Assembly: GCA_030693335.1 (NCBI GenBank)
Contig: JAUYAU010000011.1
Coordinates: 248,001 to 312,000, forward strand
From: Sulfuricurvum sp.
Lineage (GTDB): Bacteria > Campylobacterota > Campylobacteria > Campylobacterales > Sulfurimonadaceae
Direction: 5' to 3'
DNA: 64,000 nt
The first letter of the stretch is position 1; each line of letters starts with the position of its first letter. The position numbers and the translations under genes were made by a program. The notes under the pieces are model-generated. The model searched no databases. It saw only the letters and a program-made list of their open reading frames with translations, and was not told where the DNA came from. Below, in pieces: positions 1-64,000 of this stretch.

Positions 1-815
1 ATGACAATAGGGTTAGGGACATCTTTTGTTTTGACAACACCCTTCACCCTGTAAATACTTTTAGGAAGAGAGTTTAATATTTTATCTACATCACTGAACT
101 CTATGTTTTCTTTGAGATAAGCGACTTTTTGTGTGATAGAAGCCCTTGTAGTATGATCATTTTGCTGATACTCATTCGCCAATCCGATGATGTCATCAAC
201 TCTGTATACTCCTTCAAAAACTTCTTTACTCAGAAGACCTTGTTGGGCATAGTCAATTACATATCTGTCAAATATCATTTTACCGGTAAGATTGTTTTTA
301 ATATTGTATTCTTCTTTGATGGCGATAACATTTTGCTTGACAGTTTCTAATTCGATACCTGTTACTAAATCGGTCTTATTCAGAACGATTATGTTTGAGC
401 CGCCAATTTGATATTTGGCAGTTGAATTATCTATGTATGAAGCTATGTTTTTAGAATCAACAACACATATTACACCTTCAACGGCAATACCGAGGTTTTG
501 TAACGATAAAAAGATAGGAAAAGGCTCAGAAGCGCCAGAAGTTTCAACAAATATAATCTCTGGGTTATATTTATTCATAATTTCAATAACGCCACTTTCA
601 AATTCTTGGGCTAATTGACAGCAGATACATCCCTCGGAAATTTCAAGTACTTCACTGTATACATTGCTGAGAATATTGCCATCTACGCCAATATCGCCAA
701 ACTCGTTTACCACAATAGCGACTTTTCTATCACTAAAATATTTTTTTACCGTATTAAGGAGCATGGTGGTTTTGCCAACACCTAAAAATCCTGTAATAAC
801 AAATGACTGTATCAT
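1..815 (-). CDS. COG0523/CobW-type GTP-binding metallochaperone-like protein, 3' end cut by the window
   Basis: Reading leftward from an ATG at 815, an uninterrupted frame runs to the window edge (271 codons), so the C-terminus is missing. Residues 8-17 form a P-loop (GFLGVGKTT). The COG0523 signature CxCC follows as EGCICC, then an ETSGASEP stretch, and an NKTD base-recognition motif lies mid-protein. These are the hallmarks of the CobW/UreG-like G3E GTPases, which insert or traffic metals (Zn, Co, Ni, Fe). The substrate metal cannot be read from the sequence. The gene lies downstream of the E-D-A-B-G oxidoreductase operon on the same strand, separated by about 105 bp that hold a strong hairpin, so it may be transcribed separately. 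Family assignment is firm; function is inferred only to family level. Confidence 0.85.
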   Translation of the reverse strand, partial: MIQSFVITGFLGVGKTTMLLNTVKKYFSDRKVAIVVNEFGDIGVDGNILSNVYSEVLEISEGCICCQLAQEFESGVIEIMNKYNPEIIFVETSGASEPFPIFLSLQNLGIAVEGVICVVDSKNIASYIDNSTAKYQIGGSNIIVLNKTDLVTGIELETVKQNVIAIKEEYNIKNNLTGKMIFDRYVIDYAQQGLLSKEVFEGVYRVDDIIGLANEYQQNDHTTRASITQKVAYLKENIEFSDVDKILNSLPKSIYRVKGVVKTKDVPNPIV

Positions 816-885
816 GCGTGTACCTTAAATATTTGATTTTAATTGAGAGGAGTGAAGTATGTGATATTCATATGCAGTGTTAGAG

Positions 886-914
886 TAACAACTGTACGTT
901 ATGTACAGTTGTTA
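886..914 (-). terminator. 12-bp perfect hairpin after the porEDABG operon
   Basis: Arms 886-897 and 903-914 are perfect reverse complements (12 bp) around a 5-nt loop. The hairpin lies just beyond the porG stop codon and before the COG0523 GTPase gene. No clean U-tract follows on the minus strand, so termination or 3'-end stabilisation is likely but not proven. Confidence 0.55.
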
Positions 915-920
915 TAGTGA

Positions 921-1625
921 CTAGTGTGGAGTTGGAGCATCCAACATTTGTTTGAAACCAACTTCTTTACACCATGCAGCAGTCAAATCAAATGCAGCAG
1001 ATGCAGTATCGAGATTTTTCTGGATTAGATCCATTTTCTTTTTAAACTTTTTCTCAATAGCAGAGTCAAGTGTTGCAGTTCCGCCTGAAGCTGTATATTT
1101 TTTAAGGAATCGGTCTTTGATCCCTTCTTCAATAGCAGGCTTACCAACAGTACCTAATGCACCAAACAATGCACCCAACATCGCCATATTTGTAGCGAGT
1201 TCAGTTCCTGCTTGTTCAATAGCAAACTTAGTAAAGTCTCTTGTAAGAACTTTTACGTTCAAATCATCTAAAATCTTTTTATCTTCATCCGTCAAAAGAT
1301 CTGTATCACTATTAATGATAACAAGACCATTTTCTTTAATACCGGCATAAAAAGGCATTGTGTATGATTTACCCATAGTAATAACTTGTGGGTGATAAAT
1401 CATAACGATATCTGGATAGATAACTTCACCTCTGTCATAAACAGGTACCGTTCCAATTCTTGCATAACTCTCAGATGGAGCCATACGCTTTTCAGCACCA
1501 AAAAAAGGATTTGATACAGCATAATAACCAGCAGTGTCTGCCGCAGTTGCTGCGATATGCGCAGCAGTAACTGCTCCTTGCCCACCTAGAGCAGGCATTC
1601 TTATTTTAATTGAATCTTTTGACAT
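921..1625 (-). CDS. porG: 2-oxoacid:ferredoxin oxidoreductase gamma subunit, cluster 1 (pyruvate type by gene order)
   Basis: This 234-residue protein carries the gamma-domain signature near its N-terminus (ALGGQGAVTAAHI, about residues 12-24), followed by FFGAEKRMAPSE and YPDIVMIYHPQVI, typical of the gamma chain of archaeal-type POR/KGOR. The gamma subunit packs against alpha and beta and helps bind coenzyme A. It is the last gene of a leftward operon E-D-A-B-G; its ATG overlaps the porB stop (TAATG), implying translational coupling. Its paralogue forG at 18198 is clearly similar along its full length but substantially diverged. The substrate (pyruvate versus 2-oxoglutarate) is inferred only from gene order, as I recall it from Hydrogenobacter (porEDABG versus forDABGE). 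Confidence 0.85.
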   Translation of the reverse strand: MSKDSIKIRMPALGGQGAVTAAHIAATAADTAGYYAVSNPFFGAEKRMAPSESYARIGTVPVYDRGEVIYPDIVMIYHPQVITMGKSYTMPFYAGIKENGLVIINSDTDLLTDEDKKILDDLNVKVLTRDFTKFAIEQAGTELATNMAMLGALFGALGTVGKPAIEEGIKDRFLKKYTASGGTATLDSAIEKKFKKKMDLIQKNLDTASAAFDLTAAWCKEVGFKQMLDAPTPH

Positions 1626-2491
1626 TATAAACGCCCCTCTTCTTTCAATTTTGCTAAGAGTTCTTCTGCTTCTGGTGAAACATATTTGAACGCAGCAAAT
1701 CTTTCTTTGTCTTGTTCTTTCATTTCTCTAAGTCCTTCATTAGCACTAAGGCCAATTTCAAGGATACAAGGTGTGTAGATATTAAGGAAAGTAGGCCCAA
1801 CGTATCTAGCAACAAAAATAGCTTCTCTAACCGCTTTAGCGACTGCTTTAGGTGCAGAAGCTGTCATGTTCATAGAGTAATGACAACCAGAAGTAACAGC
1901 GAGTTCCCACATTTTTACTTTTTCAAACTTTTTACCAGTAGGTGCCATTTTGAAAACTTGACCTTTTGGAGTTGAACCACTTTCTTGTCCACCAGTATTT
2001 GCATAAACTTCGTTATCAAAACAAATAGTTGTGATGTTTTCTTGTCTAAAAAATGATTGCAATGTATAGTCAAGACCGATATCAACTGTAGCACCGTCTC
2101 CCGCTAAAACAACAACGTCTTTTTCAATATCTGGAAATCTCCAGTCCAATACTCTTTTGATACCAGTTGCAACTGCATTTTGGTTACCAAAAAGTGAATG
2201 CACCGTATGAAGTGCAATGTGTGGGAACATTAGAGATGTACAACCTGTTGAGTTAACAATAACTGTATCTTCAGGTTTAGGAAGTGCAGCTAGTACATAT
2301 CTCAATGCAGCAGCTTCAGGACAACCAGCACAAAGTGAGTGTTCTTCAAGCAACTCTTTTGTTTCAGGAAGTTCTTTGATACCACGTTTGTCTGTATTCT
2401 CAGCCCACGTAGCGTTTTCCTCAAGATCAATGATCTCTTTAGGCATAATGTCTCTAAATTCAGGATTGATTTTATAGATATTAGTTCCCAT
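1625..2491 (-). CDS. porB: 2-oxoacid:ferredoxin oxidoreductase beta subunit (TPP-binding), cluster 1
   Basis: This 288-residue beta chain binds thiamine pyrophosphate and the proximal [4Fe-4S] cluster. The TPP motif starts with GDG at 131-133 and ends with the conserved Asn at 160 (DNEVYANTGGQ). Four cysteines fit the cluster ligands: C54 and C57 (CAGC), C84 (STGC) and C242 (TPC). The alpha subunit supplies the other half of the active site. It lies between porA (2 bp upstream) and porG (1-nt overlap). Together the operon reversibly makes acyl-CoA + CO2 + reduced ferredoxin from a 2-oxoacid; in an autotroph it would run in the carboxylating direction. Confidence 0.88.
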   Translation of the reverse strand: MGTNIYKINPEFRDIMPKEIIDLEENATWAENTDKRGIKELPETKELLEEHSLCAGCPEAAALRYVLAALPKPEDTVIVNSTGCTSLMFPHIALHTVHSLFGNQNAVATGIKRVLDWRFPDIEKDVVVLAGDGATVDIGLDYTLQSFFRQENITTICFDNEVYANTGGQESGSTPKGQVFKMAPTGKKFEKVKMWELAVTSGCHYSMNMTASAPKAVAKAVREAIFVARYVGPTFLNIYTPCILEIGLSANEGLREMKEQDKERFAAFKYVSPEAEELLAKLKEEGRL

Positions 2492-2492
2492 A

Positions 2493-3695
2493 TTATGCTC
2501 CTTTTCCAGAGTTAATTTTTTCCATAACTTCTCTAAGAATTGCTTCAGCTGGCATACTCATACCACCCGCAACTCTTGGTCCACCGACGATTTCAGTTTC
2601 AGATTTTCCATAAAGTGCGCCTCTTACTTCTTTTGCCAACCATCCAACAACGTTGAACTCAGGTACAAATGCAGTTTTAACACCTTTTAATGCTTCAAGA
2701 AGCTCTGCTTCCGGGAAAGGTCTGATGGTTCTTAACTTAATAACTTTAGTTTTAATTCCCAATTTTGTCAATTCTCTGTTTGCTTCTTTTGCTTGATACG
2801 ATGCTGTACCACAAGCAATGAATGCGATTTCAGCATCTGCATCACCAGTAACATGTACAAGACCTTTAAGGAAATGTTTTGCGTAAGGAACAGAACGCTC
2901 TACCGCTGATCTGATTTCCCACTGCCAAGATGCATGTGTTGCATACGAGATGTAGTTTGATTTCATTACGAATGGATCACGTAGGAAACGACCCGGAGGT
3001 GTTTCAGAATCGATCGGAGGCAATGGTGATTTGTATGGATCATATGGGAAAAGCGCGATGTCATCTTCTGGAAGCATGACTGACTCTCTCGTATGTGATA
3101 CAAAGAATCCATCAACAACGGTAATGATTGGAACGTGAACATCAGGCTTTTCTGCTACAACGAATGCTGCAATCGACATGTCGAAGAGTTCTTGTACGTT
3201 TTCTGCATACCAAATCTGACAGCCTGTTTCTAGCATATAAGAAACTTCCAAGTTGTCCGGTTGAATAGTAAGTGGTGAGTTAATACCACGAGCCATCAAA
3301 ATAAGTTGACATGGAATTCTTGTACCTGACCACTGAGCAAAGTTTTCCATTGCTCTCAGTGTTCCCGGTCCTGAAGTTGTAGTAATTGTTCTAGCACCTG
3401 CCATTGCACAACCAGCAACCTCAGACATTACGCCAAACTCGTTTTCACCTCTAAAGTATACGCCTACATAACCTTCTGCCCAAAGTTCACCGATAAGGTG
3501 TGCTGCTTCAGATTGTGGGGTAATCGGGTATGATACAGATGCATCAACTGTACATCTTTTTACTGCTTCTTTTAAAACTTCAGAACCAGTCATAAAGTGC
3601 TTAGTTCTAGGAGCTTCGAAAAGCATATGGTCTGCTGTAACTAGCGTTTGTCCAGACCAATTTTTTGTTTCTGTCATGTCACTTCGTTTACTCAT
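2493..3695 (-). CDS. porA: 2-oxoacid:ferredoxin oxidoreductase alpha subunit, cluster 1
   Basis: This 400-residue alpha chain contains the pyrimidine-binding YPITPQSE motif (about residues 56-63), the GENEFG segment that supplies the TPP-activating glutamate, TSGPG, and a conserved IQPDN. C-terminal IRPFPE marks the transketolase C-like domain. Length and motifs fit the alpha subunits of five-subunit enzymes. It differs from the paralogue at 16094 in the segment around the active-site glutamate (RGENEFGVM here, RAEEELGTM there), so the two probably use different 2-oxoacids. Translation starts at an ATG with an AGGAGA-type ribosome site 15 bp after porD. Confidence 0.87.
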   Translation of the reverse strand: MSKRSDMTETKNWSGQTLVTADHMLFEAPRTKHFMTGSEVLKEAVKRCTVDASVSYPITPQSEAAHLIGELWAEGYVGVYFRGENEFGVMSEVAGCAMAGARTITTTSGPGTLRAMENFAQWSGTRIPCQLILMARGINSPLTIQPDNLEVSYMLETGCQIWYAENVQELFDMSIAAFVVAEKPDVHVPIITVVDGFFVSHTRESVMLPEDDIALFPYDPYKSPLPPIDSETPPGRFLRDPFVMKSNYISYATHASWQWEIRSAVERSVPYAKHFLKGLVHVTGDADAEIAFIACGTASYQAKEANRELTKLGIKTKVIKLRTIRPFPEAELLEALKGVKTAFVPEFNVVGWLAKEVRGALYGKSETEIVGGPRVAGGMSMPAEAILREVMEKINSGKGA

Positions 3696-3710
3696 AATAA
3701 TCTCCTATTT

Positions 3711-4280
3711 CTATAGTTTTAGCTCTGATTTTACTTCTTTAGCTATTTTGATGAACTTTTCTAGTTCATGAGAGTGCATATCTCTTAATGTTGCCATTGC
3801 ATCTTCATGTCCTGACAAGCCACAAATTGCGATAGTATAACAATCCGTTTCTGCTCTTACAATTTTCAAAGCTACGTTTGCATAATGACAATGAACACCA
3901 ATAAATATTGCTGCTTTGATATTGTTATGCCAAATTGTTAAGTTTGGATGATTTGGATTGATCTCTACTTCAGCATCAATCTTTGGATACTTTGGTCTGT
4001 AATCGTACATTGGAATCATATTTGCATTAAGAACTTCAGACATTTCTTTGATAAGCTTTGCTTTTTTCTTAGACTCTTCATTGTAACCATATAATACTTG
4101 TGGACCAGGAAAAATAGTTGCATTTTTACTTGTCAACATTACTTTAGCAATTTCTCTCATTGCAATTTCTTCATCTACCACTTCTGTTAATAAAAGTGCT
4201 TTTCCTTCTGGTGGTGTAATTACACCTTCATACACAGCCGTAGGATACGGTGAATAATACGCTGGGCCTTGATTTGCCAT
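3711..4280 (-). CDS. porD: 2-oxoacid:ferredoxin oxidoreductase delta subunit, cluster 1
   Basis: The 189-residue protein is clearly homologous to the 237-residue forD at 15286: both have IFPGPQ, MPDYRPKYPKIDxE or its MYDYRPKYPKIDAE equivalent, INPNHPNLTI, and IFIGVHCHYAN. It lacks about 20 N-terminal and 35 C-terminal residues present in forD. No FeS cysteine motif is visible, unlike the delta ferredoxin subunit of four-subunit enzymes; the FeS role is taken by the separate porE. This arrangement is the five-subunit type known from Aquificales and some Campylobacterota. The exact role of this subunit is not known to me. Confidence 0.75.
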   Translation of the reverse strand: MANQGPAYYSPYPTAVYEGVITPPEGKALLLTEVVDEEIAMREIAKVMLTSKNATIFPGPQVLYGYNEESKKKAKLIKEMSEVLNANMIPMYDYRPKYPKIDAEVEINPNHPNLTIWHNNIKAAIFIGVHCHYANVALKIVRAETDCYTIAICGLSGHEDAMATLRDMHSHELEKFIKIAKEVKSELKL

Positions 4281-4338
4281 AAGATCTCCCTATATTTTTT
4301 TTTACAGTATAAGTTTGAATTAAATATAAATTATAGAC

Positions 4339-4563
4339 TTATTCTTTACCGTGAACCATTTCCATCGTAATACAATTACGACTAAGCATGTCGGTACAAA
4401 CGTACACACAAAGTGCACAGCCTTTACATCTATCTTCATCCACCCAAGATGTATTCCCAACTTTATCGAACATTAGCGTGTTTGCTTCTGGACAATAAAG
4501 TGTACACGTATTGCATTTATACTCAGCACACATGTCTGCATTAACTTTTGCTACATAATACAT
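4339..4563 (-). CDS. porE: 2x[4Fe-4S] ferredoxin-like subunit, cluster 1; protein identical to the copy at 18921
   Basis: The 74-residue protein has nine cysteines: C12, C17, C20 and C24, then C46, C49, C52 and C56 (CxxCxxCxxxC), plus C64. This fits two [4Fe-4S] clusters that carry electrons between the catalytic core and free ferredoxin. I chose the ATG at 4563 because GGAG lies 5 nt upstream and because the start then equals that of the copy at 18921; a longer reading would add 15 unrelated residues. It is the first gene of the E-D-A-B-G operon. The two copies are identical in all 74 residues while differing at 16 synonymous sites. Confidence 0.88.
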   Translation of the reverse strand: MYYVAKVNADMCAEYKCNTCTLYCPEANTLMFDKVGNTSWVDEDRCKGCALCVYVCTDMLSRNCITMEMVHGKE

Positions 4564-4601
4564 TTCTACTCCATATGATGACTTAAACATAGATATTCGA
4601 C

Positions 4602-4615
4602 ATGACAATTGTCAT
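4602..4615. promoter_or_regulatory. 14-bp perfect palindrome upstream of porE
   Basis: ATGACAATTGTCAT is a perfect 14-bp palindrome centred about 45 bp upstream of the porE start codon, in an AT-rich leader. Position and symmetry suit a dimeric repressor or activator site, but no known regulator motif was recognised. It could also be chance in AT-rich DNA. Confidence 0.35.
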
Positions 4616-4924
4616 TACTAAATAATTAGCAATGTAGCACTAAAAAGACTATATATAAAATATTTTTGAGAATAAATATCTATAGTATTTAGAATACATT
4701 TTTGTCTGCTACATTTATGTTTCTCGAATGGGACTTTACTAAAAATTACCTTTTATTTTCCTTGTATTTGAGATATTCAAATATTTTAATAATAGATTAA
4801 ATTCCTATTTATTACTACTTGTTAGTGTATTACAGGGGTAATGAAAAAAATGGGTGAATGGAACCCTTCTAAAACTTCGCTAGCAAGCGGGTTTGTAAAG
4901 GATTATTTAAGATGAGTTTTATAG

Positions 4925-5100
4925 AAGTGGTAAAAGTGCCCAAAGTGTAAAAGTTTACACGTAAACAAGAACGGTTTTCAAAGAGAAATTCAGCGTTATC
5001 AGTACAGTAATTGTGGATATACCCTATAGGGTACGAGAACCTATTTGAAAAGTTTTTTATAAGCAATTACTCGAAGAATATATCGAGCAAGTCTTTTTTC
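4925..5100 (+). pseudogene. Decayed transposase zinc-ribbon fragment
   Basis: From 4937 to 5026 the plus strand reads 30 codons resembling the N-terminal zinc ribbon of IS transposases: CPKC, a VNKNGFQREIQRYQ spacer, then SNCGYT, ending at a stop at 5027. Downstream (5040-5100) are further short transposase-like stretches in other frames. No start codon, terminal inverted repeats or catalytic domain were found, so this is a remnant. It lies within the 542-bp stretch 4564-5105 that otherwise holds only the porE leader and AT-rich DNA. An antisense open frame across the same bases is regarded as a shadow. Confidence 0.5.
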
Positions 5101-5105
5101 TTTTG

Positions 5106-6407
5106 TTAGTTGATTTGTTTGTCGTGATCTTGGAATTTCTGGAAGTATTTACTAACAATCGTTCCAGCTGGCATACTTTCAATTTTTGAGAAAATAAGAT
5201 AATTAATGAGACCGTGTACGGTTAGAGTAACAATAAGTCCTTCAAAGATACCCACTTTAAATACCAATCCGGCACAGACGGTGGCAAGTAGTACGGCATA
5301 AGGTCCATGTTCAGCAATGTGTAACAAGCCCAATAGCATTTTGACACCAACAAATATCATAATGACTGCCAATGAAAAGAAAGGCAAATAATCTAAATAG
5401 TGAGAATTAAATATAAAGAATGTCATGAGTACACCAATCACCAATACGGATAGTTTGGTGTAGGCACCTGCAAGGCGATTGGTTGATGATTTCGCCAAGC
5501 CATCAAGGCTTGACATACCGCCAAAGAAACTGGCACCCATGTTGGATACCCAGATGGATAATAAAGAATTGTTTGAATGAGATGGACGTTGCAGTGGATC
5601 GATTTTTTCAATTGCCGCATTACCCATCACCTGCTCAATAGCATCAACCACTCCCAGCATCAATGCAAATAAGATTGCATAGATCAATAAAGATAGCGAA
5701 TCAAAATGAGGTATAGGCAATGCAAGGGTAAACTTAATATCTTCTACTGCAAGCATCTTTACATTAACAAAGAGTGAAGCCACAATACCAAACACAATCA
5801 AAGCAAAATACGGTAATGCCGGTTTGGTATCTTTAAATTTTTTAAATAAACCAAGAAAAAGAATGGCTCCAACGACAGAAAGTGCAATGACGTGAATACG
5901 AGCATCACTCCAAAACGCTTCATCGGCAGCCACACCAACGGGCAACATCCAAAGAAACGGTAAAAACTTAAGCCCAATTTTTAAACCAATCCCCGCCAAT
6001 AATCCTTCAACCAAGTAAGATGGAACAGCCTTTAAAAGATGGCGTTGCCAGTTAAACTTCCATATGAGTGCTTGAAATAATGCCGTCATAAAAATAATAA
6101 AGGTCATATTCTCTATTCCAAAGCTTGAAATACCCATAGCGATAATTGGGGCTGAACCTGCTGCAATTCCAGGAGCTCCTATATAGTTACCCGGGCGAAA
6201 AATCGCAAATATAAAGCCGACGAAGGAGGCAAATGCAACGGTTGCAAGTCCTATTTGAATGGGATAATCTCCCATCATGGCGATACCAACCGATAATGGG
6301 ATTGCCATGGTTGCGGTAATGACACCGGCTTGGAGATCACGTCCGGCATATTTTGCAATAAATGCTGCAGAACCGTGCTCGTTTTGCTTTATATCTGTAT
6401 TGTTCAT
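5106..6407 (-). CDS. SulP-family anion permease without STAS domain
   Basis: The 433-residue protein is almost entirely hydrophobic, with about 10-12 predicted membrane segments and SulP-like features (AGVITATMAIPLSVGIAM near residue 30, GAPGIAAGSAPIIA near 80, and a conserved core around residues 245-300). The usual cytoplasmic STAS domain after the membrane part is absent. SulP proteins move sulfate, bicarbonate or other anions; BicA-type members take up bicarbonate. Its gene is divergent from the DAB inorganic-carbon operon across 445 bp, so a bicarbonate role is attractive but unproven. The start has an AGGTGAAG ribosome site. Confidence 0.75.
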   Translation of the reverse strand: MNNTDIKQNEHGSAAFIAKYAGRDLQAGVITATMAIPLSVGIAMMGDYPIQIGLATVAFASFVGFIFAIFRPGNYIGAPGIAAGSAPIIAMGISSFGIENMTFIIFMTALFQALIWKFNWQRHLLKAVPSYLVEGLLAGIGLKIGLKFLPFLWMLPVGVAADEAFWSDARIHVIALSVVGAILFLGLFKKFKDTKPALPYFALIVFGIVASLFVNVKMLAVEDIKFTLALPIPHFDSLSLLIYAILFALMLGVVDAIEQVMGNAAIEKIDPLQRPSHSNNSLLSIWVSNMGASFFGGMSSLDGLAKSSTNRLAGAYTKLSVLVIGVLMTFFIFNSHYLDYLPFFSLAVIMIFVGVKMLLGLLHIAEHGPYAVLLATVCAGLVFKVGIFEGLIVTLTVHGLINYLIFSKIESMPAGTIVSKYFQKFQDHDKQIN

Positions 6408-6852
6408 ATTTTACTTCACCTGTGTAATTTAATTATTGTTTCAGTCAAAAAATAGGACGTAATGTATCATAACTTATTTATAAGTTGTAGCTTGCGAGTC
6501 ATTTGTACCCATGTTAGGAGTTTTTCAGCAAACAAAACTGAATAATTGTAACATACTCTTTTCATTTCTCCCCAAAAATGTCAAAGAAAGCAATGAAAGA
6601 AGCAGGTTTGAATCTAAAGTACAGGTGCTACTATAAGTGACAAACAGACAGGTCGATTGATTATAAAGTATAGCTCTTATTGACAGCTTATGCCTTATTT
6701 TATTTATCTACCTCCTGAAAATAGGCAATTCATATAGCTGAAATTTAGCTTTAACTTTGTACTATAATTTATATCTATAATTATTTTATAAAGAGAAATG
6801 CTAAAAACTCTAGGTTAAGAATGATTATTTTTATTACAGGATAGGAGTTTTA
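6408..6852. other. 445-bp divergent intergenic region between sulP and the dab operon
   Basis: AT-rich, with no coding sequence I could support. It must hold the promoters of both the leftward SulP gene and the rightward dab operon. A TTGACA at about 6679 and a TATAAT at 6763 are the only promoter-like words seen. No palindrome comparable with those near the two oxidoreductase operons was noticed. Confidence 0.5.
6763..6768 (+). promoter_or_regulatory. Candidate -10 box of the dab operon
   Basis: A consensus TATAAT lies about 85 bp upstream of the dabB GTG start. As is common in Campylobacterota, no clear -35 hexamer precedes it; the upstream DNA is T-rich instead. The call depends on position and consensus only. 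Confidence 0.35.
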
Positions 6853-8463
6853 GTGGAAAAAATCATATTGCTTATTCCAAGCATACCAATTGTGATAGCG
6901 TTTCTTCTTTTTTTCGTGCGAAATAAAGAGCTTATACCAAAAGTAAGCATTATGCTCTCAAGTTTGCTTGCTTTACTGGCATTATCTGGAACTTATTACG
7001 TTATAACGAATGATACGCCAATTGTTGGTTTTGGTGGATTGTTGATTTATAACCAACTTTCAGCTATTTTGGTTCCCTATGTGGCAATTTTGGGTTTAGT
7101 GATTCGTAAGTATGCCACTAAATACATGTGGGATGAAGCAGGTTATAGAAGATTTTTTATTCTTTTAAATTTTATCTTTTCATCAATATATTTACTTGTA
7201 ATGAGTAATAATCTTATTGTTCTTGCCCTTGCTTGGCAGCTTTTGAGTATCAGTTTATACCTTTTGGTTTCATTCAATGTGGGTTCCAATACAGCTGTTA
7301 GACATGCTAAATGGATCATGGTTATACATAAGGGCGCGGATTTAATCTTTATCTTTGCGATTGTGCTTGTCTATGACACATTTGGAAGTTTTGATCTTGC
7401 GATTCTCAGCGAAAAATGGCTTGCTATGTCACATAATCATGTTGAAAATCCAATGGTTTTTGCAATTGGATTCCTTTTCTTGATGGCAGCGATGATGAAG
7501 TCTGCGATTATGCCTTTTCATATTTGGCTGCCTTACACCTCTGAAGCTCCCACGCCTGTTTCGGCTGTTATGCATGCCGGTGTTGTGAATGTTGGAGGAA
7601 TTTTGCTTAATAAGCTAGCCTACTTGTTGTTATTGACCCCGTCTGTTTTGAATATCGCATTTGTAGTAGGTCTTGTCACTGCTATTGTTGCATCCGTCAT
7701 TATGCTCACTGTCTCAGATATCAAACGTTCGCTTGGGTATTCAACTGTGGGACAAATGGGTTACATGATCATGGAAGTTGGTCTTGGTGCATTTTCCCTC
7801 GCGATCTATCATCTAATTGTGCATGGTATTTTCAAAGCTACGCTCTTTTTAGGAGCAGGTAGTCTTATTGGAATGGCCAGACACGAATCAAATCTTCCAA
7901 AGCGTCTTTCGTATGAACTTTTTTGGGAAGAAAAAATTAAAAGCAAGGCAAAAAAGGCCTTTAACTATTTGGCTTTTTTTACCATCTTGCCAATTCTTGC
8001 TTTCGTAGGGGTCAAAATGATTTTAACGGACGACTTCTTTGAGTTTAATGCTTCGATTATTATCTTGGCGTTTGCTTGGCTCACGGGGACTCAGCTCTTT
8101 GTATCATTTTTCAAAGCCTCTAAATCTGACTCCTTTAAAATGATATTTGCTTTGGTTAGTTCTTTTGTTCTCATCTTGTTCACTTATGAGTTTATAGGAA
8201 TGACCATGGAGCATTTCTTATATGGCAATGATGGATTGTTGTTCTATAAAGCTGCAACATTAAATGTCGACATAATAATCACACTTATCATATTGGCTGT
8301 AATTATGATTATTGGATGGATGTTTATGTATAAACGACACCTTGAAGATGCTTCAGAAGCTGGGAATAAGCCAGCGCAATTAAAATGGCTCTTCTACAGC
8401 TTTTTGGCAAAAGAGGGTTATTTTTTCAGTCTAATAAAATTTTTTAAAAAGGATAATGCATGA
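6853..8463 (+). CDS. dabB: DabB: NuoL-like membrane subunit of the DAB inorganic-carbon accumulation complex
   Basis: This 536-residue polytopic protein belongs to the proton-conducting antiporter/NuoL family. The core signature lies near residues 215-255: MMKSAIMPFH, WLPYTSEAPTPVSAVMHAG, then VNVGG. Next to dabA it is read as DabB, which is thought to couple a cation gradient to CO2 hydration by DabA. Translation starts at GTG behind GGATAGGAG. Its stop overlaps the next gene as ATGA, so the three genes are translationally coupled. Compared with complex I NuoL, it stands apart from any nuo cluster, which supports DabB rather than respiration. Confidence 0.85.
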   Translation: MEKIILLIPSIPIVIAFLLFFVRNKELIPKVSIMLSSLLALLALSGTYYVITNDTPIVGFGGLLIYNQLSAILVPYVAILGLVIRKYATKYMWDEAGYRRFFILLNFIFSSIYLLVMSNNLIVLALAWQLLSISLYLLVSFNVGSNTAVRHAKWIMVIHKGADLIFIFAIVLVYDTFGSFDLAILSEKWLAMSHNHVENPMVFAIGFLFLMAAMMKSAIMPFHIWLPYTSEAPTPVSAVMHAGVVNVGGILLNKLAYLLLLTPSVLNIAFVVGLVTAIVASVIMLTVSDIKRSLGYSTVGQMGYMIMEVGLGAFSLAIYHLIVHGIFKATLFLGAGSLIGMARHESNLPKRLSYELFWEEKIKSKAKKAFNYLAFFTILPILAFVGVKMILTDDFFEFNASIIILAFAWLTGTQLFVSFFKASKSDSFKMIFALVSSFVLILFTYEFIGMTMEHFLYGNDGLLFYKAATLNVDIIITLIILAVIMIIGWMFMYKRHLEDASEAGNKPAQLKWLFYSFLAKEGYFFSLIKFFKKDNA

Positions 8464-9188
8464 TGATCTATGTTGCATTATTGCTCTTGGCCGGTGGCCT
8501 ACCGTACTACATCCTTTTGGAAAATAACAAATATCTTAACAGCAAACAGATTTTTTTGTTGAGTGGATTTTTATTGATATGTGCTATTTTCCTCTCATTG
8601 TCACTTCCTGATGATCATCCCGATTTACTTGTAATGATCTCATTTCTCAGTGCAATTTTTTCCATCTATAAAGCAACAAAAACAACAAGTTTTTATAAAT
8701 TAGGCTATTACCTTATATTTGTCAATGCACCGTTTTTTATCCTTTTTCAGGATCGAGGGATGATGTACAGTGTATCACTTCTTGTCTCATTGACCGGTCT
8801 GTACCTAATCGCAAAGTTTTATGAAAAAAATTATGGAAGCGCAAATTACGGTAATATTACCGGGATAACTCTTGTCACACCATGTGTTGGCACCTATTTA
8901 TCTTTTTATTTGATTGCCTTGGCTCTTTACCCGCCATTTCCTAATTCCCTATTTTTCTTGAGTTATATCTTTAAAAGTCAGCACGATCTTCTTTCCTATG
9001 TCGTAGTAACGACACTGTTTTTCGGCAACTTTTTTCTTGCTATGGGAGTTATGAAAAAAACATTATTTGGCAGACAAAATCCAAATATACACTATGTTCA
9101 TATGACTACAAAAGAAAAGATAATTCATTTTATCGTCCTGATTGCACTTATTGTATTAAGTGTTTTCGGGCTTAAGGAGACACTGTGA
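8460..9188 (+). CDS. Extra polytopic membrane protein encoded between dabB and dabA
   Basis: The 242-residue protein has about seven to eight hydrophobic segments, with short loops and few charged residues. It overlaps dabB by 4 nt (ATGA) and dabA by 4 nt (GTGA), so all three are made from one message in coupled fashion. The best-described DAB systems have only DabB and DabA. The C-terminal end (TTKEKIIHFIVLIAL, then LSVFGL) resembles the last helix of NuoM/MrpD-type antiporter subunits, suggesting a remnant or additional antiporter-like module; this is inference from a short stretch. No enzymatic motif is visible. Likely a third subunit of this DAB complex. Confidence 0.7.
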   Translation: MMIYVALLLLAGGLPYYILLENNKYLNSKQIFLLSGFLLICAIFLSLSLPDDHPDLLVMISFLSAIFSIYKATKTTSFYKLGYYLIFVNAPFFILFQDRGMMYSVSLLVSLTGLYLIAKFYEKNYGSANYGNITGITLVTPCVGTYLSFYLIALALYPPFPNSLFFLSYIFKSQHDLLSYVVVTTLFFGNFFLAMGVMKKTLFGRQNPNIHYVHMTTKEKIIHFIVLIALIVLSVFGLKETL

Positions 9189-12061
9189 TGAGTATCATAG
9201 AAAAGCTAAACTCCGTCAAGGATACGCTACCGCATTATTGGCCTATTGGCTCATTCATTCATCATAATCCACTCAAAGGTTTTGAAGGTCTGCATTTTAA
9301 AGATGGATTGGCAAAAGCTAAAAGCATCTTTGGTGGCAAAGTGTATATGGATTCATCCTATTATATGAATTTATATAAAGAAGGCAAGATTCATGATTCA
9401 GTGTTAGAAAGTAATACAAAAAAAGTACTTTCTGAAAAAGGTATTGATATACCATGGGAGTTTGCCAAAAAAATCCTCATGGAAGTAAGTCCAAAGTGGA
9501 GTGGTCTGAGAATTCAACTGCTTTCCCAAAAAGAAAAAATTGACGATGCGCTTTATGCATACTTGGAAAATAGCTCAATCTATCATGATAAACAAGAGTG
9601 GCTGGATAAACTTATCAGACATATGACCCTATATGAGATCAATGATGCACTTTTTGGCGGCGATGATAAAGAGAGCGTTGAGAAGAATATTGTTGAATTT
9701 ATTTCCCGTTTTTTAGATGAAGATCAAACCACCATGCGTATGCCAAACAGAGAGCTTGGAATGTTTGAAGCATTCCAACTTTTTGAAAACTTTACCTATG
9801 AAAGAGATGCTGAAAGTTTTGTCCAGGAGTCGTTTAAAAAGCTTCATGTAAAAGATGCTGAAGCTTATCTTTTGACACACTTACTCAAACTTCACGGTTG
9901 GGCTGGCTTTATCAAATATCGTTCTGAAGATAAAGACTATATTGCGCAAAGACAGCACCCCTCTACGCTCATTGAATATTTGGCCATAAGGCTCTATTAT
10001 GAATTACGTGCCGTTAAAAATCAAAAATTAAGAAATTTTGATCTTTTTCAAGAATATGCACATAATAATCTTGATGATGCTATATTGAAACTTCTTGCAC
10101 ATAAACATATGCTGTTTGGTCCGGCATTGGACGCACTTGAGTCAGATGAGGAAACGAGCGTTGTTTTATCTAACCATATTGGCAGTGAGCTAAGTTTGGA
10201 TGCTTTGCAAATACAGCACTCTAGTGAGGTATTGCAAAGTGCTCTACCTCTAATAGAGTTGGCTACTATTATTAAAAAACTAAGAGAAGAAGAGGGCTAT
10301 ATTTGGCTTAAATCTCTTGAGGACAGCTATATACATTCCTATGTCGACAAGATAATCAATGTGGAAAATAAAGCGGAAGGACAAATAACTGCTTCTGCAA
10401 CCTTTTGTCTGGATGTTAGGTCTGAAGTAATCAGAAGATCCATTGAAAAAACAGGCCCCTATCAAACGTATGGCGCGGGTGGATTTTTAGGTATTCCCAT
10501 CGCGTTTGTTGAGTTTGATAAAGCGCATGAGCTTTTTTTGTCACCTGCAATCGTAAAACCTCAAAATGTTGTATTTGAGATACCTGTTGAATCGCACGAT
10601 GAGTACAGTTCAAAAACAGGGATGAATAAAACGACCAAAAAAGTTTTAAGCGATTTAAAAAATAATCCATATACTCCCTATATCATGGTTGAAGCGATAG
10701 GATGGATTTTTGGAATCAATCTTTTTGGGAAAACATTTTTGCCTCAAAAGACAAATAAACTCTTCTCTAAGCTTAAGCCATACAAGCCAAAAACAAGGTA
10801 TACACTGGATAAGCTCTCTTCTAATGAGATTGAGTTTTATGTTAGAAAGCTTCATACGAAAATCATTCAGTCAGTGTTAGCATATAGTTCTACACAAGAC
10901 TATTCTGATGAAGAGATAGAATCTGTTAGAAATCATCTTTTATTTGATAATGATTTAAAAGTTTCAATACCAGATGAGATCATAGAAAAATTGATAACGG
11001 CTCATAAAATAACACCGCAAGATTATGAGTATCAAAAAAAGAAACTGGCAATGGTTGGTTTTACACTGGAAGAAAAAGTATCCTATCTGCAAAAATATTT
11101 AAAAATGATAGGTCAAGTAAGTGATTTTCCTGAATTTATAACGATTATCGGTCATGGTAGCTTATCAGATAACAATCCGTTTGAATCGGCTCTTGACTGC
11201 GGGGCATGCGGTGGAAATGTAAGCTTGCCAAACACACGGACACTGTGCATGATAGCCAATACGAAAGAAGTTAGAGAAAAGCTGAAAGAAGAAGGAATTT
11301 TCATACCAGAGAGTACGAAGTTTATACCTGGTCTTCATATAACGACAACCGATGAAATCAAATTTTACGATACAGATATTTTAACTGATGATGAGATGCA
11401 GAAATTTTCAAAAATAAAAGATGATTTTAACAATGCATCCATGCAATCAAGATTAGAACGATGCGAATCACTACCATACACGAATACACACAAAGATATT
11501 ATGATCAAATCTATGGATTGGTCGGAAATAAGACCAGAATGGGGATTAGCAAAAAACATGGGAGTTTTTGCAGGTCCTAGAAATTCTACCAAGCATCTAG
11601 TGTTAAATAACAGATTTTTTATGCACTCATACGACTGGAAAGTGGATAATGAGAATGCAGAAATTCTTACGGCTATTTTTAATGGACCGTTGATTATAGG
11701 TGAGTGGATTAACTTAGAACATTATTTCTCTACGGTTGATAATCATATTTATGGAGCTGGTTCAAAGGTATATCATAATATAGTTTCAAAAATAGGAGTT
11801 TTTAGCGGTAATTACGGTGACCTGAAAATAGGCCTTCCGATTCAGTCGGTTTATTTAGAAGGAGAACCGTATCATGAGCCGGTAAGACTTCTGTCGTTTG
11901 TGGAAGCGCCGTTGGAGATTGTAGGTAAAGCGGTTGAAAATTCAATAGCAAAACCTTTTATCCTCAACGAATGGATCAGACCAGTTATCATTGATAGAGA
12001 GGCTAAAAAAGTTTACTCGTATGAAAATGGTGAATTCATTGTGATAAAAGAGATCGCGTAG
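9185..12061 (+). CDS. dabA: DabA: zinc-dependent carbonic-anhydrase-like subunit of the DAB complex (DUF2309)
   Basis: The 958-residue protein (GTG at 9185; an ATG at 9188 is equally possible) is a DUF2309/UPF0753 member. The four zinc-site residues known for DabA are visible: C408 and D410 in CLDVRSE, H657 in IIGHGS, and C672 in ALDCGACGG. The 15-residue spacing between the His and the second Cys equals that in the Halothiobacillus protein. DabA hydrates CO2 in the cytoplasm, driven through DabB, and so traps bicarbonate. The length is usual for the larger members. It lies between two CO2-consuming 2-oxoacid:ferredoxin oxidoreductase operons. Confidence 0.92.
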   Translation: MMSIIEKLNSVKDTLPHYWPIGSFIHHNPLKGFEGLHFKDGLAKAKSIFGGKVYMDSSYYMNLYKEGKIHDSVLESNTKKVLSEKGIDIPWEFAKKILMEVSPKWSGLRIQLLSQKEKIDDALYAYLENSSIYHDKQEWLDKLIRHMTLYEINDALFGGDDKESVEKNIVEFISRFLDEDQTTMRMPNRELGMFEAFQLFENFTYERDAESFVQESFKKLHVKDAEAYLLTHLLKLHGWAGFIKYRSEDKDYIAQRQHPSTLIEYLAIRLYYELRAVKNQKLRNFDLFQEYAHNNLDDAILKLLAHKHMLFGPALDALESDEETSVVLSNHIGSELSLDALQIQHSSEVLQSALPLIELATIIKKLREEEGYIWLKSLEDSYIHSYVDKIINVENKAEGQITASATFCLDVRSEVIRRSIEKTGPYQTYGAGGFLGIPIAFVEFDKAHELFLSPAIVKPQNVVFEIPVESHDEYSSKTGMNKTTKKVLSDLKNNPYTPYIMVEAIGWIFGINLFGKTFLPQKTNKLFSKLKPYKPKTRYTLDKLSSNEIEFYVRKLHTKIIQSVLAYSSTQDYSDEEIESVRNHLLFDNDLKVSIPDEIIEKLITAHKITPQDYEYQKKKLAMVGFTLEEKVSYLQKYLKMIGQVSDFPEFITIIGHGSLSDNNPFESALDCGACGGNVSLPNTRTLCMIANTKEVREKLKEEGIFIPESTKFIPGLHITTTDEIKFYDTDILTDDEMQKFSKIKDDFNNASMQSRLERCESLPYTNTHKDIMIKSMDWSEIRPEWGLAKNMGVFAGPRNSTKHLVLNNRFFMHSYDWKVDNENAEILTAIFNGPLIIGEWINLEHYFSTVDNHIYGAGSKVYHNIVSKIGVFSGNYGDLKIGLPIQSVYLEGEPYHEPVRLLSFVEAPLEIVGKAVENSIAKPFILNEWIRPVIIDREAKKVYSYENGEFIVIKEIA

Positions 12062-12080
12062 TAAATATTAAAGGATATGG

Positions 12081-12401
12081 ATGTATACAATAGTAATGGA
12101 AAAAGAGTGCAGCTGCTTTAAAAAAAGTGGGCTTGATAATAATATGACGTTTGAATCAAGAGAAGATATGATTAATAAAGCGCGAGTCTTGGAATGTCGC
12201 ATGAATCAAGAGTTTTGTATGACACATTTTTTTGAAGCTGTAGATTACGGTGATAAAATAGTTATACATAGCAGTTTAAGACCTGATGATGATGAAGACG
12301 ATGATCATATCGAAGATGCCAGAACACTTGTTAGAAAATCTGTAGTGACAATTGGCTTTGATGCCAGTGAAACACCGCCAAAGGGAAGTGGAGGAAACTA
12401 A
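12081..12401 (+). CDS. Small conserved protein downstream of dabA (paralogue 1)
   Basis: The 106-residue soluble protein starts 19 bp after dabA behind AAGGATATGG. Its N-terminus (MYTIVMEKECSCFKKS) matches that of the next gene (MYTVKMEHECACFKKS), and both share a later FCxTHxF motif, so they are tandem paralogues. The middle carries an acidic run (DDDEDDDH). I know no named family. The pair closes the dab operon and may be an accessory or regulatory part of it; that is inferred from position only. Confidence 0.65.
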   Translation: MYTIVMEKECSCFKKSGLDNNMTFESREDMINKARVLECRMNQEFCMTHFFEAVDYGDKIVIHSSLRPDDDEDDDHIEDARTLVRKSVVTIGFDASETPPKGSGGN

Positions 12402-12402
12402 T

Positions 12403-12696
12403 ATGTATACAGTGAAAATGGAGCACGAATGTGCCTGTTTTAAAAAAAGTGAATATAAAAGTGAGAAATCATTTGACAATCAGCAAGATGCATACAATTA
12501 CACCAATATACTAATTGATTTCATGACTGAAGATTTTTGTACAACACACTTGTTTTTTTCTCAGAAGGTAAGTGATAATGAATTTTCAATCAGAGTAGTA
12601 GAAAATCCTAATAAGCCAAGTTCTTGCAGCACCGGTAGTTGTGGCCCTGATGACAGCGCTAGTAGCTGTAGCACTGGTAGCTGTGGTTGTGAGTAG
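12403..12696 (+). CDS. Small Cys-tailed protein downstream of dabA (paralogue 2)
   Basis: The 97-residue protein starts at the ATG at 12403 behind GGAGG, 1 bp after the stop of its paralogue. A longer reading upstream would only overlap that gene. The N-terminal 50 residues align with the first paralogue (MYTV, ECACFKKS, DFCTTHLF). The C-terminal tail contains the nonamer SSCSTGSCG twice (residues about 73-81 and 87-95) and ends CGCE, giving five tail cysteines suited to metal binding or redox chemistry. No known family recognised. Confidence 0.65.
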   Translation: MYTVKMEHECACFKKSEYKSEKSFDNQQDAYNYTNILIDFMTEDFCTTHLFFSQKVSDNEFSIRVVENPNKPSSCSTGSCGPDDSASSCSTGSCGCE

Positions 12697-12710
12697 AAGT
12701 GTAAGTTATC

Positions 12711-12735
12711 CCTTTTAACTTTAATGGTTAAAAGG
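12711..12735. terminator. Convergent terminator hairpin after the dab operon
   Basis: Arms CCTTTTAAC (12711-12719) and GTTAAAAGG (12727-12735) are perfectly complementary (9 bp) around a 7-nt loop. It lies between the rightward dab-associated genes and the leftward thiamine-binding gene and could serve both. There is no long U-run beyond the stem's own AT pairs. Confidence 0.5.
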
Positions 12736-12751
12736 TATAATGCATGGGTTC

Positions 12752-13078
12752 TTAGTGATTAACTGTGCGATTCAAAACTTTTTCAACCGATTCTATTTTT
12801 GTTCTTAATCTGTTTTCACAGTTCTTACGTATATCAAATTTCAGTGATGAATATACTCTCTCACAATCACTTAGTTGTTCATAAGCTTGTTCTATGATTC
12901 CAAGCGCTTCTTTCATACTTTTAGCTTCAATTACGGTACCCATAGGTGTTAATTGATAAGGCACTCCCGATTTATCAATTGCATCGATAATTTTACTTAC
13001 AGACTTTGAAACAGATGCCCCTTCTCTTCCATCAGAAGAAGTTGGAAACATACTGAATTCTACTAGAACACTCAACAT
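12752..13078 (-). CDS. MTH1187/YkoF-type thiamine-binding protein (UPF0045)
   Basis: The 108-residue protein shows the UPF0045 pattern: a first beta strand with VEFSMFPT, then GASVSKSVSKIIDAIDKSGVPYQLTPMGTVIEA, and an ACT-like ferredoxin fold by family. Members such as MTH1187 and the related YkoF bind thiamine. It sits on the opposite strand between two operons for TPP-dependent enzymes (porB and forB), so a role in thiamine supply or sensing is plausible, but binding here is not shown. Start: ATG behind TAAGGAT. Confidence 0.72.
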   Translation of the reverse strand: MLSVLVEFSMFPTSSDGREGASVSKSVSKIIDAIDKSGVPYQLTPMGTVIEAKSMKEALGIIEQAYEQLSDCERVYSSLKFDIRKNCENRLRTKIESVEKVLNRTVNH

Positions 13079-13344
13079 AGGCTTATCCTTAGAGACTTAG
13101 GAAGTCAATTTAGTTTTATTTTTCAATACATAATAAATGATACAAAAAATGTAAAACATGATAGCAAAATATTTAATTATAAACATAGTATCAATTGATA
13201 TAGGCTAAAAATTAAAGCTTTATTCAAAAGTCATTTATTCATCTATTATTATTTTAATTTTCTAATTTAAAAGAGTAATAAGACTACGCATAAATTATGT
13301 TATTATCACCGAAAATTTATATTATTTATAATAAAGGATAACAA

Positions 13345-13794
13345 ATGACAAGTGGAAAAGTATTATCATTGTATATGACCATGCCGGACATGATGCGTTC
13401 TGGTCATCGTATGAAGTGTGATGACTTTGATTGTGATTCTAATGGCATTGTAGGTAGCAGAGACTATGATAATGGAACAGATCAATTGCTGGTTTTGGTT
13501 TCAAAAAAGAGTTATGACATTATAGAAGAGGCAGAACTTGTTCTTGAAAAAGGTGTCTTGATGGAAAATATTTATGTCGATATTGACCTTAATCATCTTA
13601 AAGAAGGATCCATTATTGAGATTGGGGAGACCCTTTTTGAAGTTGCTGGACCATGTGAAGATTATCGTTATCTATATGCTTTTGCACCTGAGTTACCTGA
13701 ACTACTGCAAGGACAGCGTGGTATTTTTGTATCTCCTGTAGAGTACGGAGGAATTGCTGTTGGAAATGAAGTCAAGATAATACAAGAAGCTTAA
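13345..13794 (+). CDS. MOSC-domain protein
   Basis: The 149-residue protein fits a lone MOSC domain: MENIYVDIDLNHLKEG, the IGETLFEVAGPCED segment with the conserved cysteine, RGIFVSPVEYGGIAVGNEV at the C-terminus. MOSC domains occur in molybdenum-cofactor sulfurases and in small proteins handling sulfur or molybdopterin. The substrate is unknown. It starts at ATG after AAAGGATAAC and is followed 1 bp later by an uncharacterised gene. Confidence 0.7.
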   Translation: MTSGKVLSLYMTMPDMMRSGHRMKCDDFDCDSNGIVGSRDYDNGTDQLLVLVSKKSYDIIEEAELVLEKGVLMENIYVDIDLNHLKEGSIIEIGETLFEVAGPCEDYRYLYAFAPELPELLQGQRGIFVSPVEYGGIAVGNEVKIIQEA

Positions 13795-13795
13795 A

Positions 13796-14263
13796 GTGAA
13801 AAAAATAGGTATTGGAATAGATTACAGTAACATTTGTAAAGATTATAATACTGTTTATTTGGATAGAGACAATAAAGATCCTGCTACCTCTAAATGTATG
13901 AATGCGGTTCTCGTATGGACTAAGGCATTTATATCTGAATTTTCAGAATGCTTTGAATACAAAATTTATAATTTTAACTCTTCTTCTTTAGTAACAATAG
14001 ACGATATCGCGTCGAAAAGATTTCTTTTTTATTCTCTAGAAAAAGAGATAACCTTGCAAAATTATGTTATGCAAAAAGAGCATGTACAATATAATTCATT
14101 AGCTGACTGGGAACTAGATAATAACGATAGTGTGCTGATTAAAAATGATGAAGATGGGGGAGGAATTTATTTTTTCGTTAATCAAAACTCAAACGCACAT
14201 CAATGGATAATAACTAAGCTGAATGATTTTTCTTTGGATGAAGTAGACTTTGAGGCAAAATAA
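13796..14263 (+). CDS. Uncharacterised soluble protein next to the MOSC gene
   Basis: The 155-residue protein starts with GTG 1 bp after the MOSC gene stop, suggesting an operon. The N-terminus (KIGIGIDYSNICKDYNT) has the look of a beta strand and loop, and the C-terminal third is acidic. No domain was recognised and no signal peptide or membrane segment is seen. The start lacks a clear independent ribosome site, consistent with coupling to the preceding gene. Confidence 0.55.
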   Translation: MKKIGIGIDYSNICKDYNTVYLDRDNKDPATSKCMNAVLVWTKAFISEFSECFEYKIYNFNSSSLVTIDDIASKRFLFYSLEKEITLQNYVMQKEHVQYNSLADWELDNNDSVLIKNDEDGGGIYFFVNQNSNAHQWIITKLNDFSLDEVDFEAK

Positions 14264-14362
14264 AAAGAACATTATTTCTTAGCGCATTTTTGAGTTTATT
14301 TTGATAGAATGTATTAAGATGTTATAAAATACATCCCGGCTGATTATATTAGAAGAGGAGAA

Positions 14363-14644
14363 ATGAGTATGAATAAAGATGTTCAAGAAAAATTGGAAAA
14401 AATCGTAGCGCTAGTGGATAATATAAGTGTGGATCCAGATATTGAGATTGAATATTGTGCACCTGATATGTCAGACGACCCTTATATTTTGGTAACCTAT
14501 GTTGTGAGTCAATATGATAAACCTACACGCAAAGTCCGTTTAGGAAATACCATGCTTCTTAGTTCAGTTGAGGAGATTGTCAATCAAATTACTGCGTCTA
14601 TTGAAGAGTTTAAAAGTGAGATAGATTCCGTAGAGATGGGTTAA
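14363..14644 (+). CDS. Small conserved protein, paralogue of the gene at 20543
   Basis: The 93-residue protein starts behind GAAGAGGAG. It shares with the 101-residue product at 20543-20848 the N-terminal pattern (LxxIxxLVDNxxVxPDxxxEY) and the C-terminal ending (E-DSVExG), so the two are a small paralogous family within 6 kb. Between the ends the central sheet-like part differs. No known function; both lie beside oxygen-handling proteins. Confidence 0.6.
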   Translation: MSMNKDVQEKLEKIVALVDNISVDPDIEIEYCAPDMSDDPYILVTYVVSQYDKPTRKVRLGNTMLLSSVEEIVNQITASIEEFKSEIDSVEMG

Positions 14645-14671
14645 TCCCACCTCTTTATAAAAAGTATTTTT

Positions 14672-15070
14672 TTAATCGTCTTCATCCTCATCATCGATAC
14701 CAAGATTATCTATGAATTGTTCTGCCAATCTATTAGCTTTCATATAAAATTTATCACTAATCTCCGGGATAAAAAGCTCATCAATTGTCTCTTTAAAAAG
14801 TTTCAGCCAACGTTCAAAATGTTCGTGAGACAGTGGTCCAATAAAGGCATGTGGCGGAAAAGGGTCCCCACCATAACCCCGCTTGCCTGTCATCATAAGA
14901 TCCCAAAATTTGTACAAAGTATTTAGATGCTCGTGCCATTTACCATTATTTAAATCATTGCCTAAGGATTTAATAAAAATGGGTGCAAGTAGGCAATCTT
15001 TAAGAACAGTACCGTAAAACTGGCGTACCATTTCTTCTATCTTACCTCTATCAACTGTATCGTACGGCAT
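14672..15070 (-). CDS. Group III truncated hemoglobin
   Basis: A truncated globin of about 132 residues. I start it at the ATG at 15070, which has a strong AGGAG ribosome site; an ATG at 15112 would add 14 residues without such a site. Conserved globin features include FYGTVLKD, W-H with H-L in KWHEHL, FW in the next helix, YGGDPFPPHAFI, and LSHEHFERWL containing the presumed proximal His. Group III trHbs of Campylobacter (Ctb) bind O2 and NO and moderate nitrosative or oxygen stress. The acidic tail (DEDEDD) is unusual. It is divergent from forD across 215 bp holding two inverted repeats. Confidence 0.85.
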   Translation of the reverse strand: MPYDTVDRGKIEEMVRQFYGTVLKDCLLAPIFIKSLGNDLNNGKWHEHLNTLYKFWDLMMTGKRGYGGDPFPPHAFIGPLSHEHFERWLKLFKETIDELFIPEISDKFYMKANRLAEQFIDNLGIDDEDEDD

Positions 15071-15120
15071 ACTCTCTCCTGTCATTGATGATGATATGAT
15101 ACAATATTTCATATAAGTAC

Positions 15121-15136
15121 AATAGTTGTAACTATT
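15121..15136. promoter_or_regulatory. 16-bp palindrome upstream of the globin gene
   Basis: AATAGTT-GT-AACTATT: perfect 7-bp arms separated by 2 bp, about 50 bp upstream of the globin ATG and 150 bp upstream of forD. The geometry suits a dimeric regulator such as a Crp/Fnr-type protein controlling the globin, but the sequence does not match an operator I know. Confidence 0.35.
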
Positions 15137-15183
15137 TTACTCAATGTATACGTGCTTAGTGTTACATATTGTAAAAGAACTGC

Positions 15184-15214
15184 GTATCTAATAGTAATAT
15201 CTATCATTAGATAC
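15184..15214. promoter_or_regulatory. Inverted repeat with 9-bp arms upstream of forD
   Basis: GTATCTAAT (15184-15192) and ATTAGATAC (15206-15214) are perfect reverse complements with 13 bp between, about 72 bp before the forD start. It may be an operator or a leader hairpin of the second oxidoreductase operon. Function is inferred from position. Confidence 0.35.
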
Positions 15215-15285
15215 ATAACTTAAATATGTTTTATGCACTTTTATTGTACTTTTACGAATCTTTTTAACATAATAAGGAGTCAGAC

Positions 15286-15999
15286 ATGACGAAACGAGTA
15301 ACGCAAGGTCCGGCAGGGTACATGCCACAGTCGGCACCATCCATGGGAGTCGAGCTTGCACCGAAAGGTCAAGGTTTGCTTTATGGAAATGTTGTCACTG
15401 AAGAAGAAGCAATGAGAGATGCTGCTATAGCATTACTTACACTGGCTAATCCAACAATCTTTCCTGGTCCTCAAATTCTATGGGACTGGAGAGATGATGT
15501 TGCAGAAAAAGCTGCTGCTCTATTAGAGCTTGCATCTGAGATTCCAAACTGTAAAATTATTCCTATGCCAGACTATCGTCCTAAATATCCAAAAATTGAC
15601 GTTAAGGCTGAGATCAATCCAAATCACCCGAACCTTACAATCTTAGATAACAAAATCAAAGCTTGTATTTTTATCGGCGTACACTGTCACTATGCAAACC
15701 TTACACTAAGAATGATCCGTGCAGGTACAGATTGTTATACAATTGCTCTATGTGCTTATATGGGACATGAAGAAGCAATGGCATCAATTAATGATCTACA
15801 CGCAAGTGATCTTAGAAGATTTAAAGAGATCGTTATTGAAGAAAGAAAGAAATTGGGTATTGAGTGGACTCCAACTGAACCACCTAGAAATCCATCATTA
15901 CCAAAAGAAGATAACAGTACGTTGTCTCCAGTTGATTATGGCGAGTACAGAAGTCTCATCATGACTAAAAAAGGTGAGCACGTTACTGACGTTGAGTAA
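15286..15999 (+). CDS. forD: 2-oxoacid:ferredoxin oxidoreductase delta subunit, cluster 2 (2-oxoglutarate type by gene order)
   Basis: The 237-residue homologue of porD shares the core IFPGPQ, MPDYRPKYPKID, INPNHPNLTIL and IFIGVHCHYANL. It carries extra residues at both ends, including a C-terminal tail of about 35 residues. It opens the rightward D-A-B-G-E operon behind AAGGAGTC. The role of this subunit type is not established to my knowledge. By the gene order I recall for Hydrogenobacter forDABGE, this cluster would act on succinyl-CoA/2-oxoglutarate. Confidence 0.75.
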   Translation: MTKRVTQGPAGYMPQSAPSMGVELAPKGQGLLYGNVVTEEEAMRDAAIALLTLANPTIFPGPQILWDWRDDVAEKAAALLELASEIPNCKIIPMPDYRPKYPKIDVKAEINPNHPNLTILDNKIKACIFIGVHCHYANLTLRMIRAGTDCYTIALCAYMGHEEAMASINDLHASDLRRFKEIVIEERKKLGIEWTPTEPPRNPSLPKEDNSTLSPVDYGEYRSLIMTKKGEHVTDVE

Positions 16000-16008
16000 G
16001 GTTTAAAC

Positions 16009-16067
16009 TAAATTAGTTACGATAGGCCAAATTAGTAAAGACACTAGCAGGCATAGATTACATGTCA
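16009..16067 (+). repeat. Decayed direct duplication of the start of forA
   Basis: The 94-bp gap between forD and forA contains about 58 bp that align with the beginning of forA (16091-16150), offset by 82-83 bp: TTACGA, AATTAGTAAAGACA and CATGT stretches recur in the same order, with roughly ten mismatches and one 1-nt deletion. The copy has lost the ATG (ATT) and the reading frame, so it is a non-coding relic of a small tandem duplication. Confidence 0.8.
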
Positions 16068-16093
16068 CTGCAGTTGAATAAAGGAGAAAGTAA

Positions 16094-17275
16094 ATGAGTT
16101 ACGAAAGACCAAAATTAGTAAAGACATTAGTAGACATAAACTACATGTTAAAAGAGGCTCCAAGAAAGCAGCATTTTATTACAGGTGCTCAAGCAATGGC
16201 GGAAGCTGTTAAAAGAGCAAACGTAGATATGGCGATTGCTTACCCAATTACGCCACAATCTGAGGTAATGCACCTTGTTGGTGATATTTTTCACCAGGGT
16301 CACATTAAAGAGTACTACAGAGCTGAAGAAGAGCTTGGTACGATGTCGGCTATTGCCGGTGCTTCAAGAGCAGGTGTCCGTTTGTTTACAGCAACATCAG
16401 GGCCAGGACTTCTTAGAGGTCTAGAAGCAATCGTATCATGGTCAGGACACCGTGTTCCTGCTGTACTTGGTATCTTGACTCGTGTTGTTAATGCACCGTT
16501 GTCAATTCAGCCGGACAATATTGAAATGGCATACATGATGCATTGTGGTGCTGTTATGTTGCATGCTGAGAATCAGCAAGATGTATTTGATATGACATTG
16601 GCTGCATTTGCAATTGCAGAAAAAGTTGATGTTTATATTCCTGTAGCCGTTGCAACAGAAGGTTTCTTTGTAACACACGCAAAAGGTTACGTACAAATGA
16701 CATCTGATGAATTGGCATTAACTCCTTTTGATTCAGTTGCTTCACCGGTTCCAGCTATGGATAATGAAACTCCACCAGCTAGAATTCAAAGAGATGCCCC
16801 TGTTCAAAAATCAAACTTCATGAGTTACTTGATTCATGCTGTATGGCAACAAGAGATCTGGGATTCAAATAAGCGTGCTATGAAATATGTTTATGAGTAT
16901 CTTGGCGGACCAATCGAAGTTCTTAACCCTGAATCTGAAGTATTTGTTGTTGCATCTGGTTGTGCTGCTGCACAAGCTAGAGAAGCGCACAGAGCATCAC
17001 AAGAATTGGGCTTAAGTGTTGGTTTGATTAAAGTAAGAGCAATCAGACCATTCCCGGTTGATGAAATCTGCGCTGCAGCAAAGAATGCGAAAAAACTAAT
17101 TGTTCCTGAGCATAACATTATCGGTTGGTTGGCTCAAGAAGTCAAAGCTGCTATTCCTAATGGTGGTATTGTTGTTGGTGGTCCAAGAGTATACGGTGGT
17201 ATGACACTTCCAGTTGAATTGATTATGAAAGAAATTCATACTGCTCTTGGTTTAGAATTCAATCTTAAATTATAA
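16094..17275 (+). CDS. forA: 2-oxoacid:ferredoxin oxidoreductase alpha subunit, cluster 2
   Basis: The 393-residue alpha subunit has YPITPQSE, RAEEELG with the catalytic-activation glutamate, ATSGPG, the APLSIQPDN stretch and IRPFPVDE in the C-terminal domain. It is colinear with porA at 2493 but diverged. Start: ATG behind AAAGGAG. A non-coding relic of its own 5' end lies just upstream. The subunit forms the TPP-dependent core with forB and gamma. Confidence 0.87.
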   Translation: MSYERPKLVKTLVDINYMLKEAPRKQHFITGAQAMAEAVKRANVDMAIAYPITPQSEVMHLVGDIFHQGHIKEYYRAEEELGTMSAIAGASRAGVRLFTATSGPGLLRGLEAIVSWSGHRVPAVLGILTRVVNAPLSIQPDNIEMAYMMHCGAVMLHAENQQDVFDMTLAAFAIAEKVDVYIPVAVATEGFFVTHAKGYVQMTSDELALTPFDSVASPVPAMDNETPPARIQRDAPVQKSNFMSYLIHAVWQQEIWDSNKRAMKYVYEYLGGPIEVLNPESEVFVVASGCAAAQAREAHRASQELGLSVGLIKVRAIRPFPVDEICAAAKNAKKLIVPEHNIIGWLAQEVKAAIPNGGIVVGGPRVYGGMTLPVELIMKEIHTALGLEFNLKL

Positions 17276-17287
17276 AAAGGGGATAAA

Positions 17288-18196
17288 ATGAGTTTAAAAT
17301 ATGTAACTCCGGTAGCAATGTTTAAAAAATATTTACCAAAAGATTATGTGGAATTAGTTGACTTTGGTCCATTCGGAAAAACTCAGGATGAGGCTGGCCC
17401 AGGTAATATGGGACAGTTCAAAGAGTTGATGGAAGAGCATCCTATGTGTTCTGGTTGCTGGATGGCATACTACATCAGATTGATTTTTGCTTCTCTTCCA
17501 TGTCCTGAAGAAACTGTAACATTGGGTACAGCTGGATGTGGCCGTTTGGCTATTTCACAAGCTGCAGTTCCATTTATCTATGGTAACTACGGTGACCAAA
17601 ATGCTATGGCATCTGGTTTGTCTCGTGCATTCCGTTTGCGTTTCCCTGATAAACATAAAGACGTTATCACAATCGCCGGTGATGGCGGTACTATGGATAT
17701 CGGTTTCTCTATGACTATGCACTCATGGATCCGTGGTGAAAGATTCACAACGATCATGCTTGATAATGAAGTTTATGGAAATACTGGTGGTCAAGAGAGC
17801 GGTATGTCTCCTAAGGGTGCTGTATTGAAAATGGCTCCGGGTGGTAAACAATTTGATAAAATGCCTGCAACTGCATTAGCAAAAGCTGCTGGTTGTGTGT
17901 ACATTGTTAAAATGTCACCTACAAATATCAAAAAAGCTGCAAAAATCATCAGAAGAGCGATTTTTGTTGCTAGAGAAGTAGGACCTACGTTCATTCATGC
18001 GTATACTTCATGTAACATCGAATATTCTATTCCTACTGAGGAAGTATTCGCAGATGCAAGAGCACAAGAAAAAGATCGTTTCCAATTTGAAGAGTATATG
18101 ACTGATGCAGCAAAAGAAGTAATTGATCGAATTGAAGCTGAAGAAAAAGCTGCACACAGAGCTAAAAAAGGTGTAGTTGCAGAGGAGGTTAACTAA
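17288..18196 (+). CDS. forB: 2-oxoacid:ferredoxin oxidoreductase beta subunit (TPP-binding), cluster 2
   Basis: This 302-residue beta chain has the TPP motif GDGGTMDIG with DNEVYGNTGGQ and the FeS ligands C54 and C57 (CSGC), C84 (AGC) and a cysteine in TSCNIE. These positions equal those in porB. Compared with porB it has a longer, charged C-terminus (EAEEKAAHRAKK). Twelve bp separate it from forA (ribosome site AAAGGGG), and forG begins 1 bp after its stop. Confidence 0.88.
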   Translation: MSLKYVTPVAMFKKYLPKDYVELVDFGPFGKTQDEAGPGNMGQFKELMEEHPMCSGCWMAYYIRLIFASLPCPEETVTLGTAGCGRLAISQAAVPFIYGNYGDQNAMASGLSRAFRLRFPDKHKDVITIAGDGGTMDIGFSMTMHSWIRGERFTTIMLDNEVYGNTGGQESGMSPKGAVLKMAPGGKQFDKMPATALAKAAGCVYIVKMSPTNIKKAAKIIRRAIFVAREVGPTFIHAYTSCNIEYSIPTEEVFADARAQEKDRFQFEEYMTDAAKEVIDRIEAEEKAAHRAKKGVVAEEVN

Positions 18197-18197
18197 T

Positions 18198-18905
18198 ATG
18201 GTAGCAAGAAAAAGATATAACATACGTATTTCTGGGCTAGGTGGGCAAGGTGTTGTTACCACTGCTCACATTCTTGGTTCAACTATGGATAATGCGGGTA
18301 AATATGCGTCATTGGTACCATTTTTTGGTTCTGAGAAAAGAATGGCCCCTGTTGAAGCTTATGTAAGAGCTTCATCAGAGCCAATTTATGAAGTAGGGGA
18401 AGTTGTTTACCCTGATATTATCATGATCTACCACTCTCAAGTTATTACTCATGGTAAATCATATACAATGCCTTTCTATACTGGTCTTAAGCCAGACAGT
18501 TTGATTATTATTAACTCTGACAGAGATGTTCTTGATGAAGATGATAAAAAAGTTCTTAGAGAATTGAATGCAAAAGTTGTTCAATTTGATGCTACTGACT
18601 TAGCTGTAAAAGTTGCTGGTACTGAGCTTGCAACGAATATGGCAATGATGGGTATGCTTCTTGGTCTTACAGAACTTGTAACAGAAGCTCACATTGAAAA
18701 AGCGGTTAAAGAAAGATTCTTGGGAACTTCATTCGTTTCTTCAGGTGGAACAGCTATGCTTGACTCTGCTATCGAGAAGAAATTTAAGAAAAAAGAAGAA
18801 TTACTTCAAAAAAATATGGATGTTATCAACAAAACTTTTGAGATGGCTAATTCTGTAGATTTATCTGGTAGTGATTTAATTATCCAACTAGCACCAAATC
18901 TATAA
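18198..18905 (+). CDS. forG: 2-oxoacid:ferredoxin oxidoreductase gamma subunit, cluster 2
   Basis: The gamma chain (235 residues from the ATG at 18198) has SGLGGQGVVTTAHI, PFFGSEKRMAPVE and YPDIIMIYHSQVITHGKSY. The ATG follows GAGGAGG with good spacing; a TTG further upstream would read through the ribosome site and overlap forB, so I reject it. It completes the catalytic set with forA and forB and is followed 15 bp later by the ferredoxin subunit. Confidence 0.86.
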   Translation: MVARKRYNIRISGLGGQGVVTTAHILGSTMDNAGKYASLVPFFGSEKRMAPVEAYVRASSEPIYEVGEVVYPDIIMIYHSQVITHGKSYTMPFYTGLKPDSLIIINSDRDVLDEDDKKVLRELNAKVVQFDATDLAVKVAGTELATNMAMMGMLLGLTELVTEAHIEKAVKERFLGTSFVSSGGTAMLDSAIEKKFKKKEELLQKNMDVINKTFEMANSVDLSGSDLIIQLAPNL

Positions 18906-18920
18906 AGACAAAGGAATAAA

Positions 18921-19145
18921 ATGTATTATGTAGCAAAAGTAAATGCAGATATGTGTGCTGAGTACAAATGTAATACCTGTACTCTATATTGTCCAGAAGC
19001 AAATACGCTTATGTTCGATAAAGTTGGAAATACCTCTTGGGTAGATGAAGACAGATGTAAAGGTTGTGCACTTTGTGTATACGTTTGTACCGATATGCTT
19101 AGTCGTAATTGTATTACGATGGAAATGGTTCACGGTAAAGAATAA
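18921..19145 (+). CDS. forE: 2x[4Fe-4S] ferredoxin-like subunit, cluster 2; identical to the product at 4339
   Basis: The 74-residue ferredoxin subunit is the last gene of the D-A-B-G-E operon. It has cysteines at 12, 17, 20, 24 and 46, 49, 52, 56. All 74 residues equal those of porE, yet the genes differ at 16 third-codon positions; the final 53 nt are identical. The same electron-transfer protein therefore serves two enzymes with diverged catalytic subunits. A 7-bp hairpin follows the stop. Confidence 0.88.
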   Translation: MYYVAKVNADMCAEYKCNTCTLYCPEANTLMFDKVGNTSWVDEDRCKGCALCVYVCTDMLSRNCITMEMVHGKE

Positions 19146-19150
19146 ACTTC

Positions 19151-19168
19151 GTCACCCCTCTGGGTGAC
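19151..19168 (+). terminator. Hairpin terminator of the forDABGE operon
   Basis: GTCACCC-CTCT-GGGTGAC, a perfect GC-rich 7-bp stem with a tetraloop, 5 bp after the forE stop. A T/C-rich stretch follows. It lies before the convergent LRV gene. Confidence 0.65.
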
Positions 19169-19221
19169 ATTCTCAATCCTCTTTCACAATTTTAAATTTT
19201 ATTATCAGATGTTTCTTTGTT

Positions 19222-19695
19222 TTAACGGGTGTATTTTGGATTTTTTCCAACAGCTGATTGTACATCCTCATTTGCGTCTTGACTCAATTTATCCAATGTT
19301 TCAATCGGTGTGCTTGGATTCACAGCTACGGATGCGCGAATATTAGCATCTTCGTCTTTACTGAATTTATTTAAAAGCCCAGCAGGTGTATTTGGATTTC
19401 CAGCGATCCAGTATGCCATTAAACTGTCGTTGCTTAATTTTAGTAAAGTCTCTAGAGATGTATTTAAATGTTCTGCAACAAATTCTCTAACATACACACT
19501 ATCGTCCTTGCTTAACTTATCCAATGTTGCAGATGATGTATTTACATTAGCTGCAACTCTCATTCGAACAAATTGGCTCTCATCTTCACTTAACTTATCC
19601 AATATTTCGGTAGATGTATCTGGATTTTGTGCAAGTATTGTTCGTACACTTTCATCATTGCTTTGAACCAAGTCTAATTCTTGTGTATTTGTCAT
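19222..19695 (-). CDS. Leucine-rich-repeat-variant (LRV) protein
   Basis: The 157-residue protein consists of about five tandem 24-residue repeats with the pattern NPxTxxExLxKLSxDExxxVRxxVAxN, the LRV type of alpha/3-10 solenoid first described in Azotobacter. The Azotobacter protein has a cysteine cluster holding a [4Fe-4S] centre; no cysteine occurs here. The repeats probably form a protein-binding surface. In Azotobacter the gene lies in the nif region, but no nif gene is present in this window. Start: ATG behind AAAGGTAA. Confidence 0.75.
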   Translation of the reverse strand: MTNTQELDLVQSNDESVRTILAQNPDTSTEILDKLSEDESQFVRMRVAANVNTSSATLDKLSKDDSVYVREFVAEHLNTSLETLLKLSNDSLMAYWIAGNPNTPAGLLNKFSKDEDANIRASVAVNPSTPIETLDKLSQDANEDVQSAVGKNPKYTR

Positions 19696-19871
19696 TTTTA
19701 TTACCTTTATAGTTTTTATATATTTTAAAATGGACGAATTGTAACTTTTAATCTCTTAAATGTGAAACAGCATAAAATGCATTAAAAATTAAATAAATTT
19801 AGATATTTAATTAATAAGACGCGAGAACATAATGTTAAAATACGGAAAAGTATTATGAGGGAACTGATATT

Positions 19872-20495
19872 ATGGCAGATGACAATAAAAAGCTTTATTT
19901 AGAATTACAAATGGATGAACTTAAAGCCGCTCTTGGAATTGAGGTAGATCATTCTGTTCCAGAAAGTAATAAAAAAGAGAAGATAGCCAAACTAAAAGAT
20001 GCTGCTGAGAAGAGTAATAGAGCAAAAAATGCTGACGTTGCAAAACTTTATGAAAATGCTGCAGAATATGAAAAAGAATTAGAATGCTTTGAAAAAGAGC
20101 TTGAAATTGTTAATACAAATAAATTCAAAGATATCGCTGCCGCATTAACGCAAAATTTTCCAGATGAAGATAGAAATTATGCACAAGAGTTAAAAACGGT
20201 GGTAGTAGCTGGTTGGATACAATTAGTAGAAGTAGAAAGAACACATTCTGTAGGGCAATTAGACCTTATTAAAGAAACAGAATTTTCTGATATTGTTGAG
20301 AAATTGTCAGCTGCATATCCTGATTATAACGGTGATTTTGAGAAAACTGTTAGAGGGATTTTAGTGCAAAGATTGGAAAATCTTATTTCTATTAAAAAAG
20401 AGCATATAGAAGAGGAGATTGAAGAGATTTATATTGCAGGACTAAAGCCAAGTTTTGTAAAAAGAATATATAAAGAATACCATGGAATATCTTAA
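19872..20495 (+). CDS. Uncharacterised helical protein
   Basis: The 207-residue protein is rich in Lys and Glu and probably mostly alpha-helical, with possible short coiled coils (residues about 35-85). Two segments, TNKFKDIAAALTQNFP-DEDRNYAQEL and ETEFSDIVEKLSAAYP-DYNGDFEKTV, look like an internal duplication of about 60 residues. No signal peptide, membrane segment or known domain. Divergent from the LRV gene; convergent with the small paralogue gene at 20543. Confidence 0.6.
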   Translation: MADDNKKLYLELQMDELKAALGIEVDHSVPESNKKEKIAKLKDAAEKSNRAKNADVAKLYENAAEYEKELECFEKELEIVNTNKFKDIAAALTQNFPDEDRNYAQELKTVVVAGWIQLVEVERTHSVGQLDLIKETEFSDIVEKLSAAYPDYNGDFEKTVRGILVQRLENLISIKKEHIEEEIEEIYIAGLKPSFVKRIYKEYHGIS

Positions 20496-20508
20496 TTGAA
20501 ATTCCGTA

Positions 20509-20534
20509 CTATAGGGCTTAGTATAACCCTATAG
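20509..20534. terminator. Convergent hairpin between 20495 and 20543
   Basis: CTATAGGG (20509-20516) and CCCTATAG (20527-20534) form a perfect 8-bp stem with a 10-nt loop between two converging genes. No U-run, so strength is uncertain. Confidence 0.5.
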
Positions 20535-20542
20535 ACAGCTAT

Positions 20543-20848
20543 TTATTGTGCACCACTTTCAACTGAATCTACTTCTTCAATAAAGCGTTCCAAAGTAAAG
20601 GTAATAAAATTAGCCAAATCTTCAGGATTTTTTTGAAGATAGTTTTGTCTTAAAGGCATACGCTGTATCCACGGATGACCACCATCTTTTGCGTAGGTGA
20701 ACTGGATGTAGGGACCTTCAAGCTCAATAGTTCCTTCTTTTATGGTTACTAAAACGCCAGGTATGAAATACTCAACGCTAACATCAGGATTGACTGCGGT
20801 ATTGTCAATCAATTCTATGACTGCTTGTAATTTTTCTTTTTCTAACAT
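20543..20848 (-). CDS. Small conserved protein, paralogue of the gene at 14363
   Basis: The 101-residue protein starts behind TGGAGGACC. Its first 30 residues (IELIDNTAVNPDVSVEYF) and last residues (EEVDSVESG) match the product at 14363-14644, which establishes a two-member family. The middle part (GPYIQFTYAKDGGHPWIQR) differs. No known domain or export signal. The function is unknown. Confidence 0.6.
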   Translation of the reverse strand: MLEKEKLQAVIELIDNTAVNPDVSVEYFIPGVLVTIKEGTIELEGPYIQFTYAKDGGHPWIQRMPLRQNYLQKNPEDLANFITFTLERFIEEVDSVESGAQ

Positions 20849-21051
20849 AACGGTCCTCCATATAATTCAAGATATATAAATAGTATATCTGAATTAATAA
20901 AAATGTAGTAAAAACTAAACAAATTAAACCAAAAATTAATAAGAAAAAAATAACTTTAAGTCTCATATTTAGCTGATCTAATATTAATTTTTTAAAAACT
21001 TAGTTTTAGTCAATAATGCTAAAATACGCAATTGAAATTAAAAGGATTATT

Positions 21052-22308
21052 ATGAAAGTTACTGTAGAAAAAATCGATGATATAAATTTTATTATGAGCG
21101 GTTCAGTTGAGAATAGTGTGATCGAAGAAAAAGTGAATAAATTTAAAGAACAAGCGGCTAAAGAGCCAAAAAATGATGATTCTAAAGATGAAAATATTGA
21201 GCAGGCTGCGGCGGCACAAGTATTTAAAGAATTCATTGATGCTGGTATAAAAGAAGCAAAAATCGAAGTAGCAAACATTCTTGGTCAGCCTGGACTAAAA
21301 AAGTATGAACAACGAGACAATAGCATCTATTTTGAAGTGGAAGTAGCGATCTCTCCGGAGATTAATGTAGATATCGATTATACAGATATTATACCTACAT
21401 ATTCGCGACCAAAAGCGACACCTGAAGCCGTGGATGCCAAGCTTACAGCATTCGCACAACAACATGCCCCTTTTATGACGATTGAAACACCAAGAGCTAT
21501 TGAAAATGGCGATGTTGCTGTTATCGATTTTACAGGTTTTATTGATGGTAAGACTTTTGAGGGCGGAAGTGCAGAAAAATTCAATCTTAAGATCGGTTCT
21601 AACACGTTTATTCCTGGCTTTGAAGAGCAGCTCATTGGGATGGAGTACAACCAAACTAAAGGTGTTATCGTAAGGTTTCCTGATGATTATTCAGCTGAAG
21701 ATTTAGCTGGTAAAGAAACCAAATTTATGGTTAAACTTCATGAGATTCAAGAGCAAAAAGCTGAAAAATTGGATGATGCCTTTGCTAAAAAAGTGTATGG
21801 AGATCAGACTGCTACCCTTGATAAGCTTAGAAATCAACTCTCAGAACAAGTTACAGCTGAGGAATTGTCACAAATCTACATGAGTGATCTCAAACCTAAA
21901 ATCGTAGAAGGTCTACTCTCTAAGTTTGACTTTACCTTGCCAAATAACATAGTCGAGCAAGAGATTGATGCGAAAGTTCGTGAAAAAACACGATCATTTA
22001 GCGAAGAACAGCATAAGTCGTATATGGAAGATAAGGGTAAATTTAAAGAACTAAGAGAGTCTGTTCGAGAAGAAGCAAGAGCAAGTATTAAAAAGTCACT
22101 TATTGTGGAAGCATTGGCTAAAAAAGAGGGTATTGTTGTTCATGATCAGGAAGTGATTGGTGCACTTGGCTATCAAGCTACGATGACCGGTCAAGACCCG
22201 CAACGATTGGTACAATACTATCAAGATAATAATCTGATGGTATCCGCAAAAATGGGGCTCATGGAAGACAAGCTATTTGGAGTGATGCTGGGATTTCATA
22301 AAGCATAA
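21052..22308 (+). CDS. Trigger-factor-like chaperone lacking the ribosome-binding signature
   Basis: The protein (418 residues from the ATG at 21052 behind AAAGGATT) has trigger factor architecture: an N-terminal domain, an FKBP-type PPIase domain (about 150-235; DVAVIDFTGFIDGKTFEGG, FIPGFEEQLIGM) and an alpha-helical C-terminal domain. The ribosome-binding loop of genuine trigger factor (GFRxGKxP) is missing; its place is taken by an acidic, polar stretch (EPKNDDSKDEN, about residues 40-50). Housekeeping tig usually sits beside clpP, which is absent here, so this is probably a second, specialised copy that does not dock on ribosomes. An LRR gene begins directly after its stop. Confidence 0.78.
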   Translation: MKVTVEKIDDINFIMSGSVENSVIEEKVNKFKEQAAKEPKNDDSKDENIEQAAAAQVFKEFIDAGIKEAKIEVANILGQPGLKKYEQRDNSIYFEVEVAISPEINVDIDYTDIIPTYSRPKATPEAVDAKLTAFAQQHAPFMTIETPRAIENGDVAVIDFTGFIDGKTFEGGSAEKFNLKIGSNTFIPGFEEQLIGMEYNQTKGVIVRFPDDYSAEDLAGKETKFMVKLHEIQEQKAEKLDDAFAKKVYGDQTATLDKLRNQLSEQVTAEELSQIYMSDLKPKIVEGLLSKFDFTLPNNIVEQEIDAKVREKTRSFSEEQHKSYMEDKGKFKELRESVREEARASIKKSLIVEALAKKEGIVVHDQEVIGALGYQATMTGQDPQRLVQYYQDNNLMVSAKMGLMEDKLFGVMLGFHKA

Positions 22309-22968
22309 ATGGTGAACGATATCTGGATTGAAAATATTTGGAATTGGGCAGATGCAAATAACGTCCCTGACTTAGAATGGGTAGAGCATGACTCTTATTT
22401 AAAAGGCGGATATTTCAGAGGTTTACCAAGAGATAAAGAGAAATTACTAAACTTAACGCAACTCAATCTATTGGGAGCTCAACTCACTGGGTTACCACCG
22501 CAAATAGGTCATCTCGTTAATTTAAAAAATCTCTATCTTTTGGGAAATCAACTGACACAACTACCAGAAGAGATCGGTGATCTGGTGAATCTGGAAGAGC
22601 TTTATGTCGCAGGGAACCGGTTAAGAGAATTGCCAAAGGGCATAGGATCTTTAAAAAATTTAAAGCTTCTTTTACTTCAAGAAAACCAGCTAACCCAAAT
22701 ACCCAGAGAGATTGGAAACCTTCTGAGTTTAACGACTTTAGAACTGGGGGGAAACCAGCTTACTTCTCTACCAATTGAAATAGGAAACCTCACAAATTTG
22801 ACTAAATTAACCCTTTGGAGAAATAAGCTCACATCGCTGCCCAAGGAGATAGAGAATTTGTTGAATTTATTAGAATTTGATTGTATTTACAATAAGCTTG
22901 AATTAACACAAGGCAATGTTCAATGGCTAGATAATTTAATGGAGAGGGATTGTGAGGTTTGTCTGTAA
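22309..22968 (+). CDS. Leucine-rich repeat protein
   Basis: The 219-residue protein starts at the base following the trigger-factor-like stop, so the two are probably co-translated. Residues about 48-195 contain six tandem 23-residue LRRs of the LPxxIGxLxNLxxLxLxxNxL type. Flanking sequences are short: an aromatic/acidic N-terminus (NIWNWADANN) and a C-terminus with two cysteines. There is no signal peptide. Such solenoids bind partner proteins; the chaperone-like neighbour is the obvious candidate partner, but this is inference. Confidence 0.78.
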   Translation: MVNDIWIENIWNWADANNVPDLEWVEHDSYLKGGYFRGLPRDKEKLLNLTQLNLLGAQLTGLPPQIGHLVNLKNLYLLGNQLTQLPEEIGDLVNLEELYVAGNRLRELPKGIGSLKNLKLLLLQENQLTQIPREIGNLLSLTTLELGGNQLTSLPIEIGNLTNLTKLTLWRNKLTSLPKEIENLLNLLEFDCIYNKLELTQGNVQWLDNLMERDCEVCL

Positions 22969-23011
22969 ATAAAAACTTGCTATATGTCAGCAGGTATAAA
23001 TTTTTTATAGT

Positions 23012-23017
23012 TATAAT
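23012..23017 (+). promoter_or_regulatory. Candidate -10 box for the hemerythrin at 23050
   Basis: TATAAT lies 33 bp before the hemerythrin start, behind T-rich DNA, in the 81-bp gap after the LRR gene. Position and consensus are the only support. Confidence 0.35.
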
Positions 23018-23049
23018 CTTTTTTTTAAACCTTATTTTACGGAGATGAA

Positions 23050-23451
23050 ATGTTAATAGAACTAAGTGAGATACAACAAGTAGCAAATGAAGTCATGAAT
23101 ATGTTACACGAAGAAGAGATCGAAATTATCAATGAGTTTCATGATGCGGTTGTAGCCAAAGACATAGAAAAAATTGATGAGCTTTTTAAAGTTGTTTTAT
23201 TTGATGTCGAGGATCACTTCAAAACTGAAGAAGATATGATGGAACAAAATGAATACAGCTATTTTCAAGTGCACAAAAGTGATCATGATACGATGAGAGA
23301 AAAACTCAAAAAATTTCATAAACGATGGGAAATACTAAAAGGGCCTACTGAGTTGCAAGGTTTTTTAGAGAAAGATTTCAAGAGTTGGCTGAAATTGCAT
23401 ATTTCAAAATGGGACACTGAAATGGCTTTGCATCTCAGTGGCGGCAATTAA
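23050..23451 (+). CDS. Single-domain bacterial hemerythrin (1)
   Basis: The 133-residue four-helix protein has hemerythrin ligands: His in MLHEEE, H and E in DHFKTEEDMM, two His in VHKSDHD, and H with D in LHISKWDTEMA. Bacterial hemerythrins bind O2 at a di-iron site and serve in O2 storage, delivery or sensing. It is preceded by its own -10-like box. A second hemerythrin lies 0.8 kb downstream on the other strand; the two share ligands and helix layout but are otherwise diverged. Confidence 0.82.
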   Translation: MLIELSEIQQVANEVMNMLHEEEIEIINEFHDAVVAKDIEKIDELFKVVLFDVEDHFKTEEDMMEQNEYSYFQVHKSDHDTMREKLKKFHKRWEILKGPTELQGFLEKDFKSWLKLHISKWDTEMALHLSGGN

Positions 23452-23458
23452 TACCTTT

Positions 23459-23848
23459 TTAGTGTTCTTCTTGCGTGTAGGGGTCGAATTTCCCTATTTC
23501 CTCCAGCGCTAGATCAAAATCCTCGGGATTTAGTTCAAAAGCATTAATCCCCAAATCTGCTATCAAATAGAGTTTGTCGGTATCTTTTGGGGCAACTAAA
23601 GCAAATATTGTTTGCTTGGGCTTCTTTTCTTTGATTTCTTTTAGGAATATAATTCCTTCCATTGCTTCTACGCTTATATCACTGATAATCATATCGTAGT
23701 GATTGGTATCAAGGTACTTTAGCGTTTCGTCGTTACTTAGTGCTTTGTCGACTTTATTAAACGCTTGGTTGAACATCGGAGTGTTTGAATCGAATAGTGA
23801 GTTCTCTTCTGCGATAAAAAGTACATTCCATTTTTTTGTTGAGAGCAT
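23459..23848 (-). CDS. Stand-alone response-regulator receiver-like protein
   Basis: From the ATG at 23848 (ribosome site AAAGGAAAG) the protein has 129 residues. Longer upstream readings lack a ribosome site. It fits a CheY-like receiver: NVLFIAEE in place of the acidic pocket, YDMIISDISVEAMEGI holding the phospho-acceptor Asp, and a late lysine in APKDTDK. No output domain follows. The first acidic pair is weak (AEE), so signalling may be altered. Overlaps nothing; convergent with the hemerythrin at 23050. Confidence 0.65.
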   Translation of the reverse strand: MLSTKKWNVLFIAEENSLFDSNTPMFNQAFNKVDKALSNDETLKYLDTNHYDMIISDISVEAMEGIIFLKEIKEKKPKQTIFALVAPKDTDKLYLIADLGINAFELNPEDFDLALEEIGKFDPYTQEEH

Positions 23849-23922
23849 TTCTTTCCTTTTACTAAATACATACAATTTTATGAATTGTACAGTATTCTTC
23901 CAAGACATAACAAGGAGATTAG

Positions 23923-24303
23923 ATGAGCGAACAAGCAAGAATACTCGCAGAGATCAATGCGATAATAATGAATATTTTAAAAACGGGATCTGCGTCAGTG
24001 GAAGAAGCGGATAAGATTGATGAGCTTGAAGCGTTATTGCAGCAACAAAAGTGTTTTAAAGAGACTACTGATGGTGCGCACGCGAATCAAGGAGAAGAGA
24101 TAGCCATACTGTTCTTTACCGATCGCTATATGGAAGCTATTAATAAGATGTGTGAGTGTGAGATTAGTCCAGATGATTTCTTTGCATTCGTTGATTATCA
24201 TTATGATGAGGATCATGAAGATGAAGCGCTAGTAGAGATGTTTACAAATGCGTTTGTTGCAGATGTAAACAATGCCTATCGATTAAAGTCTAAACCTGAG
24301 TGA
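23923..24303 (+). CDS. Uncharacterised acidic protein
   Basis: The 126-residue protein is strongly acidic in its C-terminal half (DYHYDEDHEDEALVEMF) and probably helical. The start follows AACAAGGAGA with good spacing. Its 3' end overlaps the convergent hemerythrin gene by 14 nt. No domain was recognised. Confidence 0.55.
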   Translation: MSEQARILAEINAIIMNILKTGSASVEEADKIDELEALLQQQKCFKETTDGAHANQGEEIAILFFTDRYMEAINKMCECEISPDDFFAFVDYHYDEDHEDEALVEMFTNAFVADVNNAYRLKSKPE

Positions 24304-24685
24304 GATACAAAGCCATGGCGGTATCCATGGTTTGGATGTGGTGAATACGCCATGGGGTTAAATTGCCTTTACTGTACGCATAGATAGCTTTTGGCTCTTG
24401 GGTTCTTTCAAAATAACCTACCAAAGATGTAAGTTCTTGTATATGTCTGTCGTGTTCACTTTTGTGTTGAGCATAGTCTGGATACGCTCCTTTTTCCATC
24501 AAATTGTTTTCATTCGTAAAGTGCACAGTTGTGTGCTCAAGCAGCTCGTCTAATAGCTTGGATATTCTTGCTACGTCACTATTGGCTATAGCCGTATCGA
24601 GTCTGTTAATGATGAGCATCTCTTCTAAATGGGTGTCGTTCATGCTGGGTATCGCTACCATCGGTAATTGTTCGTCTGTTGTCAA
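24290..24685 (-). CDS. Hemerythrin (2), last gene of the clpS-like/AAA operon
   Basis: The 131-residue hemerythrin has ligand motifs in NDTHLEEM, VHFTNENNLM, QHKSEHDRH and IHHIQTMDTAM. It probably starts at a TTG behind AAAGG, 14 bp after the AAA+ gene; an ATG eight codons later is possible. Being in one operon with a chaperone-like ATPase suggests O2-linked control or iron/O2 buffering for that system. The 3' end overlaps a convergent gene by 14 nt. Confidence 0.78.
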   Translation of the reverse strand: MTTDEQLPMVAIPSMNDTHLEEMLIINRLDTAIANSDVARISKLLDELLEHTTVHFTNENNLMEKGAYPDYAQHKSEHDRHIQELTSLVGYFERTQEPKAIYAYSKGNLTPWRIHHIQTMDTAMALYLTQV

Positions 24686-24699
24686 TTTTTTGCCTTTAA

Positions 24700-27309
24700 T
24701 TATGTGTTAAGTATTTCATCCAATTCATCTGCATAAATAATCTCTTTTTCAAACAGCAGTTTTGACAGCTTTTCTATTGTATTCCAATGTTCATTCACCA
24801 AATTAACAGTGTTGTTTTGACCTTCAATCATCCATTTTTCAAGTGCAGAATCGATTTTTTCATGATAATGTTTTGTCTCTTTGTTGGCTTTTGCATCTGT
24901 CACACCATTGATATTGATGTATCCGACTTCTTTATCCATACCATAATGGGCTATTGCTGCATAGGCATCACGTGTTGCTTGTTGCAGGTCGTTGGAGGCA
25001 CCTGTGTCCAAACCGTCAATATCACCAAAGCGTTTTATTTGTGCTGTTCTTCCTGCTAAAGATACGCATATTTTGTCTTTAAAATCTTTAACGGTCATGT
25101 TGTCTTGTATATCATTATAATTTTCGGAAACGAAATGTTCATTATTATCTCTCGGAGTTAAACTGACATGTTCAATATGAACATGAGGCATTAAAATTTT
25201 AGAGATAACGGCACGTCCTGCCTGATAAATCGCCGTTTCTTGGAACATCTCTTCAGGAGATAAATAGGAGTGTCGCTCACCGTATTTGATATTGTTGAGC
25301 TGATCGATCAAAATGTCCTGAGTAATGGCACTTAACCCATGACGCAAACAATAATATGATGCTTCTTTGCCTAGCAGTTCAAGCTGTGCACCTGTAAATC
25401 CTGCTGTGTACATCAGCAATTTGTTCATATCAAATTCACCGCTTGTCGGTTTTTTTTCAATGATACTGTCCAAGAAGTATTTTCGTGCATCTTTATCGAG
25501 GTTATTGATCTCGATATGGATTTCGACCCTTCCCGGTCGGATGATTGCGCTGTCAATATTCTCTTTGTAATTGGTTGCTGCTATAACAAAGATATCTTCA
25601 CCTTTTCTCGCAGAAAATCCATCCATTTCGGATAAGAGTTTGTTGATCGCCACTTCTTTGCCATTTTCACTGCCGCGTTTTCCGATCGTATCAATCTCAT
25701 CGATAAAGATAATGGCCGGTGCGTATTCTTTGGCTTTGGAAAAAATTTGTTTGGTCTTATCAGGCTGCAAAAGTTCAAGTCCGGTGACAGAGATAAACGG
25801 CAACTCCGCTTCCTTGGCAAAGGCTTTGGCCAGCATCGTTTTTCCCGTACCCGGAGGTCCATACAAAAGCATCCCTTTGGGTGGTTCGATGTCAAAACTT
25901 TCTAAGCGTTTAGGCTCTTTAAAAAAGTTAATAACCTCTCTAAGGCGTTGTTTGGCTTTGTGGTGACCTGCGATATCATCAAAAGAGACTTTAGGTATAT
26001 CAAAGACCAGTCCGTCTTCACTGAAATCTTTGATCCTGATGACTTGCATGAATCTACAACTGACGACTTTGTAGGTAATGACACCATTTTTATCGGTAAT
26101 ACTGTCCTTGATATCCAGAGTAGTATTTTTTCTGAAAAGCTCTTTGACCAGTGTTTCATCTTCGATGAGTGGATTGACTCTCTCATTTATGAATTTCATA
26201 CACTCTTTGGAAAGCGAGATTTGTATCTGCTTGAAATTCTTGAGTAACTTATCGGAATTTTGAATGTATTCGGTGATTCGGTTAAAGAAAATCGTACTTA
26301 CTTTCTCTTTGAGACGTCTGGCGTCCAGCTCGGGAGCAAAGTTGAGCATTTGTATTTTTAAGAAGTTGTCAAAATTATTGGCAACGATAAATTCGATCTT
26401 ATACTGTGCATAAAAATCGTCTTTGTAGGTTAAAAATACCTGCTTGGTTATTTTTTCAAATGCTTTATACTCAAGCTTGTTAAATAAGACAATGTTTGCT
26501 TTTGAAAATCTGGAGACGAGCTCGGGGACGATGGCTTCTTGAACCCCACCGCTTCGGCTGTCACGCTTTTTTTCGCGTTTTATGGCTTCGAGAATCATCG
26601 ATTCAGCTTGGATATAGTCTTTTTTGACCAAATCTTTGAATCGGTAATCCAGATAGAGCTCTTTGCCTAAGCTGGTTGTGATGATAAACAAAGTTTCGGT
26701 AAAGTCTACCCAATACGTCGCATTTTCATCGCTGTAAATTATGTCCGGGTCTTCATTACACGGTTCATCTGTTACCTTGTCCCAACCGCATGCATCGCGC
26801 ATTCGCCCGCCCTCAAAGATGGAAAGAAGGTTGTTTTGAATGATATTGTCACACTTTTCAAAGGCATCAAGGACGATGACCGCTTTTGGATTTCTATGAA
26901 CAAAGCCTGTTAATTGACCGACACCAAACCCTTTCCAACCTGTAGGATATCCGTACAGTTCTCCCCCGTTTTGCTGATGATATTGAGTCATATCAAATTT
27001 CATGATTTTGTATTTTGGCAAATGTTTGGACATAAGCTCAGCCAAGAAAGTCTTACCCGTTGCAGGAGAACCCAAAAAGAGATAGGTAGCCTTAGGCCCT
27101 TTTTCATCTTTGATGTTATTTTTCATACTGTTGGCTACAGTAGTGATCGCTTGTTCTTGTCCGAAGAGTTCTTTGGAGAGTTCTTCTTTGAATTTTCTGG
27201 CAAATTGGATGCTGTTTTGAGCTTCACTCAAGGACGAGTCGTCATCCTCTTCATGGTTTTTTTCATGTTTTGCAATTTGTGCTTTGATCAATTCTTCTGT
27301 ACTGGTCAT
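24700..27309 (-). CDS. Double AAA+ protein: ClpA/B-like module fused to an FtsH-like module with a dead protease site
   Basis: 869 residues from the ATG at 27309 (GAGGAAG ribosome site, 1 bp after the clpS-like stop). Module 1 (about 45-400) is ClpA/ClpB-like: Walker A GSPATGKT at 80-87, but Walker B reads VIVLDAFEK, with Ala in place of the catalytic Glu. Module 2 (about 440-680) is FtsH-like: GPPGTGKT 484-491, IIFIDEID 533-540, arginine fingers in RPGR 592-594. The M41 peptidase region follows (690-869), yet HEXXH is replaced by YQAGR at 695-699 while GASND is kept. No transmembrane segment precedes module 2. It is thus probably an unfoldase or remodeller, not a protease. Operon: clpS-like, this gene, hemerythrin. 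Confidence 0.85.
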   Translation of the reverse strand: MTSTEELIKAQIAKHEKNHEEDDDSSLSEAQNSIQFARKFKEELSKELFGQEQAITTVANSMKNNIKDEKGPKATYLFLGSPATGKTFLAELMSKHLPKYKIMKFDMTQYHQQNGGELYGYPTGWKGFGVGQLTGFVHRNPKAVIVLDAFEKCDNIIQNNLLSIFEGGRMRDACGWDKVTDEPCNEDPDIIYSDENATYWVDFTETLFIITTSLGKELYLDYRFKDLVKKDYIQAESMILEAIKREKKRDSRSGGVQEAIVPELVSRFSKANIVLFNKLEYKAFEKITKQVFLTYKDDFYAQYKIEFIVANNFDNFLKIQMLNFAPELDARRLKEKVSTIFFNRITEYIQNSDKLLKNFKQIQISLSKECMKFINERVNPLIEDETLVKELFRKNTTLDIKDSITDKNGVITYKVVSCRFMQVIRIKDFSEDGLVFDIPKVSFDDIAGHHKAKQRLREVINFFKEPKRLESFDIEPPKGMLLYGPPGTGKTMLAKAFAKEAELPFISVTGLELLQPDKTKQIFSKAKEYAPAIIFIDEIDTIGKRGSENGKEVAINKLLSEMDGFSARKGEDIFVIAATNYKENIDSAIIRPGRVEIHIEINNLDKDARKYFLDSIIEKKPTSGEFDMNKLLMYTAGFTGAQLELLGKEASYYCLRHGLSAITQDILIDQLNNIKYGERHSYLSPEEMFQETAIYQAGRAVISKILMPHVHIEHVSLTPRDNNEHFVSENYNDIQDNMTVKDFKDKICVSLAGRTAQIKRFGDIDGLDTGASNDLQQATRDAYAAIAHYGMDKEVGYININGVTDAKANKETKHYHEKIDSALEKWMIEGQNNTVNLVNEHWNTIEKLSKLLFEKEIIYADELDEILNT

Positions 27310-27310
27310 A

Positions 27311-27613
27311 TTAAACTTCCTCAATCAAAAACCACAGAGAAAGGCCTTCTTTTTTAGCTTGATCTTCAACGATCTTTGCTTTGCTTTCTGCTATTTCAAA
27401 CATGTACGCACCGCAAATTCCTTCGCCCTCTGTAAGAATGTCATTGGTAATGGCTTCTGCTTTTTCGCGGCTTTTATGAAATACTTCCATGAGGACTCTA
27501 ATACTGAATTCCCATGAGATGTGTTTATCATAGTGCATAGAGACGAGATACAATTTTGGTTTGCCTAATTGTGGGAAAAAATTAGTTCTATGAGTTCTAA
27601 TTGTGACTGCCAT
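27311..27613 (-). CDS. ClpS-like adaptor with altered N-degron pocket
   Basis: The 100-residue protein aligns with ClpS over its length: a KLYLV strand, WEFSIRVLMEVFHKSREKA, EGEGICGAYMFEIAESKA and a final EEV. In ClpS the N-degron pocket uses the Asn and Asp of VNDDYTPMEF and a later His; here the Asn position is Tyr28 and the His position is Leu60. The N-end-rule specificity is therefore probably lost or changed. It lies 1 bp upstream of the fused AAA+ gene, which it most likely serves as adaptor (inference). Start: ATG behind AGGATC. Confidence 0.78.
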   Translation of the reverse strand: MAVTIRTHRTNFFPQLGKPKLYLVSMHYDKHISWEFSIRVLMEVFHKSREKAEAITNDILTEGEGICGAYMFEIAESKAKIVEDQAKKEGLSLWFLIEEV

Positions 27614-27772
27614 GTTGATCCTGCATAATCTAAAATATATTGGTAATAGTTTTGAATTATAGTCAAAAAATAGTACATGTACTTTATAATATTTTCTTAG
27701 TAGTAGTAATATATGTAAAATTACTCTCTTTACACTATTTGCTCTTTAGAACAACGTGTGTATTATCCCGAC

Positions 27773-29212
27773 ATGACTCTTAATAACATTGCATTGCAGA
27801 CTCCTTATCTTTCATTGGATGGCGAATTTTACGATTTGACAGACCCTACACCGTTGGATGATCCTTATCTGATCAGCTTTAATCCTGAAGCTGCAAAACT
27901 GATCGATCTTGATGGAAACAGCGGTGAAGACCCCAATTTTATTGCCATGCTTAACGGTACATTTATCCCCAAAGGTTCACGCACCTTTGCCATGTGTTAT
28001 GCAGGACATCAGTTTGGCAATTACAATCATTGGCTTGGTGATGGAAGAACCATAAATCTGGGGAGCGTTCAGGGCTGGAACCTACAGTTAAAAGGCAGTG
28101 GTGAAACTCTGTATTCACGCATGGCAGATGGGCGGGCGGCTGTGCGCTCCTCTATACGTGAGTATCTAATGAGTGAATCGATGCACCATTTGGGAATACC
28201 CACAACACGAGCACTTGGTATCATCGGGTCCAAGACGAAAATTGTTCGAAATAAATTGGAGCAAGCGGCTGTTGTTATGCGTATGTCTACGAGCTGGGTT
28301 CGTTTTGGTACTTTTGAGTACTTTTATTATTCGGGTAAACATGATAAGCTTGAGATGCTTGCTCAATACGTCATTGGCGAATCGTATCCTCACTTGATAG
28401 ATGATGAGGACCGTTTTTTCAAAATGTTTTGCGAAGTAGTCGATCGTACTGCAACCTTGATTGCGCAGTGGCAAGCAATCGGGTTTAATCATGGTGTTAT
28501 GAATACCGATAACATGTCCATTGAAGGTCTGACCATCGACTATGGCCCTTTTGCGATGATGGATGATTTTAGATATGGTTATGTTTGCAACCACACAGAC
28601 CGGGCAGGGCGATATGCTTATGGAGAACAACCTAATGTTTCCTTTTGGAACCTCACCATGCTGTCCAAGGCTCTGACTCCTCTCATTGACAAAGAGCGGA
28701 TGCAAAAAAAGCTTGATGATTTCGGAGCATTTGTTTATCCAAATGCCTATGTTGATGTTATGCGTGAAAAACTGGGGCTGGTCGTCAAGCTGGATGATGA
28801 CGTCGAACTGATTACAGATTTAGTAGTGGCCCTGCATGATGTTTACGTGGATCATACTCTTTTCTTTCGAACGCTTAGCCGCTACGACGGTGACAGATCA
28901 CCCATGTACGATATTGTTATGGAACCTGTGATATTGGATAAGTGGCTTATCCGATACGATGATCGCCTCACGTATGAAACACGCACGCCAGAACAACGCC
29001 AAGAGTCGATGTTAAAGAGCAATCCAAAGTATGTTTTAAAAAATTATATGATTCAAGAAGCTATTGTGATGGCAGAGAACGGTGACTATTCGATGGTAGA
29101 TACGCTGATGCATATTGCAACGCATCCGTATGATGAACTTCCAGAGTTTGAGCGTTTCGCAGGAGATACGCCCGAAGAGTACAAAAATCTCGGACTCTCT
29201 TGCTCATCCTAA
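27773..29212 (+). CDS. selO: SelO/YdiU protein adenylyltransferase (pseudokinase)
   Basis: About 479 residues from the ATG at 27773; a GTG five codons earlier is possible, and no strong ribosome site marks either. SelO motifs are plain: CYAGHQFGNYNHWLGDGR, LKGSGETLYSRMADGRAAVR, GFNHGVMNTDNMS and IDYGPFAMMD. SelO transfers AMP to hydroxyl side chains of proteins in redox homeostasis. The C-terminus ends CSS, the place where eukaryotic SelO has selenocysteine; this is a cysteine form. Followed 19 bp later by an uncharacterised gene. Confidence 0.9.
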   Translation: MTLNNIALQTPYLSLDGEFYDLTDPTPLDDPYLISFNPEAAKLIDLDGNSGEDPNFIAMLNGTFIPKGSRTFAMCYAGHQFGNYNHWLGDGRTINLGSVQGWNLQLKGSGETLYSRMADGRAAVRSSIREYLMSESMHHLGIPTTRALGIIGSKTKIVRNKLEQAAVVMRMSTSWVRFGTFEYFYYSGKHDKLEMLAQYVIGESYPHLIDDEDRFFKMFCEVVDRTATLIAQWQAIGFNHGVMNTDNMSIEGLTIDYGPFAMMDDFRYGYVCNHTDRAGRYAYGEQPNVSFWNLTMLSKALTPLIDKERMQKKLDDFGAFVYPNAYVDVMREKLGLVVKLDDDVELITDLVVALHDVYVDHTLFFRTLSRYDGDRSPMYDIVMEPVILDKWLIRYDDRLTYETRTPEQRQESMLKSNPKYVLKNYMIQEAIVMAENGDYSMVDTLMHIATHPYDELPEFERFAGDTPEEYKNLGLSCSS

Positions 29213-29231
29213 AAAATAGGGGAGGGGAACT

Positions 29232-29663
29232 ATGCTGTTAACAGAAGATATTAGTGATGTAGAACTAAAGCAACGATGGAGACTTTATTGGATTCATTGT
29301 ATTTTTGAGTTCTCAAACATTAAGCTGCAAAAAATGTCATGGATTGAAGGTTCACAAGAGTGGCCTTCTTCTTTTGACGAATGCATGTCCGCTTATTTTG
29401 ATACGCTGGCACTGGATGATGCTTATGTAAAAGCCATTGAAGCGGGTAATGTTACCAAAGAAGAAGCTACGGCGGCAAACGCATTTCATATACGGACCTT
29501 ATTGTATGATGAACCCAGTGAGAATCCTGAGATGATTTTAAACGATCCCGAGTGGATGAACGTTGTTGAATCAGCCAATGAGTTTTGGGACTATTTAAAA
29601 GAAACCGTGACATCCCAAAGAGAAATTGATTTGATGAATAAGTTAGAGAAAGATTTTTGCTGA
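29232..29663 (+). CDS. Uncharacterised acidic protein downstream of selO
   Basis: The 143-residue protein starts behind GGGGAGGGG, 19 bp after selO, probably co-transcribed. It is acidic, rich in Trp/Glu, predicted helical, with no signal or membrane segment. I recognise no family. It ends with a cysteine. A hairpin follows before the convergent MFS gene. Confidence 0.55.
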   Translation: MLLTEDISDVELKQRWRLYWIHCIFEFSNIKLQKMSWIEGSQEWPSSFDECMSAYFDTLALDDAYVKAIEAGNVTKEEATAANAFHIRTLLYDEPSENPEMILNDPEWMNVVESANEFWDYLKETVTSQREIDLMNKLEKDFC

Positions 29664-29674
29664 CTAAAGTTTAA

Positions 29675-29700
29675 CCAATACCCAGAGCTCTGGATATTGG
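29675..29700. terminator. Convergent terminator between 29663 and 29708
   Basis: CCAATACCCAGAG and CTCTGGATATTGG form a 13-bp near-palindrome with one mismatch. It lies exactly between two convergent stop codons. Confidence 0.5.
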
Positions 29701-29707
29701 GGACAGA

Positions 29708-30955
29708 TTAGGCTACTGCTTGGCTTGTTCTGATTTTTTTGATGTTTGCAAGCATCAAAATAGATGTGATAAGAGCCACAAAGAAAAGAGCTACAAAAAC
29801 ATACAGTGTTCCGGTATAGCTGCCAGTAGTATCTTTGACATAGGCAATAATGATAGGTCCGGCAAGACCTGCTAGAGCCCAAGCGGTTAGAATGTACCCA
29901 TGAATGGCACCCAGCTCTTTTGTACCAAAAATATCGCCTATGTATGCCGGGATAGATGAAAATGCCCCGCCGTAACAGGTCATGATGTAGTAAACCAAAA
30001 CCGTAAACAGCAGTACGCTGGTTACAGTTGTCAAGAGATAAAAAGCAACAATTTGCGTTATAAAGAAAAGGATAAAAACAACAGGTCTCGTGAGGTAATC
30101 AGAGATGCTGGCCCAAACAATTCTGCCTGCACCGTTGAAAATACCCATGAGTCCAACTGCTGAAGCTGCTGCTATGGCAGAGATACCAATAACTTCTTGC
30201 AGAAGCGGAGAAGCTACAGAGATAATGGCGATTCCACAGGTTACATTGATAAAAAGCATGATCCACAAGCCATAAAATCTTGCTGTTTTGACCGCTTCAT
30301 TGCGTGTGATGTTGACGAGGTCTTCTTTGAGTTTCTTTTTTCCTGTGGAGATAGCCTGACTGAAATGTTCGGGCATGTATCCTTGAGGTGGATTAGCAAG
30401 ATATTGTGCTGCACTGAACATAATAATGAAGTAAATAGTACCCAAGATGTAAAATGTTGAGGATATACCGACTGAATCTATCAATACTTTAATCGCAGGG
30501 CCGGAAATAGCGGAGGCAAAACCAAAACCCATAATGGCAAGACCTGTCGCCATACCGCGACGATCAGGGAACCATTTGACGAGCATGGATACAGGAGAGA
30601 TATACCCGATACCAAGACCTGCACCACCTAAAACGCCATACGTAAGATACAGCAATATCTTAGATTCAAGAGCAATAGCTGCCCCAGAACCGATCGTCCC
30701 TAGTCCAAATAAAACAGCCGCAAGGGTAGCAGCAACTCTAGGTCCTTTGTTCTCAACAAATTTTCCCATAAGGGCAGCAGAGAGACCAAGAAAGAAAATA
30801 GCAACGGAAAATGTAATCGTTACATCTGTGAGAGTCCAATTCATTGTCGATTGAATAGGGTTGACGTAGACGCTCCATGCATAGACAGAGCCTATACACA
30901 TATGAATTGCCATAGCACCTGTAACCATTAACCAGCGGTTTTTAACGTTTGTCAT
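29708..30955 (-). CDS. MFS transporter, oxalate/formate-antiporter-like (OFA) family
   Basis: 415 residues from the ATG at 30955 (TAAAGGAT ribosome site); longer readings add a non-homologous N-terminus. There are about 12 hydrophobic segments. OFA features include GSVYAWSVYVNP near the N-terminus, GGAGLGIGYISPVSMLVKWFPDRRG around residues 105-130 and NPPQGYMPEHF before the central loop. OFA members exchange carboxylates such as oxalate, formate, lactate or pyruvate. The substrate here is unknown. Confidence 0.8.
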   Translation of the reverse strand: MTNVKNRWLMVTGAMAIHMCIGSVYAWSVYVNPIQSTMNWTLTDVTITFSVAIFFLGLSAALMGKFVENKGPRVAATLAAVLFGLGTIGSGAAIALESKILLYLTYGVLGGAGLGIGYISPVSMLVKWFPDRRGMATGLAIMGFGFASAISGPAIKVLIDSVGISSTFYILGTIYFIIMFSAAQYLANPPQGYMPEHFSQAISTGKKKLKEDLVNITRNEAVKTARFYGLWIMLFINVTCGIAIISVASPLLQEVIGISAIAAASAVGLMGIFNGAGRIVWASISDYLTRPVVFILFFITQIVAFYLLTTVTSVLLFTVLVYYIMTCYGGAFSSIPAYIGDIFGTKELGAIHGYILTAWALAGLAGPIIIAYVKDTTGSYTGTLYVFVALFFVALITSILMLANIKKIRTSQAVA

Positions 30956-31077
30956 CTTTTTATCCTTTAATATTGAAATTCTATCAAATATAAAGTGAGA
31001 TACAAATTGTAAACACATAAACTTTTAAAAAGAAATATGAGTTATGATGGTTCTGAATTTATATATAGGATGCGGCT

Positions 31078-31665
31078 ATGAAGATCATAAAACTTATTTT
31101 ATCTATTTTTGTATTGATGCTTGTTTCGACAACTTTAAATGCTCAATCAGCTGTAGAGGATGTAGAGTATCTGGATTTGTTTGAGTATCAGGACCCCACT
31201 TTTATTGTCGGCAGTGGTGAAGATGCGCTTGAAATACACAGAGTAATGCGTCCATGCGGAATGAACAAGGGGCACTTGCAGCCTTTGATCCCTGCTCAGG
31301 GCGTTACGTTGGTTGGGGAGAGGGAGATGCTGCCTGCACTGAATGATAAAGATGCTCTTATTGTTGACATGCGTTTGGAGAGTGAGTTTTTTATTCAGAC
31401 TATTCCCGGTGCGATCAATGTTTCCTATTTGGATGTTGAACCACACATGGATACCTTGGGATGCAACAAAAAAGGGGGCAAATGGGATTGTTCAAATGCG
31501 AAAAAGATTTATACTTTTTGCAATGGCCCAGTATGCACAAAGTCACCCATTGGGATACGAAAACTCATCTCTCTTGGGTTTCCTCCCCAAAAGATCTTTT
31601 ATTACAGAGGTGGTATGTTAGTTTGGTCAGCCATCGGTTTGACGATGGTGGAAGGCGAGTTTTAA
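31078..31665 (+). CDS. Exported rhodanese-domain protein
   Basis: The 195-residue protein has a signal peptide (KIIKLILSIFVLMLVSTTLNA, cleavage after residue 22) and a rhodanese domain at about 75-190: IVDMRLESEF, IPGAINVSY and the active loop FCNGPVCTKS with C148 as presumed persulfide cysteine. A separate N-terminal segment (28-75) contains one Cys. Periplasmic rhodaneses handle sulfane sulfur, which would suit a sulfur-oxidising bacterium. Start: ATG, in a monocistronic setting. Confidence 0.8.
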   Translation: MKIIKLILSIFVLMLVSTTLNAQSAVEDVEYLDLFEYQDPTFIVGSGEDALEIHRVMRPCGMNKGHLQPLIPAQGVTLVGEREMLPALNDKDALIVDMRLESEFFIQTIPGAINVSYLDVEPHMDTLGCNKKGGKWDCSNAKKIYTFCNGPVCTKSPIGIRKLISLGFPPQKIFYYRGGMLVWSAIGLTMVEGEF

Positions 31666-31687
31666 AACGCTTATACGGATAAAATTT

Positions 31688-32032
31688 TTATTTTTCTTCG
31701 ATTTTGATATCTGATGCAACGATGTATAATGGGGCATTGTGCACGTGCAGCATGGCACTGCCGTTTCCTAGTGCAAAACCGTATAAATCATTTTCTTTTA
31801 TAATACTAATACCAAAGGACATATCGAGATAACCCAATACCTCATTTACCAATATTCTTGAACTTTTGATACCTATAAACTCTATCTTGACCGTATGCAG
31901 GTCCTCTTCACCGTCATCATCTAGAACGACTATCGTAACCGTTCTTGTATCATCGGAAAGTTGTTCAATGGATCGAATCTGAGCATATTTAAACTTGTTA
32001 TGCTTCTTTAATAGGGCGTTTATTTCTTCCAT
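31688..32032 (-). CDS. Uncharacterised small protein
   Basis: The 114-residue protein starts behind AAAGGAT. It appears to be an alternating sheet/helix protein (RTVTIVVLDDDGEEDLHTVKIEFIGIKSSRILVNEV) without cysteines, signal or membrane segments. No family recognised. Convergent with the rhodanese gene. Confidence 0.5.
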   Translation of the reverse strand: MEEINALLKKHNKFKYAQIRSIEQLSDDTRTVTIVVLDDDGEEDLHTVKIEFIGIKSSRILVNEVLGYLDMSFGISIIKENDLYGFALGNGSAMLHVHNAPLYIVASDIKIEEK

Positions 32033-32131
32033 ATATTATCCTTTAAAAATTATCCTGACATATTAGCGAAAAAACTTGACCTATTCCCTTCGAGTGTAGC
32101 TTAACAATACATTTTTAGTATTGCAATATCT

Positions 32132-32905
32132 TCACTTTTTCATAGCCAACAGCACTCCATCCCAAAAATGGATTCTTGCCTGTACAGCGTTAATAGCCGC
32201 TTGTTCGGCTTCTGCAATTTTGACGGGATCATTATCACAAAGAATTTCAAGCATACGAAGTGACATCGGTCCATGCTGATCTGCATCGAGATGAATATGG
32301 CGCTCTAAATAGTAATGGAAAACTTCTGCCTGATCTTTGGTAATATTCATCGTATCCAGCAATGCACGGAACATCTCGGGAATAATATGTTCCCTCCCCA
32401 ATGCAAACGCCGCAGCAATAACATGGGGCTTGCCGCTTTTTAGAAAGTCAAACGTAGTGGTCATAAATTCTCTGGCAGGGGCTGGAATCGTGAACTCTTG
32501 CATGGCCGTTTCCAATGAACTGGATGCTACAAGATCGACAAAGTCTCTGATCTCACGGCTGCTGCCTTCGCGTACTTCTTCCATTGCGGTGCAGTAAAGT
32601 TCAAAATGGCTCGTATATACCACACTGCCATCTTCTGCAGGAAGAGCTTCATCCGATTCTTCTTCTAAAACGATTTCATTGATAAAACGTCTCACCTTGA
32701 CATCGCCATGTGGAAGCCACGGTGTTCTTGCGGGTGCAAATTGGTTTTGGAGATATTTGACCAGTGACATAAAATCCCATACAGAATAGGCATGGTGCTG
32801 CATAAAGCTGGTTAAATCTTCGATATTACGAACAGCCGCGTATACAGGGTGCATGGCGAGTTCTTTTCGCAAGAGTTTAACGTTGTCGAGGGGAAAAATA
32901 TCCAT
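32132..32905 (-). CDS. DUF3050 family, heme-oxygenase-like fold
   Basis: The 257-residue protein matches DUF3050: HHAYSVWDFMSLVKYLQ near residue 37, INEIVLEEESDE near 75, and YYLERHIHLDADQHGP near 200. Conserved His and Glu residues are placed as in heme-oxygenase-like di-iron proteins (inference). The substrate is unknown. Start: ATG behind AGGAC. It sits beside the RNase P RNA gene. Confidence 0.75.
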   Translation of the reverse strand: MDIFPLDNVKLLRKELAMHPVYAAVRNIEDLTSFMQHHAYSVWDFMSLVKYLQNQFAPARTPWLPHGDVKVRRFINEIVLEEESDEALPAEDGSVVYTSHFELYCTAMEEVREGSSREIRDFVDLVASSSLETAMQEFTIPAPAREFMTTTFDFLKSGKPHVIAAAFALGREHIIPEMFRALLDTMNITKDQAEVFHYYLERHIHLDADQHGPMSLRMLEILCDNDPVKIAEAEQAAINAVQARIHFWDGVLLAMKK

Positions 32906-33051
32906 ATAAATAGTCCTGATAATTTTTTGTAGATTGTATCAAAGTTTATGAAATATCTTGGAGATGAGGTGATAATTCTGTAGTTTTTTATAATTGTCGT
33001 GTAGAGTGTAACTTTAGGCAACAAAACGAGAGGCTTTAATCAAATATCCCC

Positions 33052-33057
33052 TATAAT
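33052..33057 (+). promoter_or_regulatory. -10 box of rnpB
   Basis: A consensus TATAAT placed about 6-10 bp before the predicted 5' end of the RNase P RNA. No -35 consensus is clear. Confidence 0.6.
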
Positions 33058-33060
33058 ACG

Positions 33061-33390
33061 GCAGGTACACAGGTGATAGCTTGAACATTGTGTTCAAGAG
33101 GAAAGTCCGGGCTGCTGTAGGACACGGTTCCATCTAACGGATGGCCATGGTAACATGAGGGACAGTGCAACAGAGAGTAGACCGCCTTGAGAGAGGTGAG
33201 GGTGAAACGGCGGGGTAAGAGCCCACCAGTTCTCTGAGTAATCAGAGAAGCTATGTAAACCCAACCGCGCAGCAAGAAACAGATGGTTAGCGTCCTACAT
33301 CGCTATTGTTTCGCTAGAGGCCTTGAGTGATCAAGGCAGTAGATTAATTATCACTAATCCAGAACCCGGCTTATTCGTGTACCTACCTCG
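33061..33390 (+). ncRNA. rnpB: RNase P RNA (bacterial type A)
   Basis: Conserved blocks of bacterial RNase P RNA occur in order: GAGGAAAGTCCGGGC (33098-33112), ACAGAGAGTAGACCGCC (33170-33186), GGTGAGGGTGAAACGGCGGG with AAGAGCCCACC (33197-33230) and AGAACCCGGCTTA (33361-33373). The ends pair with each other: GGTACAC near 33064 with GTGTACC near 33377, forming helix P1. The RNA is the catalytic part of RNase P, which matures tRNA 5' ends. Exact ends are uncertain by a few bases. Confidence 0.93.
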
Positions 33391-33481
33391 TTTAAACCGT
33401 CTATTTTAGGGCTTTTAAAAGGCTTCTTTTTTGAGTGTGCCAACCAATACTATTTTAGTTCTGCAAAATCCTTTTTTTTCT

Positions 33482-34613
33482 TTACTTTTTCACCGCATTT
33501 TTTGTAGCAGCTATTTTTTTATCGGCATACAAAACAACATCTTTTATAACCAGTTTTTGAATAGCGGAGATAAAAGTTTCCATTATTGCATAATTTGGTA
33601 TTTGATTCTTTACAGGTAGTGAAACTTTATCTGTTTGTATTTTTCTATTGCTTATACTATCACCCCAAGAATATTTATGCCCCAAACTATTGTTAATACA
33701 AGTTGCTAAATATAATTGGTTTAACCTGCTTCTTTTTTCTTCATTTTTTAGATACAAAACTAAATTATGACTATCGTTTGAATAGAAATCATTTTCTTGA
33801 TAGGTTACAACAAAAGTTTTACCGCCAATAAAAACGCAATTTCCTTTATCTAAATATTTTTCATCATAGGAAATATAAGAGCTTATTGCATTATTTTCTG
33901 CACTTGCACACAAATAGGGTGTTGTTCCACTATTTTCAATAACATCTCTTGATAAAATATTCCCTGTATTTTTTACATCAAAAATATCAATGACATCAAA
34001 TTCCTCAAATTTTAAATTTTCAAAATCATCTAAAGCCCGTTTCTCTTCAGCCGTCAAAGTATAGTTTTTTAGTCCAGTCGTCGACAAATATGTTTCCAGC
34101 TGCGATATACGTTCTGCTTCCAGCTCTGCGATAAAGCTTTCCATAAATTCAAAATCTAATTTGCTATTTTTTGTGGGGAGTTGAATAGTTATATCGTTTA
34201 ATTTTGTAGCAGAAACAGTATTATTATAGCCAAATGAAAACATTTGTTTAGTCAAAGCACTTGCAATAAGTAAGCCAATATTTCTATTTTTTACAAAATT
34301 ACCTTTCGCGATTAATACCAAAACTCCATCAGTTGTTATAAAATCTTTTTCTTGAAAATAAACTATACCAGTTTGTCTTCCAACAATTAAAGATTTTCCT
34401 TTAAATTGTTTATGATTTTCTGGCTGAACTATATCAACAAAACCATTATTGTCGTCATTTTGAGCAATGAAACAAATACCTGATATATCACTAATAAGTT
34501 TTTTTTGGTTTGAAATATTTCCTCGGCCTATATCAAATAATTCTTCAACTTTATACTCGCCCCACTCAACTTTTTGTAATTTCTCGTTAAGTGGGGAAAC
34601 TACTTTCCCTCAT
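33482..34613 (-). pseudogene. BcgI/type I-like specificity (S) subunit with an apparent frameshift at its start
   Basis: From about 34605 down to 33482 one frame encodes a typical S subunit: LNEKLQKVEWGEYKV at the N-terminus, two target-recognition halves (the second begins NLKFEEFDVIDIFDV) separated by a conserved helix (AELEAERISQLETYL). That frame has no ATG, GTG or TTG before 34321. An ATG at 34613 overlapping the methylase 3' end would fit perfectly, but gives MRESSFPT and a stop; a +1 shift near 34592-34598 (TTTCCCC) joins it to the long frame. So the gene is frameshifted, uses an unusual start, or the sequence has a 1-nt error. The C-terminal portion alone (279 residues) could start at TTG 34321. 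Confidence 0.65.
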
Positions 34614-36624
34614 CATCTCTTTGTTTGAGGATATTGGAAACTTCCCAAGCCAAATAGTCGCTTACTGTCTTTTTAAAATCTTCTAAAGTTGGTTTAGTGT
34701 CTATACGTGCTGTTTGGTTCCAATCAGCTCCATTTTTTGGGTCTATGGTGCTTTCGTGATATTCTTTATCGGTAAAAATATTTAGTTTTGATTTCCCAAA
34801 ACGCACCAAACTTACCAACTCTTCGTAGCGTTCTTTTGCTCTATCTGTGTCTTTTAGGTTATTACTTGCTTTTTTACGGCTGGTTCTCGTATACCCATCA
34901 TTAGAAAAATCGATAAACTTCACCATTTCATCTTTATGGTGCTTGTCGTGTACCCTAAAAACATATATATTGGTCTGTACGCTTGATTTGCCTATAAATA
35001 TATCTATGGGCATTTTAATACTAGCTATTAGAGTGTGTTTATCTAATATTTTTTTATTGTATTCTTTAGCTTTTCCTGAACCTGCTGAGTTTTGGATGAT
35101 GATAGCGGCATAACCTTTGTTCATCATGTCAAGTGCTTTTTCCACAAAAATCATCCCATTACCAGGGGCAGAATACGGAGGATTGAGTACAAAAGCATCC
35201 GCGGGGAATTTATCCTCAGTTTTGCCAAAACCGTACTTTCCGTCAAAATCACTCAAAGAGTCTTTGTTCAATATGTTAGAGCTTCCATCTCCCATCAAAA
35301 TCATATTGAGAATTGCCAACATATAGACACTTGAAAGCAACTCTAAACCTAGCAATTGTTCGGCTTTTATTATGATTTCTTTTTTTGAAAGTTCTTCGGG
35401 TGAAGTAATAGTGTTTTTAGCGTCGTTTAGCATTTCATTCATAGCAGCTACCAATAGTCCAGCTGAACCCGTAGCGAAGTCCCACACATAAGAATCTTTG
35501 TTTACTCTTGCTAGTTTTACTAGTAGTGTTGCAACATAAGAAGGCGTTAGTACTACATCGTTAAGTTTATCTTGCGTAAAACCAAGCCAACCATACATTT
35601 CATTAAAAAGTTTTCCTGTAAAATCAGTAGTTAAACCTATTTTATAATATATCCCCAAATCATCTATAATCTTGACAAAGACTCTTTTGAGTTGGCTTTC
35701 GCCATTGTCAACTTTGTTGATATTTTCAGTTAAAAGTGTATTTTGTAATGTTCTTAGGATTAAATCTTTTTTTTCTGTGGGAATATCTTTTGCATCTAAA
35801 AAGGCTTTTATTTTTCGCACCACAATTTCACCATCAGTATTGCCTTTTTCGGTAGAAGATTTCAGGTCAGATTTTTCGAGTGGTGCAACTTTGCCAGGTA
35901 TTCCAATAGTTGCAATAATAGAAGCGGCTACAAGATAAACACGGTCGTTTTCACCCAAACCTTTTTCGTTTTGGTAAATATCATTGTTGAGCCTTACTAA
36001 ACTGGTATCAATCTCTTTTTCTCGTTGTTCTTTGAGTTTATCAATCTCTTCCTGCGATAGACTCAAGGTTTTTACTTTCTCAATAAACGCATCAAAATTT
36101 TCAGGTGCTAAAAATGAAAAATCCGAAAAATCTCCAACTTTTTGTCCTGCTCCAAAATTGTTTTTTGAAACAAAATAGACACCTATTTCGTATTGGATTT
36201 TTCCACTTTCATCTTTGTACCCCGTCATCCCGATGGCAACAATATCAGTGTAACTGGTATGATGTAGCAGAGCATTCGAATAATGCACAGCTCCGTTTAC
36301 TGCAAAAGAATTTATATTTTGAAAATGTGGTTCATTTTTAGCTTTTCTATTTTCAACTTGTCCGTTGGAGTCAAGTTTTACAAGTTTGTCTTTATAGCCT
36401 TTATATTCAATAAGAATAGGGTAAAAGTTTAGATTTTTGTCTTGCAACAATAGTTTTGCATCGGGACGATTTGCCCCAGTTCCACCATTTTTAGTAAAGT
36501 AATCAGCGAGTGCTTTATCAATTTCACTATTTAAAGTTTCTTGTTCTAATTTATAAGGTAATTTGTAAGATTTAAGCCAGCCATTCGCTAAATCTGCAAT
36601 GTTTGGTTCTATTGATTGTGCCAT
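34600..36624 (-). CDS. BcgI-like restriction nuclease-methyltransferase fusion (RM subunit)
   Basis: The 674-residue protein combines an N-terminal nuclease-like domain (PD at 54-55 and IEYK at 72-75, fitting PD-(D/E)xK) with a gamma-class N6-adenine methylase: SAM motif DFATGSAG at 382-389 and catalytic NPPY at 481-484. This architecture with a separate S subunit and no HsdR helicase is that of type IIB/BcgI-like systems, which methylate and cut on both sides of a bipartite site. AT-rich composition and position beside rnpB suggest horizontal acquisition. Start: ATG at 36624. Confidence 0.8.
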   Translation of the reverse strand: MAQSIEPNIADLANGWLKSYKLPYKLEQETLNSEIDKALADYFTKNGGTGANRPDAKLLLQDKNLNFYPILIEYKGYKDKLVKLDSNGQVENRKAKNEPHFQNINSFAVNGAVHYSNALLHHTSYTDIVAIGMTGYKDESGKIQYEIGVYFVSKNNFGAGQKVGDFSDFSFLAPENFDAFIEKVKTLSLSQEEIDKLKEQREKEIDTSLVRLNNDIYQNEKGLGENDRVYLVAASIIATIGIPGKVAPLEKSDLKSSTEKGNTDGEIVVRKIKAFLDAKDIPTEKKDLILRTLQNTLLTENINKVDNGESQLKRVFVKIIDDLGIYYKIGLTTDFTGKLFNEMYGWLGFTQDKLNDVVLTPSYVATLLVKLARVNKDSYVWDFATGSAGLLVAAMNEMLNDAKNTITSPEELSKKEIIIKAEQLLGLELLSSVYMLAILNMILMGDGSSNILNKDSLSDFDGKYGFGKTEDKFPADAFVLNPPYSAPGNGMIFVEKALDMMNKGYAAIIIQNSAGSGKAKEYNKKILDKHTLIASIKMPIDIFIGKSSVQTNIYVFRVHDKHHKDEMVKFIDFSNDGYTRTSRKKASNNLKDTDRAKERYEELVSLVRFGKSKLNIFTDKEYHESTIDPKNGADWNQTARIDTKPTLEDFKKTVSDYLAWEVSNILKQRDDEGK

Positions 36625-36905
36625 GTATGTTCGCTTTTTTGTTTTGTATTATTAAGTGTAGTTGGATTTTACAATAACTAACCTAATCTATCGTATTTTA
36701 AGTCACGACAAAATGAGATAACTAAAAAAAATTGGATTCGCTGAAAAAGTCTCGATGTGAATAAGAAAAATTAAATCATAGTAAGTGTTCCCATAATAAG
36801 TATAGATTGATAAGTTATTGCAAGGTTATTATGGATTTATATAAAGTGCGCCACAGAAGCATAGTATTTCTGTCACACTATAGCGATAAGCGCAAATTTG
36901 TGTGC

Positions 36906-37112
36906 CTAACTTAATTTACGTCTCCATGCAGTATAGGCAGAGTAGGATGGATTTCCGTCAACCATCATGTCATAGGCATGTTTGTAGCTGCAGTTATACT
37001 TTTCCTTATAGGTTTTCAGTACTGCTACCACCATCTCTTTGTCTGCTTGTTTATACGTGCCTTTCAATGACTTAACCAGATTTATCGGCTCCATGTGCAT
37101 GCTCATATCCAT
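36906..37112 (-). CDS. Small uncharacterised protein
   Basis: A 68-residue basic protein starting behind AAAAAGGATA. It is Lys/Tyr-rich, predicted helical (AVLKTYKEKYNCSYKHAYDMM), with no known domain. The 281 bp upstream, to the restriction gene, hold nothing I recognise apart from a short ACAGAA/TTCTGT inverted repeat near 36854. Confidence 0.5.
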   Translation of the reverse strand: MDMSMHMEPINLVKSLKGTYKQADKEMVVAVLKTYKEKYNCSYKHAYDMMVDGNPSYSAYTAWRRKLS

Positions 37113-37271
37113 TAAAATATCCTTTTTCGTAGAAGTCTACATAAATTTCTAAAGAATCAGCCATGTAGCATAGATTGTTAAGGAGAAGTTAATGTTAATT
37201 CAACTATAATTAACATATCTAAGCTATTAATAACAAAAAATAGCAAAGTGAAAAAAATTGAAGGAATACAT

Positions 37272-37652
37272 ATGTCAAGATTTATTTTATCATTCGTATT
37301 AAGTATAACCCTGTTTGCTCAAGTTTCATTGGCCCAAATGGCTTCTACGGAAGCCGTTTTATCACCGTCTGTACAGGTAGATTCACATGAGAAAGTGAAT
37401 CAGTTCATTGCACGTGAAGATGTTGCAAAAACATTTGAACAAATGGGTGTTGATTCTAAAATGATCGAGAAAAGAATTGCTCTAATGAGTGATGAAGAGA
37501 TATCAAAAATATCTTCTCAAATCGATACATTGCCAGCTGGCGGTGATTTTGGAGGTATCGTAGGTGCGGTTGTTTTTGTTTTCATCGTCTTATTGATCAC
37601 GGATATCCTCGGATTGACAAAAGTCTTTGGTTTCACTCGCTCCGCTCGCTAA
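37272..37652 (+). CDS. PA2779-family membrane protein
   Basis: 126 residues from the ATG at 37272 behind AAGGAAT. There is a signal peptide (to about residue 21), a conserved middle (ARE-DVAKTFEQMGVDSKMIEKRIALMSDEEI) and a C-terminal transmembrane helix after GGDFGGIVGAVV. This matches the PA2779 family, which is regularly encoded before a PA2778-type cysteine peptidase, as here. The protein may be a substrate or anchor of that peptidase; its role is unknown. Confidence 0.8.
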   Translation: MSRFILSFVLSITLFAQVSLAQMASTEAVLSPSVQVDSHEKVNQFIAREDVAKTFEQMGVDSKMIEKRIALMSDEEISKISSQIDTLPAGGDFGGIVGAVVFVFIVLLITDILGLTKVFGFTRSAR

Positions 37653-37653
37653 C

Positions 37654-38607
37654 GTGCTTATAAAGAATATTCTCTTTTTACTGTATACCACAGTTGCCAT
37701 GTTACTGGTAACTGGGTGTGCTGCGAAAGACCCTCTCCCTGTTGGGAAACATTATCCTTCCTATACTTTAAACGTCCCTTTTATCCCTCCTCGTTCAAAG
37801 CTGTGTGGTTCATCTTCCATCGAAATGGTTGCTGAGTATTGGCAGAAAAAAACATCGTATATTCCGCAATTATCCGTTGAGGAACTCGATGGACTGACAT
37901 TGATTCCTGCCAAGGGCGGTACACTGCAGATTGAACTGATTTTAGCCGCACGTGCAAATGGTTTGATCGTTTATCCGTTGGAACCGACTTTTGAAGCGCT
38001 TTTCACAGAGCTCTCAGAGGATCATCCCGTCATTGTGCTGGTCAATCGGAGCTATGCATGGTATCCGCTATGGCACTATGCTCCTGTAACAGGGTTTGAT
38101 GGAGAAAAACGGACGGTTTTAACCCATTTTTCAGATCAAGCGAATGAGGCTATTGCTATTGGAACTTTTGCCTCAGTGTGGAAACGAAGCAATAACTGGG
38201 GTGTTGTTCTGCTTCCTCCGGGCAAACTGCCGGCATCCGTTTCGTCAAAAACATTTCTTCGCGCTGCGTATGCGTTTGAAAAAACGGGAAAGGTGAAGGA
38301 AGCTGTTGTTGCCTATAAGAGTGCTCTTGTGCGTTGGAATGATGATGCGGATATTCTTTTTGCATTGGCCAATGCTTTCTACAATCTATCAAATTTGTCG
38401 GATGCGGAGGAAACCTATCGAAAGCTTTTAGCTGTTGAGCCTTCGCATATTCTTGCCCTAAATAATCTGGCGGTACTGTTATGTCATAGCGGTAGATCCA
38501 ATGAAGCGTTAAGGGTGTTGGAAAAAGCGGTAACCGATGATGCGCAAATGCAATCGATTCTAAAGGCTACACGAAAAGAAATCGAGACGGGTTGCAGTCC
38601 AATTTAA
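37654..38607 (+). CDS. PA2778-family lipoprotein cysteine peptidase with TPRs
   Basis: From the GTG at 37654, 1 bp after the PA2779-like gene, the protein has 317 residues: a lipoprotein signal with lipobox LVTGC, a C39-like peptidase domain (Cys in SKLCGSSSIEM, His in HYAPVTGFD, residues about 40-175) and C-terminal TPRs (AAYAFEKTGKVKEAVVAYKSAL, ALANAFYNLSNLSDAEETYRKL, LNNLAVLLCHSGRSNEALRVL). A TTG further upstream overlaps the neighbour and would spoil the signal peptide. Probably an envelope-anchored protease acting with its PA2779 partner. Confidence 0.8.
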   Translation: MLIKNILFLLYTTVAMLLVTGCAAKDPLPVGKHYPSYTLNVPFIPPRSKLCGSSSIEMVAEYWQKKTSYIPQLSVEELDGLTLIPAKGGTLQIELILAARANGLIVYPLEPTFEALFTELSEDHPVIVLVNRSYAWYPLWHYAPVTGFDGEKRTVLTHFSDQANEAIAIGTFASVWKRSNNWGVVLLPPGKLPASVSSKTFLRAAYAFEKTGKVKEAVVAYKSALVRWNDDADILFALANAFYNLSNLSDAEETYRKLLAVEPSHILALNNLAVLLCHSGRSNEALRVLEKAVTDDAQMQSILKATRKEIETGCSPI

Positions 38608-39206
38608 TTTTGAGAAGCAACACGTTCGAAAAAATTCAACACCTCTTTTAGTCTATGGTTTTCATCCTCATCTGACTTTGGACAAAAGTCCAGATGAACT
38701 TTTATCCCGTTTTTTTTACAGGCATCTGCAAAATACGCCGTATCATCTTCAGGATTACTTTCATTGCCGCACAGATAAAAAATAGGAAAAGAATCGGTGG
38801 GGTTTAACAAATTGGTTAGATCGCTTTGTGTGGAGTTTGTGTCCAGCAGTCTAATGGGGGGAGTATGTGCAAAAACAGCATTGGCTTTGGACAAAATGCC
38901 TTGTAAAATTGCCTCATATCCTCCTGTAGAACTTCCATACACATAGATATGGTCTTCGCATTCATGCTCTTGAGCAATCTGTTTTATGAGCTTCTGCAAA
39001 AGCTCTTTGTTTTCATCTCCATGAGTATACACAGGGGTGAGTATGTTCCACATCTTGTATTCAAAGTCACTGCTATGGGCTTTTTTTTCGTTGTCTAAAA
39101 CAACAACCAATGGTATAAAGTTTGAAACGACAGCCGCAGGGGTAAAACGGTAATAGAGTTTTTGATTATGGGCATCTTCTATGTACAAAAGGTCTTTATC
39201 ACACAT
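38604..39206 (-). CDS. Putative alpha/beta-hydrolase-fold protein
   Basis: About 200 residues from the ATG at 39206 (8 bp after the preceding gene's stop). The YVYGSSTGGYEA segment looks like a nucleophile elbow (GxSxG), followed by PIFYLCGNES and a late His in DENHRLKEVLNFF, fitting a Ser/His hydrolase fold. The catalytic acid and substrate are unclear. Overlaps the convergent PA2778 gene by 4 nt. Confidence 0.55.
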   Translation of the reverse strand: MCDKDLLYIEDAHNQKLYYRFTPAAVVSNFIPLVVVLDNEKKAHSSDFEYKMWNILTPVYTHGDENKELLQKLIKQIAQEHECEDHIYVYGSSTGGYEAILQGILSKANAVFAHTPPIRLLDTNSTQSDLTNLLNPTDSFPIFYLCGNESNPEDDTAYFADACKKNGIKVHLDFCPKSDEDENHRLKEVLNFFERVASQN

Positions 39207-39213
39207 ATACAGA

Positions 39214-39507
39214 CTAATTGGTTTCCAGTGGTATGTATAATTGGTACATTTCCCACCAATGGGCAAGTTCACGTGCTTCTTCTACTTGCGTGTTTTTGAC
39301 AATTCGCTCGAAAGTCTCACTGTCAAAGCTTTTAAGTGCTTGAGAAAGGTCTGCAACACAGTCTATCAGACAGTCATACTCTTCAGAACCATCAGAGTCT
39401 CTGCACTCCAGTATCGATTCTGGAACCTCTTTGCCTTGAGCTTCCAGTACATAGGCATAGAGCTTACAGGTTTTACGCAATTGCATTTCTTTGTTATAGT
39501 GGCTCAT
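39214..39507 (-). CDS. Small uncharacterised acidic protein
   Basis: 97 residues from the ATG at 39507 behind AAAGGATAA. Four cysteines, helical, no export signal. Its stop is 8 bp before the hydrolase-like start, so the two form an operon. No family recognised. Confidence 0.5.
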   Translation of the reverse strand: MSHYNKEMQLRKTCKLYAYVLEAQGKEVPESILECRDSDGSEEYDCLIDCVADLSQALKSFDSETFERIVKNTQVEEARELAHWWEMYQLYIPLETN

Positions 39508-39679
39508 GGTTATTATCCTTTTTAAAACCATACTATACTTTTTTATTTCTCTTAGATAATAGATACAAATAGATTATCTAAGAAGTTTTATTTTTTTGAA
39601 TGCAATAAACATTATTTTTTTTGGATAGAATGAAAAAGCGGTTAATAAGTGATGTATTAGAAGGAAATGGGGGTTTGAT

Positions 39680-41341
39680 TTGTTAGCTAAGAATTGTAAT
39701 TTTGTCATAAGAGCCTTTTTTATTTTCCTCCTATTATCCAGTCCTTATCTTTTTGCAGATCTGATTGGGCAGAAGCTATCAAAATCTTCAACTTCCATGT
39801 CGTCATTGGTTAGATCTGAAATCTGCCGTATTTTAAGTGATAAATCTCTCTCATTTGAGCCAGATGGTGAGTTGTTGAAATTTTATAAAGAGGGGCAGTG
39901 CCGTCCGGTTTGGAGTAATGAAAATACCATTGATACCCAAGCCATTTATTTGATCTACAGCATTAGAGATGGCAGTAAAGACGGTTTGGATAGTTACAGT
40001 TCTGATTACCATTTTAGCAAGATTGTGGAGCTTTTAAATTTTATAAAACCGGATTCATTGGTTAAAAATGATCCTGTTGTATTGGCACAGCTGGATATTT
40101 TGCTCACAGACGCATACCTGACGTTGGGTAAGCATCTGAATAATGGTTTGGTACCACATGAGTTGATTGCGCGAGATTGGAAGAATGCCAAGCATACTTC
40201 TGTTGACATGAAACTGCGGCTTCGAAAAGCTCTGCGTGATAAAACGGTAAAAGAATCACTCGAACAGATTTCTCCTTCTGCACATCAGTATCAACAGCTG
40301 AGAACCATAATGGAAAAATATTTGAAAATAGAAGAATCAGGCGGGTGGAAGGTGATAGAGTCTATCGGTACCAATGATAAAGGTGATGACCAGTATTCAT
40401 TTGATGATTTAAAAGAGCGTTTGAGAGCAGAGGGAGATCTTGCGGCAGATGAACATTCAATTGAAGCTTATGAGGAGGCGCTAAAGAACTTCCAAAGCAG
40501 GCACGGCATTGATGCTGATGGAATAGTCGGCCCAAAAACATTGTCAAAGATGAATATCTCAGTGGCAGAAAAGATTACCGCGATCCGATTAAATTTGGAA
40601 AAATGGAAATGGATGCCTGAAGAAAAGGGGATGTACCTTTCGGTCAATATACCCGATTTTTCTTTGAGTGTAATGGAAGATCATGATACGGTGTTAAAAA
40701 TGAAGGCTATCCTTGGGAAAGAGGCACGTAAAACTCCTATGTTTAGCGCTTTTATGAAGTATATCGTTGTTAATCCCTATTGGCGTATACCCAGTACAAT
40801 TTTGCGTGAAGATATTATTCCAAAGGCTCAAAAAGACATTCGCTATCTTAAGAAGGAGAGAATAAGAATTTTTAAAGTAGATAAGAAAACGGGCAAAAGA
40901 GAGATTGATCCGAAAAAAATTAACTGGAAAAAAGTTAATGCGAATGCATTTCCTTATATGTTAAGACAGGACCCCGGAAGAAAAAATGTACTGGGAAGAA
41001 TCAAATTCATGTTTCCGAATAGATACGATATTTACATACACGATACACCAGCAAAGAGCCTGTTTGATAAAGAAGAAAGGCTTTTTAGTTCGGGATGCAT
41101 ACGTATTGAAGAGCCGCTTGTACTTTTCCGATATCTTATGAACAACGATGGTAATAATGAATATGAAAACATTACTGATCTGATCGCAAGCGGAGTTAAT
41201 AAAAAAATTATCCTTAGAAACCCTATCAAGGTACGTATCGATTATTGGACGGTTTGGGCAGATGAGAAGGGAATGGCGCAATTTCGTGATGATGTCTATG
41301 GTCATGACAATGAATTGATGGAGATACTGGGATGGCAATAG
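39680..41341 (+). CDS. L,D-transpeptidase of the YcbB/LdtD type
   Basis: The 553-residue exported protein starts at a TTG and has a signal peptide ending near residue 27. A peptidoglycan-binding domain (EALKNFQSRHGIDADGIVGPKTL, about 262-290) is followed by the YkuD catalytic domain with IYIHDTPAKSLF and SSGCIRIEEP (active Cys). It makes 3-3 cross-links in peptidoglycan. As in E. coli (ycbB-ycbK), a Tat-exported M15/DUF882 protein follows 74 bp downstream. Confidence 0.85.
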   Translation: MLAKNCNFVIRAFFIFLLLSSPYLFADLIGQKLSKSSTSMSSLVRSEICRILSDKSLSFEPDGELLKFYKEGQCRPVWSNENTIDTQAIYLIYSIRDGSKDGLDSYSSDYHFSKIVELLNFIKPDSLVKNDPVVLAQLDILLTDAYLTLGKHLNNGLVPHELIARDWKNAKHTSVDMKLRLRKALRDKTVKESLEQISPSAHQYQQLRTIMEKYLKIEESGGWKVIESIGTNDKGDDQYSFDDLKERLRAEGDLAADEHSIEAYEEALKNFQSRHGIDADGIVGPKTLSKMNISVAEKITAIRLNLEKWKWMPEEKGMYLSVNIPDFSLSVMEDHDTVLKMKAILGKEARKTPMFSAFMKYIVVNPYWRIPSTILREDIIPKAQKDIRYLKKERIRIFKVDKKTGKREIDPKKINWKKVNANAFPYMLRQDPGRKNVLGRIKFMFPNRYDIYIHDTPAKSLFDKEERLFSSGCIRIEEPLVLFRYLMNNDGNNEYENITDLIASGVNKKIILRNPIKVRIDYWTVWADEKGMAQFRDDVYGHDNELMEILGWQ

Positions 41342-41365
41342 AAATAGCCGTTTATTCTATTAAGG

Positions 41366-41371
41366 TATAAT
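41366..41371 (+). promoter_or_regulatory. Candidate -10 box for the YcbK-like gene
   Basis: TATAAT 44 bp before the start at 41416, within the 74-bp gap after the transpeptidase gene. Consensus and position only. Confidence 0.4.
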
Positions 41372-41415
41372 GTCATTGGATATTTTACGCCATAAAAAAA
41401 GAACAAAGAGTATAA

Positions 41416-41967
41416 ATGGATCAAAAAAATCTTATGAATCGCCGCAGTTTTTTGAAAATTGCCACTGTGGCATCCGCTGTACCGTTTTTTCCAAGCATTA
41501 TATTGGGAAAAACGGATGTCCCTTATAAAAAATCACTCTCCTTGCATAATATTCATACGGGTGAAAACATCAATACAACGTATTGGGCGGACGGCTCTTA
41601 TATTCCAGAGGCGTTATCTCAGATGAATCATCTGCTTAGAGATTACAGAACAGACGCTGCAACCGAGATGGACACTGAGCTTTTTGATCTGCTGTATTCC
41701 ATACGAACAAATCTTGACACGGTAAAGCCTTTTAATGTCATCTCAGGCTACCGCTCGCCACAAACAAATGCTATGCTTAACAACCACTCTTCAGGGGTGG
41801 CGAAAAAAAGTCTTCATATGCAGGGAAAGGCTATCGATATCAGTCTGCCGGGACGGAATCTTTCTGAGCTTCGAAAGATTGCGATGAATCTCAAACAGGG
41901 GGGAGTAGGTTACTATCCCAGCTCGGATTTCGTTCATGTCGATGTTGGCAGAGTGAGATACTGGTAG
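41416..41967 (+). CDS. YcbK/DUF882-type M15 peptidase-like protein, Tat-exported
   Basis: The 183-residue protein begins with a twin-arginine signal (NRRSFLKIA, residues 8-16). The zinc-peptidase-like M15_2 domain shows SGYRSPQTNAML, SLHMQGKAIDIS (His and Asp ligands) and FVHVDVG (third His). Family members act on or bind peptidoglycan. Its neighbourhood with an L,D-transpeptidase matches E. coli ycbB-ycbK. Four bp from the stop of the convergent Mqo-like gene. Confidence 0.83.
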   Translation: MDQKNLMNRRSFLKIATVASAVPFFPSIILGKTDVPYKKSLSLHNIHTGENINTTYWADGSYIPEALSQMNHLLRDYRTDAATEMDTELFDLLYSIRTNLDTVKPFNVISGYRSPQTNAMLNNHSSGVAKKSLHMQGKAIDISLPGRNLSELRKIAMNLKQGGVGYYPSSDFVHVDVGRVRYW

Positions 41968-41971
41968 CCAT

Positions 41972-43483
41972 TTATTTCTTTTTATGATTCCACAGACTGT
42001 GTGGTTTGGTCCAAAAAGATTCATGAGGTTTTCCTTCATGCACATCTTGATAATACTGGGCATCGTATTTATGAATTTCCTTGCGGATTCGATTCACAAA
42101 TCGTTTTTGTTCTTCGATAGGTTCTGGCAAGATACAGCATTCGCCATCGGTTAATTCACCATTAAATCGATCTTCATCAAACGTTTTCCCCAAATACTGA
42201 ACAATGTACCGTAAATCCCGTTCTGCATTGCCCAAACAGCTTGTAGCACCTGGAGAGGGTGTCATGTTGAAGATTATGCCGTCTCCCGTGTTGATGGATG
42301 CTTCACCCAGTATGAGTTTGCGTTCATTTTTATCAATAACCTGAGGTCGCACACCGCCAAAGCCTGTTGCGTATTTAAACTCTGAGAGCTTTAGGGAGGG
42401 GACAATTTTTTGGGCATCATTGAGAAAAAGTCGCTTATTGATATAAGGGACTTCAAACAAGAAATTACGAAAAATATAATTTCGGATATCGGAATCTATA
42501 AGCAATTTCCAGAGTGCGGAAACCACTTTTCCATCCAGCTGAAGGGTTTTCCAAAAATCGAGATACGTACCGTTTTTATAGCGCTCCAGTTTTGGTAAAA
42601 CAAGGGCGGTGGGGCCAAAACGCGTATTTCCGTTTGCAAGGACATCAGGGTCACCATGCAGTGCGGCAAATGGCAGTTTTGGGTTTTGGATCATGTATAC
42701 TTTTCCGTTGAGCATTTTTTGGTTTGTGATGTAGAAACTTCCGGCCATCGGCAAGCATGCGTAGTTTAGACCGTACCCCATATTGTGCGCTAAAAACAAA
42801 CTGTGCGCCCCAGCATCAACCACCACAAAATCGGCATCATACGATGAATCGGCCGTTGTGACGGTATATCCTCTGGTCGAACTTTTTTCGATTTTCAGTA
42901 CCTGTGAGTTAAGAAAAAGCTCAACGTGAGTATTGGGTTCTTTCATCGCGTTTTCGATCAATGATTTGGACATTTTTCCATAATCTACGGTGGTCCATTG
43001 CCCTTTTGCCCCAATGCCAACGATATTTTCAGGACGCTCGTTTCCATCTTCATCGTAAACTACGCGCGGTTCGACCTCTTTGAGTTTTTCTTTGTCCCAT
43101 ACTTCTAAATAGGGGAAAAGCTGTGAAAACTCTTCATAGCGATCTAATAAAAACTCAACTTCTTCATCACCCACGCCCAATGCCATCTTTTGATGGGAAA
43201 AAATTATTTCATTTTGATATCCATGGGCAAGGCAGTATTTTTCCACCATTTTTGCGGTTCGCTTTGTAATAGCGGCTTTAGGAAGGGTGTAGTTGGTCTC
43301 AATGTCACCTACATGGATAGTTTGGGAGTTGCTTGTCCCTTTGGAATTGAGGGTGGCTATCCCTTCGTATTTTTCAACAATGGCTATTTTTTCGATATTG
43401 GTATAGCGTGCTAATTCATACGCCAATGCCGCGCCGGATATACCGGCTCCAATAATTAAAACATCATAGTGGTGCTTTGTCAT
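41972..43483 (-). CDS. FAD-dependent malate:quinone oxidoreductase-like protein
   Basis: 504 residues from the ATG at 43483 (AAGGACAC ribosome site). The N-terminus has the FAD-binding motif IIGAGISGAALAYEL, followed by TSNSQTIHVGDIETNY and a C-terminal GFGGVRPQ and TPSPGATSCLGN, as in the Mqo family. Mqo oxidises malate to oxaloacetate and reduces quinone; substrate here is inferred. Citrate synthase is divergent 168 bp away, so malate-to-citrate flux is a plausible common role. Confidence 0.75.
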   Translation of the reverse strand: MTKHHYDVLIIGAGISGAALAYELARYTNIEKIAIVEKYEGIATLNSKGTSNSQTIHVGDIETNYTLPKAAITKRTAKMVEKYCLAHGYQNEIIFSHQKMALGVGDEEVEFLLDRYEEFSQLFPYLEVWDKEKLKEVEPRVVYDEDGNERPENIVGIGAKGQWTTVDYGKMSKSLIENAMKEPNTHVELFLNSQVLKIEKSSTRGYTVTTADSSYDADFVVVDAGAHSLFLAHNMGYGLNYACLPMAGSFYITNQKMLNGKVYMIQNPKLPFAALHGDPDVLANGNTRFGPTALVLPKLERYKNGTYLDFWKTLQLDGKVVSALWKLLIDSDIRNYIFRNFLFEVPYINKRLFLNDAQKIVPSLKLSEFKYATGFGGVRPQVIDKNERKLILGEASINTGDGIIFNMTPSPGATSCLGNAERDLRYIVQYLGKTFDEDRFNGELTDGECCILPEPIEEQKRFVNRIRKEIHKYDAQYYQDVHEGKPHESFWTKPHSLWNHKKK

Positions 43484-43650
43484 TTGTGTCCTTCTTATAC
43501 GTCTCAAGTATTGTAAACTTAAAAAGATAGATTTCATGTTAATAAACAGATATTGGCCATTTTAATTTGATTATTTTTATCGATTACTTAAGGTAGATAA
43601 TAATAATATCTGCTTATCTTATTATTTGATACATCTAGGAGATCTCCATT

Positions 43651-44919
43651 ATGAAGACTGTTACGCTCACTGACAATCGCAACGGCAAAAGCTATGAACT
43701 TCCTATTTTAAGTCCGACTCTTGGACCCGATGTCATTGACGTACGTGCTTTGTATAAGGAAACGGGTATGTTTACGTATGACCCTGGGTTTACCTCTACT
43801 GCCAGCTGCAGTTCAAGTATCACTTACATTGACGGCGACAAGGGAGAACTACTCTATCGCGGATACGATATTTCTGACTTGGCAACCAAAAAAACATACA
43901 TCGATGTATGTCACTTGCTGCTTACGGGAAAGCTTCCGTGCGAAAGAGAGCGTGCGGCATTGGATATGGAGCTGCGAAAACGTTCGTTTATACATGAAGG
44001 ATTAAAAGGGCTTATAAACTCGTTTCCCGATCGTGCACACCCTATGGCGATGATGTCTTCAGCCGTTGCCGCACTTTCAACCTTTTATTTTGAACATCTT
44101 AATGTCAAAACGGCTGAAGAGGCACAGGTTATGGCCAGACGAATCATTGCAAAAATACCGACACTGGCCGCTTTTACCTACAGACGATCATTGGGAATCC
44201 CGTATATATATCCCGACATTGAGCGCTCATTTACGGAAAATTTTCTTTACATGATGCGCGCGTATCCGGGTGAAAACCTTGAAATACGGGATGTAGAGAT
44301 TCGTGCTTTAGATACGATCTTTACGCTTCATGCAGATCATGAACAAAATGCGTCTACCTCAACGGTACGAGCGGTGGCATCAACAGGCGCACACCCCTAT
44401 GCGGCAATGTCTGCGGGGATAGATGCGTTGTGGGGCAGGGCTCATGGAGGTGCGAATGAGTCAGTTATTGCTCAACTGGAATTCATAGGGCATGTGGACA
44501 ATGTAGATGCCTTTATTGAGCGGGCGAAAGACCCCAATGATGATTTCAAACTGATGGGATTTGGTCATCGTGTTTACAAAAACTTCGATCCTCGTTCAAA
44601 AATTTTGAAAAAACTATTAGATGAACTCAAAGATGAATTGGGGATTGACAGCAATCTTCTGACAATCGCCAAGCGGGTGGAAGAGATTGCGTTGACGGAT
44701 GAGTATTTTATTCAGCGCAAGCTCTACCCGAATATCGATTTTTATTCAGGGCTTATTTTGACTGCACTAAAAATTCCAAAATCAATGTTCACGATTATCT
44801 TTGTCATAGGACGAAGCGTTGGTTGGATCACTCAATGGATAGAGCTCAAAGATGATAGTGAGATGAAAATAGCACGTCCAAGACAGCGTTATACGGGTGA
44901 TACGAAGAAAACACTGTAA
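43651..44919 (+). CDS. gltA: Citrate synthase
   Basis: The 422-residue enzyme contains the catalytic residues of type II bacterial citrate synthase: His in LHADHEQNAST, His in GFGHRVYKN and Asp in NIDFYSGLIL. The AHGGANESV loop binds CoA/oxaloacetate. It condenses acetyl-CoA with oxaloacetate, and in some anaerobic autotrophs can run in reverse. Its presence next to an Mqo-like gene and in the same window as two ferredoxin-linked 2-oxoacid synthases suggests a TCA cycle usable in both directions. Ribosome site AGGAGATC. Confidence 0.95.
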   Translation: MKTVTLTDNRNGKSYELPILSPTLGPDVIDVRALYKETGMFTYDPGFTSTASCSSSITYIDGDKGELLYRGYDISDLATKKTYIDVCHLLLTGKLPCERERAALDMELRKRSFIHEGLKGLINSFPDRAHPMAMMSSAVAALSTFYFEHLNVKTAEEAQVMARRIIAKIPTLAAFTYRRSLGIPYIYPDIERSFTENFLYMMRAYPGENLEIRDVEIRALDTIFTLHADHEQNASTSTVRAVASTGAHPYAAMSAGIDALWGRAHGGANESVIAQLEFIGHVDNVDAFIERAKDPNDDFKLMGFGHRVYKNFDPRSKILKKLLDELKDELGIDSNLLTIAKRVEEIALTDEYFIQRKLYPNIDFYSGLILTALKIPKSMFTIIFVIGRSVGWITQWIELKDDSEMKIARPRQRYTGDTKKTL

Positions 44920-44997
44920 GATTTAGACTAATATAGACGTTTCATCGCGCGTGAATTGGATATAATAACCTATACACAAAATATTGGGGAGAGTTCT

Positions 44998-45429
44998 ATG
45001 GAATGCGAATTTCCGACGATTAATGCAAACAATGAAGCGATAAAATCAATTTTGTCAGAAGTCAAAACCATTGCTGTCCTTGGTTTATCTCCTAATGTTA
45101 GTAAAGACAGCTACCGCGTTGCACAATATTTACAAGCGTCTGGATATAAAATAATCCCTGTTTATCCAAAAGAGGATTTTATTTTAGGGGAAAAAGTTTA
45201 CCGTTCACTTGAAGAAATTCCATTTTCGGTGGATATGGTTGATATCTTTCGTAAACCTGATGCGCTTGATGCAATTGTGGATGTGTGCATTACACGAGGA
45301 GATGTAAAAGTATTTTGGTCTCAAATTGGAATTGTCAATAATAAAGCTGCGCAAAAGGCAGAAAATGCAGGTATGAAAGTGGTTCAAAGTCATTGCAGTA
45401 TGGTGGAACACCGCCGTATATATGGATAA
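44998..45429 (+). CDS. CoA-binding protein (YccU/COG1832)
   Basis: 143 residues from the ATG at 44998 behind GGGGAGAG; an upstream TTG reading lacks a ribosome site. The Rossmann-like CoA-binding fold shows TIAVLGLSPNVSKDSYRVAQYL, YKIIPVYP and VWFWSQIGI-type VFWSQIG. Family members bind CoA; their physiological role is unclear. A TATAAT lies at 44961. Threonine deaminase follows after 9 bp. Confidence 0.8.
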   Translation: MECEFPTINANNEAIKSILSEVKTIAVLGLSPNVSKDSYRVAQYLQASGYKIIPVYPKEDFILGEKVYRSLEEIPFSVDMVDIFRKPDALDAIVDVCITRGDVKVFWSQIGIVNNKAAQKAENAGMKVVQSHCSMVEHRRIYG

Positions 45430-45438
45430 AGGGAAGCG

Positions 45439-46650
45439 TTGATTGATTTAGAAACGATATATCAAGCCAGAGAGCGGATTAAAGGAATTGTTGTTGAGAC
45501 ACCTTTTTCTTTTGCCCCGCGTTTAAGTGAAGAAACAGGGTATGAAATCTATCTTAAAAAAGAAAACCTTCAAGTAACAGGTGCCTTTAAAATACGCGGT
45601 GCGTACAATAAGATTGCGACACTTGACCCCCAACAAAGAGCGATGGGCGTTATCACGGCAAGTGCCGGCAATCATGCGCAAGGCGTTGCGATGGCGGCTA
45701 AAATGTTTCGAATTAATGCCCTTATTGTCATGCCTGAATCGACCCCTCTGACCAAAATCAACGGGGTTCGCTATTACGGTGCCCAAGTTATTTTACACGG
45801 AAGTAATTATGACGAAGCGTATGCCTATGCATCAGATTATGGTAAAGAACATGGAATGGTTTTTGTTCATCCTTTCGCAGACGATGCAGTAATCGCAGGG
45901 CAGGGAACCATTGCGTTAGAGATGCTGGAATCGATGATTGATTTGGATGCCATCGTCATTCCCGTAGGAGGCGGAGGTCTCATATCAGGTATGGCATCGG
46001 CGATCAAGCAGCTGTCACCTTCTATTGAAGTCATTGGGATCAGCGCACTTGGCGCACCTGCAATGAAAGAGTCTTTTGAAGCGAAATGTGCGATTGACAG
46101 CACTACGGTACGCACTATCGCAGATGGGATTGCTGTACGTGACACATCACCTCTCACTCTTACGCATATATTGGAAACCGTAGATTCGATGGTGAGTGTG
46201 GATGATGAAGAGATTGCTAATGCTATTTTGTTTTTACTTGAACGTCAAAAACTGGTCGTTGAAGGGGCAGGTGCAGTAGGAGTTGCGGCGTTATTGCACA
46301 ATAAGCTTCCTCATTTAAAAGGTAAAAAAATCGGTGTTGTTCTCAGCGGAGGCAACATGGACGTTACATTGTTATCCATTATTATTGAAAAAGGTCTTAT
46401 TAAATCCGGAAGAAAAATGAAGCTTACGGTAACACTTATCGACAAGCCGGGTGCCCTGATGCAATTGACCCATATGCTGCAAGAACTCAACGCCAACATT
46501 GTCCATATCGAATACGACCGTACGTCTACATCGTTAGCATACGGTGATGCGAATGTAACGATTCATTTGGAAACAAAAGGTGAAGAGCATCAGCAAGAAA
46601 TACGTGCACTTCTTCATAAACATCGTTATTTAAACAGTGAAGAACGTTAA
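45439..46650 (+). CDS. ilvA: Threonine ammonia-lyase with ACT domain
   Basis: The 403-residue PLP enzyme starts at a TTG behind AAAGGGAAG. The PLP lysine is in TGAFKIRGAYNK; ASAGNHAQGVA and VGGGGLISG bind substrate and phosphate. A C-terminal ACT domain (about 325-400, LTVTLIDKPGALMQL) may mediate feedback control. It turns threonine into 2-oxobutanoate for isoleucine synthesis. ilvBH lie 5 kb downstream. Confidence 0.88.
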   Translation: MIDLETIYQARERIKGIVVETPFSFAPRLSEETGYEIYLKKENLQVTGAFKIRGAYNKIATLDPQQRAMGVITASAGNHAQGVAMAAKMFRINALIVMPESTPLTKINGVRYYGAQVILHGSNYDEAYAYASDYGKEHGMVFVHPFADDAVIAGQGTIALEMLESMIDLDAIVIPVGGGGLISGMASAIKQLSPSIEVIGISALGAPAMKESFEAKCAIDSTTVRTIADGIAVRDTSPLTLTHILETVDSMVSVDDEEIANAILFLLERQKLVVEGAGAVGVAALLHNKLPHLKGKKIGVVLSGGNMDVTLLSIIIEKGLIKSGRKMKLTVTLIDKPGALMQLTHMLQELNANIVHIEYDRTSTSLAYGDANVTIHLETKGEEHQQEIRALLHKHRYLNSEER

Positions 46651-46659
46651 GAGCTTAGG

Positions 46660-48792
46660 ATGGATGCATTAAAATTACTTAATATTAAGTCATCTGTCAT
46701 CCGATTAAGAACGCTTGAGAACGGGCAGTTGGCTGTTGTGGATGAATATACCGCCATGCGGGTTATTGATACAAAATATTTTCGTATATTGGACGGATTT
46801 AAAAGCAATGTTGTTCATGTTAATTTCCTAGAACGCCAAGCGGCTGTATCTGCAGATGGATTTTACTGTATATCCATTGTCCCCGGCAGTGATAAAGCGG
46901 CAGTTTTTGATGTAAACCACAAAAAATTGCTCTACCGTGTCGGTCATCATAAAGGAGAAATTGAGTCGGTTGGCATTGATGCGCAAGGGCGTTATTGTGT
47001 TACGGGCGGACAAGACGGAAAAGTATTTGTTTGGGCGCTCCAAACAGGTCTTTTGGCATTTGCCATGCCTCATCATTCTGATTTTGTCACCTCCATTGCC
47101 TTTAGTCAAAATGGCCAATGGATTGCAACCGGCAGCTATGACCGTGCGATTAATGTCATGAATCTTTCGACGATGAAACAGCATGTAAAACTTTCAGGGC
47201 ATAGCAGTGTTGTTGTTAGCATGCTTTTCATCTCAGGTTTACGATTACTCAGTGCGGAACGAGACGGTGCGCTTGTTATTTGGGACCTTCATCATGGAAG
47301 AATTTTTAAACGTTTGCCAAAATTAGGGGATGAAATCACCTCTATGTGTCTGAGCTTGGATAAACGCTTTGCTTTTGTTGCTACACGCCTTGGGTATGTG
47401 GCATTGTATGATTTGCACAGTTTTGAATTGGTTCGGAAACGTTATCTGAAAATCCAAGAGACGATTACTTCCATTGCTTTTATAGGCGAAAACTTTTCTT
47501 TAGCCATTGGAACCAAAGAGGGAAATGTCCACTTTTATTCTCTTTTTGGAAATGAGGCGGAGTATCAAGAGCTGATTCATAAAAAAAGTTTTCGAGTTTT
47601 TTATGCTTTGCTCGATGACAATCCAATGCTTATTTATTCTAAAGTCTATGAAGAGGCCGAGAACTATTGGGTACGGTATGTTAAAACGGCTAAACGTTAT
47701 TTGGAAGAAGGAGAAAAACTTAAAGCCAAAGAGCTTTTAGAACCTTTTATCGGTATTGCATCAAAAGCATCCTTTATTCAGCAGCTTTTTCATGATTATG
47801 AACATTATGATCTTTTTCTGACGTATACGCAAGAAAAGCGCTATTCATTAGCGTATGCTCTGGCTAAACAATACCCTTCATTTATAGATTCAGATGCCTA
47901 CAAAAAAATGGAATTATCATGGAAGAAACATTTTCTAAAAGCACAAGAAATTATTATGACACAAAATGGAGAAGAATTAGCACGTCAAATTTTAGCTCCT
48001 TTTCGTGGAATTACGGAAAAAGCTCCTTTAATACAGGCTATGTGTACTGAACGTCGTATCTATGAATATTTTAAAAAGGTTATTGCGACACGTAATTTTG
48101 TAAAATTTATTGAGCTTACCAAAATGTATACTTTTCTCAAAGAATTTTCTGAATACGATGAGGTTATGCTGTATATAGATCAACTTTATATAAAAACGCA
48201 AAAAGAGTTTAAAAATGGCGATTATGTGAATGCTAAAAAGGGATGCGAAATATTGATTTTATTTCCTGAATACAATCAAGAGACGCGTGAGATGCTTGAA
48301 ATCATAAAAATTAAAAACTTGTTTTATGAAGCACTTCTAGCAAACAATTTGATCAGTGCTTTTTCGTATCTTAGCTCCTATCCTCTTTTGTATGATATAC
48401 CTGAGGCTAAAAAATTAGAATCCCAATGGAATAAAGTTGTAGACAAAGCCCTCTCTTGTGCTGTAAAAGGGGATGCCATTGAACTGCGCAATGTATTTGT
48501 AAATTACCTCTCTATAAATGCAAAATTTGCAGCCATTGGAAGTGTCTTTGCACAGTGCTATGCTGTTCAACTGGAACAAAAGATGGAATTGAATGTCCCT
48601 TCTGTTGATTTGGAAAATGGAATACGAAATTACATTTTCATGTTTGGAATTGATGAGACAATACTTGAGTTTTTTGATCTTTTCAAAGCAAAATATGCAA
48701 CAAAAACAGATCTTAAAATGCTAAAACAGGGATCTTTAAATACTTGGACACCGGCCATGATACTCAGCGATATAACGGCTAAAAAATCATGA
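46660..48792 (+). CDS. WD40-repeat protein with a long helical C-terminal part
   Basis: In this 710-residue protein, residues about 20-320 form a WD40 propeller (VGIDAQGRYCVTGGQDGKVFVW, SIAFSQNGQWIATGSYDRAINVM, LISAERDGALVIWDLHHGRI). The rest (about 340-710) is helical with TPR-like stretches. No signal peptide, so probably cytoplasmic. It overlaps ppx by 4 nt (ATGA), so the two may act together; a scaffold role is inferred. Confidence 0.75.
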   Translation: MDALKLLNIKSSVIRLRTLENGQLAVVDEYTAMRVIDTKYFRILDGFKSNVVHVNFLERQAAVSADGFYCISIVPGSDKAAVFDVNHKKLLYRVGHHKGEIESVGIDAQGRYCVTGGQDGKVFVWALQTGLLAFAMPHHSDFVTSIAFSQNGQWIATGSYDRAINVMNLSTMKQHVKLSGHSSVVVSMLFISGLRLLSAERDGALVIWDLHHGRIFKRLPKLGDEITSMCLSLDKRFAFVATRLGYVALYDLHSFELVRKRYLKIQETITSIAFIGENFSLAIGTKEGNVHFYSLFGNEAEYQELIHKKSFRVFYALLDDNPMLIYSKVYEEAENYWVRYVKTAKRYLEEGEKLKAKELLEPFIGIASKASFIQQLFHDYEHYDLFLTYTQEKRYSLAYALAKQYPSFIDSDAYKKMELSWKKHFLKAQEIIMTQNGEELARQILAPFRGITEKAPLIQAMCTERRIYEYFKKVIATRNFVKFIELTKMYTFLKEFSEYDEVMLYIDQLYIKTQKEFKNGDYVNAKKGCEILILFPEYNQETREMLEIIKIKNLFYEALLANNLISAFSYLSSYPLLYDIPEAKKLESQWNKVVDKALSCAVKGDAIELRNVFVNYLSINAKFAAIGSVFAQCYAVQLEQKMELNVPSVDLENGIRNYIFMFGIDETILEFFDLFKAKYATKTDLKMLKQGSLNTWTPAMILSDITAKKS

Positions 48793-49691
48793 TCGCCATT
48801 GATTTAGGCTCCAATACGATCCGTTTTATTGAATACGATGGTGTGACATGGGGAAAAAGTTATGAAAAAGTAGTTCGTGCCGCTGAGGGGTTGCATGCTA
48901 CAAATAGGATTGGTGAAAATGCCTTAGAGCGGATTTTAGGGGCAATTGATGAAGCAAAACAATCTCTTGACTTTTCCAATCATGAGGTAGTTGCCGTGAC
49001 GACTGCAGCCTTGCGTATGGCACGTAATGGGGCAGAGGTTATTTCTAAGATACATCACTCTACGGGTATTTTATTTACGATTATTGACGGTGCACGAGAG
49101 GCACAATTGACCCTTCTTGCAGTTCAAAATCGCTTGAGAAAACTTCATCTTGATTCCGATAGCTTTGTATTGTCAGATATTGGGGGTGGCTCGACTGAAC
49201 TTATCTATTGTGATTATGAGAAAGTAACCAGTGAAAGTTTTTCTATAGGTATCGTTACTATGAGTGAAAAAGCCAGTGACAGTGTGCAGTTACGATTATT
49301 GCTAGCTGATTTTGAAAGCAAAGTACGTTTTTTTTGCAGTTCATTGGGAGAGCGAGCCCTTAGTGCACGACTTATTCTCACATCGGGTACTCCGACAACG
49401 ATTGCGGCATATCGAATGGGCATGAATTATTCAAACTATGATCCCCATAAAATCAACGGTTCGATACTCACATTGAGTGATTGTAGGCAAACGTACACAG
49501 AATTAATGGGTATGGATGAATTCATGCGTACCCGTTATGTAGGGGTAGGGCGTGAGCAAGTGATTTCGACGGGTATTTTGATGGTTGAGTCTCTTTTTAA
49601 TGGAGCCAACGTTCAAGAAGCGATTATCATCGATGATGGGCTTAGGGAAGGGGTTGCTCTGGATTATTGGGAATCATACACTAAAATATAG
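48789..49691 (+). CDS. ppx: Ppx/GppA phosphatase (exopolyphosphatase/pppGpp hydrolase)
   Basis: The 300-residue protein fits the ASKHA fold of Ppx/Gpp[17 protein letters not shown] at the start, [23 protein letters not shown] and [12 protein letters not shown]. It hydrolyses polyphosphate or pppGpp. It lacks the HD domain found in longer family members. Translationally coupled to the WD40 gene. Confidence 0.85.
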
Positions 49692-49714
49692 TAACTCTTA
49701 AGTCGCTCTTGGTG

Positions 49715-49720
49715 TATAAT
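49715..49720 (+). promoter_or_regulatory. Candidate -10 box for the CZB chemoreceptor
   Basis: TATAAT 31 bp before the chosen ATG at 49751. Consensus and position only. Confidence 0.4.
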
Positions 49721-49750
49721 CACCCCATTATTTTGCAGTCAAGGCCCCCT

Positions 49751-51184
49751 ATGAATTCTTTATCTTCATTATCAAAAATTCAATATGCCAATATCATTTC
49801 GCTGTGTGTTTTTACTATCGGATTAGGTGCGGAAATTTATCATTACGGTTTTGACATTATGAGGCTTATTAACCTCGCAAACTTTGCATTAGCTTGGTAT
49901 ATGTTTATCAATATTCGTAATGTACAGAACACAATTCATAAAGTGACTACCGTTTTAACAGATGCAGACTCCGGTTCTTTTTCTCATCGTCTCGATTACA
50001 AAGAGGGTGGTGAACTGGAAAAAATGCGTCTTAGCTTTAATAATTTCGCCACTCAGCTTTCACGCTATATGGAAGAAATCTCATCATCGATCAGAGAAGC
50101 AAGTCAAAAAAGCTCCTATCGCCAAATAGATTCCTCCCAATTTAAGGGTGATTTCAAAACAAATATTGAGACAACCAATCGTGCTATTGCAAACATGCAA
50201 AACGATACAAAGAGCATTGAGGCCACAGAAATAAACGATGCGATCGGTAATATCGGAAAAGGTGTTATTGGAGAATTAGAACTTTTGCATGACGATCTCA
50301 ATCGCTCCATTCATTACATCGATAAAATTGTGGATATTAGTAAATTGACAGAATCCAATGCGCATGACAGTATCGATGTTATTGGGGAAATTACCCAAAG
50401 GCTGCATGCCCTAATTATGAGTGCAGATACCTCAAGCCAAAGCATCACAGTTCTCAATGAAAAGACACGAGAGATTAATTCGATTGTCGATTTGATCAAA
50501 GAGATTGCAGAACAGACAAATCTGTTGGCACTGAATGCTGCGATTGAAGCAGCGAGGGCAGGTGAACACGGCCGTGGTTTCGCCGTTGTTGCGGACGAAG
50601 TCCGTAAATTGGCAGAACGTACCCAAAAAGCGACGAGCGAAATTGCTATCTCCATTCAGACACTCCAGCAAGATGCCTCTGATTTACAAGAGAGTTCAGA
50701 ATCTACTAACGAGATCGCGCAAAAATCACTCAGTACGATCGAGAAATTCACTAAGACCTTTGATGACTTCAGCTATGGTGCAAAACAAGCCTCAGCTTAT
50801 GCAAGTTCGATTGAAAATATGGTCTATGTCTTATTGGCTAAAATTGATCACACGATTTATAAATCAAATGCCTATACATCGATTATTCGACGGCAAAAAC
50901 GATTAGAGAATATGAACCATACGCAGTGTCATTTAGGAAAATGGTATCTTGGAACGGCAAAAAATAAGTTTTCTAAAACCAATGGATATTCAAAAGTAGA
51001 TGCTCCTCATTCCGAGATACATCGTCTGACAAATCTTAATCTTTCTTACATCCATCCCACAGACAGAGTCATAGAAAATCATAAAGAGATCATTGAAAAC
51101 TTCATCAAGATAGAAGAAAACAGCCTCAAAATGTACGATTCTTTAGAGGAAATGGTGAAAGAATCTGAACAGCCTCTTAACTAA
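49751..51184 (+). CDS. Methyl-accepting chemotaxis protein with C-terminal CZB domain
   Basis: 477 residues from the ATG at 49751. Two N-terminal membrane helices (about 10-50) have almost no periplasmic loop. A HAMP-like linker, the MCP signalling domain with the conserved tip ([20 protein letters not shown]) and a C-terminal chemoreceptor zinc-binding domain follow; the CZB contains [16 protein letters not shown] and two later His. CZB receptors sense cytoplasmic zinc or oxidants such as HOCl. The stop codon lies within a hairpin shared with the convergent cytochrome gene. Confidence 0.88.
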
Positions 51185-51201
51185 TCTCTCACGAGAGATT
51201 A
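51182..51201. terminator. Shared terminator hairpin spanning both convergent stop codons
   Basis: TAATCTCT-CACG-AGAGATTA is a perfect 8-bp stem with a tetraloop. Its first three bases are the MCP stop (TAA) and its last three, on the other strand, are the cytochrome stop (TAA). An A/T run follows in each direction. Confidence 0.75.
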
Positions 51202-51603
51202 AAAAGTTTTGCCTTCATAGTGATCATAGATCCATTCGGAAACCGCTTGTTTTTGTGCTTCATTTAGTTTGCCTTTTAAAGAGGGCATGATTCCGAATTT
51301 TTCTATTGCCATGGGTTCACACATGCTGTATTGGATGCTTGGATTATCGATATAGTCCTTTATAAAGGCAATCACTACGCGTCGTTTAACATCGGTATCT
51401 TCATCCACAATCTGTATATTATTTTTTAGTTTATTGGCCACTTCAACCATTGGCGGTGCTTTAAGCGAATGAAATGATTTTAAGGCTTCTGTTTTAGTCA
51501 TCATTTCTGCGTGACATTTCATGCAGTTATTTTTATATACTTTATATCCATCGGCTCCCAGAAGCGAGACTGCGGTTAAAGCGGTGAATATTATTGATCT
51601 CAT
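51199..51603 (-). CDS. Monohaem c-type cytochrome
   Basis: 134 residues with a short signal peptide and a haem-binding CMKCH (28-32) near the mature N-terminus. A conserved Met in IMPSLKG may be the distal ligand. Periplasmic electron carrier by family; partners unknown. Ribosome site AAAGGAAAC before the ATG at 51603. Additional Cys in YSMCEP may be structural. Confidence 0.83.
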   Translation of the reverse strand: MRSIIFTALTAVSLLGADGYKVYKNNCMKCHAEMMTKTEALKSFHSLKAPPMVEVANKLKNNIQIVDEDTDVKRRVVIAFIKDYIDNPSIQYSMCEPMAIEKFGIMPSLKGKLNEAQKQAVSEWIYDHYEGKTF

Positions 51604-51654
51604 AAAGTTTCCTTTGACATATTATCCTTAACGTATTTTATAGCTTCTTTACTT

Positions 51655-51660
51655 TATAAT
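51655..51660 (+). promoter_or_regulatory. Candidate -10 box for ilvBH-lpxD
   Basis: TATAAT 49 bp before the ilvB ATG, in T-rich DNA between divergent genes. No attenuator-like leader peptide was recognised. Confidence 0.4.
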
Positions 51661-51708
51661 GGGCAAATTTTTAAAAAACTATTACATTATATTTTTAAAG
51701 GAGACGGC

Positions 51709-53403
51709 ATGCAAATCAGCGGTGCACAGATGGTTATTGAAGCGCTTATCGCCGAAGAAGTCGAAGTTATCTTCGGTTATCCGGGTGGCGCAATCATGAA
51801 CGTCTATGATGAAATTTACAAACAAAATGGGTTTCAACACATTTTAGCACGTCATGAACAAGCGGCTGTCCACGCAGCGGAGGGCTATGCCAAAGCATCA
51901 GGAAAAGTAGGCGTCGCCATGATCACGTCAGGTCCTGGGTTTACCAATGCAATTACAGGGATTGCCGATGCCTATATGGATTCAGTTCCTTTGGTCGTTA
52001 TCAGCGGACAGGTCCCAATGTCTCTTATCGGTACGGATGCGTTTCAAGAAATAGATGCAGTTGGAATAAGCCGACCATGTACAAAACACAACTATCTTGT
52101 TACCGATGCATCGGATCTTGCACGTATTTTAAAGGAAGCTTTTTATTTAGCACAATCAGGACGTCCCGGTCCCGTTCACGTAGATATTCCAAAAGACGTT
52201 ACGGCACAGATTGCCAATTTTGATTACTCCAAAGACGTAGAGTTGGAGACTTACAAACCGACTGTCAAGGGTAATGTCCGACAGATTAAAAAAGCGATCG
52301 AAGCGATTGCTGCCGCAAAACGCCCTTTACTCTATCTCGGTGGCGGTATTATAAATGCCAATGCGGCTGATTTGGTCCGAGAATTTTCCAAAATGACTCA
52401 GATACCTGCGGTAGAGACATTTATGGCTCGCGGAACCTTGCATCATGCCGACCCGCTTTTGATCTCTATGTTAGGTATGCACGGTTCGTATGCAGCCAAT
52501 ATGGCGATGTCTGAGACCGATTTGGTCATCGGTTTGGGTGCGCGATTTGATGACCGTGTAACAGGGAAGCTTTCCGAATTTGCAAAACATGCTCAAATCA
52601 TTCATGTTGATATTGACCCAGCAAGTATTTCCAAACTCGTTAATGCTCATTTCCCCATTGTCGGTGATGTTAAAAATGTGTTAGAGACGATGATACCCTT
52701 AGCAAAAGAGCAAGTAGATCCGACACGTTATGATGGATGGCACAAAACCATTGCCAATTTTAATAAATTGCATCCGCTTGGTTATACAGAAGAGGGTGAT
52801 CGTATTAAACCTCAATGGGTTGTTGAACGTATCGGACAACTGTTGGGAGACGATGCCAATATTTCCACAGACGTTGGACAGCACCAGATGTGGACAGCGC
52901 AGTTTTATCCGTTCAGCCGTCCTCGTCAATGGATCAGTTCAGGGGGGTTAGGAACGATGGGCTTTGGTTTCCCTGCAGCATTGGGTGTTAAACGTGCTGA
53001 TCCTAAGCGCGTGAGTATCAATATTACGGGTGACGGCTCGATTTTGATGAATATCCAAGAGCTCATGACGGCTGTAGAATATGATCTTCCGGTCATTAAC
53101 GTCATTTTGAATAATAATTTTTTAGGAATGGTGCGTCAATGGCAAACCATGTTTTATGACAAAAGACATTCTTCAACAGATCTCTCTATACAGCCTGATT
53201 TTGTTAAATTGGCCGAGAGTTTTGGCGGTATCGGTTACCGTGTAAGTACCAAAGAAGAGTTTGATGCGGCACTCAAAGATGCGGTTGAAAAAAATGTGGT
53301 TGCGATCATCGATGTAGCGGTTAACCGATTTGAAAATGTTTTGCCGATGGTTCCGGCGGGCGGGTCGCTCTTTAACATGATGTTAGAATACAAGGAGAAA
53401 TAA
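51709..53403 (+). CDS. ilvB: Acetolactate synthase, large subunit
   Basis: The 564-residue TPP enzyme has EVIFGYPGGAIMNVYDE with the cofactor-activating Glu near residue 50, FQEIDAVGISRPCTKHN, and the TPP motif GDGSILMNIQELMTAV with NNNFLGMVRQWQ. It forms acetolactate or acetohydroxybutyrate in branched-chain amino acid synthesis. Ribosome site AAAGGAGA. The stop overlaps ilvH (TAATG). Confidence 0.95.
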   Translation: MQISGAQMVIEALIAEEVEVIFGYPGGAIMNVYDEIYKQNGFQHILARHEQAAVHAAEGYAKASGKVGVAMITSGPGFTNAITGIADAYMDSVPLVVISGQVPMSLIGTDAFQEIDAVGISRPCTKHNYLVTDASDLARILKEAFYLAQSGRPGPVHVDIPKDVTAQIANFDYSKDVELETYKPTVKGNVRQIKKAIEAIAAAKRPLLYLGGGIINANAADLVREFSKMTQIPAVETFMARGTLHHADPLLISMLGMHGSYAANMAMSETDLVIGLGARFDDRVTGKLSEFAKHAQIIHVDIDPASISKLVNAHFPIVGDVKNVLETMIPLAKEQVDPTRYDGWHKTIANFNKLHPLGYTEEGDRIKPQWVVERIGQLLGDDANISTDVGQHQMWTAQFYPFSRPRQWISSGGLGTMGFGFPAALGVKRADPKRVSINITGDGSILMNIQELMTAVEYDLPVINVILNNNFLGMVRQWQTMFYDKRHSSTDLSIQPDFVKLAESFGGIGYRVSTKEEFDAALKDAVEKNVVAIIDVAVNRFENVLPMVPAGGSLFNMMLEYKEK

Positions 53404-53873
53404 TGGAAGAAGCTCGACGCGTTATTTCTGTTATCGTTTTAAATGAGGCAAGCGTATTGTCACGCATTTCGGGGTTGTTTTCAGGACGCGGGTACAATAT
53501 TGATTCACTGACTGTTGCTCCTATACCGGATTCAAAGTACTCTAGAATCACCATTGTTACCGCTGGATCTGTACGGGTTATTGAGCAAATTACCAAACAG
53601 CTGCACAAGCTGATACCGGTATTAAAAGTGTATGAACATGCTGATTTGGTCGAAAAAGAGATGGCTATGGTCAAGATTCCTTTGAGCGAATCCATCAGCG
53701 ATATCGAAGCTCTGGCTCATGCATACAATGGACGTATTGTTAATGTCAGCAGTGATACCCTTATTGTCATGGTTGCAGATGAACCGTATCGTATAGCTCA
53801 TTTTCTAGAGGCTATTAAACGTTTTCATCCAAAAGAGATCGTGCGCAGCGGTTCTGTAGCATTGGAACGTTAA
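53403..53873 (+). CDS. ilvH: Acetolactate synthase, regulatory small subunit
   Basis: The 156-residue protein has an N-terminal ACT domain ([33 protein letters not shown]) and a C-terminal ALS_ss_C domain. It activates IlvB and gives valine feedback. Overlaps ilvB by 1 nt and is 1 bp from lpxD. Confidence 0.93.
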
Positions 53874-53874
53874 T

Positions 53875-54822
53875 ATGACTCTTAGTGAGATTGCCAAGTT
53901 ACTGAACATAGAATGCACTTCTACTCACGAATATGAGATTACAGGTATTAACACCCTCAAAGACGCACAAAAAGGAGAAATTTCTTTTTTGTCGGATTCT
54001 AAATACGAAAAAGAACTCTCTGCTACCTCTGCATCTGCCGTCATTCTTCCTGCAGCTAAAGCACATTTATTGCCAAATAACGTTGCTGCCCTTGTCAGCG
54101 AAGAACCTTATCTCATGGTTGCTCATCTTTCAAAATATTTCGCCAAACCGATTCAAAGCAGCAGTATTACGCCGATTATAGGTAATGAGTGTACGATTTA
54201 TCCAACGGCTCATATTGAAAATGGTGCTAAGATAGGATCAGGGTGTACCATAATGAGTGGTGTTTATGTTGGAGCAGATGCTGTTATTGGGGACAATGTT
54301 ATTTTGTATCCTAATGTATCGGTTTATCGTGATTGTGTTATTGGCAATAATGTCATGATACACTCAGGCACGGTTGTTGGCAGTGACGGGTTCGGATATG
54401 CGCATACTAAAATGGGTGAGCATGTAAAGCTGTATCAAAATGGAAATGTTATTATCGAAGATGATGTCGAGATTGGTTCGAACACAACGATTGACTGTGC
54501 CGTATTTGGTTCGACGGTGATCAAAAAAGGTTCCAAGATTGATAATCTAATTCAGATTGGACACAATTGTATTGTAGGTGAACATTGTATCATGGTATCC
54601 CAATCGGGACTTGCAGGCTCCACAATATTGGGTAGAAATGTTGTTATGGGAGGGCAAAGTGCTACGGCTGGACATCTTAGTATTGCCCCTTTTACAACCC
54701 TTGCAGCCCGTTCCGGTGTTACAAAAAGTATCATAAAAGGTGGCGTATACAGCGGCTTTCCTCTGATGGAACATAAATTGTGGCTGAAACTTCAAGCGAA
54801 ATTGGCTAAAATATTACAATAA
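53875..54822 (+). CDS. lpxD: UDP-3-O-acylglucosamine N-acyltransferase
   Basis: The 315-residue LpxD has an N-terminal uridine-binding domain ([21 protein letters not shown]) and a left-handed beta helix of hexapeptide repeats (about 105-270). The catalytic His lies in [14 protein letters not shown]. It adds the second acyl chain in lipid A synthesis. Translation is probably coupled to ilvH, as often seen in Campylobacterota. Confidence 0.93.
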
Positions 54823-54838
54823 TAAGCAAAGGAAAGGG

Positions 54839-55369
54839 ATGAAGAAGCTAGCCATTTTAACAGTATTTGCAGTACAACTCATGAGTGCTGACATTGATAC
54901 GGCTGGTGTACGGATGCCTGATGTTGTTTTGGATGCAATTCGTCATTGTGAATGTTTAAAAGAGTCGGATGGAACATGTAATCCAAATGTTATCCGACTA
55001 AATGCGGTAGAAGATGCTCAACGGGCAAAAGCCGCAGGTTTTGCTGTAAATGGACATATAATCCGATGCAATTCTACTGAAGAGTGTACTGCTCAAGCAC
55101 AAGCCCTTATTAATGGCGGTATTACCAATTTAGACCTTGGGCCATATCAAATAAATTATAAATATCATCCAAATCCAATGTTGCATGAATATTTTGTAGA
55201 TGCAATAGAGCGTGAACATGCCAATAGAATCATAACGGGATTGGTGAAAAGCTTTGGTTATTCATGGGAAACCTTAGGTCGTTATCATCATTTTTGTGCG
55301 ACGGATCGGACCCGTAATGAAACCTATTATCGTAAAATGTATGCCTATATTTATGGAAATAAACAATAA
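54839..55369 (+). CDS. Periplasmic lysozyme-like/SLT-type protein
   Basis: The 176-residue protein has a short signal peptide (to residue 17) and a lysozyme-like region: NLDLGPYQINYKYHPNP resembles the GLMQINxxYH motif of transglycosylases and ETLGRYHHF the later substrate-binding part. The usual ESGxxP catalytic motif is replaced by a Cys-rich CECLKESDGTC, so activity is uncertain. Four cysteines may form disulfides. It follows lpxD after 16 bp. Confidence 0.65.
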   Translation: MKKLAILTVFAVQLMSADIDTAGVRMPDVVLDAIRHCECLKESDGTCNPNVIRLNAVEDAQRAKAAGFAVNGHIIRCNSTEECTAQAQALINGGITNLDLGPYQINYKYHPNPMLHEYFVDAIEREHANRIITGLVKSFGYSWETLGRYHHFCATDRTRNETYYRKMYAYIYGNKQ

Positions 55370-55392
55370 GGGCATTGATGCACCTTTTTTTT
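55370..55392 (+). terminator. Intrinsic terminator after the ilvBH-lpxD-SLT genes
   Basis: GG-GCAT-TG-ATGC-A-CC forms a short stem with one bulge, followed immediately by eight T. It begins right after the stop codon of the SLT-like gene. Confidence 0.65.
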
Positions 55393-55451
55393 AAGGTTGC
55401 TTTATCCAAAATCAGATAAACTCTTAATATATCAATTAATTAGGAGAATTT

Positions 55452-55673
55452 ATGAGCGCATCTGCAACAATCATGAAAGAAATACCACTTAACGGCACGA
55501 AGAAGGGTCTTATATCTGTTAGTAAAGTTGATGCCCCTTACGGTGAAGGAAGTGACAGTGTTGCAAGTATCGGCATTTCATTAAGCGGAGACAGTAAAAA
55601 TCCAGAATGGAAAGTACATATTCCACTTGGAAATATTGATGATGTGATAGAAGCATTGCAATTGATTAAATAA
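55452..55673 (+). CDS. Small uncharacterised protein
   Basis: A 73-residue protein behind TTAGGAGAA. It appears beta-rich (KGLISVSKVDAPYGEG, WKVHIPLGNIDDVIEAL). The gene stands alone between a terminator and the convergent aminotransferase. No family can be named with confidence. Confidence 0.6.
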   Translation: MSASATIMKEIPLNGTKKGLISVSKVDAPYGEGSDSVASIGISLSGDSKNPEWKVHIPLGNIDDVIEALQLIK

Positions 55674-55690
55674 TCAATTGCTTCTTTGTT

Positions 55691-56860
55691 TTACTTTTTT
55701 ATTGCAGCTACGTAGTTTGCTATACGTTTGATTCCCTTGCGAATACTTTCTATGTCAGTCGCAAAACTAAATCTAAAATATCCTTCAGATCCAAATCCCA
55801 ATCCAGGCACTACAGCTACTCCCTGATCTTCAAGCAGTCCTTTACAAAATTCCATAGAGTCGTTGCTTACGGCTTTGATATTGACAAAAAGATAAAATGC
55901 GCCGGCAGGTGAGAGAACGGAAAGTCCTTCAACTTCATTGAATAATTTTACGGCTTCGTCTCTGCGTGCTTTGAATGCTTGACGCATAGACTCAATATCG
56001 CTGTCAGCATCTCCATTTAAACCTGCAATAGCGGCTTTTTGGGTAATGCTATTAATATTTGACGTACTTTGGCTTTGAAGTTTTTTGGTTGCTTGTATTA
56101 TCTGTGTATTTGCGGCTGCCATATAGCCAAAGCGCCATCCTGTCATCGCTACTGATTTGCTGAGTCCATTAATGGTTACCGTACGTTGAAACATATCGTC
56201 ACTGACAGAAGCTGCGGATACAAACTCGCCATCATAGATTAACTTTTCATACATTTCATCACTTGCAACAATAACATCAGTTCCTTCCAGTACTTTTCCT
56301 AAAGCCGTTAACTCTTGGCGTGAGTATACGGCACCCGTAGGGTTTGAAGGAGATGTTAATATGAGCATTTTTGTTTTAGGTGTCAGAGCTTTTTTGAGTT
56401 GTTGGGGTGTTATTTTAAAGCCACTTTCATCATCGGTCATGATTTCAACAACGGTCCCCCCGCAGTATCGAACCAATTCAGGATAGGTTACCCAATACGG
56501 TGCAGGGATTATGACTTCATTGCCTTCTTGAATGGTTGAGGCAAAAAGGTTATAAAGAGAATGTTTCGCACCATTGTTAGCAATGATTTGATTTGGTTTA
56601 TAGGTCAACCCATTGTCACGTTGAAGTTTATGTGCAATTGCGCCTTTGAGTTCAGGGATACCGTCAACAGCCGTATACTTTGTAAATCCTTCATTAATAG
56701 CACGTATCGCTGCATCTTTGATCACTTGAGGAGTATCGAAGTCAGGTTCTCCGGCTGAAAAGCTAATGATGTCTTTGCCTTGAGTTTTAAGTTCCTGTGC
56801 CAAAGTAGAAATAGCGATGGTAATCGATTCTGAGAGAGTATTGACGCGATCCGTTAGCAT
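55691..56860 (-). CDS. aspC: Class I aspartate aminotransferase
   Basis: 389 residues, subgroup I-gamma aspartate transaminase. Motifs are FSAGEPDFDTP, ANNGAKHSLYNL, ILTSPSNPTGAVYS and NGLSKSVAMTGWRFGY with the PLP lysine; the C-terminal RFSFATD holds the carboxylate-binding Arg. It interconverts aspartate/oxaloacetate with glutamate/2-oxoglutarate, linking the TCA cycle with amino acid synthesis. Confidence 0.88.
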   Translation of the reverse strand: MLTDRVNTLSESITIAISTLAQELKTQGKDIISFSAGEPDFDTPQVIKDAAIRAINEGFTKYTAVDGIPELKGAIAHKLQRDNGLTYKPNQIIANNGAKHSLYNLFASTIQEGNEVIIPAPYWVTYPELVRYCGGTVVEIMTDDESGFKITPQQLKKALTPKTKMLILTSPSNPTGAVYSRQELTALGKVLEGTDVIVASDEMYEKLIYDGEFVSAASVSDDMFQRTVTINGLSKSVAMTGWRFGYMAAANTQIIQATKKLQSQSTSNINSITQKAAIAGLNGDADSDIESMRQAFKARRDEAVKLFNEVEGLSVLSPAGAFYLFVNIKAVSNDSMEFCKGLLEDQGVAVVPGLGFGSEGYFRFSFATDIESIRKGIKRIANYVAAIKK

Positions 56861-56922
56861 GTGCAGCCCTTTAGAATTTTTTTGAAATTATAACAAAACA
56901 ACTCTCCATTATATATTAGTAA

Positions 56923-57471
56923 TTATTTCTGAGCTACAAATGAAGCGATTTTGACCTTTTCTCCATACATATTTTTGTCGTCACGTTCTTCATAAAAAAG
57001 TATCTTTAAGGTAGAAAACTCTGTAGGAAGTTCATGGGAGCGTAAAAGAAATTCAGGATTGCTGGGATTATGGTATCCTGCTTCATGAGCTGTAATGAAT
57101 GTTTCAAATATGAGAACTCCCTCATCCGCAAGTCCCGCTAACATAGAGGAGAATAGTTTGCGCTCTAAATAGTTGATGTTGATCATTAAATCGTAGGTAT
57201 TTGGACGAATACAATAGTTGGTCAAATCAGATTCTATAGTATGTATGCTATTGGTACGGTCAATTTGTGAGAGTGCATAGTCTGATATGTCAACGGCATC
57301 TACTTCGTACCCAATTTTCGCTAGATAGTGGGTATTTCGTCCTGTCCCGCAGGCAATATCCAAAGCTCTTTTTCCATGGGAGGGCTTGACGTATTTGATG
57401 ACAATGTCTGATGGGTTGTTGGGCATAGGAACGTTTTGATGTTTAGCATTCCATCGTGTTTTATCGTCCAT
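56923..57471 (-). CDS. SAM-dependent methyltransferase (TehB-like class I)
   Basis: The 182-residue protein has SAM motif ALDIACGTGRNTHYLA (about 37-52), EVDAVDISDYAL with the acidic ribose ligand, and NINYLERKLF. TehB-type members confer tellurite tolerance or methylate thiols; the substrate here is unknown. A TATAAT of the divergent DUF420 gene lies in the 53-bp gap upstream. Confidence 0.75.
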   Translation of the reverse strand: MDDKTRWNAKHQNVPMPNNPSDIVIKYVKPSHGKRALDIACGTGRNTHYLAKIGYEVDAVDISDYALSQIDRTNSIHTIESDLTNYCIRPNTYDLMININYLERKLFSSMLAGLADEGVLIFETFITAHEAGYHNPSNPEFLLRSHELPTEFSTLKILFYEERDDKNMYGEKVKIASFVAQK

Positions 57472-57486
57472 CTAGCACTCCTGTTC

Positions 57487-57492
57487 TATAAT
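57487..57492 (+). promoter_or_regulatory. Candidate -10 box for the DUF420 gene
   Basis: TATAAT 33 bp before the ATG at 57525, in the short divergent gap. Consensus and position only. Confidence 0.4.
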
Positions 57493-57524
57493 ATGCGCAA
57501 ATTTTACCATATAAGAGGAATATT

Positions 57525-57992
57525 ATGTTTTTAGAACCTGGATTTTTGGGGACACGTGCTCTCTTTTTTATGGATATGGTTACATTGTATTTTGCCATAC
57601 TTCCTTTTTTACTCGGATTATCAATCCGTCAAGCTGTTATTGGGAATATAAAATTGCATTTTCGTTCACAGATAGTCATTTTATTTTTAACCATTGTCAT
57701 GGTCATTATCTTCGAACTTGGTGTTCGCATTAGTGGCGGATTTATTGAATATATTAAATTTTCTTCCATTTCTTATGACTTTTTTCTTATCTACTTGGCG
57801 GTTCATATTTTTGTAGCATTGATGTCGGTTGGCGGATGGATATATCTGATTATTACATCGTATAAAACATACAGTAAATTTGGAAGAGAGGGTATGAAAC
57901 AGCATCGTCGAATAGGAAAATGGATCTTTGCATCCCTTACGCTGACTGCATTTATGGGATGCAGTATTTACCTTTTCTTATTTGTCGGATAA
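57525..57992 (+). CDS. DUF420-type membrane protein
   Basis: A 155-residue protein with four membrane helices and conserved His in the helices (KLHFRSQ, YLAVHIFVAL, MKQHRRIGKW). This pattern matches the DUF420 family, often found near terminal oxidases or haem genes; no such genes lie here. The last 25 bp overlap a convergent gene. Confidence 0.7.
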   Translation: MFLEPGFLGTRALFFMDMVTLYFAILPFLLGLSIRQAVIGNIKLHFRSQIVILFLTIVMVIIFELGVRISGGFIEYIKFSSISYDFFLIYLAVHIFVALMSVGGWIYLIITSYKTYSKFGREGMKQHRRIGKWIFASLTLTAFMGCSIYLFLFVG

Positions 57993-58468
57993 TTCAAAGA
58001 GGTATCATATTTATCTGCCATTGAGCGGGCTTCATCTGCCATTGATGTGTTTCCTCCATTTTCGTAAATAATGGATGCTCTTATGAGATAGTCTGGATCA
58101 TGAATTGCATGTATGTCCAGTATTTCAAAGGCTTCTTTAAACGCATTTTCGTTGGCATAACACTCAGCAATTTCTATCGCACGTGCTTGTTTGGTGTGTG
58201 TCTCTAGGCTATAGTATCGTCCCATCTTATTGATTTCCTCTCGCGTTTCTTGTGCATTCAGATATTCGCTTTGTGCTTGCTCGCACTCACCGTTTGCCAG
58301 TAATGTTTTAATTTTTTCAATTTCTAATTCGTACAACTCTTGAGCTTTTCTAATGTTTTTGCGATCTAATTCTCCATAAATCATTATGGCAATAAAAATG
58401 ACTAAACTAGCAATACCGATAAAAGGTAAGAGTCTACTGGATGATTCTTTAATTATTTTTTCATGCAT
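57968..58468 (-). CDS. Membrane-anchored helical-repeat protein
   Basis: 166 residues: one transmembrane helix near the N-terminus (LLPFIGIASLVIFIAIMIYG) followed by a soluble helical domain that resembles TPRs (AIEIAECYANENAFKEAFEIL, LIRASIIYENGGNTSMADEA). No signal for cleavage. Function unknown. Start: ATG behind AAAGGAG. Confidence 0.6.
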   Translation of the reverse strand: MHEKIIKESSSRLLPFIGIASLVIFIAIMIYGELDRKNIRKAQELYELEIEKIKTLLANGECEQAQSEYLNAQETREEINKMGRYYSLETHTKQARAIEIAECYANENAFKEAFEILDIHAIHDPDYLIRASIIYENGGNTSMADEARSMADKYDTSLNYPTNKKR

Positions 58469-58559
58469 AGGTATGGCACTCCTTTTATTCTGTATTGTAT
58501 TATAACTGCTAATTTGAGAATTTATTCTATAATACGTATTTAGTAGGAGATGAATAATA

Positions 58560-58790
58560 ATGACACATTTAAAAGAAAAATTAACCGATTTTGGGTGCAG
58601 CAGCGAATTTATTAATATCGCTATGGGGTATGCACAGTTTTATAAATCTGATATGGATACGGAAGCATTTATTGAATATGTTGAAGAAGAACATGCCAAA
58701 GTTGAAGAGGCAGAGGCATTGGCGGAACGTGAAGGGCAAGTATTCGATGCTTCGGCTGTATTAGCTGAGTTTTCTGATGAAGAGGAATAG
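58560..58790 (+). CDS. Small acidic uncharacterised protein
   Basis: A 76-residue, strongly acidic helical protein (YVEEEHAKVEEAEALAERE) behind TAGGAGATG. No domain recognised. Convergent with the response regulator gene. Confidence 0.55.
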   Translation: MTHLKEKLTDFGCSSEFINIAMGYAQFYKSDMDTEAFIEYVEEEHAKVEEAEALAEREGQVFDASAVLAEFSDEEE

Positions 58791-58816
58791 ATTATATTTG
58801 GTAATGAAAAAATGTA

Positions 58817-59491
58817 TTAAGAATTTAAAATGAGCATATAGCCTTGCCCTGAAAAGTTTTTAATGGTGATCTCATTTCCCAGTTTTTTTCTCAACTGCAT
58901 GACATGGGTTCTCAGTGCGTATTTTGTCATGGGTATATTGCCCCAAATCTCAGTTTCTAATCGAGTATAATCCATTGGTACGTTGGGATTGGTAACCAAT
59001 AAATGCAAAATGTCATTTTCAGTTTTTGTTAATTGTAATGATCGATTATTTTTTAAAAGATTTTTATTGTTAAGATCATAGTTATGGCAATGAGATAGCG
59101 GTATTATATTTGCATTTTTTTTTGTGTAACGGTCATATTCTTCATTGAGGTGTGTCAGTAGTTCATTAACGTTTATAGGTTTGATCAAATAACGGTTTAC
59201 ATTTAGGTTAATAGCACTGAGCAGATCTTCTTTGTCAGAATGGGCGGATGTGACAATGATATGGACATTTGGATCGATTTCCCGCACTTTTTGGATCAAT
59301 TCCAGTCCTCCCATCTGGGGCATTCTTAAATCCACGATCATAACACGCGGAGATATTTTATGATAGAGATCCAAACCAATCAGACCATTCTCGGCAATAT
59401 GAATATTTGAAAACCGTCGATTAAGTATCGTCTGCATTTTCTCACGTATTCGATGATCGTCTTCAACGTACAGTATTGGAAAATGGATCAT
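58817..59491 (-). CDS. OmpR/PhoB-type response regulator
   Basis: A 224-residue protein with a receiver domain (ILYVEDDHRI acidic pocket, MIVDLRMPQMGG phospho-Asp, ITSAHSD-type VTSAHSD, LIKPIN lysine) and a winged-helix output (about 130-224; TKTENDILHLLV, YALRTHVMQLRKKLG, GQGYML). It probably controls the adjacent signalling genes; its kinase may be the one cut at the window end. Divergent from the PAS gene. Confidence 0.88.
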   Translation of the reverse strand: MIHFPILYVEDDHRIREKMQTILNRRFSNIHIAENGLIGLDLYHKISPRVMIVDLRMPQMGGLELIQKVREIDPNVHIIVTSAHSDKEDLLSAINLNVNRYLIKPINVNELLTHLNEEYDRYTKKNANIIPLSHCHNYDLNNKNLLKNNRSLQLTKTENDILHLLVTNPNVPMDYTRLETEIWGNIPMTKYALRTHVMQLRKKLGNEITIKNFSGQGYMLILNS

Positions 59492-59604
59492 GATAATAGA
59501 CTCACTCTTACGTTTTCTTAAGTTATTATAACAAATAATCTTTATTTTTTCTATATTATATTTTAGTATTGTTTTGTAAATATTGAATGAAGGGTTAATC
59601 TTTT

Positions 59605-59985
59605 ATGGAACATGTTCTAAAACACACTGATTTTTTGGTTTCACAAACAGACAGTAAGGGAAAAATTCTCTTTGCAAATGAGGACTTTTGTAAAATAGCA
59701 GGTTACAGTCTTGAAGAACTGATTGGACAACCCCACAGCATCGTTCGTCATTCAGACATGCCGCGTGCAGCTTTCAAGGATTTATGGGATACGGTTAAAA
59801 GCGGCAAGGTATGGACAGGCTACGTCAAAAATGCAACCAGAGACGGTGGTTATTATTGGGTTTATGCAACGGTGTACCCAAGTATTGATTGCGGAGGAAA
59901 CGAGAGCGGCTATATGTCATGTCGTCGAAAAGTATCACCTGAAGAGATACAAGCAGCTGAAATACTTTACAGATCAATGCGTTAA
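59605..59985 (+). CDS. Stand-alone Aer-like PAS sensor protein
   Basis: The 126-residue protein is a single PAS domain of the aerotaxis type: [55 protein letters not shown]. In Aer this domain binds FAD and senses redox state. Here no membrane or signalling domain follows in frame; a chemoreceptor gene begins 16 bp later. The two proteins likely form a split aerotaxis receptor. Confidence 0.85.
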
Positions 59986-60001
59986 ATTAAGGACAGAAAA
60001 A

Positions 60002-61111
60002 ATGAAAAATAGTGTAAAAATTATAATTTTAGTTTTGGCAGGTGCTGTTGGTTTGGCAGTTGCGAGTCTGAGTGCCAGTTTGGTAGCAACACTATTGGCA
60101 ATAAGTGTATTAATGGCAGTTAGTATTGGATTGACTATTGTGCCTGCGGTAAAAAATACAAAAACAATAGAAGTGTTGGGCAATTTTGTTGAACTTATGC
60201 AGTTCAAACGCAACCGTTTGGAATTGATCAAAGCCGCTGCAGGAAGTGTGGAAGAACAGATTAATAATCTCATAACAACGCATGAAGATATTTTGATTCA
60301 GGATACCAAAGTCGCAGGGGAGATGGTTCTTTTGGCAGATAAAGTACGCAAAGGTCATTTTATGTGCCGTGTAGGAAGTGACAGCAATACCCCTCATGTC
60401 CATTTACTGCGAAAAACCATGAACAGCATGCTTGATGCTACAGAAGGTAATTTGGACAATGCGATTAAAGTGTTAGAAGCACTGGCAGAAGGTAATTTTT
60501 CGGCTAAAGCTACCATTGATGTCGAAGGAAAGATGAAACTATTGCTCGAAAAGATCAATGATTTAGGTTCCGCATTGCAATCGATGGAACATCAAAATGG
60601 TGAAGCCAGAGATATTTTAAACAATAATACGAATCAGCTTCGAGAAACGATTGACGGAATGCGTAAAAATCAGTTTGTTGAACTTAACGGTATGATTAAC
60701 TCAACCGTAGAGCGCATACAAATGGTTGCTACTAGAGAGCATGAGCTCGCAGAAAATCTGCAGTCATTGGCGGGTAATGCACAGGAAACAAAGCAAATCT
60801 TGACAACGATCGGTGACATTGCCGATCAGACAAACTTATTGGCACTTAATGCGGCTATTGAAGCAGCGAGGGCAGGTGAACATGGTCGAGGATTTGCTGT
60901 AGTAGCAGACGAAGTACGAAAGCTTGCGGAACGAACGCAAAAAAGCTTGGCAGAAACATCGGCAACGATCAATGTCCTTATTCAAGCAATCAGTGAAAAC
61001 AGTGAAGAACTAAATCAAAACATGGATGAAATGGTAGATCTGACACATTACGTAGGGACTGTTGATGAGAAGATGGAAGAGTTGTTGCGTGTAATGGATG
61101 GTTTACGCTAA
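60002..61111 (+). CDS. Methyl-accepting chemotaxis protein, partner of the PAS protein
   Basis: 369 residues from the ATG at 60002, behind AAGGACAG. Longer readings overlap the PAS gene in another frame and are rejected. Two adjacent N-terminal membrane helices (about 5-50) have a minimal loop, so there is no periplasmic sensor. A HAMP-like region and an MCP signalling domain follow ([20 protein letters not shown]). Input probably comes from the PAS protein encoded 16 bp upstream. Confidence 0.87.
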
Positions 61112-61153
61112 AATAATATTAATAGGATGCAATTATGAGACAAGGGCAACGAT

Positions 61154-62197
61154 ATGACAAATGAACTGAGATTGATGATTGTGGACGATGAACCGATCAA
61201 TGTTATGCTGCTCGAAGAGATTGCCAAAGATATGGGGCATAATCCAATCTCTTTTTATATTCCTAAAGAGGCACTTGAGTGGGCAAAGATCAATACAGTT
61301 GATTTGATTCTGGTTGATTTCAATATGCCTGTTATGAACGGATTGGACTTATTAAAAGAAATCCGTGTGTCCCATCCTGAGATTATGAGCATTATGATTA
61401 CGGCAAATGTAGATAATGCTCTGAAACTCGAAGCATTAGAGTTAGGGGTTAATGATTTTTTGACAAAACCCATTTCAACGGCTGAATTTGAGCTGCGACT
61501 TCGAAATATGATTGCAATACAAAATGCCCTAAAGACGCAAAAAGAGTTTTCCAAACAGCTCACGATCGAAGTAGAAAAAGCAACTAAAGAGTTGAGTAAA
61601 AGCCAATTTGAAGCGCTGGATGTGCTCTCACGTACTGCTGAATATAAAGATCCTGAAACGGGAAGCCATATCGCCCGTGTGTCACACTATTCGAAAATGC
61701 TGGCAGAGGCATACGGTCTGGATGAAAAGGAGCAGGAAATTATCTTTTATGCCGCACCTTTGCACGATATTGGCAAGGTCGGAATCGAAGATGCCGTATT
61801 GTTGAAACCCGGAAAACTCACGGACGAAGAGTTTGATCGGATGAAGTTACACAGTACGATTGGTTCCAATATCCTCAAAAACAGTGCCAATCCGTATTTG
61901 GCTGCAGGGGCGGTCGTAGCCGAGTTTCATCATGAAAAATACAATGGCAGAGGGTATCCAAGTGGTCTTGCAGGAGAAGAGATACCGCTGTACGCTCGGA
62001 TCGTTGCGATTGCCGATGTGTTTGATGCATTGACTTCGATACGTCCGTATAAAAGAGCATGGAGTTTTGAAGAGGCGCTAGAATTGATAGAAAAAGAAAA
62101 AGGGGAACATTTTGATCCTCATATTGCAGATCTTTTTATTGCAAATATTGATCGTGTACGAGAAATTTATCAGCAATTTGAAGGAATGGATGACTAA
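61154..62197 (+). CDS. Receiver-HD-GYP cyclic-di-GMP phosphodiesterase
   Basis: 347 residues. The receiver domain spans about 5-120 (MIVDDEP, VDFNMPVMNG, LTKPIS), followed by a coiled linker and the HD-GYP domain (about 165-340) with LHDIGK and the H(x)GRGYP region HHEKYNGRGYPSGL. It would hydrolyse c-di-GMP upon phosphorylation. A 9-codon open frame with its own AGGAT site (61136-61165) overlaps the start and may couple translation. Ends TAATG with the FIST gene. Confidence 0.9.
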   Translation: MTNELRLMIVDDEPINVMLLEEIAKDMGHNPISFYIPKEALEWAKINTVDLILVDFNMPVMNGLDLLKEIRVSHPEIMSIMITANVDNALKLEALELGVNDFLTKPISTAEFELRLRNMIAIQNALKTQKEFSKQLTIEVEKATKELSKSQFEALDVLSRTAEYKDPETGSHIARVSHYSKMLAEAYGLDEKEQEIIFYAAPLHDIGKVGIEDAVLLKPGKLTDEEFDRMKLHSTIGSNILKNSANPYLAAGAVVAEFHHEKYNGRGYPSGLAGEEIPLYARIVAIADVFDALTSIRPYKRAWSFEEALELIEKEKGEHFDPHIADLFIANIDRVREIYQQFEGMDD

Positions 62198-63324
62198 TGC
62201 AAATACAAGAACTCATTTGGAATAATCAAGAATGGATAGCCAAAGGAGAGCTTGTTGAGCCTGCCTCGGTACAATTGATTCTTCTTTTTGGGGATGTTGC
62301 GGCACTTGAAGACACAGAACATTTTAATTATTTGCACTCACGCTATCCTGCAGCCCATATTGTCGGATCGTCTACGGCTGGGACGATTGAGTCGGGTATG
62401 GTGTGCGAATACCCTTTGGTAGCAACACTCGTTGCGTTGGAGCGTGGATGGGTTGAAGTCGCCAGTGCTGATGATTTGGATAATGAAACCTTAGAACAGC
62501 GGTCGCGAGAACTCATTGAGCAGCTTCCCCAAGAGAACCTCCGCCATGTTTTTGTATTGATGGAAGGGATGAAGCTTAATGGCTCATTGTTGGCAAAAGG
62601 GGTAAACAGCACCTCTAGCAATGTAACGATTACCGGAGGTTTGGCCGGGGATCAGTTTTTATTTGAGCGAACGCTGGTCATGTGCGATGGAGCTGCGCAA
62701 GAGTTCAAGGCAGTAGCGGTAGGATTTTATGGAGATTCGCTGCACATCAGTATCGGATGCGAAACAGGATGGGATGAGTTTGGAGCTGAGAGGGTTGTTA
62801 CCCGCTCTTTGGGAAATGTCGTTTATGAGATAGACAACAAGCCGGCACTCAAACTGTATGAAGATTATCTGGGAGAGTTTATCAAAGATCTCCCCAATAG
62901 CGGACTGCAGTTTCCACTCAATGTCAAAGCGCATAATGGGGACAAAGAGGTTGTGCGGGTCATGATGGGGATCAATGAGGATAAATCACTCTTTTACGCA
63001 GGTGATGTTCCTCAAGGATCGACCGTTCGATTGATGAAAACCAATATTAATAATTTGATTGCAGGTGCGGATTTAGTTGGCGGATTGATTGCGAAACATA
63101 ACGATAAACCTGCACTGGGATTGACGGTGAGCTGCAGCGGTAGACGGTCCGTATTAAAGTATATGGTGGATGAGGAACTCGTAGCAATTCAGGAGAGACT
63201 TGGGAAGAATGTTCATTTGTGCGGATTTTATTCTTTTGGTGAATTGGCCCCATTTTCGGATAATTTACAAGATTGCAAGCTGCACAATCAAACAATGACT
63301 CTTACGGTTATTTACGAGGACTGA
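62197..63324 (+). CDS. FIST-domain sensory protein
   Basis: The 375-residue protein carries FIST N (about 25-215; GSSTAGTIESG, VTITGGLAGDQFLFERT) and FIST C (about 220-360; ALKLYEDYLGEF, GLTVSCSGRR, FYSFGELAPF). FIST domains are thought to sense small ligands such as amino acids and occur with kinases, chemoreceptors and c-di-GMP proteins, as here. Overlaps the HD-GYP gene by 1 nt and the kinase gene starts 1 bp later. Confidence 0.85.
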   Translation: MQIQELIWNNQEWIAKGELVEPASVQLILLFGDVAALEDTEHFNYLHSRYPAAHIVGSSTAGTIESGMVCEYPLVATLVALERGWVEVASADDLDNETLEQRSRELIEQLPQENLRHVFVLMEGMKLNGSLLAKGVNSTSSNVTITGGLAGDQFLFERTLVMCDGAAQEFKAVAVGFYGDSLHISIGCETGWDEFGAERVVTRSLGNVVYEIDNKPALKLYEDYLGEFIKDLPNSGLQFPLNVKAHNGDKEVVRVMMGINEDKSLFYAGDVPQGSTVRLMKTNINNLIAGADLVGGLIAKHNDKPALGLTVSCSGRRSVLKYMVDEELVAIQERLGKNVHLCGFYSFGELAPFSDNLQDCKLHNQTMTLTVIYED

Positions 63325-63325
63325 G

Positions 63326-64000
63326 ATGCATAAGGTTCTTGAAATACAGCTCAAAAAATCGTTTGGACCGCAATGGCACAGCGCAGTCGAATCTCCTGAA
63401 ATGAATAAGCTCTTGGCATTGGTTGATCAATCGTATGCCCAATACGATAAAGACTATCAGTTGCTAGAACATATACTTGAAGTGAATTCGACTGAGCTTA
63501 CCGAGGCCAATAATAATATTTTAAAAAAACATGAGCTGCTGCACAGCGTTACCGAATCGATTGATGATCTCATTTTTTACAAAGATTTGAACTTTAGATA
63601 CATTGGGTGTAACAGCAGTTTTGCAAACTTTTTCGGATTTTCGGTTGAAAACATTATCGGCAAAGAGGATTTTGAACTGTATGAGTCTCAATACGCATCG
63701 CTGTTTCGAGAGATGGATCAGTTGATGTTAAAGGAGATGAAAGCTCGTACCAATAATGAGTGGGTTAAAAATATCAAGGGCGAAGATGTGTATCTTCTGA
63801 CCACAAAAGCGCCATTAGTAAATTCTAATGGGGTGTTGTTCGGGTTAGTAGGTATTGCACGAGATATTACCAAAGAGTTTTATCTTGAGGAAGAGGTCAA
63901 AGCACAGCAGGCGATGCTCATTCAACAAAACCGTCTTGCCGCATTGGGAGAAATGATCGGAAACATCGCGCACCAATGGCGTCAACCTCTGAATACATTG
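63326..64000 (+). CDS. PAS sensor histidine kinase, 3' end cut by the window
   Basis: Starting at the ATG at 63326, an open frame of 225 codons reaches the window edge. A helical N-terminus (about 1-75) is followed by a PAS domain (about 80-195; YKDLNFRYIGCNSSFANFFGFS) and the beginning of the HisKA domain with the phospho-acceptor His in GNIAHQWRQPL. No membrane helix is seen, so it is cytoplasmic. It likely receives input from the FIST protein and phosphorylates the receiver-HD-GYP protein or the OmpR-type regulator. Confidence 0.88.
   Translation, partial: MHKVLEIQLKKSFGPQWHSAVESPEMNKLLALVDQSYAQYDKDYQLLEHILEVNSTELTEANNNILKKHELLHSVTESIDDLIFYKDLNFRYIGCNSSFANFFGFSVENIIGKEDFELYESQYASLFREMDQLMLKEMKARTNNEWVKNIKGEDVYLLTTKAPLVNSNGVLFGLVGIARDITKEFYLEEEVKAQQAMLIQQNRLAALGEMIGNIAHQWRQPLNTL

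Follow-up and report, generated by a model that had tools for sequence, protein, structure and literature searches.

Chloroplast FtsHi subunits keep an inactive M41 domain beside a working FtsH-type ATPase, and they have been proposed to act in the chloroplast import motor (PMC8042743). In the microaerophile Campylobacter jejuni, the single-domain di-iron hemerythrins HerA and HerB shield Por and Oor from O2 (PMC4257069), and an AAA+ partner has not been described for them. In this study, we analysed a stretch of 64,000 nt (hereafter, the window) from Sulfuricurvum sp. (Sulfurimonadaceae, Campylobacterota; GCA_030693335.1, contig JAUYAU010000011.1, 248,001-312,000), which encodes a double-AAA+ pseudoprotease (P) close to hemerythrins of the HerA/HerB kind and a ClpS paralogue (pseudo-ClpS). 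P shares with the subunits of the Ycf2-FtsHi motor the inactive M41 domain beside the working ATPase. However, FtsHi is membrane-bound, has a single ring and belongs to another kingdom, and the loss of HEXXH was independent. Pseudo-ClpS has the fold and the C-terminal docking residues of the ClpS/ClpS2 N-degron adaptors; in contrast, the equivalents of Asn34, Met40 and His66 are replaced throughout its clade.

We know of no described bacterial AAA+ machine that is tied to a hemerythrin, and our literature search found no paper joining ClpS, hemerythrin and AAA. To our knowledge, FBXL5, a ubiquitin ligase adaptor, is the sole case in which a hemerythrin domain governs a machine that decides the fate of proteins at the expense of ATP. 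Because FBXL5 is eukaryotic, fused and proteolytic, it offers an analogy only to P and its hemerythrin partner.

Domains and altered motifs of P

The three packed genes reported in the first-pass annotation of this DNA (ClpS-like, P and hemerythrin) are all present on one strand. P starts with ATG 1 nt after the stop of the ClpS-like gene, and the hemerythrin gene H starts with TTG 14 nt past the P stop. The coordinates of these and the surrounding genes are given in Table 1.

Table 1. Genes of the window considered in this study
Feature	Position	Strand	Basis or remark
P, 869-aa soluble double-AAA+ pseudoprotease	24700..27309	-	Pfam and motifs; orthologues elsewhere
Pseudo-ClpS, ClpS paralogue, 100 aa	27311..27613	-	ClpS fold, altered N-degron pocket
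H, single-domain hemerythrin directly 3' of P	24290..24685	-	Seven di-iron ligands intact
H2, second single-domain hemerythrin, convergent with P	23050..23451	+	Co-occurrence with P
RR, stand-alone response-regulator receiver domain, recurrent neighbour	23459..23872	-	21/26 P carriers vs 7/202 others
Small protein, no family assigned, recurrent neighbour	23923..24303	+	Overlaps H by 14 bases
Truncated hemoglobin (trHb; Bac_globin)	14672..15112	-	Co-occurs with P
2-Oxoacid:ferredoxin oxidoreductase operon: CdhB-like subunit, PorA, PorB, PorG	15286..18905	+	
Second, paralogous 2-oxoacid:ferredoxin oxidoreductase operon: PorG, PorB, PorA, CdhB-like	921..4280	-	Gene order, protein starts
LRV-repeat protein, recurrent in gene set	19222..19695	-	

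Pfam matched P with AAA_2 (residues 72-269, E 1e-22), AAA (480-602, 4e-42) and Peptidase_M41 (690-866, 8e-24). Thus, P consists of a ClpA/B-D2-type AAA+ ring (ring 1), an FtsH-type AAA+ ring (ring 2) and a degenerate M41 domain. A membrane anchor is absent: the maximum KD19 hydropathy (19 residues) is 0.89, as compared with 2.52 for the genome's own FtsH. The Pfam and hydropathy results agree with the earlier description of P as a soluble fusion of a ClpA/B-like and an FtsH-like module. Ring 2 and the C-terminal domain are homologous to FtsH (TIGR01241, 306 bits against a cut-off of 600), and the top Foldseek matches are FtsH, with Ycf2-FtsHi chains also among the structural matches. However, P differs from FtsH in that it has no membrane anchor, FVG pore loop or zinc site and has a further ring, of ClpA/B type, ahead of the FtsH-like one. 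The AlphaFold model of P is poor (pLDDT 61), too low for pore, active-site or complex geometry.

In alignment, ring 1 corresponds to the second AAA+ ring of ClpA, and W125 replaces the Tyr of GYVG. It retains Walker A, the Arg finger and, at W125-K126-G127, an aromatic pore loop, and it bears a Cys-containing insert with an invariant C174/C184 pair. Unlike the Hsp100 proteins ClpA and ClpB, it has lost the catalytic Glu of Walker B (E149 position; LDAFEK) and the sensor-1 Asn (S213). Judged from these motifs, ring 1 is predicted to be incapable of ATP hydrolysis. The N-domain of ClpA/ClpB is also missing: Clp_N, the ClpS-binding domain, was not among the families matched by P, and the first 37 residues form a short linker.

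In ring 2, the ATPase motifs (K490, T491, D537, E538, N580, R591 and R594) are all intact. A six-residue deletion takes out FVGVGA and with it the FtsH aromatic pore loop 1. Because this FtsH-like ring is without its aromatic pore loop, classical threading by P is doubtful, and P may not act mechanically on polypeptides in any way. In the M41 domain, HEXXH is changed to YQAGR, so that both zinc His residues are lost; the third ligand, Asp (GASND, D774), is present in every readable sequence. The LDAFEK, YQAGR, second ATPase site and GASND assignments made previously were all confirmed. The earlier proposal of a substrate-selective unfoldase without proteolysis stands in part: P appears to be non-proteolytic with one ATPase ring, but the term unfoldase is weakened by the absent ring-2 pore loop and by the predicted inactivity of ring 1. 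S213, the ring-2 deletion, the Cys insert of ring 1 and the second hemerythrin had been overlooked in the first-pass annotation.

Conservation of P and pseudo-ClpS

P orthologues from Sulfuricurvum, Sulfurimonas and Sulfurovum are 71-95% identical and form a single clade (type A; support 100/100). We scored conservation on 35 distinct type-A sequences at readable positions only (30-32 of 35). The E149 position is Ala or Ser in 32/32 readable sequences. The first His of HEXXH is Tyr in 30/30, and the second is Arg in 29/30, with a single His (YEAGH), giving Y[E/Q][A/S]GR in 29 of the 30. The conservation of YQAGR and the Walker B Ala had been left to be checked, and these altered residues are fixed across the readable orthologues. 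Intact HEXXH in close relatives, which had been named as counter-evidence, was not seen: HEAGH is kept only in relatives below about 46% identity. The dN/dS of P is 0.03-0.06, which shows strong purifying selection. As judged from these alignments, the losses of HEXXH and of the first Walker B Glu are ancient. Recent pseudogene decay was rejected by the fixed motifs and a dN/dS near 0.03. Phage and plasmid collections both gave only FtsH-level similarity, and we rejected P as a phage or plasmid gene. As a known defence family it was likewise rejected, since the matches were only to the AAA core and under the cut-off.

Pseudo-ClpS has a ClpS fold (PF02617, E 3e-17; Foldseek, E 5e-9), and its best PDB match is Caulobacter ClpS (3g19, TM 0.78/0.92). 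The N-degron pocket carries Asn34 to Tyr28, Met40 to Trp34 and His66 to Leu60. Tyr28 and Leu60 had already been recognized; Trp34 was found in addition. E73 and K78 are invariant in 10 sequences and correspond to E. coli E79 and K84, which we take to be ClpA-docking positions. Pseudo-ClpS adjoins P in three Sulfuricurvum-type genomes and lies on a different contig in several carriers. The same genome encodes an ordinary ClpA with an N-domain. Because P has no N-domain, the docking residues are kept and only half of the carriers possess pseudo-ClpS, it may act on the ordinary ClpA rather than on P. The most likely role of pseudo-ClpS is to modulate the ordinary ClpA of the same cells.

Oxygen-binding and oxidoreductase genes that accompany P

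We compared 228 Sulfurimonadaceae genomes, 26 of which carry P. H2 was present in 24/26 carriers and 0/202 non-carriers (p 2e-30), this and the following p values being plain genome counts that ignore kinship, with the carriers confined to four genera. H was present in 25/26 carriers against 11/202 others (p 1e-23) and pseudo-ClpS in 13/26 against 0/202 (p 2e-14). The trHb gene, present in 24/26 against 3/202 (p 5e-27), served as a proxy for the adjoining POR/OOR operon in the count over the 228 genomes. In 21 carriers no more than 4 kb separates H2 from P, and in nine no more than 150 bp; in eight genomes the gap is 23-36 bp. Therefore, the near-obligate partner of P is H2, and the hemerythrin H that was reported first is a looser partner. 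The suspected hemerythrin link is very strong; however, its tightest member lies 1.25 kb away, outside the three-gene interval to which the link had been assigned. Hemerythrins recur in 24-25 of the 26 carriers, whereas the expected adaptor is present in only half of them. The proposed tie to oxygen or iron is borne out by this very strong co-occurrence with oxygen-binding proteins.

TIGR02481 detected three hemerythrins in this genome, two of which adjoin P. As had been claimed, H is a di-iron hemerythrin: all seven ligands (5 His, Glu and Asp) are found in the window protein and in 14/14 sequences, apart from one truncated end. The ligands of H2 are complete in the window and present in 23-24 of 24 sequences per position. 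Prompted by the LRV and globin neighbours, we considered a link to nitrogen fixation; it was rejected (nifH in 5/26 carriers against 61/202 others, p 0.36).

The two POR/OOR operons of the window have four subunits each (CdhB-like, A, B and G). CdhB-PorABG genes occur in this genome and 14 further carriers at 79-99% identity, in most cases next to tig and trHb, and in several carriers P and the POR cluster are at separate loci. The second operon matches two comparison loci, L151 and L154, in gene order and near-identical protein starts. A 75-aa ferredoxin-like gene adjoins each POR operon in L154 and one in L151; it was not located in the window. The window operons are probably of the oxygen-tolerant type and of the reverse TCA cycle, the tolerance being taken from the literature. 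Sulfurimonas pluma from oxygen-saturated plumes expresses two hemerythrins at high levels and has OOR/POR of the five-subunit, Aquificales type (PMC10066037); it is not among the P carriers shown here.

Possible functions of P

The loss of proteolysis together with one intact ATPase ring, both old and conserved, makes a non-proteolytic ATP-driven machine the natural reading of P. Its almost perfect inheritance with an oxygen-binding protein suggests a remodelling machine for life with oxygen. Therefore, we tentatively lean towards the reading that P is an ATP-driven, non-proteolytic remodeller or switch in the oxygen-adaptation set of reverse-TCA Sulfurimonadaceae, and that it is derived from soluble FtsH proteases with two rings, a family specific to Campylobacterota; its client and mechanism we can only infer. 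Ring 1 would serve for holding, with ATP permanently bound, ring 2 would turn ATP over and the inactive M41 ring would be a scaffold. P would bind and remodel iron- or O2-linked clients, which may be the hemerythrins and globin, or Fe-S enzymes (POR/OOR, for example) that O2 has damaged. H2 may be the O2- or iron-sensing partner of P, or an O2 buffer, and the C174/C184 pair might serve as a switch that responds to redox state or metal. The more specific proposal, that H2 is a dedicated sensor or cofactor of an O2- or iron-gated P that keeps reverse-TCA enzymes or O2-binding proteins functional in air, is possible but doubtful. P-type machines occur in some sulfur- and hydrogen-oxidising bacteria, and the remodeller suggested here has not previously been described. 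The open question of oxygen-sensitive reverse TCA carbon fixation in oxygen-rich water thereby gains a named, testable gene set.

P, the hemerythrins and the globin might instead be independent parts of an aerobic-lifestyle island inherited en bloc, without direct partnership. The carriers are few and related, gene order is fluid and the trHb-POR cluster lies elsewhere in several genomes. However, the P-H2 adjacency is kept in eight genomes and H2 occurs in no non-carrier, so we regard this as unlikely. Rather unlikely, too, is a maturation or metallation role for P, in which it would supply iron to the hemerythrins, the globin or POR/OOR, or reactivate it there, much as AAA+ chaperones of the NorQ/CbbQ/MoxR type insert cofactors. 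The constant companions of P are di-iron, heme and Fe-S proteins, and a non-proteolytic protein with one predicted active ring would suit such maturation. Nevertheless, H and C. jejuni HerA-like proteins exist without P (PMC4257069), which argues that P is not generally required for hemerythrin assembly, and a MoxR-like partner (VWA protein) was not seen among the scanned neighbours.

If pseudo-ClpS were an adaptor that hands a new class of substrate to P, P would unfold it without cutting. The adjoining genes in three genomes, the confinement of pseudo-ClpS to P carriers and the aromatic pore loop of ring 1 are consistent with this idea, and pore loops are known to grip the N-terminal extension of ClpS (PMC9663308). 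We nonetheless consider it quite improbable, because pseudo-ClpS was not detected in half of the carriers, P has neither the Clp N-domain nor a ring-2 pore loop, and the kept docking equivalents fit the ordinary ClpA.

A defence role is very improbable: a DUF4062-STAND gene adjoins P in three loci of the intact group-B relatives (beside DUF4062-NACHT/STAND genes; homologues in one more) and DUF4062 proteins are antiphage NADases (PMC13174449), but no such gene is beside any type-A P examined, where the neighbours are O2-binding proteins, and the best defence models match the AAA core alone, far under the cut-off (IteA, 102 of 510 bits).

Group B is sister to type A at modest support (93/85) and keeps all catalytic residues, whereas in group A the protease is lost and a single ATPase ring remains. 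Group C keeps HEAGH, and in most of its members the Walker motifs are gone from both rings. The FVGVGA deletion is common to the window P, group B and group C. Through these opposite losses in related lineages, the family offers a natural experiment in the separation of motor from protease function.

Architecture of P and its locus

The first-pass annotation had described a ClpS-like gene, the gene for P (a fusion of a ClpA/B-type ring, an FtsH-type ring and an M41 domain) and a hemerythrin gene (H) as one set. We re-derived the genes and motifs, and its coordinates and residue changes were correct. The gaps are 1 nt (ClpS-like/P) and 14 nt (P/H). The genome bearing the window is 2.17 Mb and Sulfuricurvum-like, and its closest relatives are Sulfuricurvum MAGs. 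The neighboring SelO gene is also close to P in several named loci.

Features of the window discussed in the text
Feature	Position	Strand	Domain model or remark
Four-gene 2-oxoacid:ferredoxin oxidoreductase operon	921-4280		paralogue of second operon
Four-gene 2-oxoacid:ferredoxin oxidoreductase operon	15286-18905		adjoins truncated hemoglobin (trHb) gene; trigger factor gene close by
Trigger factor	21016-22308		adjoins LRR gene and POR operon
H2, second hemerythrin	23050-23451	plus	beyond interval reported in first-pass annotation
H, TTG start	24290-24685	minus	Pfam/NCBIfam: bacteriohemerythrin
P, 869 aa, ATG start	24700-27309	minus	Pfam/NCBIfam: AAA_2, AAA, Peptidase_M41
ClpS-like, 100 aa	27311-27613	minus	Pfam/NCBIfam: ClpS
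SelO (protein AMPylase)	27758-29212		divergent from P operon

In alignment, ring 1 (approximately residues 38-350) corresponds to the second ClpA ring of the same genome. Ring 1 retains Walker A (GSPATGKT), the Arg finger R267 and sensor-2 R331, and possesses an aromatic pore loop in which W125-K126-G127 replaces GYVG. In all readable type-A (window-like) sequences, Ala or Ser replaces the Walker B Glu, and Ser stands at the position of the sensor-1 Asn. A type-A insert between these two motifs has two invariant cysteines, C174 and C184, and C153 is close by; the CGW part of the insert also occurs in one protein (L037) of group B, a set of more distant relatives. Ring 2 is FtsH-like with all ATPase motifs intact, and the FtsH pore loop FVGVGA is lost by a six-residue deletion, as in the aligned relatives of group B and of another distant set, group C. 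In the M41 domain, the two zinc-binding His are replaced by Tyr and Arg, and Asp774 is retained. From the loss of the ring 1 hydrolysis residues and zinc-binding His and the intact ring 2 motifs, we predict that ring 1 binds ATP, ring 2 turns ATP over and proteins are not cut. Pulling of a polypeptide chain through ring 2 is doubtful.

Judged by its sequence, P is neither an active FtsH nor a ClpA: in contrast to the former it lacks HEXXH, a pore loop and a membrane anchor (each was looked for), and in contrast to the latter it lacks the N-domain. Solved Ycf2-FtsHi complexes are among its structural matches. Inactive FtsHi subunits have been proposed to work in a chloroplast import motor (PMC8042743); P would share with them a working likeness at most.

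Co-occurrence with oxygen-binding proteins

We compared 26 carriers of type-A P with 202 other Sulfurimonadaceae genomes (228 in total); the counts ignore phylogeny, and the carriers are confined to four genera. H2 was found in 24 of 26 carriers and in none of the others (p 2e-30), and the two carriers without it are 82%-complete and 89%-complete genomes. H2 lies <4 kb from P in 21 genomes, and in eight the two genes are tail to tail at 23-36 bp. For H, the numbers were 25 carriers and 11 non-carriers; for an orthologue of the truncated hemoglobin, 24 and 3; and for a stand-alone receiver domain, 21 and 7. Three hemerythrins (TIGR02481) are encoded in the window's genome, two of them at the P locus, and H and H2 retain the seven di-iron ligands. 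On motifs and co-inheritance, we tentatively favor P as a remodeller or switch without proteolytic activity; iron- and oxygen-linked proteins, H2 first, may be its clients or regulators. It is rather unlikely that P, the hemerythrins and the globin were inherited together independently, with no direct partnership, and slightly less likely that P acts as a metallation or maturation factor.

The genes of the trHb-linked operon, mostly as a trHb/CdhB-PorABG/tig cluster, occur in 14 other P carriers and one non-carrier (G564). The Por genes of this cluster share 79-99% identity across genomes, and in some carriers the cluster is at a separate locus from P. In Sulfurimonas pluma from oxygen-saturated plumes, a five-subunit Aquificales-type OOR/POR reportedly replaces the usual four-subunit form and two hemerythrins are highly expressed; ClpS and proteases are not mentioned in the text examined (PMC10066037). 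In C. jejuni, hemerythrins shield Por and Oor against oxygen (PMC4257069). With these operons and reports, P is at present best placed in the context of a reverse TCA cycle adapted to oxygen.

Other genes were observed around P. The gene order at the trigger factor gene is common to most P carriers examined. In 4 loci, a fusion of protoglobin and PsiE-like membrane domains (L013:10216-11118) is encoded near P. In eight loci (L011, L012, L014, L016, L017, L024, L026 and L029), a 123-130 aa protein is encoded just upstream of P, at the position of the window's ClpS-like gene; the L013 member of this family matches a NikA-like model, and in L016 H2 lies between this gene and P.

The ClpS-like protein

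By profile and structure match, the ClpS-like protein has the ClpS fold. Where E. coli ClpS has Asn34, Met40 and His66, it carries Tyr, Trp and Leu; an altered pocket is common to its whole clade (pseudo-ClpS). A ClpS2-like family from other Sulfurimonadaceae genera (L116-L126), with NDD and His intact and Trp at the Met40 position, is likely the ancestor type. Pseudo-ClpS was found in 13 of the 26 P carriers and in no non-carrier among the 228 genomes, in several cases with P on a different contig; thus, it is tied to P at the genome level. However, half of the carriers lack it, P has no N-domain, ordinary ClpA and ClpS are also encoded in the window's genome, and pseudo-ClpS retains the equivalents of E79 and K84, which we take to be ClpA-docking positions. 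Action on ClpA and on P is equally likely. The first-pass model, in which the ClpS-like protein feeds P as an unfoldase, is improbable, a little more so than a maturation role.

Age of the losses and relatives of P

We found orthologues of P sharing 71-95% identity at 23 loci, which lie in Sulfuricurvum, Sulfurimonas, Sulfurovum and a single MAG that bears the label Arcobacter. Every copy that could be read carries the altered residues, the sole deviation being one YEAGH, and dN/dS is 0.03-0.06. An intact HEXXH in close relatives, named in the first-pass annotation as evidence against its proposal, was looked for and none was found. The sequences indicate that the loss of catalytic residues is old and under selection. 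A phylogeny built from the FtsH-like part resolves type A as a single clade (support 100/100) and places group B as sister to it, at modest support (93/85). Group B retains DEIEK, DEID and HEAGH. Group C retains HEAGH, and in most members both rings have degenerate Walker motifs (GLANSGKH and FEDIEK; GPHGMGKK and LEDID); by these motifs, most would be proteases with a dead motor. Therefore, within one family, the protease was lost in some branches and the motor in others. These reciprocal losses, the P-H2 partnership and the pseudo-ClpS clade were not found in the literature searched.

Group B members (L037-L041, L056-L060) are soluble FtsH-like proteases with two rings, and are fully intact. 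The adjoining gene in L056, L058 and L059 encodes DUF4062 and NACHT/STAND domains, and L060 has genes resembling their L059 counterparts. The TIR-like DUF4062 is an antiphage NADase (PMC13174449), and group B proteins are possibly the protease arm of a defence system; that P itself is a defence protein is very improbable. Among Sulfurimonadaceae, nifH is present in 14 of 16 carriers of group C (L042-L054, L061-L066, L070-L072) and in 52 of 212 others, in counts that ignore phylogeny. A 447-451 aa form (L067-L069, L074) consists of an FtsH-like ring and M41 domain only, and occurs in another family of the order.
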